64,000 nt of DNA from Lineus longissimus (lineage: Eukaryota > Nemertea > Pilidiophora > Heteronemertea > Lineidae), in NCBI RefSeq assembly GCF_910592395.1, contig NC_088308.1:18245501-18309500 (forward strand). The letters run 5' to 3'. The notes under the pieces were generated by a model that made no database searches, was not told the DNA's origin, and saw only the letters and a list, made by a program, of their open reading frames with translations. Each line of letters opens with the position of its first letter. Within the stretch, counting starts at the first letter, position 1. Positions 1 to 64,000 of the stretch are shown one piece after another. The position numbers were made by a program, and so were the translations under genes.

Positions 1-1400
1 AATGATTAAATTAGACTAGAAAGCCGTCGATTTAAAGTTTTTAAATCCGTCGATAAATCAGCTCCTATTCTAATCAATAGTTATCGCTCATATTGGCTGG
101 TTTTTGATGCGAGTGCTGGCTGAAGTCAAAGGGAAAAAAGCATAAACTGATGAATGCGTTGTCTTGTGTCTTTTCAGGTAGAAAAAATAGAAATATCTGG
201 ATCTATTCAAAAGTTTTTTAGAGGTTGTGCCGATAGATGTCGTCCAGTTTGCAAGGGTGTTAAAGGTACGCATAGAACCAGGTCGGTAATCACCACGTAC
301 ACTGTAAAAATGGTTGGTTTCGCAATCCGTACAAGCGATGAAGTAAAAAGTACAAAACATTGGCGGTATGGCTCGACTTCTTGTAGCTGACCCCAGCTAA
401 ACTTACGTCAAGTATCTGTTAGCACCCGGGCAGTCACGAAGGTCTTAATTTGATTGCGGGGACCTTTATCAAATTCATCTTGATATCCGTCATTCGATTC
501 CATCCATCGATTCTCGTCACAAACCGCCGGTGTTGACGGGAGTAGCATTGAAAATGAATAATTGAACGAAAAATTGCGAACAAATCTTTTTAAAATGGAA
601 ATTGTAAAACCGTATCCGATAGTCGCAAATTCTAATGGAATTCACGTCCGCATGTGACCCTGTTATGCATTCATGTCGTGGCAGCTGTCTCGAGAAAGAT
701 AGGCCGATCGCCGTGACGGATGAGAGTGCGGTATAAGATTACAATTAGAAACCTTCTGGGACATTAAAAAAATGTCTAGCTGCGTGCAAAATGGAAATTG
801 AGTGAAAAAAAGAGTTTCAATAGAATTTGCGCTGGTTTCTATGAGTGGGTTTGCCAATAAATAGTTTTATTTACGCATCTTTAGTATCTTAGGATCAAAT
901 GTTTCGTGTCCCTCGGCAACATAATCCTGTCGCAAACACTGGTAGTCGATTAGTTAACACCAACACGTGCACGGCACGCAGGCCACGTTAAACGTTCTTG
1001 GGACAGCCAATGGTCACAACAGGCGCCGTCAAATACCGACCTTTATGCTTCTAATGCACTTTTAGCGGCTAATTTTGACGGAAACCATCGCTCCGTGCCA
1101 ATCTGAGAAGAATCTTGTTCATTTCTTGCAATAAGGAGATTGCTTTTGCGATAAGAAATCAATTTCCTCGTTGAAGCAGCTTAACGCTCTAAAAACTTGG
1201 AGACCATTCTGGCATGCTGATAATGGAATAAATAAGAAAATGAAACGCTCCACCATGGTGCTGAAACTTCGTTAAAAACGTCTGCTGGGCGATTATTGCC
1301 AGAGGGAAAACTCCCTGATACAGAGGAAGGTATTCAAGGTCACAGATGATGCCAAAGCGCCGGTGCGGGCGATGAACAATGCCAACTATCATCGAACGCG
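1..1400. other. Non-coding stretch, nothing recognised
   Basis: No open frame here carries a recognisable domain, signal peptide or convincing pair of splice sites. The only structured sequence is the six-base AACGCG at 1395-1400, which is the left target duplication of the adjoining transposon. Confidence 0.5.
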
Positions 1401-2805
1401 TATGGCAAGCCGTTCGTCCAATAATTAATAAAACCTAGTTTTCTTGAAAAGAACCTGGTTTTCTTCTTAAAAAACCTGGTTTCATGGAAGAAAACCATGT
1501 TTTTTTTCAATGAAACTAAGTTTTTAAAGAAAAGTTTTTAAAGAAAAGTGTGTTTTCAACAAGAAAACTAGGTTTTCTTCTATAAAACTATGTTTTTTTA
1601 AAATAATTCATTCTTTTTAGATAAAGTGTAGGTTCCATGATTTCTCTTCAAAACCAAGTTTCGAAAAAAGAAAAAAACCATGTTTTCATCCAGCCATTTG
1701 ACTAATAATTAAAACGACCTAGCTTTTTCATAAAAACCTGGTTTTCTTCCCAAAAAACCTAGTTTCGTTGAAGAAAACATGTTTTTTTTTCCATGAAACC
1801 TGGTTTTTTAAGAAGAAAACCTAGTTTCGAAAGAAGAAAACCTGGTTTCGAAACAACCTAGTCTTTTTACCTCAGCACTCGCGTGGCTCCTTTGGGGCGA
1901 GATTGGCGATCCACGTTAGGTCTCACTAGCCAGTGCAATGGCCGGGCCTACCTGGCTCCACAAATGGCGCGACGTCATTTCATGCATACCCCTGTTCAAG
2001 TGGCTGTCGACCTTGCAGTATATCACTCTCACACATAAACCTATACATTTCTGAATAGCTTGTCGCTTCTAGAATACATCTGGCCAGCTTTCATTGTTAT
2101 CAAGTAATTCAGTCATGAGAACATGGGGGCAGCACAATACATGAGACACCCTGTACATCGATGAAAATTTTGAAAATTTCACCTTGCCGCCTTATAACTT
2201 GACGATTAACATGGATGGTGAAATAATATTTTTATAAACTTCTACTTATCACCTTGAGAAAGCCAAATAATAACAATTTTAAATTTTGATACCAAAATAG
2301 GGTGTCGTTGCGGCTTTTCTTTGAGCATTTTGACCGCGAAGTCTCACCTTGAGAACATGTGCACTCTGACAGGAACCAGTTCATGTCAACATCCGATTGA
2401 GCTATAAAAAGCATGCGAGGCCTGGTCACTGCGGACGTGCACAGAAGAAGCTGATATTTTCCTCAAATAATCGTCAGAGCTACCTCTTCACAAAATACCC
2501 AGGACACCGACATTTGAACATGCAGCAATAGCGATATGATAGGCTTATCTGTATCCATGGTAATCGCCTGAGATTGAAGAACTTTCTTTTTAAGGGGGGA
2601 CCAATGTTGACCTGATCACCACTGGCTAGTGAGACCTTAGTTTACCCGGGTTGTGCGGCCCTGCCATGCTTGGGCCAGTCCGGGACGAGGTAAAAAGATT
2701 AGGTTTTGAAAATAATGGCCATGAAACTAAGTTTTTTATGAAGAAAACCAGTTTTTTTTCAATAAAACCTGGTTTTCTTAATTATTAGACAGACGGCTTG
2801 CCATA
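1401..2805. mobile_element. Foldback-type non-autonomous DNA transposon
   Basis: The left end reads TATGGCAAGCCG and the right end CGGCTTGCCATA. The inverted similarity continues inward through a GTCYAATAATTAA block (about 1417-1430 and 2779-2788). AACGCG lies directly outside both ends (1395-1400 and 2806-2811), consistent with a 6-bp target duplication. The arms are filled with near-palindromic units of the type AAAACCTGGTTTTCTTC, about 450 bp on the left (1430-1880) and about 100 bp on the right (2690-2780). Inside these lies a second inverted pair sharing TTTTTACCTC and AGGTCTCACTAGCCAGTG (about 1866-1948 and 2615-2700). A second copy of the terminal block near 1700 suggests internal duplication. 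No transposase frame is visible. The family is not identified. Confidence 0.75.
1430..1880. repeat. Array of near-palindromic AAAACCTGGTTTTC units
   Basis: About twenty imperfect copies of a 15-20 bp unit (AAAACCTRGTTTTCTTC and AAACCATGTTTTTT variants) make up the left arm of the foldback element. Each unit is almost its own reverse complement, so the arm can fold at many scales. The right arm (2690-2780) carries only a few units, so the two arms differ in length by expansion or loss. Confidence 0.75.
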
Positions 2806-2811
2806 AACGCG

Positions 2812-4253
2812 CACGTAAAGGAAGCTCGCAACCTCAATTTTGATTTATTGCATTTCACCACTGTTTTTTTTTCAGGTACTGGCCAATGCGTCACTTGTTG
2901 CAGTTCAGACTTATGCAATACCGGAAACATGGCCTCGCGTGTGACATCACATCCTACCAAATCACATATCGTCGGATTATTCTTTATTTACGTAATTCTT
3001 AAGTCGTGTAGCTAGTTTGTGTCTCGTTGGTGTGCTATAGTGCGATCTATCTGTCTGGCGAAGAAAAGTCATCGTTTCACCAAATATTTGATGAGCACAA
3101 TTTTAGATGGGGATATCATCCGTGCCTTTAGATAATGACCCCGAATTTGAAAATCGAAACAGAGAAGACAGTAGCTGAACAAGTGGTGTGTTTGTCTGCT
3201 TCAAACATTGTTAATCGAGACTTGGGGTCAGTTAACATTGGTGTGCATGATGCTTAATCTTTCCATATTGTGTACATCGAGCGTCAGATCGGACAGCAAA
3301 GTTACAACGTCAAGCTTAAGGTTATGATTCTTAACACAAGTATCACAGAGTTAGATTCATCAGGCATGTTTAGTTTAGTCCACATTTTAGTCCACATAAT
3401 GAATTTGACTGGTAGTGATCCCATCCAAAAAGGGAATAAAGTGGCATTGGTTGGAAAGCAATGGAACTCCTCGGAATAATTGCTCTAATCTTTATCCAAA
3501 AGTGGTATTGGGGCATGTATTCCAAGGAGTCACGCGGTCAAACATGGTTGCAGTTTTTGATTGTGTTTTGTGCACACGCGACATTGATGGATGGGCCACC
3601 TTGACCATGGTTCCCCGCATGGTTCACCCAGTTCGTTTCCTTTCTATGACCACTAATAGAAGACGGCGAACTCAATTCTCCGACAACTTGGTTATTTAGA
3701 AATAACTCAGAATATGGATCTGTGTCGGCAGTAGATATACGAATTACATCATCTTGACTGGCGGCGGTTGTTCCTCATGGGAAACAAGACAATAACGTTG
3801 TCATCCAAGGATTCGTAATATCATGTATGAGTTGGGATCCGCTGTGAACGATATCGCACACCAGGGACCTGTGCCGCGTTCTAGCTTTCATATTGGTGAA
3901 ATATAATGCATCGTGTTATCATTCATGGGAAGCATCCGTAGTTTAATAATTCATAGTGGCTGTTGTTCTTTGTTGTATTTGCATCTTCTGAATTGCGCCG
4001 ATGAAATGGTATCTTCTCATTTGCAAGTTAAGAGGGAATAAATAGCATATTTGAGTTAAGTTACAGTTTTTCCAGACGGACAATGCTCTGTTACACGAGT
4101 TGGAACGTCCTTGACCTCGAAGATAAGAATCGACTGGAGCTGTAAGGAAGAGATTTATTCCTGATATAGTTATGTCATGACAACTGTAAATACTTTTCCA
4201 TGGCGAAACCCTGTACTCATATAAACGTCAAGGCCCGTAGATCATAGCCTATA
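2812..4253. other. Intergenic stretch, nothing recognised
   Basis: This lies downstream of the predicted receptor 3' end. Short frames on both strands (for example 3270-3699) lack domains, low-complexity bias or splice context and are taken as chance. Confidence 0.4.
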
Positions 4254-4912
4254 TTTATTCACTTCAAATGCCTGTACAGATACATTGTATGTTATAGTAT
4301 GATTATAAACTATATACCGCTATGCATGTTTGTGTGCCAGTGTGTGTCACACAGAAGTCTTGTCGTTTTTGTTGTATGTTTACATTGCTAACAATACACC
4401 GTCTTCTAAGGAATAGACAATTCCCTGATTCCCAATCTCGCGAAAATATCGCGTGGTTTTCATTAACCAGAGCCTGATTTCGAGCACGATCCAAACATAG
4501 TCTTGAAGGCATATAGTATATAAAAGGATGCCAAATTAATTTTGTCATGTTCCAATTCTTTCCAATGAGTGGCCCTGTTCGACAAAAAGCCCGGATCAAA
4601 TCGTTGTAGGATTGGTCTATTTGAAAATTGGCTGTGCTTCATGAGCTACATGTGTAAATGCTGCAGTCATTGTATTCATTAATTTACGGTGTGCTTCAGT
4701 GAACTTGTATTTTTACATGCCTATGTCATAAAATGAGACATTAGTACTGTAATAGTTATAATTAAGTGTTCATTAATACGTAGACGCAGTATCTTTCTGA
4801 TCACGTGTTTTCGTTTATACAAATGTGACTCTCTAATATTATCAACATAATGTCGAATTATCACATTACATGTATGTTCCCTCTACTATAATGCAGTAAA
4901 CTGTCATCTCTG
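4254..4912 (-). other. Predicted 3' UTR of the adhesion GPCR
   Basis: The first AATAAA on the minus strand after the receptor stop codon is at 4254-4259, giving a UTR of about 0.65 kb. A second AATAAA lies at about 4154-4159. The cleavage site cannot be seen from sequence alone. Confidence 0.35.
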
Positions 4913-5197
4913 CTAGTAGCGTGTGTCGCTCTCTGGCCGGTGCGGAAGGGGCGGCGTGCTGAGCCCAGGATCACTACTAGCAGGACTGCAACTAAACATA
5001 CTCGTAGCCACCCTCTTGGTCGTATGGGGAGAATTCGTCCCAGATGACGTCAGCCGACTTTGAACTTCATAAGAAGCATCCTTTCCAAGATGGCGGTACG
5101 CGAATTTCTTCCACGTCATACGCACCTCTTGCTGTCGTAGACAGTGGAATATGAATATAAATGTACCTTGGAGGTTGGTAAATACGATGAAGAACAC
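4913..5197 (-). CDS. aGPCR exon 12: TM7, C-tail and stop
   Basis: Acceptor TTTCTTCCAG. TM7 reads VFFIVFTNLQGTFIFIFHCL and is followed by RQQEVRMTWKKF, the usual juxtamembrane helix. The remaining tail is rich in Ser, Thr and Pro (phosphorylation-prone) and ends DTRY before TAG at 4913-4915. No PDZ-binding C-terminus is evident. Confidence 0.92.
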   Translation of the reverse strand: MFFIVFTNLQGTFIFIFHCLRQQEVRMTWKKFAYRHLGKDASYEVQSRLTSSGTNSPHTTKRVATSMFSCSPASSDPGLSTPPLPHRPESDTRY

Positions 5198-8100
5198 CTG
5201 GAAGAAATAAGGGTTTCATGTACATGACTGGAGAGTGAGGGTGTAACGTTTTTCCGTTCTGAAAGACTGTTTTACACGTTTTTCCAGCCTCGTCGCAAGT
5301 CATTCTATCCGTAAGAATCCGTGATTTAAGTCTTTCTATCGTCAACAATCGGACCACACTAAAACCTATTGTGGTATGCTAACACGGCGACACTCTAATG
5401 CATTTGACGCTGTGTTTAATGAATAATTCAAGGAATTGGGATATCTGTACCTGACACGTCAATTGGAAAGCTCCGAGACTACTCTCGGCGCTGACGTCCA
5501 CCAGGCCGAGACAGCTGAAGATCCAAGGGACGCCCAGCAGGGTCAGCATGGCTACCGCTCCGACAAGTTGTACCTTCAGCGCGCGCCTATTGTCTGGAAG
5601 GATAAGCTCATAAATATCTAAGCGAGATTACCACGTGAGACTGCTATCTCCCTTTAAACATGTTTGGTCAAGATGTGATAAAGGTGACATAATTTGTAAA
5701 TACTTTTTTCATTTTGCAACCTCTAACCTGTGTGAAAATGTCTATAGTCTTTTCCTGGTATCAGAGGAAGATCAACAAAACTAGTCGATCTGGTATGTAT
5801 TTCGTGACAAGATTCAAGCCACGCCCAGCCATAGGAGCGATACACAGAATTCGATTTCTCTTGTAAAAAGCCCCCTTTCGATGATGCACTTTAATGTTGC
5901 TTCTAGCACGTACTTACGCAGTTGGAAATTATTTACAATTCAAAGCACTCCAGCCATCGATTCGTCAGTTTGAAACGACAACTAACTGAATAGACTGCGG
6001 CCTTTGCGCCGGCGATAGAACCACTAAATTTTGCATTTTTGAAACATGATTGGTTGTTCTGGTTTCAGACAAATCTTGGGCTAGTATCATTCAGTGTTTT
6101 CGTCTCTCAATACTCGACATATACCCGACAAAGATAAACATAGCACCAAGGAAAATCCCTTCGGTCATTCCAAGTCAAATAATGTCAATCTCAAATCGCC
6201 CTTTGTCTGTTTTATATTGTTTAAGGTCGATGCGCTCTCAACTCCTAAAAAAACATACAGGACATTCCGTCGAAGTACTAAAGTCTCTCTTTTATCTATG
6301 ATACGATCGCACTCGCATAATTATTCTCACGGACAAACATGAGGCTGATGAGTGCGTGAGAATAGAAGCGCCACTGTGGAACAACATTTTTGTTTGTGGA
6401 CACTCGTTCAAAGATCGATATGACACGAAAGGAAAATGGTTCAGGACACTCAGCCAACTGAATAAATAATGATCAACATCACCACATTTTATGTTTTTGA
6501 AACTCGAGTGCTAGATCATGCGTACTTTAAGTATTATATCATTGCGTCGTCACATTTATCAATATTCAGCAACTGTTACGCTCGGCAATTCTGATAAACC
6601 TGGCTCCAGTCACAGTCCAAGTCTAATCATGTCTAGATGGATGTTTTCTCAAATCGCCCTTCAACTGTTCTTGTTGTTAAGGCTCGATGCACTCAAAGTT
6701 ACCTACGATTTTGAACTGAAATACGATGTTCAATTAACAGAAGGACAGACAGGCAAAACTGTCAAAAGTCGAAGTTTGGTAGATTGTATTGGATTGTGTA
6801 TATCAGACAGCAGGTGTTCAGCATTTAGTTTCCTTCGCGACAAAAATTGCCTGCTGTGCGTTGAAAGGATAAAGACGATTACTAAAAACTCTCAAGGAGC
6901 CATATCGGGCAAAAGACCTTCTGTCACCCGGTTTTGTGCACCAACTACGGGCGGGAAGCTACTGCTGGCCGACATCAACAATGATACAATGACTGATTTG
7001 ATTTGCCATAATGCAACAGCAGGCACGCTACAGTTTGCGGAGTCGCGGGGAAGCTATTTCGAAATCACTGGAGAACTGCCGTATACTTTTTGTCCGACCT
7101 CTCACAAAGCCGCTCTGAGAATTGGAGACTTCGATAAGAACGGCATCAGTGACGTCATGTGCGATGATGATACACTACAAAGGAAATATTTCACTTTCCT
7201 TGACCGTGTTGATTCATCGGTGGATTCGAAACAGAGGGTCAAAGAAACTTGGACATGGTCAGTTAAGTGGTGTTCTCTCGTAACAGGTGAGTTTAACGAC
7301 GTTGGTACGTTTTGGAGTAATGGGAAACAGCAGATCCTTTGTCAAAATGATATTTCAGGCGAGGTATGGATAACCAACATCGACAAAGCCCCCGTACTAG
7401 TGCCAGGTTCTTCCTGGCGATACTGCCTCAAAAACGATCCAGGTCATCAAGGTCTATTATTTATCGTCCTCTTGAATAACGACACGTTCAGTGACTTGGT
7501 ATGCCACTGGACGAAAACAACCTCTCCTGATCCTTTTACCAAGATCGTTGTCCGTCCTGGCTCCGCTCGGGGGACAATTGGAGACGCAGTCGTTGTACTG
7601 GACACCACTAAGACCTGTCCCTTTGGTTCCTTTCTCAGCACAGGACATTTCAATGACGATGGGATTCGAGATTTCGTTTGTGTCACTGGAAAACGTTCGG
7701 ACAGAAAGCTCAAGGTCTTTCTGGCCAAGGATGGGAAACTTAAGTTCACCGGGCTTGACTATGAGCGCGATTTTGTTTTGTGTGCTGAAGACTCCACCAT
7801 TTACTTTGGGGAGTTCTCTACACCGGGAAAGAGTGATTTATTATGTCATCAGAAAGATGGTTCCCTGGACATCCAGAATGTGGTTAACAATCATTGATAA
7901 CGCGTGCTACATTAGATGATTGATGAATTACTTTGAATGCACAATGCGAAAATAAGAATATTGTCAAGTTTTCTTAAGCGCTTCAAGACAGACCTCGGCA
8001 TTACCAGCTATTGCGGGCCTAGCCAATCAAGCCAATTAGTGCACCTGCTTAATTGGTCCTGGCAAGCCTAATGGAAAATGCATAGGAAATATCAATAAAG

Positions 8101-11100
8101 TTGGCTTTTTGGGCGGGGTGTTAAAATAATCCCAACTCCCGACTTCTGACACAATTCTATATATGTCTAGGTATTTACTGGCAAAATTTGGAGTGCTTTG
8201 GATGGAAATTCGATGGGTCCATCTGTAGGTTGAAAATTTTGGTAAATCTGTAATGCTTCACTCGTAGCCCGTAGTGTAAATTCCTGAGAAATTGGGTTTT
8301 GGGGGCATTTCTAGCTGCGCTAGCTGCGCTAGCTCCGAAACTATACATTTGATACAAACTCCCGACTTCAGATGTGGTTGATACAACTCTTAGGATTATA
8401 TTCCCAAGATTTCAGCTTTATTGGAGAAAAATTCATAGTGTCCATAGGGGGGTTGAAAATTGGAGGATTTTCAATTTTTTTCCCAACAAATATGCGAAAA
8501 ATATTACTTTCCACCTAGAATTAATCAAAATTTCGCAAACTATCATAAAGTACTTCCTTGCGACAATCATTTGTGAAGCTTTCAAAACTTTTGGGTGATT
8601 TATTTGACCCTAAATTAGCAAAAACCAAACATTTTAGTGTTTGCATGCACTTATGCACAGGAGGCTAATATTGCCAGATTAATTCACACCTGTCCAATCT
8701 CAAACAAAAGGAATGATGGAGTCTCCCTCTATTCAAAACAGAGTGTGCTAGGCCTGCCATTGCTGGTCGGGTCAGAATAAAGCGCTGGATAAAGACGGCA
8801 ATTGTTCTATAACAACAGGACTGAAATTGTTCACATTTGAAACTCAATTTTTCCTTTGCATATTCATATTGATATTTCATATTTAAGTTTGTTTTTGATC
8901 ACCACTTGTGGACTGAATCTGAACACGATTGGCAGACACCGGGTGATTTTACAGTATATTCAAGCTTGGAGTAATTATCTTGACTATTACTCCAAGATTC
9001 AAGGAAACACAACATAATTCTTGACATGTAATCTTACCTAGCTGAAGCTGCTTGCTCCTCTGAGCTAGTATCTTCAGGACCATGGAGAAGACGACCAGGT
9101 TGGTAAGGATGATGATGCACATTGGTAACAGTGCCACGAACATCATAGTGACCCGCTGAAGACGACATCTGGAAAGTAACAGATGAAAGTAGGGAATGAT
9201 GTGAATGAAGGCAACCCTTTACAAGTTTTGAAGATGACCATGCTGTGAAGATGATTACACATATTGGTATAGCGCCATGCACGCCATGGCGACTTGCGAC
9301 GGCGACAGCTGTTATCTAGGCGTCGCTTTCCGAACAATGAAGGCAGGATGATTACAGTCACATTTGTAACAGAGTCACTAACGGTAGTTGATAAAGCTTG
9401 GAATCAGTGAAACCTTGGAACCAGTGATAAACCTTGGAATCAGTCCTAAAAATGCATAAAAACATGAAATAATGCCATTCGAACCTAACGTGGTTACGAA
9501 TCAACATTTGGAGCTTATTCTTACATGATCAGATCGGAATTTTATGGTAATTTAGAAATCTGTCGCATATCCGATTCAATAGTCTATATTTTAGAACAAC
9601 CCAGTTGTACCTCGCCTCCAGTGTACAGTACTGATCTCCCAAATATGGGAAGACACGCCCACCACACACCCATAATATGAACCAATAGCGCTCCGCTTAT
9701 AAATACGCCACCACCACGCGGGGCCTATTTGAACTACGGATCGGTCTGTTCATACAGGGTGATACAGAGAAAATTGGGGGCCTGTCATGCATTATGCATG
9801 GATAAGGTTGACGACTATGTCTAGGCCTAATTGTCTATGATTGACAGATATTTTATAACAAACGATGAATAAAAGAAGCCTAGTCATGTATGTTTATTAC
9901 CGAAGTTTGCGGATGAAAAATTTCCTTCGCCGTGAGCGATTTCTTACATCTTCCAGTACGCATCGAGGGATGCAGAGATCTTTGTGACGTCACCAGTTCT
10001 AAGCGGTTTTTTTATTCACGTGTGTGTTTGTCCTATGATCTCGTGCATCTAGTACCGAGCATAATACTTTATCGTCTATGGAATACAAAACAATCATAAA
10101 AACTAATTTTTGCTTCCATTGAAGAGAAATAAAATATTTTAACGACCACAGCGCATTGCCAATTGATGACGTCATCCTCCACATTAAAAATGTTGGCTTC
10201 TGAACTAACTGGCAAATTGCTATCAATAAAGTCAGCTGGGACGAGACTGTCAGTTGGGAGGGTATAAATCGTGGAAGGAACGCACCCGATTTCCCGCGCT
10301 ATTTGCACAGTGATTCCATGGTTTACATTGAATATTCCAAGGTTTATCAGTGTTTCCAAGGTTTCACTAATTCCATACTTTATCAACTACCGTCACTAAC
10401 GCGATCGCTGAAGACGACAACGATCTGGATACACTGAACCTAGGCAACGCTTTGCGGGTTTGGAAGATCCCGAGTTGGTGAAGATGACGATAGACATTCA
10501 GTGGTAAAAGCGCCATGAATGTAATGGCGACCGCTCGAGACAACATATTTGGACAGAAACGGAATAGACTGTGAGTTTAGGCAACGCTTTACGAGTTTGA
10601 AAGATGACGAATTTGGTGAACATGATCTTACACTGGTTATAACGAATCATAATTTCGGTTTATGGCCATTTTTTACTTTTTGAGGCCAGTACTGAGGAAA
10701 TACCGCGTATTGTGTCTGTTCACCGCTGTAAAGTCCTAGTCGGGACCTTTTACTGACGACGGGGTCAAAAAATAGACAGAACACAACCTGATATTGATAG
10801 GTGTCAAAAAATAATTATCTTAGCAATATGAGAGTTAATTAGTAAGTGAACAATGCGCCTTTATCGAGTCGTCTATTGTTGCATCCATTATTATTACTGT
10901 TTGATGGGAGATAACAGGTGCGTTCTATATATTTTCTTTTTACGATCATATTTCACAGTAAATGTCAGTCCGATATTATGAAATAAAGTCGAAGAGAACA
11001 TCACTGAGATACTGCACGGCGTATTGCAATTTTTTATCTGAATCTTTAACATGTTGAAGTCTAAAGGCAGCTAATGCATATATAGGATTACATCGTACCG

Positions 11101-14100
11101 GTGTATCTGATAACGAAGAGTCAGGGTTTGCTCATGCACATATCGAGTTATCGATGCAGACTTTAGGCCATTCAACATAAATTACTTGTTTATCATCACC
11201 GCCCGCCCCGACATTTAGGTCCCGTGCCGATTATTTTGATATTCGATATATCAAATATCAAGGTACCGTCCGCTCCAAGTTGTGCCCTCAACTTCCAACT
11301 CAGATTCAAACAACCTACCGCCCTAATTTTACCTGACCCGGTGGCCTGTTGATAATTGATATCCATTTCCCCGTTCTGGACATCACACATGTGGTACAAG
11401 TGATTAGTTAAGACTAAACAAATCCAGAGACGCAGCATGCAGCCAGCCGATGCTGAAAAAATGTCTCAATACCTCAGTACAGGGTGACACCAGTCTCGCT
11501 CAACGGCAATGAATTATTTTCATTCAAAGTGAATTGTCAGCACACAAAAGAATTATTGACTCAGTGAGACTACACTCGGGGAGATTTTGGAACCAATACT
11601 TTCTCAACCTCATACCTGCGTGGGCAAATGCGTATAGGCCTACCAGTTATTTTTATATTGCCGATGAGCCTGGAATCGAGATGAATAAACGCATGTGTTT
11701 TTATTTCTTGCTCAACGCATGAATGTTTGACCAAAGCTCACACACTATGTGGTGTATGAGGAGAATGTTTTCAATGGGCGAGACTTGGGGCCATGCTGCT
11801 TGCTGTCACTTTGCATGCTTGTGTCAGATGTACATGGATTTGTACGGTACATGTAAAATGTCAGGGGAATAAATCATCAGCAGATCATGGTGCTACTTGA
11901 CATGGCTTATACATACATTTGTAATATGTCAGTCCAAAAATTATCAAATATCGAATATCAAAGCCCCTCCCAATGGAATACATTGCCAAGTTCATGACCG
12001 AAAAATATCAAATACCAAATATCAAAGGCCCTCCCCATCAAACATTGGCGCCAAACAAAATATCAAATATCAATATCAAAGGGCCTCCCCTCCAAATATC
12101 GTGAGGTGGAGTGATGATAAACAAGTAATTTATTTTGAATGGCCTTAACTCGGTCTGGCAGCCAGAGAAGAAGGCGGTGGCACAAAAAGGTAAAAGAATT
12201 GACACGAAAATGGAATTGCAACTGACAGTAAAGAATAACACTAATCTCGATGAATGAAATGTACGTTCATCCTTCTCACTTTTCAGGATAAAGGTTACCA
12301 AGATATTTACGTTACCGAATATTTTCGGTCTCCAAATTTTGTGAGTAACACTGTGCTGTTTAAATGAATTGCGTCATTGAAACAAAAATGGTAACAACCT
12401 CTCCCTCATGGCTCGTTCCTGATTTTCAACATAACTACGGCATTTAGCGCCTGCAGCGTCACTGTGGCAGTGGTTAACGAAAACGGTATTTGCTTAATGA
12501 ATACTTTTTACCGAGGATTCAATATCTGAAAAACGAGTCCGTCAACGCCTTTTTTGGAGTTACATTATGACACTTGATGGCAATAACACCAACCAACCAT
12601 TTTTTATATTGATGGCTCTGAGGTATTTCAGCAGCGCACGAGCTGTTGTACAATCTCGAAAATGACCTTGACTGTACTTACTTGTAAACACATTTCTCCC
12701 ATTCTCCGTGAAAAATGTGAATGTTACAAGCGAATGCCACGCCCAGGATAACGACAGGAAATCCTGCAACAAGACGAAGCATCTACAGATCTAAAGGAAT
12801 AAATGGATAATGAGGAACCGAGCGCCGATGGCAAAATAGCCTACGTTTGTTAATTTGAACTTGATTTGTTAATGTTCAGATGCTTTTGAGTACACTGCAC
12901 CAGGGGTTGCAGGTCGGAGTCTATATGCCACGATACCGTCATTCTGGAGGCCGAGTGCCACATCTCAACATTACTGTATCACGCACGATTGGCTTTCGTT
13001 AAGTTTCCCTTGTACATGGTTATGCGGTATGAAGCGCCAATGGGGAGGGTGGCCTTGACGGTTTAAGCAGATTTGAATGGATTATAGTGCAAAGAGCCAC
13101 AGGGCAGGGGTTTCTTCACTTTAATGATTACTTTATTTCAGAAGCTAAGACCCAGTTTTGTTCTTGAGAACTCACCCCAAGCCACAGCTGCAGCCTTCCA
13201 GACGAAGTGTGAAATGTGAGATCCAACGACACGCACCAGTTTGATATACATATTAACACCCTCCACGCCATTCCAGATGAGGGAAGCCAACAGGAAGTAG
13301 AGGCGGAGAATGTTGGCCAGTGCGCAGCCATGGTAGCTGCTGGTAAGGAGCGTGGAGGTCATGAAGACGACGTATAGGAGAAGCAATGACGAACAGAGAT
13401 TTAGTAAGATCATGGTGGCCCTCTCGCGGCGGAGGTGCCTGAAAGGAGAACAGGTCTCGTAACGTGTTCTTGTCGTTGAGAAACGATTGCAGAGGGCGAT
13501 TCATGCCAGCGGAATGCTCTTTCGTTTTATACTATTAACGCTATCTGCTACATCGTAACGCTAAACTAATGCCGATAGGTGTGCAACAATAAATATATAA
13601 ATGGGCATGCACTCATGTCAATTCTTATCATCGAATGTGCGTCAGGGTGAATATCATACCAAAAGCAGATGAAACAGCGTTCATTATCCACGAGAATTTT
13701 GCAAACTTCGTTGGTTGACTTGGTTTGGGAATGCGAAATATGGTAGAGATAATGGAATGGAACTCTTCCCATGACGAATTATTATAAATTCTGAATTAGG
13801 CAGCGTTAACCACCTGCGCGATGCTGAGCGACAGTCAAGCACTAAATTATTGTATCTACTACTCTGACATTAGGCCTACTTACGGGAATATTGTAAAAGT
13901 CAGAATCGTGAGCACCAGACAAATTATTGATATGGATCCCAAAATATACGAGACAATGGCAAGTTCTACCACATGGGGAAATCTCTGAAAAAATATATAA
14001 GGACACAAATTATCTACAGGAAAATAGATCTAATGTGATTATCGAATTCTTTTTAAAAAGAAATTCAGAAAGGGAGAATTTGTTAGGCTTACCCAAAATG

Positions 14101-17100
14101 CATCGTCTGTAATGAACAAAGTCGTCACTCCCTGAAGAAGAGGGAAAAGCAAAGATAAAGCCCCAAACTTCTTACCCAAAACGCCGAGTCTGCTATGAAT
14201 CGTCCGTCTGCCTAAATATAACAAGAAGAAATAGCCAACATGGTATTGGTGGAGGAAGAAGATATATCTGAATTAGTAAGTAGTGTTGATAGAACAAGAA
14301 AAAATGACCAACTGTTTACCTTATCTTCTGCGATCAAGAAAAAATGACCAACTTGGTAAACATGCTATTAGTGGAAACAGGAAAATTACCCCAACAATTA
14401 TTTGCTGCAAAATCTGATATGAGTGTGTTAAAAAACTCATTTCAGATTTTGCCAGTGTGTGTGTGTGTGGGGGGGGGGGGGAGGCCGGGTGGCGAGAAGA
14501 CGAAAAACTTAGTGTAAAAAATATAAACTTACCACTCCACCCGTCGTCGCATAGAAGTCACACCGACACCGAACCGTTTGGGATGAATCGCCTAGCAGGG
14601 TGCATGTGTGGTTTGTACTCCACAGCAACGACACTTGCCGACCTGACAAAGACCAAAAACTATATTTTTCAAAATGATGCTTCCTTTCCTATTTCTACTT
14701 CATCTATCAAACTTGCAACGGACCTAGGCACTGGACTGGTTGTGAAATATTCCACTTTCATCCTCCTCGCGCAAAACAAGAACTCTTTTTTTATGACGTC
14801 GTTCCGTCCCTGTTGGAATTTACCGCCATTTCCTCTGAATGGCCTTGAATAGGCCATTGCATTGTCATAAGACTTTTTGGGTTTCTTGACACACGACGGT
14901 TTGCGACATGGTTAAAATAATTCATTGAAACAATTTGGCTGAATCTGTTTTGTTTTAAACGACTTATGGCACTGCCTTCAAACGTTATTACTACGAATCC
15001 GTGGCCGTAATGAATACGGATTAGCCGCTTTCGAGAGTTCAGGGAATATACATGTAGAAGTGAATATGATATGATACACTTTACCTTTAACGACCATATT
15101 TGCACCGTCCGAGCAAAATCTGTCCTTGATGACAGATGCATCTTCCTGTTAGAAAATGAAATTTCGCTTTACTAAACCTGCATGTAGATTGAGTAGACAA
15201 CATATAGCGTGCGGTTCATATGTCCAATATCTCCACGTACCGGTCTTTCATTAGAGCCTAGTAAGGTATCGTTTCGTTCAATCATGGTTAAACATCTTTT
15301 TCTGAAGTTATAATTTTTAGGCCAAAACTTACCATCTTAGCGCTGAACTCCACAATGATAGCCTCTGGACCAGAAAATGCCTTTCTGGAACCATCATGCA
15401 TATGAACAGTTTCAGTTATGGTCATATAAAGTGGAGTATCCGGGCACAAGATGCCCAGACTCGTCTCATTAGCTCTCAAAACGAACTCAACAATCCTGCA
15501 AGGAAAGAAACACTTTTTAATTTCCTGCAATGGCCAATATCAAGTATGGATTAATATATACTTGCCAATTTTGATTCATGAGTTGTAGAATCGCATATTT
15601 AATGTTTAAAGGGCGGGGGGGGGGGGGTTACTGCTGCACCGGAATCAATTCCACAACTTACTTTTTATAGTACCCGCTTGCCTGGAAAACCACATCTGAA
15701 TCTGCCACGAGTATCACTTCGGCGACCTCTAGAAGTTTCAAGGTCGTACACGGGTCAAGGTCGATCTCCTTGGTTTTTTCTGTTGTTTGCGACACGGTTC
15801 TCATGGCGCGAACCGTGACGTCATACTTCATTTTCACAAGAAGTGTCCACAGACGGTCGACAGCATTGGTTAGGGTTGTGTTAGTGGTATTCATTGTCTG
15901 GAAGACAATTAGAATTGATATGATATGCATGTAGATGGATTTCGTCCGAGGTTTTTTCGAAGAAAATATCACCCAAGGCTTGCCCTACTTAGACTCCCTG
16001 GGCGTCATCCTAGTTTGGTCTCCTTATGGTGAGGGTGAGGAACGAGGCCGGTCCACTGCGTCCGGGGTGTAGCCCAACTATAGGTCGTGACATGTTTAGC
16101 CTTCTCTCCAAATTGTAAATGGAGTGTACAGAATTACTCTTAGAGGTGAAAAATTGCCCCATCCTTCTTCCATTGGTTATTAAGTGGTCCCCATTCTCAT
16201 AACATGCAATTTCAGCGAGTGATCCATTTGTCGACTGAAGTAGGATCTCGCCCGACAATAACTTACCAAATATCCAGCTAAAACGTCCAATTGTTGACCG
16301 AAGTAAGACATCGGACATTTTTTTATTGCTGTTGAGATCAATGTACTCCATGATGCCTTCTTGTTTTTGATATTGCACGTGATATTAGTTTCGGAGGTAT
16401 TGTCATAGGGGCAGGTTAGATGTACGACCTGACCAATGGAAGCATCGGGGCAGTCAAATTGCCCCCTATCGGGATCATTGATTGATTGACCCAGGCAGAT
16501 ATCTGAAAGGTAAAATTAATCGAATAGCGGTGCCTCCATCTGTATATCCGTGTTACAACCAAGAGCATTCGTTTTACCTCAGCGATGTGACACTGTCATA
16601 TCCTGCTTATTTACGCTGTCTGTTTACTCTGATTGTTGTTTCCATGAAAATGACACACGCCACCAGAGAAAACCTCTCGTTTTTTAAAAGATTAGCGATG
16701 ATTGAAACACTACATAAACTTTGTATTATTCTCATCATGATAAACCAAGTGGACAACCTAAATTATAACGCGCAGCGATCGGGAAACAGTATACGCGCAC
16801 CAATTGTACACAAATACATGTATACAACTGGCGACGCGCGCATGTATCATGACATTTGGCTACGCCTGTCGTTAGAAATAGGAACTAGATATAGTTGGGC
16901 CCACAGTAAATGTATGCGAACGAACGGCGTGCCCCCCTTTAAATGTCCTAATTCAAAATTGAAAGGCGTATAGTGCGTTCTTCTAAATCCGGTAAGTTCT
17001 ATTTATCGGATCGGATTCACAACCGCCTGGAAGCAGCCGACTGATAGAATAACCGGATCTATACATAGCAGAAAACGAACCCCGCCTATTGATCAGTATT

Positions 17101-17469
17101 GAGACGGGCATGATAATGACAATCTTATCTCTTTTTGGCTCAAATTACTGCCGATTTGTCTCACAAAATTACCTCTTGTGTTAAAACTAACCAAATCAAA
17201 ATATCTTGATATCATTCTTTTTCTCAAGAACTATTTTCCATCAACTGGTACGAGTACTTTTAGTCTAAATTTGAAAGGACCACGAGTTGGAGGCTTCTGT
17301 ATTTACCTTTTCTACATTCCCTTGGCATATAGTCCGCATACTGAGATTCCAGCTCCTTCACTTCCCTCCGTGTCTCAGCCGTTAGATTCGTCTCAGAAAC
17401 TCTGTAATCAGCGGCGTAAGCACTGAGCAGAAGCAACAGTTGGGCTGTTATCACCTGTGATGCTCTCAT
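4913..17469 (-). CDS. Adhesion G-protein-coupled receptor (class B2), 12 exons, 657 aa
   Basis: Twelve exons, listed separately, join with matching phase at all eleven junctions to give 1974 coding bases. Order in the protein: signal peptide (about 1-20), cysteine-rich HRM-like segment (about 55-133), GAIN-like region (134-286), GPS (about 287-325), TM1 (about 328-355), ICL1 with LRRERATMILLN and TM2-TM3 (357-444), TM4 and the ECL2 cysteine (445-471), TM5 (472-515), TM6 (516-563), TM7 and a C-tail of about 65 residues (564-657). Family hallmarks are WNGVEGVNMY in TM3, a GVPW motif in TM6 and TNLQGTFIFIF in TM7. Adhesion GPCRs sit in the plasma membrane and couple extracellular contact to G proteins through a tethered agonist just after the GPS. 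Here the GPS cleavage triad is replaced, so self-cleavage is unlikely. The ectodomain is very short for the family, with no lectin, EGF or cadherin repeats. Subfamily and ligand are not recognised. Extra or alternative exons cannot be excluded. Confidence 0.9.
5451..5593 (-). CDS. aGPCR exon 11: TM6
   Basis: Acceptor CTTCCAG, donor GTACAG. It reads NRRALKVQLVGAVAMLTLLG and then VPWIFSCLGLVDVSAESSLG. The LLGVPWIF segment is the class B2 TM6 signature. Phase 1 in, phase 0 out. It lies about 3.4 kb from exon 10; the intervening intron carries the nested PAN/FG-GAP gene. Confidence 0.92.
6165..6342 (+). pseudogene. Truncated 5' copy of the nested PAN/FG-GAP gene
   Basis: The stretch from about 6165 to 6235 matches 6613-6693 (shared runs include TCTCAAATCGCCCTT and a diverged TTAAGG-TCGATGC-CTC block), which is the region encoding the signal peptide. 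In the matching frame this copy gives PFVCFILFKVDAL, corresponding to LQLFLLLRLDAL in the intact gene. Similarity stops after the signal peptide and the frame closes at 6340-6342. It looks like a partial tandem duplication rather than a working gene. Confidence 0.5.
6629..7897 (+). CDS. Secreted PAN/apple plus FG-GAP (VCBS-type) repeat protein, intronless
   Basis: An uninterrupted frame of about 422 residues. The ATG at 6629 (or the one at 6641) is preferred over an in-frame ATG at 6518 because it begins MSRWMFSQIALQLFLLLRLD, a signal peptide; the 37 upstream residues are not hydrophobic. Residues about 25-115 hold a PAN/apple-like cysteine pattern (DCIGLCISDSRCSAFSF, then CLLC and FC). The rest carries about six FG-GAP/VCBS-like calcium-loop repeats: LADINNDTMTDLICH, IGDFDKNGISDVMCDD, TGEFND, LNNDTFSDLVCH, TGHFNDDGIRDFVCV and FGEFSTPGKSDLLCH. 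Cysteines recur at the repeat ends. It is probably an extracellular adhesion or recognition protein. It sits antisense inside the receptor's TM5-TM6 intron. Lack of introns suggests origin by retroposition, or simple intron loss. Confidence 0.8.
   Translation: MSRWMFSQIALQLFLLLRLDALKVTYDFELKYDVQLTEGQTGKTVKSRSLVDCIGLCISDSRCSAFSFLRDKNCLLCVERIKTITKNSQGAISGKRPSVTRFCAPTTGGKLLLADINNDTMTDLICHNATAGTLQFAESRGSYFEITGELPYTFCPTSHKAALRIGDFDKNGISDVMCDDDTLQRKYFTFLDRVDSSVDSKQRVKETWTWSVKWCSLVTGEFNDVGTFWSNGKQQILCQNDISGEVWITNIDKAPVLVPGSSWRYCLKNDPGHQGLLFIVLLNNDTFSDLVCHWTKTTSPDPFTKIVVRPGSARGTIGDAVVVLDTTKTCPFGSFLSTGHFNDDGIRDFVCVTGKRSDRKLKVFLAKDGKLKFTGLDYERDFVLCAEDSTIYFGEFSTPGKSDLLCHQKDGSLDIQNVVNNH
7898..8100 (+). 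other. Predicted 3' UTR of the PAN/FG-GAP gene
   Basis: AATAAA at 8094-8099 lies about 195 bp after the TGA at 7895-7897 on the coding strand and is the natural polyadenylation signal for the nested gene. Confidence 0.5.
8125..8600. repeat. Diverged interspersed repeat, two partial copies
   Basis: AACTCCCGACTTC occurs at about 8133 and 8357, each followed by related AT-rich text with GTTGAAAATT and CAAAATTT-like words. A short CTAGCTGCGCTAGCTGCGCTAG run lies between them at about 8310-8333. This resembles a decayed dispersed repeat. The family is not recognised. Confidence 0.35.
8965..8996. other. Perfect 11-bp hairpin just downstream of the TM5 exon
   Basis: CTTGGAGTAAT at 8965-8975 is the exact reverse complement of ATTACTCCAAG at 8986-8996, with a 10-base loop. 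It lies about 40 bp into the intron following aGPCR exon 10 (minus strand). The role is unknown. Confidence 0.6.
9038..9168 (-). CDS. aGPCR exon 10: TM5
   Basis: Acceptor TACTTTCCAG, donor GTAAGA. It reads CRLQRVTMMFVALLPMCIII and then LTNLVVFSMVLKILAQRS, with the class B2 proline and asparagine pattern of TM5. Phase 2 in, phase 1 out. Decayed copies of this exon lie just upstream in the same intron. Confidence 0.9.
9208..9318 (-). pseudogene. Decayed copy of the aGPCR TM5 exon (copy 2)
   Basis: The plus-strand words GAAGATGACC, GATGATTACACATATTGGTA and GCGCCATGCACGCCATGGCGAC align along their length with the TM5 exon text at 9080-9152 (GAAGACGACC, GATGATGATGCACATTGGTA, GTGCCACGAACATCATAGTGAC). 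The reading frame is not maintained and no splice acceptor matches the intact exon. Confidence 0.5.
9344..9382 (-). pseudogene. Decayed TM5-exon copy, part left of the transposon
   Basis: AGGATGATTACAGTCACATT and TGTAACAGAGTCACTAAC correspond to AGGATGATGATGCACATT and GGTAACAGTGCCACGAAC in the intact exon. The remainder of this copy lies beyond the transposon at 10401-10428. Confidence 0.5.
9383..10391. mobile_element. 1.0 kb non-autonomous TIR transposon with 9-bp target duplication
   Basis: GTCACTAAC is present on both sides (9374-9382 and 10392-10400). The element starts GGTAGTTGATAAAG and ends CTTTATCAACTACC. The inverted repeats are about 58 bp (9383-9440 and 10334-10391) with few mismatches and contain an internally repeated ACCTTGGAA word. 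A 9-bp duplication with long inverted repeats is typical of Mutator-like elements, though 8-9 bp duplications occur in other superfamilies too. There is no transposase. A 105-residue minus-strand frame starting in the right repeat (10069-10386) shows no domain. The insertion splits a decayed TM5-exon copy, so it is younger than that duplication. Confidence 0.8.
9639..9705 (+). promoter_or_regulatory. Promoter-like cluster: CArG box, CCAAT, TATA
   Basis: CCAAATATGG (9639-9648) fits the serum-response-factor CArG consensus, CCAAT is at 9682-9686 and TATAAATA at 9698-9705, all in plausible order on the plus strand. The cluster is inside the transposon and no coding frame follows it within 600 bp. 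It may be an element promoter, or chance. Confidence 0.3.
10401..10428 (-). pseudogene. Decayed TM5-exon copy, part right of the transposon
   Basis: GCGATCGCTGAAGACGACAA followed by CGATCTGG corresponds to CCGCTGAAGACGACATCTGG at the acceptor end of the intact TM5 exon. Together with 9344-9382 it restores one interrupted copy once the transposon and one target duplication are set aside. Confidence 0.5.
10441..10553 (-). pseudogene. Decayed copy of the aGPCR TM5 exon (copy 3)
   Basis: The plus-strand words GAGTTGGTGAAGATGACGAT, AAAAGCGCCATGAATGTAAT and GGCGACCGCTCGAGACAACA parallel the intact exon. On the minus strand a short peptide AITFMALLPL matches VTMMFVALLPM, but an extra base shifts the frame immediately afterwards. 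The acceptor AG is changed (TCCAAAT in place of TCCAGAT). This copy cannot act as a TM5 exon. Confidence 0.55.
10565..10640 (-). pseudogene. Truncated TM5-exon copy (copy 4)
   Basis: TTTAGGCAACGCTTTACGAG, then GATGACGAATTTGGTGAACATGA, repeats the start of copy 3 (TAGGCAACGCTTTGCGGG) and its donor-side half. Similarity stops near 10640. Confidence 0.4.
10641..12681. other. aGPCR TM4-TM5 intron, remainder
   Basis: No receptor exon is needed or seen here, since exon 9 joins exon 10 in phase. A minus-strand frame at 11196-11438 begins with a hydrophobic stretch (MLRLWICLVL) and passes a possible GTAAAA donor, but shows no domain. Short ATATCAAATATCAAAG words appear at 11245-11265 and again at 11940-12110. 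Confidence 0.4.
11935..12112. repeat. Short tandem repeat with ATATCAAA core, about 3 copies
   Basis: Three units near 11940, 12005 and 12060 each contain AATATCAAA(G)GCCCCTCCC-like text (CAAAGCCCCTCCC, CAAAGGCCCTCCCC, CAAAGGGCCTCCCC). The period is about 60 bp. A related word is present at 11250. Confidence 0.55.
12682..12763 (-). CDS. aGPCR exon 9: TM4 and ECL2 cysteine
   Basis: An 82-base exon (acceptor GTTGCAG, donor GTAAGT) reading GFPVVILGVAFACNIHIF, then HGEWEKCVY. The cysteine is the expected partner of the TM3 cysteine. Phase 1 in and phase 2 out match both neighbours. Confidence 0.87.
13176..13438 (-). CDS. aGPCR exon 8: ICL1, TM2, ECL1, TM3
   Basis: Acceptor TCTCCTTTCAG, donor GTGAGT. 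ICL1 and TM2 read LRRERATMILLNLCSSLLLL; the conserved TM3 cysteine follows in YHGCALANILRLYFLL, then IWNGVEGVNMYIKLV. These are strong class B2 signatures. The exon ends in the middle of the TM4-proximal glycine codon (TGG G). Confidence 0.93.
13884..13984 (-). CDS. aGPCR exon 7: TM1
   Basis: Acceptor ATTTTTTCAG, donor GTAAGT; phase 0 in, phase 2 out. It reads RFPHVVELAIVSYILGSISI and continues as a hydrophobic helix ending TIFP, continuous with LRRERAT in the next exon. Confidence 0.9.
14457..14482. repeat. GT microsatellite running into a G tract
   Basis: A GTGTGTGTGTG run is followed directly by about a dozen G. It lies in the aGPCR intron between exons 6 and 7. Confidence 0.8.
14533..14642 (-). 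CDS. aGPCR exon 6: degenerate GPS motif
   Basis: Acceptor CTTTGTCAG, donor GTAAGT, phase 1 in and phase 0 out. It contains LLWSTNHTCTLLG and then TVRCRCDFYATTGGV. This matches the GPS core W...GC...TVxCxCxHLTxFxVL, but the His-Leu-Ser/Thr cleavage triad is replaced by Phe-Tyr-Ala. Autoproteolysis in the family needs the His general base and the Ser/Thr nucleophile, so this receptor is predicted to stay uncleaved. Confidence 0.87.
15085..15145 (-). CDS. aGPCR exon 5: start of the GPS-proximal segment
   Basis: A 61-base exon between TTTTCTAACAG and GTAAAG. It reads EDASVIKDRFCSDGANMVVK and leaves phase 1. The cysteine is placed where the first GPS cysteine normally lies. The small size makes it easy to miss, but phase and content fit both neighbours. 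Confidence 0.8.
15333..15495 (-). CDS. aGPCR exon 4: GAIN subdomain
   Basis: Acceptor TTCCTTGCAG, one base completing the previous codon (AA plus G, Lys), then IVEFVLRANETSLGILCPDT and a beta-strand-rich stretch ending EFSAKM before GTAAGT, phase 0. Contains an N-E-T glycosylation site. Confidence 0.85.
15662..15897 (-). CDS. aGPCR exon 3: GAIN subdomain
   Basis: The acceptor GTCTTCCAG is followed by ACAATG, phase 0; the donor is GTAAGT, leaving phase 2. The peptide begins TMNTTNTTLTNAVDRLWTLL and continues as a mixed helical segment with one cysteine (DPCTTLKLL), as expected for the helical part of a GAIN domain. Several N-glycosylation sequons lie at its start. Confidence 0.85.
16267..16502 (-). 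CDS. aGPCR exon 2: cysteine-rich, HRM-like segment
   Basis: The exon runs from acceptor CCTTTCAG to donor GTAAGT, entering at phase 1 and leaving at phase 0. The peptide contains FDCPDASIGQVVHLTCPYDN, then N-glycosylation sites NTS and NIT, then a CN...W...KKCP arrangement. The CP-G-CP-C-W-C order resembles the hormone-receptor motif that often precedes GAIN domains, but this is a pattern match only. A divergent CCP-like fold is an alternative. Confidence 0.8.
17307..17469 (-). CDS. aGPCR exon 1: start codon and signal peptide
   Basis: The ATG at 17467-17469 opens MRASQVITAQLLLLLSAYAA, a clean signal peptide with a small-residue cleavage site. The exon ends AGAAAAG followed by GTAAAT, leaving phase 1. 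CAACTTCCAG lies directly before the A that precedes the ATG, a plausible splice acceptor, so the 5' UTR may begin in an upstream non-coding exon. Confidence 0.85.
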
Positions 17470-19844
17470 TCTGGAAGTTGACGGGAAAAGGAACCCTAAA
17501 AAACATTATCGGGATATGACTTTTCCTATTCTAATAAGTTTTAGACCCTCGCATATCAAAACGAGTTTGGGTTGGCCTGCATTGGTTTGTAAATCCCTAT
17601 CGCACTCCAGTCGTCAAAGAATTTCGAATACTGAACTAAAAATTTCCAATTGTGTTAATGGGAACTGAATACAAATTTCAACAACAAATGCCGTTGTAGA
17701 CTGATATGCAAGATACACAATATTATTAGTGCCAAGTTTTGACGAATTTGCATGCACAATGGCTGCACTATGACATTGTTTATTTGTATTCAGATGTGCC
17801 AGAACAATACAATTCTGTTAAAAATCGGTAAGCTTATATTGGTCCTGTCATCTATTTTGACAAATCTATCATCAGGTACAAGATAAACAGCCCGAAATGT
17901 ATGGTATTGTTTGCATCTCCATTCCAGACGTCAAAATTATTTGAACTGGAGTATTTAAACAAGCATTTATGCGGAATAGGAAATAAATTGCTGCTGGCTG
18001 TGATGATCAACACTTCGTAGACCCAGCTGACAGCCTCAAACATTCCTCTTCACACCATGTGTGGTCTCAGTTGTTTTCCAGACGATTCCCGAGCATTATC
18101 AATGGGTTGCGCAGGGCAGGGATGATCTAGAATATAATGAAGGCCGTGGTTTCGAACAGGTGAAGCAGTCTAAAGCCCCCCCCCCCCCCCGAATGTCATC
18201 TCCCATTGTATAGTGACGGAATTAGATATCTCGGAGATTAAAAGCGCATGATGGAAACCAATGTTGGTGTAACCTCTGTCAGCGTTTCCCATATTTCAGT
18301 GTTTCCCAAACTGTTCCCTGTTCACGGGTAAGGTGACCTAGAACCGAACAACCAAACGGACCCTGGCCAAGGCTCTCACACAACAACACTCACTACCCCT
18401 GTCCCCGCGGCACACTACCATATATTGCCCCGTCGGACATTTAAAAGCATTTGAACGGAATGTAACCTTCCTGGAATTTACGAGCGATGTCCAAAACCGA
18501 TGCTGGCGAAAATCATTATCAGCGACACGACATGTGACGGCGCAAAGTAAAGAGAGGGCACACTATTGTCCTGACCACACATAGCATCGGTCCATTTAAA
18601 ACAATAACACCCGTATCACCACACCATCATTCGGGAAGTAAGAAGCCCAAAAGGGTTGCCACTAAAGGGATAGAAGTAACTCGCAAAGAATTCGAGAACG
18701 ACAAGAATTCGACTTGATCACAATTTAATTACCTTTATATACGCTTATCCGAATACGGCAATACTGCTGCGTGGTTCTCCGTAGCTTGCAGTCCGTCGCT
18801 TTCTGTCAACTACATCAGAGCAAGCAGCTGTGGTCATAAATCGGTAAACAAACATATGATACCCCGGTGAATTATTAACCGTTTGTAAGATATTATGTTC
18901 GCCTGTCAAGAACACCGCTTATTGCTAAATGCTTTATTAGTGACTTGAAGATAGGAGACTTTTAAGTGACCAATGGCCATGGCCAAGCAATCAAAATGAT
19001 GGCGACATTGTAGCAATAAAGTAAGGTATTTAACCAAAAGCGAACCCGGTGAAATGACGTAAGATACAGTAGTTCTTCAGCCATATCCTTTCTCGAAGTA
19101 CTGAAGGATGCCGAGTTTAACTGGGGGTTTGCCTGACCAATCACACGATAATACAGACATCGCAAATGATGCATTTAGTACTAGCCTCGTTTCCCGAGCG
19201 AAAGATCCAAAAAATCTTTTAGTCCGCGGTTGCTGCGGGAAGAGGCTTGTCAAGAAATAAAGCCAATAAAGATTTAAACGCCAGCGCACCTGAAAACACT
19301 CTTCAAATAGAGGTACAGGTGGTTGATTTCTACCGATGACGCCTTAAACCTACTGGAACAATGTTTGCATCACAAGTCAAAGAACTTTGTATCACTTACT
19401 TTCCAAGAATGTTACGATATTAACAAATTATGGGTGTCAATAGGCCCAGCAAACATTACACTCCGGACGCAGTGGACTACCATTCGTTATGGGATGACTA
19501 AAGATTGTCCCAACAACTTAATCAAACATGTGCCCGGGATGAGATAGCCTTATCTTGTCTCAGACTAATAATCTGATGGAGCTCGTGAAACAGACATGTG
19601 TTTTGATAGACCCTGTCCTGATATTGTGCGCCCGGGTTCATTTGCATCCACTGCTTCCAAATATCAAAATTACTCGCTCGGTGACCGTCCCATGCAGAAA
19701 CATGTGGGAAGGTATGTCTCGTAGACATCTAAATGAAACGACTAAGAGCCGTTGTGCTCACCGTATCGATATGATAGACAATTCATGCTGCTTAAAAAAC
19801 GTGCTATATATAATACATGTTTATACAACAAAATCGCACTTGAT
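17470..19844. other. Upstream region of the aGPCR, no gene recognised
   Basis: This should contain the receptor promoter and perhaps a non-coding first exon. No TATA box or start site can be chosen with confidence. A C homopolymer of about 12 is at 18178-18190. Short frames (for example 17852-18043 minus) show no domains. Confidence 0.35.
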
Positions 19845-20490
19845 GCCTTATAACGTCTGTGACCATGAAAAGTATGTCAAATCAAAAACCTGTATGATAT
19901 GTGATGTATCCTTGCTTGGAAGTACCTATCATAAAGAAATCATTGAAAACGAGCCGCTTATAAGCAAGATATCACACTTTTTAGGTTTTCACTTTTGGCC
20001 GCCTGGTGGCGAAGTCGAGAATCAGATCGGACCGCAATTTAGTATCAGAGGTTATCAAACCAAGGGGTCATGTACCTTAAGTTTCAAGTTCATAGCCCTA
20101 GCGGTAATGAAACGTGCCTCGTTACACCCTACGGCTAATTTACGCCATGTGACCTATTTCACCTTGAAAAGTACGTCAAATCAAAAACCCGTATTACATG
20201 TTATGTACCCTTGCTTGGAGTACCTACCATAAGAATTTCATTGAAAACAAGTCATTTATATGCAAGATATCACACTTTTTAGTTTTGGCCCCCTGGTGGC
20301 CCAGTCGAGAATCAGATCGAACCAAAATTCAGTGTATGAAGTCACTCGACATAGGGAGTCATGTATACAAAGTTTCAAAATCATAGCCCAAGCGGTTAAG
20401 AAACAAGCCACTGTTCTTGAAACAGGATACAAACGTCGGACGACGGCGGACGGCGTACGACGACAACAGACGATACGGACCCTGCGGTAT
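19845..20490. repeat. Dispersed repeat, two tandem units of about 300 bp with GACGG-rich tail
   Basis: AAAAGTAYGTCAAATCAAAA occurs at about 19868 and 20168, followed in both by ATAAAGAAAT/ATAAGAATTT, GCAAGATATCACACTTTTTAG and a C-CCTGGTGGC block. The units then share a GTCATGTA-ACAAAGTTTC-like region. The second unit ends in a GACGACGGCGGACGG-rich tail. The long open frame through it (19555-20232, plus) is interrupted by its own duplication and is judged non-coding. Similar arrangements are common as interspersed repeats in marine invertebrate genomes; no family name is assigned. Confidence 0.55.
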
Positions 20491-23400
20491 TGTATAGGAT
20501 GAGCCAACAGGGCAATTACGGTGAGCGCGATGGAACAGCAAGACCCAGACCAAATCATACCTGGTTCCAACGCCTGCTCCAAAGCCTAGCTAGATTGGCA
20601 AGAGAGATGAAGCAATCACAACTGGACCTGCACCTCCACCGTCTTGCCGACAGGGTCAGTTGGACGAGCAAGTCACAACCAGACCGAATCGGGCTTGGCT
20701 GCTAATCAGCCTCGACAACACGATTACTTGGATGAGTCGGCCACAACAAAACCGAATCCGCAATGAGACATACACAGCAAGTCCGGTCGGGTCCTGTCAA
20801 CGCCGTGAAAAAGATTAGACAGACACAACCAGACTGTATCGGCCTGGTAGCTGCACCCTGTCGTCGATACGATATGAGACAGACACAACCAGACTGTATC
20901 GGCCTGTTAGCTCCACCCTGTCGTCGATACGATATGAGACAGACACAACCAGACTATATCGGCCTGTTAGCTCCACGCTGTCGTCGATACGGTATGAGAT
21001 ATGAGACATTCACAAATTCGAACATGGGAGCTTAACCGTGTTGTCAACCCGGATAGAGAGACGAGATAATGAAAACCAAAGCGAAACACCTGATCCAGTG
21101 AAAGTGATGAGAAGGCAACTACCAGCCTTAGTAGGGCCATCAGGCTGCACCACCGCGCCAGAGTGAGAGAGATGAGATAGAGACCAAACTGAAACGGCTA
21201 AGACAGATCCATCATGTCGACACAGTGCGAGTGAAGAAAAAGCCACAACCAGCCTGAGTAGGGCTAGCAGGCTGCACCACCGTCTTGTCGCTTCCAAGAG
21301 AAACATGATACATTCACAACCAGATCGAATTGAGCCTTTCAGCTCCACCATGTCGCCGACACAGCGAGAGAGAAGACAAGGTCTCCACCAGTCCAATAAT
21401 GGCCTACTTGCTGGTTCATCGTCTTGTCATCATTATTAGAGACACGGAATAGTCACAACCAGACCGAACTGGCTAAGGCAGATCCAGTGAGAGTGATTAG
21501 AAGGCTACAACCAGCCTGAGTAGGACCAGCAGGCTGCACCACCGTCTTGTTTTGTTCCAAGAGAAACACGAGATATTCACAACCACATCTAATCAGGCCT
21601 CTCATGCAGCTCCACCGTATCGCCGATGTAGTGAGAGTGAAGACAGTGTCTCAACCAGTTCGAGCAGGGCCTACTGGCAGGCCCCATCATCTTGACATCG
21701 TGATGAGAGAGACGGGATACTCACAACCAGTCTAAATCGGGCCTGGCTGCCCTACCGTCATGCCAACCCGATGGGAGAGATGACAGATGACAGTCACCGC
21801 CAGTCCGAATCGGGCCTGGCGCTTCAAAGACATCGTGTCACCAACACGGTGGAAGAAACGGGAAAGCCGCAACAAGCTCGAATAATATATGGAACACAAC
21901 CGTATTTTCATCCCTATAGGTGACAATAGGCAGACACAACACACACCAACGACATCAGGGCTTTCATCTCGACCGTGTCCCGCCAACACGGTGAGAGAGA
22001 TGAGACAGTCACACCAAGCCCGATTATGTCCTACTGCCTGCCCCACCGTCCTGTCTATACGGTGAGGGAGATGAGACAGTCACCCCGAGCACGATTGTTA
22101 CCTACTGGCTGCCCCGCCGTCTTGCCAAAACGGTGAGAGAGATGAGACAGTCACAACCAGCCCGAATATGTCCTACTGCCTGCCCCACCATTCCCGTCAT
22201 CATGTCGAGAGAGATGAGACAATCACCCTGTGCACGATGATGTCCTAATGTCTGCCCCGCCGTCCCGTCATCACTGTGAGTAAGATGAGTCACCCAGAGC
22301 CCGATTCTGACCTGCTGGCTGCCCCGCCGTCATGCCAAAGCGTTGAAAGAGATGAGACAGTCACACCCAGCCCGATCATGTCCTACAGCCTGTTCTGTCG
22401 TCCTGTCAACATGATTACATATAAGAGACAGTCGCCCGAGCCTGATATGATCTCCTATTGCCAGCCTTGTCGTCTTCCCACATTATGTCCTACTGTATGC
22501 CCCGCCCTTCCCGTCATCACGTTGAGAGATATGGGACAGCCATCTCGAGCCCGATTATGTCCTAATGTCTGCCCCGCCCTCCCTTCATCATGTAAAAGAT
22601 ATGAGACAGTCACACCAAACCTGATCATGTCCTACTGCCAGCCCTGTCGTCCTGTCTTGTGTCCTGTTGGCTGCCACGCCGTCTTGCCAAAACAGATGAA
22701 ACAGTCACAGAAACAGTCACATCGAGCCCGATTGAGTCCTACTGCCTGCCCTGTCGTCTTGTAAACACGGTAAAATATATGAGACAGTCACCCCGATTCT
22801 GGTGATGTCCTATTGCCAGCCCAGTCGTCTTTCTATCCTCATAATGTCCTACACTCTGCCCCGCTGTGCCGTAATCGCGTTGAGAGAGATAAAACTCTCA
22901 CTCCGAGCCCGATAATGTCCTACTGTCTGCCCCGATATTCACGTCATCACGTTGAAAGACATGAGACAGCCATCCTGAGCTCGATTATGTCCTACTGACT
23001 GCCCCGCCGTCCCGTCATTCTGTTGAGAGAGATGAGACAATCACCATGTGCCCGATGATGTCCTAATGTTTGCCCCGCCGTCTTGCCAAGAGTTGAGAGA
23101 GATGAGACAATCACAACCAGCCCGATTATGTCCTACTGCCTGCCCTGTCGTCTTGTAAACACGGCAACATATATGAGACAGTCACCCCGAGCCTGGTGAT
23201 GTCCTATTGCAAGCCCTGTCGTCTTTCCTCATAATGTCCTACTGGCTGCCCCGCCGTCCTGTCTGCACGGTGAGAGAGATGAGACAGTCACCCCAAGTCA
23301 AATGATGTCCTAATGTGTGCTCCGCCGTAGTTTGAACACGTTGAGAGAGACGAGACAGTCACACCAAACCTGATCATGTCCTACTGCCGGCCCGCCATCC

Positions 23401-25850
23401 TGTCTACACGGTGGGAGAGATGAGCCATCAGCCCGAGCCCGATTGTGTCCTGTTGGCTCACCCGCCGTCTTGCTAAAACGGTGAGAGAGATGAGACGGTC
23501 AAAACTAGCCCGATTATGTCCTACTGTCTTCCCTGCCGTCCCGTCATCACGTTGAGCGAGATGAACCAGCCACCCCGAGCCTGATGATGTCCTGCTGCCT
23601 GCCCTGTCGTCTTGTAAACACGGTAGAATACATGAGACATTCGCACCCAACCCAATTATGTCCTACTGCCTGCACCACCGTCCTGTCAACACGATGACGG
23701 AGATGGGACAGTCACCCCGAGCCCGATTATTCCCTGATGGCTGCCCCTCCGATGTTTGAACACGTTGAGAGAGACAAGACAGCCACACCAAACCTGATCA
23801 TATCCTACTGCCTTCCCCACCGTCCTGTCTACACGGTTAGGGAGATGAGACAGTCACCCTGAGCCCGATTGTGACCTGTCGGCTGCCTCCCGTCTTGCCA
23901 AAGCAGAGGGAGAAGGATGAGACAGTCACAACCAACCCGATTATGCCCTACTGCCTGTCCCGTCATCAAGCCAACGCTTTGAAGGAGATAAGACGTCGAC
24001 CCGAGCCAGATGATGTCCTAATGTCTGCCCCGTCGTTGTTTGAATACGTTGACAGAGACGAGACAGTCACACCAAACCTGATCATGTCCTACTGCCTGCC
24101 CGTAGTCCTGTCTACACGGTGAGAGAGATGCGACAGTCACAACCAGTCCGATTATGTCTTTCTGTCTGCCCCGCCGTCCCGGCATCACGTTCAGCGAGAT
24201 GAAACAGCCACCCAGGCTATATGAAGTCCCACTGCCTGCCCTGTCGTCTTGTTAATAGGGTAAAAGCTTTGTGACAGTGAACCCGAACCCGATTGTGTCC
24301 TGCTGGCTGCCCCAACATCCTGTCTGCACGGTGAGAGTGATGCGACAGTCACAACCAGCTTGATTATGTCCTACTGCCTGTCCCGTCACCTAGCCAACAC
24401 GGTGAAAGAGATCAGACGTCACCCCAAGCCAAAAGATGTCCTAATGTCTGTCCCGCCGATGTTTGAACCCGTTGAGAGAGACGAGAGTCACACCAAACAT
24501 GATTATGTCCAACTGCCTGCCCAGCCATCCTTTCTACACGGTGAGGGAGATGAGACAGTCACCCTCAGCCGATTGTGACCTGTCGGCTGCCTCGCCGTCT
24601 TGCCAAAGCAGAAAGAGAGAGATGAGACAGTCACACCAAACCTGATCATGTCCTACTGCCGGCCCGCCATCCTGTCTACACGGTGAGGGAGGAGAGACAG
24701 TCACCCCGAGCCCGATTGTGTCCTGCTGGCTCATCCGCCGTCTTGCCAAAATGGTGAGAGAGATGAGACAGCCATCCCGAGCCCGATTATGTCCTACTGT
24801 CTGCCCTGCCGTCGTTCGAACACATTGAGAGAGATGAGACAGTCACACCAACCCTTACCATGTCCTACTGCCTGCCCTGCCATCTGCTATCAGGGTGAGA
24901 AAGATGAGATAGTCACAACCAGCCCGATTATGTCCTACTGTCTGCCCCGCCGTCCCGTCATCACGTTCAGCGAGATGGAACAGCCACCCGAGCTTTATGA
25001 AGTCCCACTGCCTGCCATGTCGTCTTGTTAATAGGGTAAAAGCTATGTGACAGTCACCCGGAACCCGATTGTGTCCTGCTGGCTGCCCCGCCGTCCTGTC
25101 TGCACGGTGAGAGAGATGAGACAGTCACAACCAGTCTGATTATGTCCTACTAACTTTCCCGTCATTTAGCCAACACGGTGAAAGAGATCAGATGTCACCC
25201 GAAGTCAAATGATGTCCAAATGTCTGCTCCGCCGTAGTTTGAACACGTTGAGAGAGACGAGACAGTCACACCAAACCTGATCATGTCCTACTGCCGGCCC
25301 GCCATCCTGTCTACACGGTAAGGGAGATGAGACAGTCACCCCGAGCCCGATTATGTCCTACTGGCTCACCCGTCGTCTTGCCAAAACGGTGAGAGAGATG
25401 AGACGGTCACAACCTGCCCAATTATGTCCTACTGTCTGCCCTGCCGTTCCGTCATCACGTTGAGCGAGATGAGCCAGCCACCCCGAGCCTGATGATGTCC
25501 TATTGCCAGACCTATCGTCTTGCCACATGATGTCCTACTTTCTACCGCGCCCTTCCCGTCATCACGTTGAGAGAGATGACACAGTCACCCCGAGCCCGAT
25601 AGTGTCTTACGGTCTACCCTCCATTCCCGTCATCACGTTGAGAGAGATAAGACAGCCATCCCAAGCCCGATTATAACCTAATGTCTGCCCCGCCGTCCCG
25701 TCATCATGTAAAAGATATGAGACGGTCACACCCAACCAGATTATGTCCGGCTGCCTGCCCTGTCGTCTTGTAAACACGGTAAAATACATGAGACAGTCAC
25801 CCAGAGCATGATGATGTCCTATTGCCAGCCCTGTCGCCTATCCTCATAAT
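20490..25850 (+). repeat. Satellite, left monomeric and diverged zone
   Basis: Monomers of about 60-72 bp follow the consensus GAGAGAGATGAGACAGTCAC, then CAGCCCGATTATGTCCTACTG, then CCTGCCCCGCCGTC and a variable CTTG...ACACGGT junction. From 20490 to about 22000 units are strongly diverged. From about 22000 they are regular. No higher-order period is evident by eye. Frames on both strands are by-products: the 71-bp period is not a multiple of three, so no peptide repeats in register. Confidence 0.85.
20815..21000 (+). repeat. Three 60-bp tandem units at the left edge of the satellite
   Basis: AGACACAACCAGACTGTATC starts at intervals of exactly 60 bp in three consecutive units, with only a few differences (GGTAGCTGC/TTAGCTCC, CTATATC). 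These are shorter than the about 71-bp monomers further right but share the ATGAGACA..CACAACCAG core. Confidence 0.85.
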
Positions 25851-28800
25851 GTCCTACTGTCAGCCCCGCTATTCACGTCATCATGTTGAGAGAGATGAGA
25901 CAGCCACCCTGTGCCCGATGATGTCCTAATGTCTGCCCCGCCGTCTTGCCAAAACGGTGAGAGAGATGAGACTGTCACTCCGAGCCTGATGATGTCCCGC
26001 TGCCTGCCCTGTCGTCTTGTAAACACGGTAAAATACATGAGACAGTCACCCAGAGCATGATGATGTCCTATTGCCTGCCCTGTCGTCTTGTAAACACGGT
26101 AAAAGATATGAGACATTCACACCCAACCCAATTATGTCCTACTGCCTGCACCACCGTCCTGTCTACACGGTGACGGAGATGAGACAGTCACCTCCAGCCC
26201 GATTGTTGCCTGATGGCTGCCCCGCCGTTGTTTGAACACGTTGAGAGAGACGAGACAGTCACACCAAACCTGGTCATGTCCTACTGCCTTCCCCACCATC
26301 CCGTCTACACGGGAGATGAGACAGTCACACCGAGCCCGATTGTGACCTGCTGCCTGTGCCGTCATCTAGCAAACGCGGTGAAAGAGATAAGACGTCACCC
26401 CGAGCCAGATTATGTGCTAATGTCTGCCCCGCCATTGTTTGAACACGTTGAGAGAAACGAGACAGTCACACCAAACCTGATCGTGTCCTACTGTCTTCTC
26501 CACCGTCCTGTCTACACGGTGAGGGAGATGAGACAGTCATCCCGAGCCCGATTGTGACCTGCTGGCTACACCGCAGCCTTACCAAAGCGATGAGAGAGAT
26601 GCGACAGTCACACCCAGCTCGATTTTGTGCTACTGCCAATCCTGTCGTCTTGAACACAGTAACATATATGAGACAGTCACCCCGAGCCTGGTCATGTCCT
26701 ATGCCAACCCTGTCGTCTTTCCTCATAATGTCTTACTGTCTGACCCGCTGTCCCGTTATCACGTTGAGAGAGATGATACTGTCAACCCGAGCCCGATGAT
26801 GTCCTACTGCCTGCACCACCGTCCTGTCTACACGGTGAGGGAGATGAGACAGTCACAACCAGCCCGATTATGTCCTACTGCCTGCTCCGCCATTCCCGTC
26901 ATCACGTTGAGAGAGATGAGACAATCACCCTGTACCCGATGATGTCCTAATGTCTGCCCCGCCGTTTTGCCAAAACGGTGAGAGAGATGAGACAATCACC
27001 TTGTGCCCGATGATGTCCTAATGTCTGCCCCGCCGTCTTGCCAAAACGGTGAGAGAGATGAGACTGTCACCCCGAGCTTGGTGATGTCCTATTGCCAGCC
27101 CTGTCGCCTATCCTCATAATGTCCTACTGTCAGCCCCGCTATTCACGTCATCATGTTGAGAGAGATGAGACAGCCACCCTGTGCCCGATGATGTCCTAAT
27201 GTCTGCCCCGCCGTCTTGCCAAAACGGTGAGAGAGATGAGACTGTCACCCCGAGCCTGATGATGTCCCGCTGCCTGCCCTGTCGTCTTGTAAACACGGTA
27301 AAATACATGAGACAGTCACCCAGAGCATGATGATGTCCTATTGCCTGCCCTGTCGTCTTGTAAACACGGTAAACGATACGAGACATTCACACCCAACCCA
27401 ATTATGTCCTACTGCCTGCACCACCGTCCTGTCTACACGGTGACGGAGATGAGACAGTCACCTCCAGCCCGATTGTTGCCTGATGGCTGCCCCGCCGTTG
27501 TTTGAACACGTTGAGAGAGACGAGACAGTCACACCAAACCTGGTCATGTCCTACTGCCTTCCCCACCATCATGTCTACACGGGAGATGAGACAGTCACAC
27601 CGAACCCGATTGTGACCTGCTGCCTGTGCCGTCATCTAGCAAACGCGGTGAAAGAGATAAGACGTCACCCCGAGCCAGATTATGTGCTAATGTCTGCCCC
27701 GCCATTGTTTGAACACGTTGAGAGAAACGAGACAGTCACACCAAACCTGATCGTGTCCTACTGTCTTCTCCACCGTCCTGTCTACACGGTGAGGGAGATG
27801 AGACAGTCACCCCGAGCCCGATTGTGACCTGCTGGCTACACCGCAGCCTTATCAAAGCAATGAGAGAGATGAGACAGTCACACCCAGCTCGATTATGTGC
27901 TACTGCCTATCCTGTCGTCTTGTAAACACAGTAACATATATGAGACAGTCACCCCGAGCCTGGTCATGTCCTATGCCAACCCTGTCGTCTTTCCTCATAA
28001 TGTCTTACTGTCTGACCCGCTGTCCCGTTATCACGTTGAGAGAGATGAAACTGTCAACCCGAGCCCGATGATGTCCTACTGCCTGCACCACCGTCCTGTC
28101 TACACGGTGAGGGAGATGAGACAGTCACAACCAGCCCGATTATGTCCTACTGCCTGCCCCGCCATTCCCGTCATCATGTTGAGAGAGATGAGACAATCAC
28201 CCTGCGCCCGATGATGTCCTAATGTCTGCCCCGGAGAGATGAGACAGTCACAACCAGCCAGACTATGTCCTACTGCCTGCCCCGCCATATCTGTCATCAC
28301 GTTGAGAGAGATGAGACAGCAATACCGAGCCGGATTATGTCCTACTGACTGCCCCGCCGTCCCGTCATCATGTTGAGAGAGATGAAACAATCACCCTGTG
28401 CCCGATGATATCCTAATGTCTGCCCCGCCGTCTTGCCAAAACGGTGAGAGAGATGAGACTGTCACCCCGAGCTTGGTGATGTCCTATTGCCAGCCCTGTC
28501 GCCTATCCTCATAATGTCCTACTGTCAGACCCGCTATTCACGTCATCATGTTGAGAGAGATGAGACAGCCACCCTGTTCCCGATAATGTCCTAATGTCTG
28601 CCCCGCCGTCTTGCCAAAACGGTGAGAGAGATGAGACTGTCACCCCGAGCCTGATGATGTCCCGCTGCCTGCCCTGTCGTCTTGTAAACACGGTAAAATA
28701 CATGAGACAGTCACCCAGAGCATGATGATGTCCTATTGCCTGCCCTGTCGTCTTGTAAACACGGTAAACGATATGAGACATTCACACCCAACCCAATTAT

Positions 28801-31800
28801 GTCCTACTGCCTGCACCACCGTCCTGTCTACACGGTGACGGAGATGAGACAGTCACCTCCAGCCCGATTGTTGCCTGATGGCTGCCCCGCCGTTGTTTTA
28901 ACACGTTGAGAGAGACGAGACAGTCACACCAAACCTGGTCATGTCCTACTGCCTTCCCCACCATCCTGTCTACACGGGAGATGAGACAGTCACACCGAGC
29001 CCGATTGTGACCTGCTGCCTGTGCCGTCATCTAGCAAACGCGGTGAAAGAGATAAGACGTCACCCCGAGCCAGATTATGTGCTAATGTCTGCCCCGCCAT
29101 TGTTTGAACACGTTGAGAGAAACGAGACAGTCACACCAAACCTGATCGTGTCCTACTGTCTTCTCCACCGTCCTGTCTACACGGTGAGGGAGATGAGACA
29201 GTCACCCCGAGCCCGATTGTGACCTGCTGGCTACACCGCAGCCTTATCAAAGCAATGAGAGAGATGAGAGAGTCACACCCAGCTCGATTATGTGCTACTG
29301 CCTATCCTGTCGTCTTGTAAACACAGTAACATATATGAGACAGTCACCCCGAGCCTGGTCATGTCCTATGCCAACCCTGTCGTCTTTCCTCATAATGTCT
29401 TACTGTCTGACCCGCTGTCCCGTCATCACGTTGAGAGAGATGAAACTGTCAACCCGAGCCCTATGATGTCCTACTGCCTGCACCACCGTCCTGTCTACAC
29501 GGTGAGGGAGATTAGACAGTCACAACCAGCCCGATTATGTCCTACTGCCTGCTCCGCCATTCCCGTCATCACGTTGAGAGAGATGAGACAATCACCCTGT
29601 ACCCGATGATGTCCTAATGTCTGCCCCGCCGTTTTGCCAAAACGGTGAGAGAGATGAGACAATCACCCTGTGCCCGGTGATGTCCTAATGTCTGCCCCGG
29701 AGAGATGAGACAGTCACAACCAGCCAGACTATGTCCTACTGCCTGCCCCGCCATATCTGTCATCACGTTGAGAGAGATGAGACAGCAATACCGAGCCGGA
29801 TTATGTCCTACTGACTGCCCCGCCGTCCCGTCATCATGTTGAGAGAGATGAAACAATCACCCTGTGCCCGATGATGTCCTAATGTCTGCCCCGCCGTCTT
29901 GCCAAAACGGTGAGAGAGATGAGACTGTCACCCCGAGCTTGGTGATGTCCTATTGACAGCCCTGTCGCCTATCCTCATAATGTCCTACTGTCAGCCCCGC
30001 TATTCACGTCATCATGTTGAGAGAGATGAGACAGCCACCCTGTGCCCGATGATGTCCTAATGTCTGCCCCGCCGTCTTGCCAAAACGGTGAGAGAGATGA
30101 GACTGTCACCCCGAGCCTGATGATGTCCCGCTGCCTGCCCTGTCGTCTTGTAAACACGGTAAAATACATGAGACAGTCACCCAGAGCATGATGATGTCCT
30201 ATTGCCTGCCCTGTCGTCTTGTAAACACGGTAAACGATATGAGACATTCACACCCAACCCAATTATGTCCTACTGCCTGCACCACCGTCCTGTCTACACG
30301 GTGACGGAGATGAGACAGTCACCTCCAGCCCGATTGTTGCCTGATGGCTGCCCCGCCGTTGTTTTAACACGTTGAGAGAGACGAGACAGTCACACCAAAC
30401 CTGGTCATGTCCTACTGCCTTCCCCACCATCCTGTCTACACGGGAGATGAGACAGTCACACCGAGCCCGATTGTGACCTGCTGCCTGTGCCGTCATCTAG
30501 CAAACGCGGTGAAAGAGATAAGACGTCACCCCGAGCCAGATTATGTGCTAATGTCTGCCCCGCCATTGTTTGAACACGTTGAGAGAAACGAGACAGTCAC
30601 ACCAAACCTGATCGTGTCCTACTGTCCTCTCCACCGTCCTGTCTACACGGTGAGGGAGATGAGACAGTCACCCCGAGCCCGATTGTGACCTGCTGGCTAC
30701 ACCGCAGCCTTACCAAAGCGATGAGAGAGATGCGACAGTCACACCCAGCTCGATTATGTGCTACTGCCTATCCTGTCGTCTTGTAAACACAGTAACATAT
30801 ATGAGACAGTCACCTTGAGCCTGGTCATGTCCTATGCCAACCCTGTCGTCTTTCCTCATAATGTCTTACTGTTTGACCCGCTGTCCCGTTATCACGTTGA
30901 GAGAGATGAAACTGTCAACCCGAGTCCGATGATGTCCTACTGCCTGCACCACCGTCCTGTCTACGCGGTGAGGGAGATGAGACAGTCACAACCAGCCCGA
31001 TTATGTCCTACTGCCTGCTCCGCCATTCCCGTCATCACGTTGAGAGAGATGAGATAATCACCCTGTACCCGATGATGTCCTAATGTCTGCCCCGCCGTTT
31101 TGCCAAAACGGTGAGAGAGATGAGACAATCACCCTGTGCCCGGTGATGTCCTAATGTCTGCCCCGGAGAGATGAGACAGTCACAACCAGCCAGACTATGT
31201 CCTACTGCCTGCCCCGCCATATCTGTCATCACGTTGAGAGAGATGAGACAGCAATACCGAGCCGGATTATGTCCTACTGACTGCCCCGCCGTCCCGTCAT
31301 CATGTTGAGAGAGATGAAACAATCACCCTGTGCCCGATGATGTCCTAATGTCTGCCCCGCCGTCTTGCCAAAACGGTGAGCGAGATGAGACTGTCACCCC
31401 GAGCTTGGTGATGTCCTATTGACAGCCCTGTCGCCTATCCTCATAATGTCCTACTGTCAGCCCCGCTATTCACGTCATCATGTTGAGAGAGATGAGACAG
31501 CCACCCTGTGCCCGATGATGTCCTAATGTCTGCCCCGCCGTCTTGCCAAAACGGTGAGAGAGATGAGACTGTCACCCCGAGCCTGATGATGTCCCGCTGC
31601 CTGCCCTGTCGTCTTGTAAACACGGTAAAATACATGAGACAGTCACCCAGAGCATGATGATGTCCTATTGCCTGCCCTGTCGTCTTGTAAACACGGTAAA
31701 CGATATGAGACATTCACACCCAACCCAATTATGTCCTACTGCCTGCACCACCGTCCTGTCTACACGGTGACGGAGATGAGACAGTCACCTCCAGCCCGAT

Positions 31801-34050
31801 TGTTGCCTGATGGCTGCCCCGCCGTTGTTTTAACACGTTGAGAGAGACGAGACAGTCACACCAAACCTGGTCATGTCCTACTGCCTTCCCCACCATCCTG
31901 TCTACACGGGAGATGAGACAGTCACACCGAGCCCGATTGTGACCTGCTGCCTGTGCCGTCATCTAGCAAACGCGGTGAAAGAGATAAGACGTCACCCCGA
32001 GCCAGATTATGTGCTAATGTCTGCCCCGCCATTGTTTGAACACGTTGAGAGAAACGAGACAGTCACACCAAACCTGATCGTGTCCTACTGTCCTCTCCAC
32101 CGTCCTGTCTACACGGTGAGGGAGATGAGACAGTCACCCCGAGCCCGATTGTGACCTGCTGGCTACACCGCAGCCTTACCAAAGCGATGAGAGAGATGCG
32201 ACAGTCACACCCAGCTCGATTATGTGCTACTGCCTATCCTGTCGTCTTGTAAACACAGTAACATATATGAGACAGTCACCTTGAGCCTGGTCATGTCCTA
32301 TGCCAACCCTGTCGTCTTTCCTCATAATGTCTTACTGTCTGACCCGCTGTCCCGTCATCACGTTGAGAGAGATGAAACTGTCAACCCGAGTCCGATGATG
32401 TCCTACTGCCTGCACCACCGTCCTGTCTACGCGGTGAGGGAGATGAGACAGTCACAACCAGCCCGATTATGTCCTACTGCCTGCTCCGCCATTCCCGTCA
32501 TCACGTTGAGAGAGATGAGATAATCACCCTGTACCCGATGATGTCCTAATGTCTGCCCCGCCGTTTTGCCAAAACGGTGAGAGAGATGAGACAATCACCC
32601 TGTGCCCGGTGATGTCCTAATGTCTGCCCCGGAGAGATGAGACTGTCACAACCAGCCAGACTATGTCCTACTGCCTGCCCCGCCATATCTGTCATCACGT
32701 TGAGAGAGATGAGACAGCAATACCGAGCCGGATTATGTCCTACTGACTGCCCCGCCGTCCCGTCATCATGTTGAGAGAGATGAAACAATCACCCTGTGCC
32801 CGATGATGTCCTAATGTCTGCCCCGCCGTCTTGCCAAAACGGTGAGAGAGATGAGACTGTCACCCCGAGCTTGGTGATGTCCTATTGACAGCCCTGTCGC
32901 CTATCCTCATAATGTCCTACTGTCAGCCCCGCTATTCACGTCATCATGTTGAGAGAGATGAGACAGCCACCCTGTGCCCGATGATGTCCTAATGTCTGCC
33001 CCGCCGTCTTGCCAAAACGGTGAGAGAGATGAGACTGTCACCCCGAGCCTGATGATGTCCCGCTGCCTGCCCTGTCGTCTTGTAAACACGGTAAAATACA
33101 TGAGACAGTCACCCAGAGCTTGATGATGTCCTATTGCCTGCCCTGTCGTCTTGTAAACACGGTAAAAGATATGAGACATTCACACCCAACCCAATTATGT
33201 CCTACTGCCTGCACCACCGTCCTGTCTACACGGTGACGGAGATGAGACAGTCACCTCCAGCCCGATTGTTGCCTGATGGCTGCCCCGCCGTTGTTTGAAC
33301 ACGTTGAGAGAGACGAGACAGTCACACCAAACCTGATCATGTCCTACTGCCTTCCCCACCATCCTGTCTACACGGGAGATGAGACAGTCACACCGAGCCC
33401 GATTGTGACCTGCTGCCTGTGCCGTCATCTAGCAAACGCGGTGAAAGAGATAAGACGTCACCCCGAGCCAGATTATGTGCTTATGTCTGCCCCGCTATGT
33501 TTGAACACGTTGAGAGAAACGAGACAGTCACACCAAACCTGATCGTGTCCTACTGTCTTCTCCACCGTCCTGTCTACACGGTGAGGGAGATGAGACAGTC
33601 ACCCCGAGCCCGATTGTGACCTGCTGGCTACACCGCAGCCTTACCAAAGCGATGAGAGAGATGCGACAGTCACACCCAGCTCGATTATGTGCTACTGCCA
33701 ATCCTGTCGTCTTGAACACAGTAACATATATGAGACAGTCACCCCGAGCCTGGTCATGTCCTATGCCAACCCTGTCGTCTTTCCTCATAATGTCTTACTG
33801 TTTGACCCGCTGTCCCGTTATCACGTTGAGAGAGATGAAACTGTCAACCCGAGCCCTATGATGTCCTACTGCCTGCACCACCGTCCTGTCTACACGGTGA
33901 GGGAGATGAGACAGTCACAACCAGCCCGATTATGTCCTACTGTCTGCTCCGCCATTCCCGTCATCACGTTGAGAGAGATGAGCCAATCACCTTGTACCCG
34001 ATGATGTCCTAATGTCTGCCCCGCCGTTTTGCCAAAACGGTGAGAGAGAT
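25850..34050 (+). repeat. Satellite higher-order repeat array, six copies, 1466-bp period
   Basis: A marker variant monomer (CTACTGTCAG, then CCCGCTATTCACG) recurs at 25858, 27128, 28523, 29989, 31455 and 32921. The spacings are 1270, 1395, 1466, 1466 and 1466 bp. The 1395-bp copy is shorter by 71 bp, one monomer length. Each full copy holds about 20 monomers, and copies 4 and 5 are nearly identical. The sixth copy is partial, ending near 34050. This is the structure left by repeated unequal exchange of multi-monomer blocks. It is not protein-coding. Confidence 0.9.
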
Positions 34051-35345
34051 GAGACAGTCACAACCAGCCAGATTATATCCTACTGCCTGCCCCGCCATTC
34101 CCGTCATCACCCTGTGTCCGATTGTGTCCTGCTGGCTGCCCGACGTCTTGCCAACACGCCCAGGGAGATAGGACAGTCACACCCAACCCGATTATATCCC
34201 ACGGCCTGCCCCGTTCTGACTACTTAAAGAGGGAGATGAGACAGTCAACCCAAGCCTGATAGTGTCCTGCTGGCTGCCCCGCCGTCTTGCCAAAACGGTG
34301 AGAGAGATGAGACAGTCACAACCTGCCCTATTATAACCTACTGCCTGCCCCTCCGTCCAGCCCACACGTTGAGAGAGATGAAACAGCCATCCTGAGCCCG
34401 ATTATGTCCTACTGACTGCCCGCCGTCCCATCATCATGTTGAGAGAGATGTGGCAATCATCCCGATCACGATTGTGACCTGCTGGCTGCCCCGCCGTCTT
34501 GCCAAAACGGTGAGAGAGATGAAACAGTCACAACCAGCCCAATAATGTCCTACTCTTTACCCCGCCATTCCCGTCATCACGTTGAGAAAGATGAGACAGC
34601 CATCCCGAGCCCGGTTATGTCCTACTGACCGCCCCGCCGTCCCGTAATCACGGTGAGAGAGATGAGACAATCACCCTGTGCCCAATTATGTCCTGCTGGC
34701 TGTACGAAGTCTTGCCAGCACGCCAAGGGAGATAAGACAGTCACACCAAACCCGATTATATCCTACTGCCTGCCCCACCGTCCTGTCTACAAGGTGAGGG
34801 AGATGAGACAGTCACACCCAGCCCGATGATGTCCTACTCTGTCTGCCCCGCCGTCGTTTGAACACGTTAAGAAAGCCGAGACAGTCTCACCGACCCTGGT
34901 CATGTTCTACTGCCTTCCCCGCCGTCTTGTCTACACGATGAGAGAGATGAGACAGTCACACACAGCCTGATTATGTCTTTCAGCCTGTCCCTCCGTCTAG
35001 CCAACACGGTGAGAGGGATAAGATAGTCACCATGAGTCTGATGATTTTGTACTGCCTGCCCTGTCGTCTTGTAAACACGGTAAAAGATAGGAGACGGTTA
35101 CATCCAGCCCGATTATATCTTACTGGCTGTCCCACCCTCTAGCCAACACAGTGGGAGACATAAGACAGGCACACCCAGCCCGATTATGTCCTACTGTCTG
35201 CCATGCCGTCGTTTGAACACATTGAGAGAGATAAGGCAGTCACACCAACCCTCACCATGTCCTACTGCCTGCCCTGCCATCTGCTATCACGGTGAGAAAG
35301 ATGAGACAGTCACACCCAGCCCGATTATGTCCTATTCCCTGCCCT
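34050..35345 (+). repeat. Satellite, right monomeric zone
   Basis: The same about 71-bp monomers in plus orientation, diverged from one another and without the 1466-bp marker variant. The last plus-oriented monomer (CAGCCCGATTATGTCCTATT) is at about 35318-35337. Confidence 0.85.
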
Positions 35346-35359
35346 GCTGTTCAACACCA

Positions 35360-35760
35360 TGGAGAATGACTGTATCCTCACTCATCGTGTCGGCAACACA
35401 GTGAAGCTGCAAGGCATATTCGATGTGGTTGTGACTCCTTTACCTCTATATCGTGTTGGCAAGACCATGGGGCAAACAGTTGGCTACAAACGGGCTTGTT
35501 GTGACTGTCTCAGCTCTCTAGGTGTCGGCAATAGGCTAGAGATGACTGGCCCTATTCGGACTGGTTACAGGTGTCTCATCTCTCCCACTCTTTTACGAGC
35601 AGTGCAATGGACGATTCGCTTTGGTTGTGACTGTCTCTCCTCTGTCTCTATGTTGACAAGTCGTTGGAGACACTTTTGGCTTGTCAGTGCCCATCTTGTC
35701 TCTCTCCCGTCAAGGCAATACTGTTGAGATGCCAGGACCGTGGTTGTGACGAGTATAGTT
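35360..35760 (-). repeat. Satellite monomers in inverted orientation
   Basis: From about 35360 the consensus appears as its reverse complement: TTGTGACTGTCTCAGCTCTC at 35499-35518, GGTTACAGGTGTCTCATCTC at 35563-35582 and TTGTGACTGTCTCTCCTCTG at 35624-35643. About five diverged units are present before similarity fades near 35760; a weaker GGTTGTGACCAGTCTG word is at 35929. Confidence 0.75.
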
Positions 35761-36827
35761 TCTATCCGAATGTGTTATCCTCAGTTTTTGTGAGATGATT
35801 AGATCTTCATCAGTTTTCTTCCAAGAACAATCGTGTGTTGATCTCCATTTCTGACAATACTGTCCTTCACAACCTTGGTTGGGACAAGGGACAGGAGTGG
35901 TTTTGCAGGACAAGGATCCCACAGTTGGTTGTGACCAGTCTGCAGTTATATAACAAGCTGATGTTCGGAGGACCAGCTTTTTTCAAGAGATATTCCATTG
36001 TGGTGTTTTCTCTCTTTTTCGATGTCAACCCTGGTGGACACAACGAAACAAGTTGGGAGTAAAACAAAATCAACACAGTATTTTACAATTTGTTAACTTG
36101 GGAAGTTTATTACAGAAATAAGTGGTCATATAAATACAATGTATCTGATGTCATGCAGGTTAATCACATTCAGATTAGTGAACTTGCTTCGAAACCAGGA
36201 AAGTTGCACATGAATGAACCATAATCAACTAGATGAAAACACATTTTGACCTTGTCATTCAAAATCCATCTCAAATTGAAAATCATGATATTTCATTATC
36301 AATAACTCGTTTCATAAAGTACATTTGTCTTCCTCTTAATTGAGTCATTAATCAGCTAAGTACTGATTCAATTCAATTCATACATTTATCTAATTAAATC
36401 GCATCACTCATTTCATGTATCATCATATCAAAATTACCCTGATTAGCCATACAAATTAAGTACATGCCCCCATACTTTTACCATAATGCAGTTTACCCCA
36501 TTCCCAGACTATGGAACAAAATACCACGTAATCTCAAAATAATGTTTCGAAAATCGTCAAAACGGACAAAAAGTTAGCAGACTCGATAATAAGAAATGGC
36601 TTAATTATCTTTTCCTATTTTAAAACCCAGTAAAACATATATTTGTAGCAAAAAAAATCCTATAATTTGATACGGATATCTGAATGCAGCCAATAGCATT
36701 ATTCCTAAAGCAAAAACGTTTTCCTTTTCATAAATATTACGACCCTCGACTGCCAAATATCTAAAACAACATAACAATGCCGAAGATTTCTGCTCAGACA
36801 AAACAAACTGCTGAGAAATTTGATATA
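35760..36827. other. Non-coding stretch, nothing recognised
   Basis: AT-rich sequence to the right of the satellite. Short frames lack domains. No exon of either neighbouring gene is expected or seen. Confidence 0.4.
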
Positions 36828-37005
36828 CAGTGGAACCTCCCTTAGTGGACACATCTCTATTAAGGACATCCTCTCTATTAAGGACACTAGTTTCAGTCCC
36901 AAAATGGTGGTTTCGATTCAATTTGACCTCTCTAATCAGGACACCTCCCTGATAAGGACAGCACTTGTCAGTCCTGAGGGTGTCCTTAATAGAGAGGTTC
37001 TACTG
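36828..37005. mobile_element. 178-bp MITE with TA target duplication
   Basis: It starts CAGTGGAACCTCCCTTAGTG and ends TTAATAGAGAGGTTCTACTG, an imperfect inverted repeat, with TA directly outside both ends (36826-36827 and 37006-37007). The interior repeats CTCTATTAAGGACA and CTGATAAGGACA words. CAGT-GAACCTC ends with TA duplications are typical of pogo-type Tc1/mariner MITEs. Confidence 0.75.
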
Positions 37006-39621
37006 TACACTTGAAAGCATGATGTTTTGGGCAAAACTAATTCTACGTCTCAAATCTAGCTTCGAGGCAATCCAGCACTTTCTCATAACTATTACCTACT
37101 GAGGGTGTAACCTTGTTAATCATTCAATCACCAATGGTAATGGTTATAAAGCCAAATTCAGCAACAGTGACTGTCAGCATTTAATTATAACCTTGTCAGT
37201 AAAGAAAATAAACGATCTATAATAGTTATAAGCAGGTTCAACTAAGGTTCAATTAAGCAGGTTCAATTAAGGTTGAAAAATATTTTAATTGGGGATGCAA
37301 ACAATTCATTCAATCAAAATGTTTGAGACTTGAGTTTGATATTCTAATATGCTCAAGACAAACAGAACATTCCCAAGATGTTTAAATGCAAAGCCAAGGA
37401 CTCGAATCAATGTTTCCCTTCTACTTGAAACTAAAAACTGAATTTCAAAGCATTAAACTCACAACTGAACCACTTAAAGACCCCTTCCACATGCTGTGTT
37501 CAAATGTGTCTAAAAATCCTCAAACCTCTAAGAACTGGTGGATGTGATCAGACTTTAATGTAAGAATATTCTTTATGAAGATGGAGTTAAGAGTTCAGAC
37601 TAAATTTGCACATGTTGTACTGGGTGTCTCCGAAAACACACAGACCAAATTGGGCATATCACAGTTACAGAATGATAGAAAATACCCAAAATGATAAAGT
37701 TTTTTCTTCTTCTCAATTTAAAGAATAGAATTTGTCGCTTAACGAGCCTGTTGTCAGAATGTTGCTGGATAAACAATTTTACGGAAATTGCAGCATTGTA
37801 GCATAAGTTATAAGATTCAGGGGCTCAGACACTGGGACACCCTTGGAAGCCTCATGAATAACAATTGGCATCACTTATTAGGAAGTGTTCAATTCTGTAA
37901 ATGTGTACGTTTTCGACTGCATAACGTTGCATATATCTCATTACGATCAACCGCAGGTGGTGTGATAAAAATCTTATCAAGGCCTTACTTATTTCTTGGT
38001 GTAGCTTCACTCTGGTCCGATAAAAGTTTTTAAATTTCAGCTGGTAGCTTGGGCATGATAAATATTCAGCTTATACCCATCAGTAAGGAACATTTGACAC
38101 CCTGTCGCTTTGGGAATATAACCATCGTTAAATTGGGCATATCCATCATTGGGAATATTACTATCATTAATTTAGAAGAACATAGCCTCAAATAAATTGG
38201 GAAATAGTGCCAGTTTCAACTCTGGCGTTTCCAACAAAAAAATAGATTTCTCCACCAATTCTTAGAGGGTCAATGACAAAATGCAATATTCTATACACAA
38301 AATAATTCGGAAATGCCATGTTACAGGAATGCGAGAATATCTAAATGACAAGGTCAAACCCACTTAACATGGGGACAAACACGTCCCCAAGGACAGAAAC
38401 TACCTTGTACACACCGCCGTACTGATGCAATTACCCATTTTTCTTTTTTCACGACAGAACTCACACAACCCTTGTACATGTTTGTACTATAAGTTCTATT
38501 AAGATGTGGAAGCAATCATGAAAATTTTGTCATGAAGTTAGTAAAACTATTTAAATCTGTGTATAATTTGGTAAAATTCAAGTACATTTTGTGTAAAACA
38601 TCAGGACAAAATAGAATAAAATCATATTCACTCTCATATTGATACTGAATGCATCTATGAATTTAGCTATCCCCCTGTAGCCAGATACAATGTACCTGAT
38701 CCCTCACTGGCAGCATGCACAATACAATGACCTTAAAACATTTTAGGCTAATATGTATCCATCCCATGCTAACCTGACTAGGGATTATTGTGCAATGTAC
38801 ATTCTAATGTCACAGAAATGCACAAGCGTCCATGTCAACTTACCATGGCCAGATTGACCCTTGTGACCTTTGACACATATTAAGCACAAATAACTGATCT
38901 GCACGATTAAAACATTTTCAAAGTTGATAGAATGTGTTCAAATTTCAATTTCTACTTTAGCATGTTTAGAAATAATGAATACATCACTTGGCAATTTCTT
39001 TTACAGTACAGTGAAATAGGCTGGCAATACATTTTACAGTAATGTGTGATGCATTTTACAGTAATGTATGATACACTGCAAACATGTTTTACATCATAAC
39101 GGCAAAGGAATTTCATCCACATTACTGTAAAACACACGGGCCAGTTTTTTGACCGTACTATAAAATACATCAGTTGGCAATTCATTTGACAATTCTATAA
39201 AATACATCTGCTAATCTTTTCGCATAAGGAAATAAAGTAAATTACATCAAAAGAAATGTGGCAATTTTTGCTGACATTGGAAGCCGACATACGGCAAGTC
39301 GAAGCCTGGTCAAGTATGAGCATTACTTGTTTACTGGCAAGAGATTTGAAATGGACTTATTTGTAATCGTATCATCAGCCTGCCAAAGCGACACTGCATG
39401 CTAAATGTAAACTCGATGTAGCCTAGATTCCAGTCAACTCTATGTTAAATGTAAGGTCAATACATATTCAGTCCCAGGAGCAAGCCCTCAGAGTACCCTC
39501 AAATCTGACTGAATTCGACTTCTGTTGGTCCTCAGCCCATATTAGGTTTTCCTTATATCAAATAAGGAGAGTGCTCTTTTTTACGAGATTGCACGATATG
39601 AAGTGCTTCAGTTAGGTCATT

Positions 39622-39747
39622 TCACCTGATTGGGAAATATTTCAAATAGTAAAAGTCCCCATCGAAAGCTTTCTCTGAAGCATCCACTTCATCAACAGTT
39701 GGCTGGAATCTTGCATTCATCCTTCTGGCAACCTCAGCCGGTACCAT
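39622..39747 (-). other. Unassigned 41-residue frame, possible isolated exon
   Basis: The frame begins MVPAEVARRMNARFQPTVDE and ends DGDFYYLKYFPIR before TGA. Its composition (acidic and aromatic, no low complexity) looks more protein-like than its surroundings. GTTGCCAG at 39725-39732 and GGTGAAA at 39620-39626 could be acceptor and donor of a 99-base exon with phase 2 on both sides, although the polypyrimidine tract is poor. No family is recognised. Confidence 0.2.
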
Positions 39748-42700
39748 TATCCTTTAGACATCATACCTGGGCGGGTATGAGGAACTTTACCGCTAGTGCT
39801 GCAGTGGTAAGCGGTCCAACAAACAATAGATTTCCATTCTATGTCAAACCCATGTCAATTTCATCCACAAAAGGTTCTGTATTGTATAAGACCGCTAAAT
39901 ACTACTTCCACTTTTTGGCAATAAAGTCCCTCATTCACTTTCATATTTCATCCAAAAAATTTTTTGTCGTTATTGTAACTTGGCTTCCACATCAAAATCT
40001 ACCCCAACATGTAAAGTGGCCTATAAGAAGGGGTTATGTAATGCCCCAAGAATATGAAAGATAACATCACATATTCCATGTAAGTATTTACAAAATGATG
40101 TACACATCTCGATGACAATTGACCTTTTTGTCGTAAAATCGAATTGAAATCCCTACATGTAAGCTCGCTGAAATGTTTACCTGAGCACAGTGTAACACTA
40201 ATACTAGCACATGATCAGATACATATTCAAATTCAAATACAAATTTTCAAATAACAATGATTGTGTTGGCAAGACAGGCGCTGATCACATCTTTTTCTAC
40301 GGTTGTAACATTTAATAATTGCCTTAAAGGCGTATATGAAAAAGGGGGAAAAGAAAATAGGGTTGAAATGGGGAAAAATTATTTAGGTATTTGGGAGAGT
40401 TTGGCTGAATCAAGTGAACCCCATTAATTTTAAATCAGATTTTACTGATCTATCATGACACTAACTCATCGATCTTTGTCTGGTATGGTTCCCATGAAAT
40501 TATCTGAAGTGGTTGTGGTCCAAAATAGCCGCATCCAAGAGGTGCAACCCCTCTATATGCTAAGAGGGCCTCCAAATAGATTGATAAAGATCAGAGGAGG
40601 GTAGATTATTTCAGGAGGACTAAAAGTACACTTGATCCAGCCAAAACTTTGAAATAAATGAAATTTTCTTCAAAATAATTTGGATGCACACATGCAGTAT
40701 TCGAAACAATAGTACGATACACACTCGACTTGATCTAAAAACCTTGTTGTGACCATGCTCCCAGCTATATAATATACATCTAGTCATGGAATGTAACGGA
40801 TTGACCATGGAAACTGCTTAGTATTTACAAACTCTCCCAACTGGGGAACTTGGCTTGACATCCGAGGCAGTCACGTCGGTGTTTTGAATTGATGAAGCGC
40901 TACGATGCTATAGTCATATAAAGTTATTGTAGAAGCCACAAAGTTTAACATTTGGTATGGGTATATCATGCACTGAAACCAAAAATTCCTGCGTTCAATA
41001 AATTGATCTTCTGAGTGATATTCCCTGTGCAATATTTGGATCAAAAATTATGTGTTGATAGAAAATCAAAACATCACTTCGAATTTTTCTTCATTTTGTC
41101 ATGAGCTCCAGTATAGGACTACCAGCCTTTCAATGGGATGAATTTATTAGTCAAGTTGTATTATTTCCTGATTAACATTGACCATTCGGTACATAAAATC
41201 TTTTTATTTTCAAGAAATGATATATATCTTGTAACCGGTTTGACTTTTTTTAATAAGGCCCAAATGCAATGCTATGAAAGTGAGATTATTTCTCCAATAA
41301 TTCCTTGGTGACAATTATACCATATTCAGGCTGTGAAGCCAAGTTCCTGCACCGAGAATTTCAGATCATTTTCCTTACTCCACCTATTGGCGAAAAGACA
41401 AACTACCACCCGACAAGCAGATGTCGTCAATATCATCGAAGCGAACATTGATTTAAAGCGCGGGAACAATTCTCTAGATGCATCCATGCAAACGACTCGG
41501 AGAGAAACATTAGGATGAGCTGCTGGACAAGTTCACAATGAGATGGCTATTCAGTGAATCTTTATCTTGGGATACAAGGCTATGAGATCACATTGCCCTC
41601 GTATCATCAAGTGGAACATTTTTGACTTTATGAAAGTAAGACAAAGAAAGAACACCTCTACTGGACTTTACATTTTGAGGAGCTTCTCAGAAATGCCAAA
41701 TGACAAATGGTACAATAAAAAAAATTATTTGATCGTGTCCATTAGCAATTTATTGGGCTGACATTTTTTCATCAAACTTGACGGTTGTCAATAGGGCAAG
41801 GACATCGTCCGTTCGCTGTCATTTGGCCCTCGCAACAAGATTTTGCACTAACAGTAAGGACCTTTACAAGTTCACCCAAGATCTTCTCCGAGTCGTTTGT
41901 GTTAGATGGCAAAGACAAGCACAGTGTAGAACACGGCAAGTTTAGGGTAAATACATGAAGGTTTAATACTGTCACTCATACAAGCGCAGGACCTAAGAAG
42001 ACAACAATGGTAGGCAAGGATAGGGACTTTTACTAACCAACTATGTTTAATAGGCAATGTTAAGGTACTTGATAATTTATCTGTTTCATAGTTTCTGTTA
42101 AAGACTTGGCCAAAAGCGTCGCGCCAACAAGAGAGACATTTGTTGCTGAAACCTGTGATTATAATCGCTGTGATGTGCAACAAAAAGATCCCCAGTCTGC
42201 AAATAAGTACAACTGGTAAACACTGGGTTTGATAATCATTGCGGGACAATTAAATTGTCTGTGTGCACTGTGCTCGAGACTCAAAGCTGATTTCCTATCT
42301 GAGCAACACTGTGTGGACTTTGTCCTTCCTAAAATTCGATAGGACCACATATAAACAGAAATTGGCCTAATTTGAGGGAAGATCACTAATGGGACTAATA
42401 CAGATAACATATCATGCAAATTATCAAGTACCGCACATATTCTGACATTTCAAAAATAAATTTCAACCTCAAAAAGCTTCAACTGAAAACAAACTGTATA
42501 TCATGAAAAATTCTACACCTAATATTATCAAATTCATGAGCAAGAGCATGCAAACATTCTACAAGTGTTGAAGACCATATTGTCTCGAACACTGACCCTG
42601 TATTTCCAATAAACAATGTATGCACTTATTGACAAACTTTACATTTATAATATATACACGCGACAGTCGCACATTCCTGGTTTCGTCAGCATGAGCACTG

Positions 42701-45515
42701 ATGCTGTCATGTTTTACAACGGAACTCACCATGTGATCCCTTCGTCATGTTTTGTCGAACTATGTAGCTCACTTAATATTTCTAACCTTGAGCAAATGTA
42801 TGCGCTATGTACAACATAAAAATATTGGATAGAAATTCCATTATGATTGTGTCAGGAATAGGATTGTCTTTCAGTGATTTTGTCGATTTTCCGTAATATA
42901 TATTTAATTACATTACATTTATGTAATAAAAAATCAGACCTGAAGCATATAATGTCCGATTCAAATGTAACAAGACCATCGTTCAAAGTGATCAAAAATA
43001 AAATACTATCAATTGTACACGAAGTCATGATATTCTCTTATGAAATGGCTCATAAAAATTTTAACCGCATCTTATAACGGATAGGGGATCCTTAGTGGAC
43101 TGAGGGCGCTACCTGTCACTGATGTGTAAACAATAAGTGATATTGAAACCAAACTTTTCATCGCTAATGGAACCCTACACATTAGGTCATTATTTTTAAG
43201 CCATCGCGATGAACTTTCAATGGTTTAAATCATTTTCGGCCGTTGAAAATCTTCCTTGGAAATATTTTTGAAGCGCCCCTAGTCCAACAAGGGTTAAAAG
43301 GATCAAGGTCATGAAGTAGAGAACCCAAGTGACAAATGAACAACAAAAATGACGATTGCTCTGAACATCGGGTACAACAGTCATCTGACAACTAACTCCA
43401 CGAGCCTCTCGAACAGGATCACAAATGAACACTACGAACAAAATTGCATACACATTGCAATGATATGGTTCCTACCAAATGGGAAAAATGCTCCATGGAA
43501 GAAGCTCGAGTTACTTTTTTTTCATTTTAAGTAGATAGATGTACACATTTACGGCTCCTGTCAGAAACCCATTGTAAATAATTGACCACTAGGTGGTACT
43601 CTGTACAATAAAAGGAGGCGCTACCCCTAGCATATGCGTCGACTTGAAGCTCTATTCGCCTCGTATCAGTCTAGACTTTCGACTAAAACCCTGACATTTG
43701 ACAATTTCACACCGGAGTTCAGACCTGAGCTAAATCACCTAGGCGATTGAAATATCAATAAACTATTTCGGGAACAGTGAATGGTTCATAATTATATGAG
43801 AAATATCACAAATTTCAAGGATTGTCTGAGCCTAGAATGATACAAGATACAAAGTGGTAAGGCGTCGAATCATAACCAAGTGGTACGCACCCCGATATAA
43901 ATTTTTGAGCTCTTCACCAAACGCTCGGTGAACATAGACTCATATATCACCTAGAGTTTACTTATATTATGCATTGATATCTTGCTCCTCTTGTCGCCCA
44001 CAGATGGCGCTAGCTTATCTGTGCGACGTAGCTTGGCGATACGTGACGGTGAGATGACACAACGCCTGAATGTGATCTGGTGATGGATATACGTTAACGG
44101 ACGACGGTGAAAACTTTTGTGGCATGAGCGAGGCTAGTGGATTCTGTGTTTACCATTGCCAAATAGCATGCGAGGTTACTTCCAGTAACACAATGCTATG
44201 ACGTTAGTTCCACCGTCACAAGCCCCACCATAATTTCAGAGCCAGACAAAATGTCCAACAACCTTCATTTTGGATGAGAGCAAATTGTGGAAGGCATATC
44301 AAAATAGTTTGCACACGAAACAGGTTAGCTGTAAGTCTCATTGTGCGAATTTTACAACTAGTGACTTCATAGAGTCATCAAGTTTCACGCCAACAAGAAA
44401 CAGAAGGAAAATGGTCAATACAGAATCCAGAGAGCCTCGCCTTCAATTCGGTAAAGAATTTAGTGGAGTACGACTACAACCTGTGAATCTACATACCGGT
44501 ACTGTGGTGAGACCAACTACTGTGGTGAGACCATCATAAAATCTCTCAAGAAACAAATCAACAAATTTGACATGATTTCAGTAATACCCTAGCACTTCTA
44601 ATCTAAAGTGCTTCCCTTTTCACTCAAGACTAGTAGTATACAACTTTTTCCTTTAATTCTACAACTATTTTTGCTATCTTTGGTTTGAATGTATAACTAA
44701 AGCATGAAGACCTTTGAGGACCATATAAAGACCTCAGAATCTAGTCACCGATTTGGATACTAGCACAATGTCACTTGATAGGGAAGTTCATCAACCAATT
44801 ATTTGCGAGCAGTGCAGGTAGAAAGGAAGAGTGAAATTAAGGTTTTTTTTCCAAGCAATGTTGTCAAGCGAATTACTATATGGCTTTTCAAACAATTGCA
44901 AAACTTTTTGAGCAATTTGATTTTTATTCAAAATGTGGCAAAGAGGTTGCAGGTGCTTTTCTGATGACAAACTTATGCCAAAAAACCCAGCAATTTCTAG
45001 CTGTTCGAACTCGCAGTCACTGAGAATATTTTAAGATTAAGCAATTTCCGTTAAAACTACCAGTCACAAAGGAAGAGCATAGATCATTTTCGTAAGGTAA
45101 AACTCGCACCAAGTTAAAACGTACGTTATCCAGTTAGAACGCCCCCTGGGTAAGGGTGAGTGAAATAAACATCTCTTTGCATTAAGTGACCTGAATTTGT
45201 TCCTGGACTTAAAAATAAACTCATGAAATGTTATTAGTGAGTGCGTTTTACTCTTGAAAGGTTTCACCTTCAAAAATTCTCAGCAACTGTTGTTTTCAAA
45301 TGGTTCGAATGTGTGACTAAATCTTAAAACAAATGAAATACGATTTGTAGAGGAATTTTAGATATGAAGTGAGTGATTCACTGAGATTTATTTTCTGATG
45401 GCTCCATCTATTATCAAAGTGTCAAACGACATCAAATTGAGAAAGTAGAATTTGCACAACAAGATAAAACCATTTTGAAACAGAGAAAGATAAGGTTATA
45501 TGGGGTGCAGATTGA

Positions 45516-45707
45516 CACGTGATATGTCTCGTGGGGTCACGTTGACGTTGACGCGTGAAGTGTCACGTGATTGTCACATGATCCAGCAAATATGTGAAGA
45601 TATAATAACATTGTGCGCAGAAATGTAATAAGGTCGCTTTTTACGAAAAATGTGAAGACAACTCATTGATATGGCAAGTGAGCTAGGCGACATCTGTGTG
45701 TCACGTG
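45516..45707. promoter_or_regulatory. Cluster of three CACGTG E-boxes
   Basis: CACGTG occurs at 45516-45521, 45564-45569 and 45702-45707, with related CACGTT, GCGTGA and CACATG words between them. The position is about 2 kb downstream of the TCF/LEF stop codon. It could be an enhancer or a decayed short repeat. Confidence 0.25.
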
Positions 45708-47027
45708 TGAATTTTATGCGTGAAAACCTGGCTTTAGTGTGAAAACCCAAACTTTTTGTCCTGCTTCTTGGTTCAACTTCGCAACGAAGTGATAACAACG
45801 TGCCAACAACGTGAATGTCCCGCTGATTCTTTCGACAACAAAATTAGTCAACGCCGCAAAAATCGACCAATAAGGTCAAAGTCTCTCTATAAGCAGACGT
45901 GGAAGAAAAATAACGTATTTAGATCTGATTGCTTTGCCAAAACGGCTAAAGTGGACACAACGTTAATCGGTAACCAAAAAGGTACATTTTACATAAAGAT
46001 GAAATAGTCACGTAGATTCGCCCCATCATCAACAAAATTTGAACAGCTTTGTACCATATGGCCATGTAGAAATCGTTTCATTTACACAATTTTATCGCCA
46101 ATGGTGCTTATGTCATGTGCCACTCATTCTTAAAGGGTGACCCGACGACAAGCACTTTCATCTATTACAAATCTGGAAGTTTCAATAACAGTTTTGTTGT
46201 TAATCAAAAGATGTAGGTGTGAAAATACATTCGTTTAGATCTTGGGCATGGAGTAGAATTTAACGTCAAGTGATCTAAATTGTCTTCTATAAAAGGAGAG
46301 AATTTAAGTCGCAAACAGGCAAGATCGGGGTTAGTAAGCACTTTTCATTGTCTTATCAAATGTAAGGTATTACATGTACACTGTAAAGCTGCCAAATTTT
46401 TGTGGGTGTTTTATTTTCACAGAACTCGCGAATAACCTAGACGAAAGTAAAAACTGCTAAGAAATATCTTTTCCACTGGAAAATTTAAAAGATACTTGTG
46501 ATCCGCCAAAACTAAAAAATTGCGAAAATAATTTTCTGAATTTTCGCAAAAATAAAGAGGCACAAAAATGTGGCATTTACAGTATTATGCAAGTAAAAAG
46601 CAGCAACTTATGCATCAAAAATAGCTTTAAAATCCTCATTAAACTATTTGTCCAAAAAAATTAGGAGAACATGTCTAGATACCATAGACCGCATACTTTT
46701 AACCGTAATGATTCAATGCATCAGCACTACCAAACATTCATATCACAACAAGATATTTCTTCAATGCAAAAATAAAATTCATTTTCACTCAGATTTCCTT
46801 GATTTTTTATGCAGACTTACTTGATTTTTTACCACAGGTGTCAACAATATTAAAATCGGTCTCCCGATTTCAATATCAAGAATAAGCATAATAATTCTGG
46901 TAAGATTTGGCACAAATTTTTTACGATGTTTAATTCGTACTGATAATATGCAAACTTGCGGAAGGAACATTGATTTTTATTTGCTCAATATAAATCATGC
47001 AATGTTTGCTGGCTCCCGCAAGACAAT

Positions 47028-47745
47028 TTTATTGGCGATTTCGAATGACATTCAGCATTAAAGCATAAGTTTGACCAGAAGGATTCAAACCAGAGAGATC
47101 TTGTACAGGGTACAACATCTACAAATTCATGAGAATTGGCAAGAAACTAGGTTTCCTCTCAAAATGAGTTTTAAGGAAGGTTCAAAAGAAGTTCTGCCGA
47201 TGCGTGTTTTCCATACTTTTATGCCAAAGTGGCACTAACAAATTCCTACGGTAATGTTGGCCAATTTAAAAAATAACTTCTACAGAAACATATTAAAGCA
47301 AATGATTCCACTTTGCATGTTTTTCATTGTGTACTTGATAGTTGATGGAAACATGCAGACTCCAGTACTCTCATATCTTGAGGCAAAAAACAAACAACTG
47401 GCTAAGATTCTGGTCTATACGACAAAACAGTGGCAGGACATGTGTTGTGGTGGTGATTTTATGCTCTTAAAGGTGCTTGTACGACAAAATCATCCCTCCG
47501 ACTGGCTCAAAAAAGTACCGCTATCGTAACTCCACAAATATTCTCGGAAAACTGAGGTATTCACCTGGTTGACAAACTCCCTGCTCGGGAAAAAAACGCC
47601 TCACTCCGGTCCGGTGACGCAATAAACCAAATGTACAATCTGTATAACTACCTATACACTGTACAAAATCATGAACCCCCATTAAAACTGTCTATACAAC
47701 CGACGAGAAAAGTAAAATAGCACAACAAATCGAGTCCAGGTTATT
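47028..47745 (-). other. Predicted 3' UTR of TCF/LEF
   Basis: The first AATAAA on the minus strand after the stop codon is at 47028-47033, with another at 46976-46981, giving a UTR of about 0.7 kb. A longer UTR is possible. Confidence 0.35.
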
Positions 47746-48094
47746 CTACGATGAATTTGCCGCGTCTGTTGACGTCTCCTGTCCTGTTGTACACGTCGAC
47801 GTTGGCTGCATATCTACTGGTTGACTCGACACAACAGATTGCGTCTGATCCTGACTATCACGGGGCACTTCTAAATGGGATGTTCCTTCGGGACTCGACA
47901 CCGGACTACTAGATTCAGGCTGCGTTGAATCTGCCTTCGCTAAGTTCTTGCTCGACGAACTTTGCTCGGATAAAAGATTGCACCTAGGATTATCACTATC
48001 ACTGTCATCATTAGTATCGCTTAATGTTCCATCGTCATCGTCGTCGTCATCGTCATCTCCATCAGTCAAAAATCTGATGCACTTTTTCTTTCGC
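47746..48094 (-). CDS. TCF/LEF: TCF/LEF terminal exon: end of the C-clamp, acidic and Ser-rich tail
   Basis: Acceptor TATTCTTCAG, one base completing Arg. It reads [12 protein letters not shown], then nine aspartates, then a Ser/Thr/Gln-rich tail of about 90 residues ending DAANSS before TAG at 47746-47748. The aspartate run is coded by a GAT/GAC trinucleotide tract at about 48030-48057. No other domain is seen in the tail. Confidence 0.93.
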
Positions 48095-51000
48095 CTGAAG
48101 AATAAGACAAATATAGTTGAAGAATGTATTCAATAAGCAAAATATTTCACATTTCTCGGAGATTTTACCATGAGCATGATGAAGAGAACCAAAATCTTGG
48201 TTTCTGGCTGAAATCTTGGAAAGATTATTGAATTATCAAAACAAGGGGTAGACTCTTTAAACTTTCCGTTATTTGCCGATTTGAACCTGATCATTGTTGT
48301 CTGACATTATTTGTTTCCGCCCCTTGGAACCCCTCAGATGACCTAAACAAACGGTCAATTTTCAAGGACCCAGAACAAGGTATAAGAAGCTTGCACAAAA
48401 TTTATATATTTCAGTTGATTTTTTTAATCTATTTTTTTTTCAGAACTGTTGGAAAGGAGAGGTTGGCAAGAAAATATACATGTAAAGGAGATTCGCTGAA
48501 GCAACTTAATAGCTGGAAGCTTTGAAAATTGAATGAGAATTCAGATAAGGTCAGACTTCCAGTCAGAGTAAAATTTGAAGAAATTATTTTATATTCATAT
48601 TTCCTTGAAATGAAGCAAAGAGAAATTAATTTGAGAACTTTGGCAGTGCCAGAACCAGCACTAGAATACTGTATCCTTCATTATGAATTTGTTTTCATGC
48701 ATAAACAAAAGAACGAAAATAAACAACACAACAGATGACTACCATTCAACTTAACAGAGAATGCATGCAGAAGAGAAGAAAGGGTTTTTGAAGAGCGTTT
48801 TAGTAAAGAACCGGTAGTCAAAAATAAATTAACTGATTTTGATGAAACCTATCAAACAACTTCTTCATTTTTAAAAATCAATTGAGGAAAAATAACAAGA
48901 TAAGATGAAATCATTGAAATTTACTTGATGTACCCATCAACCCCTAGCATTCGGAGAACAAATCTGAATTCGTGTGTCTGTTTTACTGAAGTATAGAATG
49001 TATTGTAATAGAAGTGATGGAAGAAACTGGATGATGTCATCAAGCCCAGGACGTGCTGCCCTCTATTAACTGATAACTAAACAATGATGGTTCATTGTCA
49101 ACAATCGTTGTTTTAATGTGACAGATGAGAGGAAGACTCATTCAACAGGAAGGTGGTGCCCCCTTTCATTGATGGAATGAAACAATGATCGATGGAAATT
49201 CCTCGTTAAAATGTGTGACAAAATAAGATTTCCGCAAATTTAAGAAACGTTTTATCACAAATGGCAAATTTACTGTAAATGTTTCAAATTATCAAGTTCA
49301 AGACACCGCTCATGATATACATTGTAATTAACAAATTACGTCTTAATTACTCTTTGCATAAGACTTTGTTTACTGTTAATCGGTTAAATAAAAGTTTGTT
49401 TACTGTTGGTCCAAAACAAGAGTTTAATTTTTTCAAACTGTGCGCCTACAAAATTATTCCTGGATTCACCTCTTGAGCCTACGCAGCATAGATTTTCTCA
49501 GGCCCACCCAGTATATTTGTTCTCTTTCTACATTCCATCTCACACGACCAATCTCCAGACAATATCTACACCACGATATCTCTCAAAACGACAAAATACT
49601 GCCAAAATGGAATCACAAAAGCCAGACAACAGATTGGTTCACGAAGGGGTGTCCATCAACAAAGGTGAACTCGTTCCGCTGACTGATGAGTGCACCTCTA
49701 ATTGGAAGCCTGTAAAATGACAGCATTATTAGAAAACGAGTCAATGATGAGGGGGCAGGAGAAACTGTCAAGGAAAAACAGGTCAGTCGGTCCGATTTTG
49801 GACGGCTTCAAAACAAACGTTTGGTTCTGTCATTAGAGCATGGCATGTTTGAATAAATTTATTTTACTGAGAAGCTGTCCAGTGATGGAAATTTTCACAG
49901 ACTCTATCAGAAGTCTGAAGATTTGTACTATTATGTGAATGAACGGGGTAATGACTTCATGCAGATATCAAACCATACTGTAAAATCACTTCCTTTTGCG
50001 GGGAATTGCAACCCAAGCAAAAATAAGTGAATTTTTACAGTATTTATTACAACTGTTATCAACTTGAAGGTTCTAAATGCACGTGTCAACAGAAACAACC
50101 ATTCTTGAATCTGTTTCTCCTAGCCCCTGATTGGTCAGACAATAATGATACGAGACTACGTCAAAACCACCTGACGATATTCTATCAAACCTGAAGTCAG
50201 ATTCTGTCGAAATACGAAACTATGAAACAACGATTAGACGACAACAACAGGATCGTAACATCTGAAGCAACAACAACAAAGCACAACAACGAAGTCTGGG
50301 AAAAGGAAGGCAGACGTCCGTGTGAGTCATTCTGGGTGTAGTTTACAGCGGTGGGTATAGAGGGCGGGAAGTCGCGGCATCGCACTGAGGGAGGAAAGGC
50401 AACATATCACAACTGGCGCATGCATGCAACTGTCGGGGATGAAACAAAATCAAGAACGATAACAATAAATATAGGCAAGCACTTGGAGCATGCTACGTAA
50501 AACAGTCCCCGGTACCTGCTCTCACAGATCGGTAGTTGTTACTCTATTCTCGTCTACCACCAAATTTGTGCTATTATGCTCACTCGAGTTTTCATGCACA
50601 TATGATCTGAAATATAGAGAAGAGGCCAATGCAGAAAAGTTGCTATGAAACATGACGTGAATCGACGGCGAAGTTGGCGAGGGCGGCATGTGCCTAACAC
50701 ACCGCCACAAGTGATTGGTGCATTCATGAAGAAGGGCGTGCGCACAGACCGCCGAGACGGGCGGGCGACAGTCTAAACCAAGATAGACACGAGTGTGATA
50801 GTACGTAGTGGTTTGATAGACGAAACAAAAAGACTAGACATGTGACGGGGTGAGGAAAGAAAAAAACAGATCCACAAAGTGACACTGAACATTTTTACAA
50901 AGCACATGCACTCCATATTTGCTTACAAATTTCATATAACAAACTGGACATGGAAATCTAGACCGTTTATGGAACCAACTTTAAAATGGAACGTCCACCG

Positions 51001-54000
51001 AATAATCGTTTGTATTATTCATACACTGCCTTTTTCTTTGTCAACTTTTCTGCAATAGTCCCTTCACGCGTGAGTGAGAGCCTGAATTTGCGTTGAAACA
51101 TGCAGGCATTGCGCCAAAGTAAAAAATGTGCACAAATCTGGAAAGGCAGACAAAAGGCTGAACTCAAATCAAAGCATTGAAAAATATTAATGGAAAAAAA
51201 TGACACACCTTTCCTCTAAAACTAACTGATAACTATTTTAGCGGTGCCATGTTCAAAACTATGCATGCGTTGTTTCCCATGCAGCCCTTTCTACTCGGTA
51301 CCGTAAGCCATAGCCGCAATGGTATCGTATCCCATTTGAATGAATTAGAGGCAGCAATACTTGACAAGATTACTGTGCAGCTGACTAGAAAGGTGAAGCA
51401 TTTCGCTCCAATCTTCAAAACAAACCAATCGAATTTCAAAGAAATATATCCACCTCCGTCGTCTTATTCAAAATTGGATATTAAACGGTTGATTAGTTTG
51501 AAAGATTGTCAACAGAGAATTTTCCCGCTAGGACACATTAATGAACGTCGGGCTAACTCTGGTGGCTTTGAGTGCACCGTATTCATCATAGTGCTAACAA
51601 GATGGCTCAAATGCAAAAATATTTGCTGCTGTAATAACTTTGATGTGCTAACTGAGGGGTCGGGGAAAAAAATGGGTAAGAAAATATTTTTCCAGAATGG
51701 TTAGTCTAGCGTTAAAAAGGATGAAGCCTTAGATGTAAAGGCAGAATTGAAACAGAAATATGATTAATATGGATATCTTTCTGGCAGGGCTGAGGTCACC
51801 AACACAAGGCTGAGTCAACTTCAACTGAACAAGAGACATCGAAGTCCATTCAAAGACAAAAGAGGAGCAGCAGTTCCCTGATGTGCAATCCTTGCTTCAT
51901 TCACCTCAGCTTTTCAAACTCCTTGTAACCAAGGTGTTTCAGAACAGACAACCATCAGGTACCTATCCGGCACTGTATCTATAGTTTGGTCAGTAGTGAA
52001 CCCACCAAATACAGAAGAACTGCCCGAAGTTGACAAAGACCACTGAGATATCGCAGTTGCAGATATTCTCCTCTCCTTCTAGGGGGAAGGTGGTGAACAA
52101 CTACAAATACTACGCAAGGTCAGTGAGAACTGCCAGTGACTCACTCCATTAATCAGCGCAAGCACCAAAAGATTTCAACAATGACAAAAAGTGATGCGGA
52201 GGACAGGAATGCCACGAGGGATACAGGACGTTTGATGTTGACGAGACCAAAGGAGCTTGATTGCCAGCGGAACCTGCATACAGGTCTACAATAGCATCAT
52301 TAGAAGTCATCTACGTCTAAACACCAGAGTAATTAGTTCTGTCAAAGTTTACTCAACATCATGGATGTGCCATCATTAGAGGAAAACATCCAGAGGGATC
52401 GTTTCCTAGAATTGTTGTCATTTGGCGATTTGATGTGTAATGTTGGTTACTACTAATGGGAGACTTGGAGAGTGGGTCATGCAGCTTACAAAAAGCAAAA
52501 TGATGTCTACGGGTGGCATCTCTAGAACAAGCAAGAGGTGGGTGTCAAGAACACAAATCTTAGACCAGCAAGAGGAGAGTGTCATGAAGTCTACGGGTGG
52601 CACCTCTAGAACCATTAAAGCAGGGTTTCATGAAGCCTTATTTGGAAAAAGTCTAGGAACAGCAAGACAGAAATGTTACAAGTCCAAGGTTGGCCACTCT
52701 GGGATCAGCAAGAGGAGAGCGTCCTGAAGTCTATGGGCACCTCTAGAACTAGCAAGAGGAGAGTGTCTTGAAGTCTACGGGTGGAACCTCTAGAACAAGC
52801 AAGAGGAGGATGTCAAAAAGTCTATTGGGGACAAGTCTAGGACCAGCAAGAGGAGGGTGTCATGATGTCTATGGGTGGCAAGTCTAGAACCAGCAAGGGG
52901 AGGGCGACAAGCCTATGAGTGGCACTTCTTGAACCAGGATGATACAACTGCTATAAGTCCATGAATAGAATGGTAACGGGAAGTCGATCCTCATACTTCC
53001 AGCCGACAAAGCTCACACACAAAAAGGTATCTCAGAACAGGTGATTCAGACAGATGAGGAGGAGCAGAGATCTAACAATATGACCGTTTGTGACCCTATG
53101 GATCATCGTATCAAAATAATCGCCAAACATATTACAGGAAATGCGAGCTATTTTTAAGAAATATTATCTCTTTTACAAAGCTAGAGGATATTAACGAAAT
53201 CCAGGGGAAAAAAGACAAAAAAGAATTTTCTATCTGTTAATAATAAAGTATATGCTTTTTGAACTTCGAGGGATTATGATGCACGAAAAAACCATTTCAA
53301 TAAATACTTAGAGCTTTTTTCTCTCAGTGATAAGTTGTCATAAGGTTTCAAATGATATCAACTTTTAGATCAGGTTTTATTTTGTTTGTCCCTCTCTCCG
53401 TATTGCGTTCAAAGTGAAAGGGATAAAATGAGGTGCTAAAAGCTGACATCAATGGGGGCAGGGTTTCAGATGGATGGGAGTCAGGAATGGAAGGGAGGAA
53501 ATATCTCCACCTCATAAACATTGAAGGATCAAGTATACAGATAATAGATGTGGAGGCCGGATATGGTGAGGATGCTTTTCAACTGAACGAAGTGAAAGAA
53601 TTCTGATCTTTAGATATAAGATCCACAGCAAAAAGCGAAGTTGGCTTCCTTCGAGAATATTGATAAATGAGACAAGAAACACGTCTGCTGTCTGTATTTG
53701 TACCTATCATGTTACGATTCAGAAAATGCGTCAGTGAAAGTGTGTGTAACTGGATACTACTGGCCAGCACGTGAAAATGAAAATTTATGAAAGCAAACAG
53801 AAAGTGTCAAGTTTAAGGAGATTGCTTGAATTGACCCTCTTCCAAATATTCTGTCTGTTCCACATTCAAAAACTTCCAAATTATTACTGGTATGGACTTC
53901 TGCCTATACAGAGCAGACATTCAAGAAAATCCCCCAAATGATGCTGTCCAGTTTATACAAGGAGTTGACAACTTAAGTTCCATCAAATCTTTGAAACTTT

Positions 54001-57000
54001 CAAGGTATTGTTAACTCTACCAGAAGTTTATCACTGGGTCGTCTGCTAGCTTCAAGGAACATGTGGAAGGGGAATGGTCCATGCCAGGATTAGTCAAAAA
54101 TTGGTGTCTCTTTATCGGATCATTCCAGCTTCTGAGCAGACGTCATGCACTTTAACAACAACATCCCCAAATCAATGTCATTGAAAGCATTGTTCTTTTG
54201 GCCCGATAGTTCAAAAGTTATCAACTCCATCAAAAGGATACTTTTGAAAACTTCAAGGTATTGTTAGCTTTGGCAGAAGTTACACCATTGGGTCACCTGC
54301 TTGCTTCCTGGGATCGTCTGCTGGCCTCCCACTGAGCAGACGATGGGTCCCCAAACATCAAGGGAGGAGTTCACAAGGAATACAAGTTATTTGAGCAAGT
54401 CTATCAGCATCTCTGATATCTCTCTCTCCGTATACCCCACAGGTGAACGGAGGAAACTCGAGCGTAAATGACAACGTTTGCAAACTTGGAAAAAAACTCC
54501 CAGTTCCTTGGGAATCGCATCCGAATTCTGTTGGTAATTCTCGGTGAACACTTCACTTCTAACTAGAAAACTGATCAAAGCTTTGTAGTCAGGAGATCAA
54601 ACCCCGTGCCAAAGTAAGACTCAAGGCTTCTGCTCCTTCTAGATGAGTGGACGGCTTTGAGCGAGCACTTCACACGGCACATACCTTGGGAGAAGCGCCA
54701 TGTGACGCCGAATTTGAACCCATCATATAACTATCAAATATAAATATCATATTATCACGGTACACACATCAGTGACATCTAATCTTCGGGATAAGATGTT
54801 AAACAAGGAAGGATTACGTGGAAACTATTGCAAGTGCTTGCACCTGAAGGGGGGTCCCACTCTCAGCGGGATAAGCACAAACAAAGCCATCAAGAAGAGT
54901 GAAGTCTTCCTTTTCTACTTCACAGTAACTTAACCCCACCTGAGCAGAAAACAGACACATGGCTGTTGTTATCAATGACGCAATTTACTCAAAAATTGCA
55001 ACATGAAAAGGAAATTTCATTGACTGAAAGTCAAAAGAAATGTTGGCCCTTTTATAGTCTTGTCGACAAAATGCCAGCAATACCCGTGGATTGCCTTACC
55101 TAGAGTTCAGGCCCAAAATCAGAATGATTCTGGCAACCATCTTATATGTTGGCAGTGCCATGGTCTTCTTCACTCTAAGATCTCCTTATTTTGCAACATT
55201 TAATTTGGTCCGACCCAAACCAATATCAAAATGTCTTGAAGCACTTTTCGACAAAAGCTGACAATTTCATCCGGGTTACCCACAAGTCTTCTTCCTCACA
55301 ACAGGAGATTTGATCATTGCCAATTTGGCTCAACACTGCTTTAAGGAATGGCGGAAATTCCGTCTAATTTTATTGTCTATTTCCAAAGAAATTAGAATGC
55401 ACGAGGACCATTTCCACATACGTCACTTTTCATTTCCTGCTGCTTTCAACACCGTCGCAATGACACTAAGTTTCAACCCTTGTCATCTCTTTCATCGAAG
55501 CCTACCTCAAGGCATGAGCGATTTTTTGTCCACATCACAAAGGTCGTGCTGTGTTTTAATTCCTCTTAATTAACTCTAGTCGCAGGGAGATGAAAAAGGT
55601 ATTGAGGAGAATGAGACCTAATAGGGCACTGAGCTGAGTGGAATGAGAGACCAATAGGCCAGCGATCTGATGAGAATTAACCCTCAGTGACCATGGACAA
55701 TCTGCATGGTCACTTGTCTGACAGAAACAGACTCCCTAAAATGACCTGATATAATCTTTAAAACCAATACCTCCTAATATCACCCAAATACAAACTGAAT
55801 CCAAAAAAGTTGAGTACACCAAGTCACCACTAGGTGCCTCTACTGTCTTTCCATACTGGCCCAAACAACTTCTTGTCGTAGGACCAAAATCAATGACGGC
55901 TATTTCTACCAATATTTTAGAAAGAAATGAACCTGGCTTTGAAAAAGAATTGGATTTCTAGAAGCAAACATGGATTTGAACAACATAGTTCTAGGATGTC
56001 TAGTGATTAGTAAGAAGTAACCTCTAGACTATGGCTACGGATGTAAAATAGAGTGCACCAAAGATTCTAGACTCCCAAAAATGTTCTGATGTGGGGGGGG
56101 GGCTTAAGTAATGAGTATCGCCAGGGGACTATTTAAATTCAAGAGCAATGCCTTTTACCACGGCAGTCATTTTGGAGAACGTCTGAAACGCCATCTATGA
56201 TGCGAACCAAGCACCTTTTTTCTTCATTTTCTAACCAAGCAGTCTGCATTCTCCAACAAAGCGTTTCTTCAATCTTGTCTAGAATCTTGGGCAAATTCCA
56301 CACACCAAAGTTGAAAACACAAAACGTGACACAGGGTGGTACTTACCGGCAAGGTTTGCACCACTGGCCTTGGTGTTCTACCCCGAACCGCGCTCGACAC
56401 TTTTTGGGATTGGTACACTCTGAAAAAGCAATGCATACATTTGAAATTTTTTCCAAAAGAGTTGAGGAAACAACTGTAAACCCCATTCTCTTTGCTAAAC
56501 TAGGAATATTGGATAACACAATATTCTGGATATTACCACCTTATTCGGGATATGATATGTACGGTATCAAAATCTTTGAAATATCACATTATTTAGGACA
56601 TCAAAATAATTGTGATATTACGATATTTAGGATATCTAAATATTTGGGATATCATATCATTTAGGATGTCTAAATATTTGGAATATCTTGATACTAATTT
56701 AGAACATCACAATAATTGTGATATCATAATATTTAGGATATCTAAATATTTGGGATATCATATCATTTAGGATATCTAAATATTTGGGATATCATGATAC
56801 TAGGATATTACAAAATTTGGGCCATCATATTTCAGGATACTTCATTCCAAATCAGTTGGTGAATTGATCAGAGCTTGAAAATCACTCTCAATATAATTTC
56901 AAGCACTATTTATAATTTGTAGATAGCTGAAGTTAGGTTGCAAATACAATGGGGTTTACATATAACTGGAAGAAAAATATCAATTAGCACACTGATGATC

Positions 57001-60000
57001 TAAAATATCTACCAAGTTAATATCTACCAATGTATATGTAATGATGAAATGAACTGATTAAAGAATTAATTTGAAACCTCTGCCACGAATTCAAAATAGG
57101 CGAGTTTTAAGATGAGGTGAGTGCATGGGGTATAAGGGTCTCAAAAATTTGAAAACAGTTAATTTTACTAAGTAATTCATTCGTCCGAGATAAATATCCG
57201 GGATTAAAATTGTTGTTTCATTCGAACATTTTCAATGGCGCTGCATGAATCACATATTCCTCATCGTCGAAGTGACCTCGTTGATTTATGACTAACTTGG
57301 TCCCACCCACTTTCTTGGTTCACTCCCCTCTCTCGCTCAACGGCTGCTGGGCAAAAATCAATATCTTCTGACAGATCAAGAAATACCAAGCAGAGACCAG
57401 ATGATGCAGTCAGTTATGACTAAGTCACGGCTGTTTCAGGATGATTCAAATTTTGGGTACCGAGGAGCGGCGGGCAGGTTAGGTTTTGCATAATCAGGGT
57501 ATTACTCAATTGATTCAGACAGAAAACTGACAAATTAGAAATTCAATATAAAAATAGCCTTGCATGCACACGAATTTCACCAAAGTCACCATTTTAAAAC
57601 TCATAGCAATTTTAATAGGAGAATTCAAACAGTTGGGTAGCAGTAATCATCCACTGGGGAAAGCTGTGCATCAGCAAGACACAAGTCTCCTCATTTCTGA
57701 CCAAAAAGTGCCAAATTCATCCAACCTCAATATTTTGGTTTTCAATATTTTGATTTCAAGTGTAATATCGACACTACCTGACCAAATTGTTTAATTTCCT
57801 CAAACTCACACCCATTTTAGAGATTAAAATGTGTATTCTAAGAAAGGTCAAGCAGGATCGTTGCAGCATGAGTTTAATATTCTGTCAACATGGTCAATTA
57901 TGTCGGAAGGGTACAGTTCTGGTTAAATCTTATCAAATTCCCCATGCATTCAAAACTGGCATCATTCAACTGTTTGTACATTTCAAGCACCAAAGCAATG
58001 ACTCTTAAAGCAAGCTTCACTATATTTAAGGCAAAGCCAACACTTAATGCCATCTCTTAACTCTTGGAAAGAAAAAGCCACAATTCCAACAAGTTTAAGA
58101 TTTTCAACGTAAAACATTTGTTCCCTTCTAAAATTTTTGGGTGTGATATTGTCAGCTAATCTGCCATCATATTTCGAAATTTCGTTTCCGAACAAAAGCT
58201 GCTGTCATCTGAATAATTTTCTGATCATAAGATCCAACGTGAATGACAAGGCTTTTTTCCACATTCATTAACCTCAAGGCCAGAACATGTGATCATTTAA
58301 ATCTTCTAGAAAGTAGTAATTAATTACTTCTGGAACATTCAAGAAAACAACCACAAAATACACACACGACAGTAAGTACAATATTCTAATTCCGTAAAAT
58401 ATGCATATCATATCAAGTTCATAAAAGAAAGCAATAAATGGCGGTTATATGACACAAATGAAGACAACATCCAGTGAATCGGTTCCAGTCTTTGCCAAGA
58501 GCTCAGAGGTCAAAGGTGAAAGGTTACAGGCCATAAGCAGCCACTCTACCTGTCCCTTTCAAATCAAGATCGTCCGTCGGCCGCGTTTTGCGCTTTTTCC
58601 GTTTGCTGTGTGTGGCGTAGTTATCACGAGCCGTCCACGTAGGATACAACTGCATGTGAAGCTCTTTTTCTTTTTTGGCCATTTCATAGTATTTTGCTTG
58701 TTCAGACCTGTCTAATTCATGCCACTGAAACAAAATCATAAAAGCTCTGCATTACTCAGTCGAACTCGGAACGCCAGACTGTACCTGATGATGCAGGATC
58801 GGCAGACTCTGATGACGCTCGCTTTCGCTTTTTCCGCTTGCTGTGTTTGGAATAGTTGTCTCTAGCACTCCAACCGGGGTAAAGCTGCATGTGAAGTTCT
58901 TTTTCTTTTCGGGCCATATCGTAATATTTTGCCTGTTCTGATCTGTCTAACGTATGCCACTGAAATGAACCAGCGTGAGGCTTAGTTTGTTAGGTGTGGG
59001 AGCTAAGAGGGTTAGTGCGTGATCAGACACCCAACACGGTTAGTGCGATCCAGGAGAGCCAGCGCAGCAAACACAGCAGAACGGAGCAAGGAAAGGACCA
59101 GGCAAACACGACTAGTCCTCTACCAATCCCACAGCAGCCGGCATAGTTCAGGCCTTTTCGAGTCAGTCAGATAATGCCGTTCATTGTTCCTCTTTCAAAA
59201 GACTGAAACCAAACGGAGTCCCACAAGCGATGGGCGGCCAACAGCGGATGTCGACCGCCAATCGGATGTGGGCGGGAAATCTATTCTAACACTGAAAAGG
59301 AAACAAATAACGGCATCATATGACTTCGAAAAACTCCAAAAGATCCAAACAGTACCTTGCGCCATGGCATCAGTTGAGATTGGTAACTTCTTCCCTTTTT
59401 TCCGTTTGGTGTGTTTGGCGTAGCTGTCCCGGGCGCTCCAACCCGGGTATAGCTGCATGTGGAGTTCTTTTTCCTTTCTCGCCATTTCGTAATATTTAGC
59501 CTGTTGCGATCTGTCTAGTGCATGCCACTGAAAGGGAGAGTTAAGACTATAGACCTGTTCATCAATCTGGTCACTCCTCCAACGATGACAAAACTAAAGG
59601 TACACGAAGTGAAATCAAATTGAGGGAAGGAAAAATAAGAAGATTCCATTTGAAGAAGGGAATGTTTGACCACAGAAATCCAAACCGAAATCGTTTTTGG
59701 AATGGGGAAGTAACATTGATCAGTGTCAACCCAATAAATTGGCTGATGAGGTGTTTGGACACCGACCTCATCACCAAGGAAATCTCATCAAATATAAAAC
59801 TGCAGTTCATACTCAAAATGTTGCAGAAGATTTTAAGTTCAATTTTGGATAATATGATCATTCACGTTTGACCACCTTTGTTTTCCAAATTCATTTGAAT
59901 GACCAATGGAAATGAAGCAATAACCAAAAAAATTTGCTTATTTTCAAAGCTGGAGAGAAGAGACATTTCTACCAACTGGGTTGGAAAAATTCTAAGCCCG

Positions 60001-62796
60001 GTCATCTGGAAAGTGGCCGGTTGGATTAGATGGCTATTCACACCAGAATCCTGCTGTTATGACGATTTTGCCACAAGAGATGAAAATCTTCAAGTGGTCA
60101 TCTCCGGGATTGCTACAGAATTGTTGCCTAAGCTTTTGCCATTCAGGCGAGATATTTTTCAACATTCTGCAGAATAACCAAACCGATAAAAATTGTGCAT
60201 CGCCAAAAAGTGGCTAATGTGCACTTAGAATCAATGGATGCAGACGGTACGTCGGATACGTAAACTGGAAGATATGGGCATGATTTGATGCAAATAAAGA
60301 AATCTTCAAATGGGGCCTGAACTTGAGAATTTGAAGCTGGAGGACATATTTTGAAAGATTTAAAAAAAAAAAACACTAAAGTTTGTTAGAAAGAGCATGC
60401 AGGAATGATGAACAGATCTAAAGTGACGGGCAAGCCTGAACTAAATGGGATCGCAACACAGACAGTGAGAATGAACGGACGACATTCAGGGAAAAATCAT
60501 ATTCAGAAGAGCTGGAAATAAATAACATTATTGACACTAAAATAGAGAGAGTGGAGAATGATTTCAAACTCAAAAAGACAAAAGTACAAATTCGGAGGAA
60601 AATGACAAATTTGTAGAGAATGATATGGAGTATTTTGACGTCATCGACCAATTTTACGAGGAGCAGATTCAAAGCTGAGAATATGACGCCATGATTGCAA
60701 ATGAGAGAAATTACTGAAAATAAAGGATTAAAAATGAATAAACACAGACAGTAGAATTATCCAATAATGACTATTTAGGTTGAAGCTTTTTGAGCATCAA
60801 TTGCAATTAATGAGCTGGAGGGTGTGTATGTCAATTTTGCTAAAAGTGTCATATTTCTGACATGATTATAATTTTCTAGAGTCAAATGTATCCATCTATA
60901 ATTCAATGATACCACCAACCGTAATGCATGTTGGCAGGATCTTATCACACAAATCCACTCACAAAATAACGCATGTTCGCAAGATCTTATCATATGAATT
61001 CCACGTTTTTCGCTGCACGGCAATATCTCTTCAGATCAAACACGTCACGTGTCAGCTTGACACGGGCAAGACTCGGTGTCACGGGCCATTCACGTCTTAT
61101 CAAAACACTGCCACTGATCGCTAATGATACTTCTGACACCTTAACTTATCATTTTGTTATGGCGGACTTTCATCCATCAAATAACCGCCATTTTATGCAC
61201 GTTAATTTCCTCCGAGCGAGATTCTCTAAGAGCGTCAATGACATTGGGCTCAATCTCAATCTCGATGGGAAAACCAGACGTAAAAGGCTCAGAAACAAAA
61301 CTGCCTGTGAATAAATCAGAGTCTCTCATTCAAGGAATCATTTGTGTAGAATTCAAATAGATTTCGCTAATTTGTGGTTTTTAGATCCTGAGGCACCCTG
61401 CGATGCCATATCCATTCATATGCCAAGATTCCATGTAACAACAGGGCGGTTCTTTTGTCTCTTTGAAATGAGACAAGAGTATAGAGACCAATGTTGCTAT
61501 ACTACAGTAAATGCGTTGATAATACAAGTTTAATGAAATCAGCCCCTCAAGTCGAAGAGCGAGATTTTATTAAATGGGGTCTGTTCTTTTGTTTCTACAA
61601 AATGAGACTGCAGTTTGGAAGTTGATAAAATGTATGCAACTTTATTTGTGTTAATAATTACATGTAACTATATGTGTCTGTGGACTGGGGTTTCTTTCTC
61701 AAAACGAAACTTAGTACGGAGCCAAAAAGGTTTTATGAAAGAGAGAGAATTCATTGAAAATAATGCGAGTTTTTGACGATTAAACCACCAAGGGTTTGCC
61801 AGAATCAAAAGAAAATTGAAAAGCGAGTGAAAATTGTGAGAATCGTTTCCTCAGGGAGTGCGATTATGCGACATTAGGCCAGATGAAAGAAGAACAGCGA
61901 ACCATTACAATCTCCATCGCTGGGGTCTTTCCATACACCTTGTATGTACATCTGCGCGACTCTGTTGCTGTAGGATACACTTGTGCAAGAGTCCACGCCT
62001 TGTTACCCAAAACCCTACAATTTGTGAAGTTCTCAAATACTAGATTTTCTGTTCAGAATTTTCACCAGTGTTGTTGACGATCGAGTTTCAGCCTAACACT
62101 CGTATTCCCTTTCGTTCGGAAAAAAGTCAACGTGTCGGTAAAAAGTCAACGTGCGTAGTTTGCAGGTATAATAAGTGTCTCTCTGGAGGCAACAATTACA
62201 CTAGTCGAGTTTGATTACGCGTTACGAAAATAAGATGTAATTGGATGAGGCGAATTGTGTTGGAAAATGAAGTGATAGTACACTGAAAGCAGGTATGTAC
62301 AGAAATAAGGAGATTACAGAAGATGACTGTTGTGAAGTTTAAGTACACTCGAGACTTTAACGTTATTTTCAATAACATTTGCAATCAGAAGTATACTTTT
62401 TTCATTCCTAAAAGCCACTAGGACAGATATCTCTGGCACAAAGTAGTAAGAACAGTCATTTCACTTCACATATTTGGTCAGTCCAGCATCTTTTTCCAAC
62501 TTATATCACGTCCAAGCTAAAAGTACATAACTTTTTTCTTAAAGGAGAGACCCGGTTCATTTTTTCCAAAAAGGGAGAGAAGCAATTATCGCAGCATAAA
62601 AACACTTACTTTTCTTCCTAATATTTGGTTAATAGCCGCCGATTCTTTGAGTGTACATTCGGCCACCACTTGTGCCCGCATTTCTTTCATAAATAACATG
62701 AAGGCGTTGAGCGGTTTCTTTATATGAGGTTTCTTCTTTTCTGGTTCTGGCTGCTCGACTTGGTCATGCCGAACCTGGTCATGGCCTGGATGGTGC
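47746..62796 (-). CDS. TCF/LEF: TCF/LEF HMG-box transcription factor, 3' half, with three alternative HMG exons
   Basis: The nuclear effector of canonical Wnt signalling: binds DNA through its HMG box and C-clamp and recruits beta-catenin or Groucho through N-terminal regions. Those regions are not in the window, so the gene is cut by its right edge. Exons seen, in transcript order: HMG first half (62610-62796), one of three HMG second-half versions (C 59356-59527, B 58785-58959, A 58550-58724), C-clamp (56347-56419) and terminal exon (47746-48094). Any single version gives a continuous frame from [20 protein letters not shown] through LGRK-WH..LDRS to [13 protein letters not shown] and [15 protein letters not shown]. 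The C-clamp form is the one kept in invertebrate TCFs and in some vertebrate TCF7 and TCF7L2 isoforms. No CtBP-type PLSL motif is seen in the tail. Symbol indicates family, not an assigned orthologue. Confidence 0.95.
48095..56346 (-). other. TCF/LEF intron between the C-clamp and terminal exons
   Basis: About 8.25 kb. The flanking exons join in phase without any further exon. Short frames on both strands (such as 51249-51704 plus and 50197-50745 minus) have no recognised domain. It contains the 52.5 kb minisatellite. Alternative 3' exons cannot be excluded. Confidence 0.6.
52490..52935 (+). repeat. Minisatellite with 45-50 bp unit
   Basis: About eight imperfect units with the core CTCTAGAACAAGCAAGAGGA, then GTGTCATGAAGTCTACGGGTGG. 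Starts are visible near 52518, 52560, 52602, 52650, 52700, 52740, 52790, 52840 and 52885. It lies in the TCF/LEF intron and is not coding: the units shift frame and include stops. Confidence 0.7.
56347..56419 (-). CDS. TCF/LEF: TCF/LEF exon: C-clamp
   Basis: 73 bases between CTTTTTCAG and GTAAGT. The first two bases join the G left by any HMG version to give Glu. It reads [20 protein letters not shown] and then CKPC. The C-clamp is a second DNA-contacting module that recognises helper sites next to the TCF site. Its last cysteine (KKKCIRF) is supplied by the next exon, giving the usual four cysteines. Confidence 0.95.
56420..58549 (-). other. TCF/LEF intron between HMG version A and the C-clamp
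   Basis: About 2.1 kb. It contains an AT-rich tandem repeat at 56505-56830 and otherwise nothing recognised. Confidence 0.6.
56505..56830. repeat. AT-rich tandem repeat (GATATCTAAATATTTGGGATATC)
   Basis: Units of about 25-60 bp built from ATATTTGGGATATCAT, CATTTAGGATATCTAAA and CAATAATTGTGATATC recur from about 56505 to 56830. GATATC and AATATT palindromes give it strong foldback potential. It starts about 85 bp upstream (transcript sense) of the C-clamp acceptor. Confidence 0.7.
58550..58724 (-). CDS. TCF/LEF: TCF/LEF HMG second-half exon, version A
   Basis: 175 bases, acceptor TTTGTTTCAG, donor GTAGAG, phase 0 in and 1 out. It reads [20 protein letters not shown], then [20 protein letters not shown], then [16 protein letters not shown]. 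Two residues of the near-invariant [10 protein letters not shown] are changed (Gly and Ser, both to Thr). The basic tail is kept, but the following linker is acidic. Only 60 bases separate its acceptor from the donor of version B. Confidence 0.92.
58785..58959 (-). CDS. TCF/LEF: TCF/LEF HMG second-half exon, version B
   Basis: 175 bases, acceptor TTCATTTCAG, donor GTACAG, phase 0 in and 1 out. It reads [20 protein letters not shown], then [20 protein letters not shown], then [16 protein letters not shown]. This version is closest to the family consensus: [10 protein letters not shown] and the KRKKRKR basic tail are intact. Confidence 0.93.
59356..59527 (-). CDS. TCF/LEF: TCF/LEF HMG second-half exon, version C
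   Basis: 172 bases between CCCTTTCAG and GTACTG, phase 0 in and 1 out. It reads [20 protein letters not shown], then [20 protein letters not shown], then [15 protein letters not shown]. Helix residues match the family. The Asn of ARDNY is Ser, and the basic run after the box is broken by Gly (KRKKGKK). It is the first version met by the transcript, about 3.1 kb after the first-half exon. Confidence 0.92.
59528..62609 (-). other. TCF/LEF intron upstream of the alternative HMG exons
   Basis: About 3.1 kb. No fourth HMG-exon copy was found: no TTTCAG-TGG acceptor followed by the conserved helix was seen. A diverged plus-strand segment at 60470-60680 has short acidic, lysine-rich frames without a domain. 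Confidence 0.55.
62610..62796 (-). CDS. TCF/LEF: TCF/LEF exon: first half of the HMG box
   Basis: Acceptor ACATTTCAG, donor GTAAGT; one base completes the previous codon and the exon leaves phase 0. It reads [20 protein letters not shown], then [20 protein letters not shown], then [20 protein letters not shown]. The second part is the near-invariant start of the TCF HMG box. An alternative acceptor (AATTTCAG) lies 15 bases upstream. Confidence 0.95.
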
Positions 62797-64000
62797 CTGA
62801 AATGTGCAGCGCTGAAATTAGAATTTTGTCACGCTTGTTGAGACAACACTTTCTCCCCTCGTGCCTATCCGTTCAGAAGAAACTCTTCACCGTTCTCATT
62901 ACAAGTACATGTATGTCAGCCTGCGACTTTTTGTCAACTTTCGACAAAATGCAGTATCTTTGCACTCGTACATGCCAAGGTGAAAGAAAATATCTTTCCA
63001 TTTGCGTTTTGTGTTAAAATCACATCACAACTTAGAGGATCATCAAGAAAACTTAACGGTCAATAAAAATCTAAAGCTTCAACAATTCTCGACAGTTGCA
63101 GAAATGGCGATGACAGGAATTTTTATTTCTTTTTTGGTCCGAAAGCCTATTCCGTAGCCGAAGCTGGGATGAATTGAAAAGCAGTAAAAACTGAGCACAA
63201 ATAGAAGGCAGGAAATCTTCCCAAATCTTACAGGAATTGACGCAATTTTTCACGAACCAACAGGATATCCCTGGAAATCCTCGGTAAGACTGACCATTCA
63301 TAATGAGAGCGGTAAAAACGTCTCCAGAACGGATGGGAACAATGCCAGTAAAGTGCCTCACCTGAACTGGAACAAAATCATTCGCATTTCGAGTATAGAA
63401 TTGTATGCGTGAGTTGGTTCAAGTTGGGGTGGATTGGCACGGTACAAAGAAACGATAACCATTGAATAATGCCCAAACTTGGGTGAGATTTTTCAACGAG
63501 TTCAGGAAGGCATTTTAGGGGAAAAAGACAGAAGTACAAGGTCACAACATGCATTATCATTACTCGCGAGATAGACAGCCATTTAACACAGATTTCGTTA
63601 AGAAAGTGAGAAAGGTTTTACAGATATTTTTAAAAGATTCTATAGTATTTCCACATAAGTCAGTTTGACAATGTAAGAGAGAAAGTAGAAGCAAGAATTT
63701 GAGATTAAGCCGTGCTTTCTTGACTTTCTAAAAGCGCGGCATAAAAACAATGTTTTTTTCAAATTACTTTGTGATTTTTGTTTAAATCGATATTTCTTTT
63801 TCAATTTCAAAAAGGTCAAAGAAATTAGTTCCAAAGTTGTTTTCCCAGACGTTCAGTCATTGATACCTTCAACATACAACACCATGTGTTTTTCCTCTTA
63901 CTTTAAAAAACCTTCTTTGAATCTGACTTAGTGGAAAGATAGACCAGAAACGAAAGACAGATTCAGAAATAGATAAGAAATATTTTGAAAAAAAATCCAA
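62797..64000 (-). other. TCF/LEF intron upstream of the HMG first-half exon
   Basis: No exon matching the TCF regulatory or beta-catenin-binding regions was recognised before the window edge. Minus-strand frames at 63071-63560 have no TCF features. Confidence 0.5.

Follow-up and report, generated by a model that had tools for sequence, protein, structure and literature searches.

Does a TCF/LEF gene with three consecutive exons for the same half of its HMG box make three DNA-binding versions of one protein, or is one of the exons at work and the others spare? The question is raised by a stretch of 64,000 nucleotides from the nemertean Lineus longissimus (contig NC_088308.1; called the window below), in which the 3' part of this animal's TCF/LEF (TCF7L2-like) gene lies.

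Exon anatomy of the Lineus gene

The best match of the gene, P0001, is transcription factor 7-like 2 isoform X3 of Lineus longissimus. The features of the gene, given in window positions, are as follows.

62796-62610, minus strand: exon A, first half of the HMG box, ending in ...INQILGRK; phase 0 out; located by tblastn with P0001 residues 318-381
59527-59356, minus strand: V1, second half of the HMG box, basic tail and linker, 172 nt; complete HMG_box match when joined to exon A
58959-58785, minus strand: V2, second half of the HMG box, 175 nt; the version found in RefSeq isoform X3
58725-58784, minus strand: intron between V2 and V3, 60 nt
58724-58550, minus strand: V3, second half of the HMG box, 175 nt; complete HMG_box match when joined to exon A
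56419-56347, minus strand: exon C, first part of the C-clamp
48094-47746, minus strand: exon D, RKKKCIRF end of the C-clamp, acidic C terminus and stop codon; located by tblastn with P0001 residues 464-579 (100%)

The introns from exon A to exon D, passing through V1, V2, V3 and C, are 3082, 396, 60, 2130 and 8252 nt long. V1-V3 each span from WH.LDRS through the basic tail and have the same acceptor, TTTCAG/TGG (the slash marks the exon edge), and their GT donors are AAG/GTACTG for V1, CAG/GTACAG for V2 and CAG/GTAGAG for V3. All three are phase 0 in and phase 1 out and read in frame into exon C; the C-clamp, a feature of most invertebrate TCFs, is present, split over exons C and D. These boundaries on the minus strand bear out the earlier note on this DNA, which had described three tandem second-half exons with an acceptor and a donor each and with phases 0 and 1, and had placed the donor of exon A at 62610 and the acceptor of exon C at 56419.

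By tblastn on the window, residues 318-579 of P0001 map to exons A, V2, C and D. The A-V2-C-D splice form is identical to the last 260 residues of P0001 (260/260 aa), so the tblastn mismatches at A, V2 and C are overhangs past the exon edges. Residues 1-317 have no tblastn match in the window; P0001 carries the beta-catenin-binding domain (PF08347, precomputed), and that part of the gene is outside the window. Two possible acceptors, 15 nt apart, lie 5' of exon A (62797-62812; TTTCAG CGCTGCACATTTCAG/G). Of these, the downstream acceptor is used in the RefSeq form, and the alternative one would also preserve the frame. In the intron directly before the C-clamp exon, an AT-rich tandem repeat with 17- and 34-bp units (56565-56829) might affect the splicing of that exon.

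Direct repeats between 57500 and 60500 fall into seven families. One of these is 144 nt long and has three copies, the outer two being 79% and 83% identical to the middle one, while the remaining six are two-copy matches of only 12-16 nt; the triplicate is therefore not a chance similarity. The HMG_box Pfam match is complete with each version (78.7, 78.7 and 79.3 bits for a cut-off of 25.4), and the best solved relative of the V1 form is LEF-1 (2lef, 149 bits). No further convincing second-half copy was found in the window by tblastn of V1-V3 (the other matches have E of at least 0.5), and tblastn with two first-half HMG sequences found no second first-half exon in the windowed part of the gene. 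The possibility that the triplicate is an assembly artefact or a set of unmerged haplotypes is practically negligible, as the copies differ at 28-34 of 141 nt, the introns between them have no long repeat in common, and the V2 form is found exactly inside the species' RefSeq model.

Reading frame, constraint and predicted use of the versions

When all eight combinations of V1-V3 were spliced in silico, only the three single inclusions reached the normal stop in exon D. With two or three versions included (four combinations), translation ends in V2 or V3, at 150, 240, 240 and 325 nt ahead of the last junction; when V1-V3 are skipped altogether, it ends in exon C, 31 nt upstream of that junction. 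Since only single inclusion keeps the frame, a full TCF needs exactly one version. The presence of several HMG halves in one protein was also considered and is ruled out, because each multiple inclusion shifts the frame.

Judged by their sequence, V1-V3 probably go back to tandem duplication, are mutually exclusive and tune the contact between the HMG box and DNA. Each mRNA would carry a single version, joined to exon A on one side and to the C-clamp exon on the other. Messages that contain more than one version would be expected to be destroyed by nonsense-mediated decay, given stops 150-325 nt before the last junction, and the 60-nt intron would probably be a further obstacle to the joining of V2 to V3. 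The three resulting proteins would have a common N terminus, HMG first half and C-clamp. Known clusters of mutually exclusive exons, such as those of tropomyosin and Dscam, likewise consist of tandem homologous exons, with the frame or a short intron favouring one per mRNA, and competing RNA pairing operates in some of them, not in every one. The Lineus exons differ from the tropomyosin and Dscam clusters in that they vary a Wnt effector in its DNA-binding domain, and in that no pairing element was detected: docking/selector RNA pairing gave no signal in this one genome, a comparison of low power in which 14/20 and 18/20 shuffles were as good or better. The earlier proposal of alternative splicing is supported as regards the anatomy of mutually exclusive exons; V1 and V3 are candidates for inclusion in mRNA, and V2 is the version found in the RefSeq model.

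V2 is the only version in the listed RefSeq model, isoform X3. Five of six V1- or V3-specific strings are absent from all 251 returned proteins, and the sixth, WHELDR, occurs in 4 of the 251, which differ elsewhere. No V3 form was found in a V3-only search (18 proteins of 21 candidates), nor was a V1 or V3 form among the best 120 of 1217 in a short-fragment search. The protein database is clustered at 90% identity and P0001 represents nine members, so V1 or V3 isoforms would sit unseen in its cluster. It could be argued from the RefSeq model, in which no version but V2 is listed, that V2 is the working exon and that V1 and V3, seldom used, have no separate role. We consider this unlikely, since the frames and splice sites of V1 and V3 are intact, the chance of 57 random codons without a stop at this base composition is 0.027 per copy, and the differences among V1-V3 are mostly synonymous.

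The last point comes from a comparison of 47 aligned codons (141 nt) between the copies inside one genome, rather than of each version between species. For V1-V2, V1-V3 and V2-V3, respectively, 28, 34 and 33 of 141 nt and 8, 10 and 8 of 47 residues differ. In the same order, pS is 0.75, 0.87 and 0.76, pN is 0.074, 0.101 and 0.118, and pN/pS is 0.10, 0.12 and 0.16 (Fisher p 1.8e-12, 3.1e-14 and 4.5e-10). The proportions pN and pS were used because NG86 yielded a dS value, 3.8, for only one of the three pairs. Near-saturation of the synonymous sites means that the copies are old and that the pN/pS ratio is only a bound. The suggestion in the earlier note that selection acts on all three versions holds as constraint between the copies (pN/pS 0.10-0.16).

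The same constraint bears on another explanation, in which the extra exons chiefly lower the output of the gene, either with double inclusion or skipping as a regulated off state or with skipping as a route to a TCF without the DNA-binding domain. It is consistent with the position of the stops in 4/4 multiple inclusions (150-325 nt before the last junction) and with the skipped message, which may be stable as its stop is only 31 nt before that junction; moreover, a vertebrate TCF7L2 form with the beta-catenin domain and without the HMG box is described in the available part of PMC9303524. However, amino-acid constraint on all three versions is unexpected for exons that merely carry a stop, and the explanation appears very unlikely. 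The triplicate is real, old and constrained, and its use is most likely mutually exclusive.

Residues that distinguish the versions

Residues are numbered as in LEF-1 2lef, W41 being the first residue of the second half. The residues of V1/V2/V3 are A/T/E at position 43, Q/E/E at 48, E/D/E at 54, R/R/K at 57, G/G/T at 69, S/S/T at 71, S/N/N at 75 and A/S/A at 77. Further changes are found at 78, 80, 85 and 87, and the linkers also differ. The isoforms would thereby be distinguished at position 43, which we take to be the turn between helices 2 and 3, at 69, 71 and 75, presumably located after helix 3, and also within the basic tail and the linker that leads to the C-clamp. Such differences may result in graded DNA affinity, bending or Helper-site geometry, and the isoforms may have overlapping but unequal targets.

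Positions 69, 71 and 75 are invariant in 25 single-copy rows drawn from 37 proteins. Nine proteins of the 64-row tree described below were omitted from these rows (two flatworms, Halotydeus, Allacma, Brassicogethes, Zophobas, Pediculus, Apis and Penaeus), and the invariance at 69 is limited to the 25-row sample because this residue is N in the omitted flatworms and D in Pediculus and Apis, which have only copy b. A wider set of 100 distinct second-half 36-mers, obtained from 277 second halves in the 251 proteins returned and including a few partial or out-of-register sequences, shows G69 in 76, S71 in 88 and N75 in 96. The departures at 69 include D (insect copy b), N (flatworms), and T or S (vertebrate proteins). 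Among the matches listed, vertebrate proteins named TCF7L1 have T69 in P0185, P0229 and P0230 and S69 in P0249; a second T69 sequence is common to eight proteins, and three of the six printed are named teleost TCF7.

The marks of TCF7L1 given in the available part of PMC9303524 are N or S at 43 and S at 64, in a numbering that agrees with 2lef at LEF1 N20. The likeness of V3 to TCF7L1 is partial, since V1-V3 of Lineus all keep M at 64. According to the same source, as far as it is available, the vertebrate TCF/LEF paralogues resemble V1-V3 in being versions of one DNA-binding module, with position 43 diagnostic for TCF7L1 and with a duplicated C-clamp exon in TCF7L2 (exons XII/XII'), but their HMG diversity lies between four genes and alternative splicing takes place elsewhere in the protein (PMC9303524). 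In Lineus, splicing could give three versions of one Wnt effector. If one gene does make three DNA-binding versions, the contrast between many vertebrate TCFs and one invertebrate TCF is too simple, and the three copies offer a natural experiment on which HMG residues can vary while the rest of the protein stays constant.

Other animals and the origin of the copies

A protein search returned 5892 sequences within threshold, of which the best 120 were listed and their second halves counted by motif. Two second halves are present in 26 of the best 120 of 5892 (24 arthropods, Mya arenaria and one JGI sequence), a count that is not a frequency because proteins matching twice rank high. Three second halves were found in none of the 251 returned proteins. 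The arrangement in Lineus is striking and not unique, as insects and a bivalve have what look like similar doubled exons.

The arthropod TCF/pangolin proteins with two second halves (for example P0007 of Gonioctena, P0012 of Danaus and P0014 of Petrolisthes) have the same half duplicated after the GR[RK]/WH boundary as Lineus does, but in two copies instead of three, and known there from proteins, not from exon maps. The arthropod sequence type also differs from that of Lineus, with a WHSLSREEQAKYYEKARQ... and b ...YPDWSSRAN... in insects. Each version occurs alone as well: a in Brassicogethes P0120, b in Pediculus P0155, Apis P0245 and Penaeus P0139. The deposited arthropod models P0007, P0010, P0012, P0061 and others contain both second halves in one protein, probably because gene prediction joined two alternative exons. 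Version a stands alone in P0172, which bears the name pangolin isoform J. Halotydeus P0020 has another arrangement, with a degenerate second copy that follows the C-clamp. The T7L1B-like protein of Mya arenaria (P0004) is, like that of Lineus, a lophotrochozoan TCF with consecutive second halves; it differs in having two copies, the second of which pairs with Dreissena (99/94) and with no Lineus version, in a model marked LOW QUALITY. Tubulanus, the other nemertean among the matches listed, has one version in its model there, P0005 (a cluster of three members).

Alternatives also occur for the first half of the HMG box. In Platynereis dumerilii, either of two alternative exons can encode the beginning of the HMG domain of Pdu-Tcf, as identified by PCR on cDNA and genomic DNA (available part of PMC5996498); there the alternatives are two first halves, in Lineus three second-half versions. 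The Platynereis exons, as well as the two second halves in 26 of the best 120 proteins, contradict the earlier claim that TCF diversity elsewhere does not involve swapping of HMG halves. Two first halves are present in 3 of the best 120 proteins (Ostrea P0002, Elysia P0006 and, in part, Batillaria P0016). First-half alternatives were observed in the molluscs P0002, P0006, P0016 and P0224, and P0018 and P0122 of Owenia differ in the first half. Alternative first halves as published for Platynereis may be old in lophotrochozoans. Alternative HMG second halves are not mentioned in the titles and abstract openings that made up the literature searched, subscription work on fly TCF being outside its scope. 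As far as these searches show, this kind of variation is known and three second-half versions in a nemertean are new.

A tree built from 64 second halves groups V1-V3 with lophotrochozoan, flatworm and cnidarian rows in a starred set (27 of the 64 rows, 98/90) that contains neither arthropod version. V1-V3 as one clade have p-AU 0.544 in the 64-row analysis, and they are grouped in a second tree with support 29/0; all trees were calculated on 47 columns, too few for dating. An origin of the Lineus versions in the same ancient duplication as the arthropod pair, which would be compatible with mutually exclusive use, has in its favour the same exon and the same boundary before WH. When V1, V2 or V3 was forced together with arthropod b, the AU p values were 0.089, 0.106 and 0.068 on the 47 columns, not rejected at 0.05. 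Such an origin is nevertheless quite unlikely, as V1-V3 are outside both arthropod versions in the 64-row tree (98/90 set) and the forced trees are 21-23 log units worse. An origin separate from the arthropod pair is favoured, though not proved.

Position 43 differs between versions in several groups (A/T/E in Lineus, S or G versus A in insects, A/S in Mya), and the same positions, 43 and 69, tend to separate the versions across groups. It is conceivable, and we offer it as a tentative idea, that the second-half HMG exon is a site of recurrent innovation in protostome TCF genes, with separate tandem duplications in the nemertean (three copies), arthropods and bivalves. If so, one gene would do what four paralogues do in vertebrates, and V3, by its observed sequence likeness, would be a splice-made TCF7L1-like, perhaps repressor-leaning, DNA-binding domain.

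Two further features of the window were observed. About 14.5 kb of tandem repeats, mostly of a 71-bp unit and its longer multiples, occupy 20817-35347, where the G+C content is 0.52-0.53 versus 0.36-0.42 in the rest of the window. On the plus strand, an open frame of 460 residues (6515-7894) matches PAN_1 (22.2 bits, just over the cut-off) and FG-GAP_3 (37.5 bits) and is probably a separate gene.
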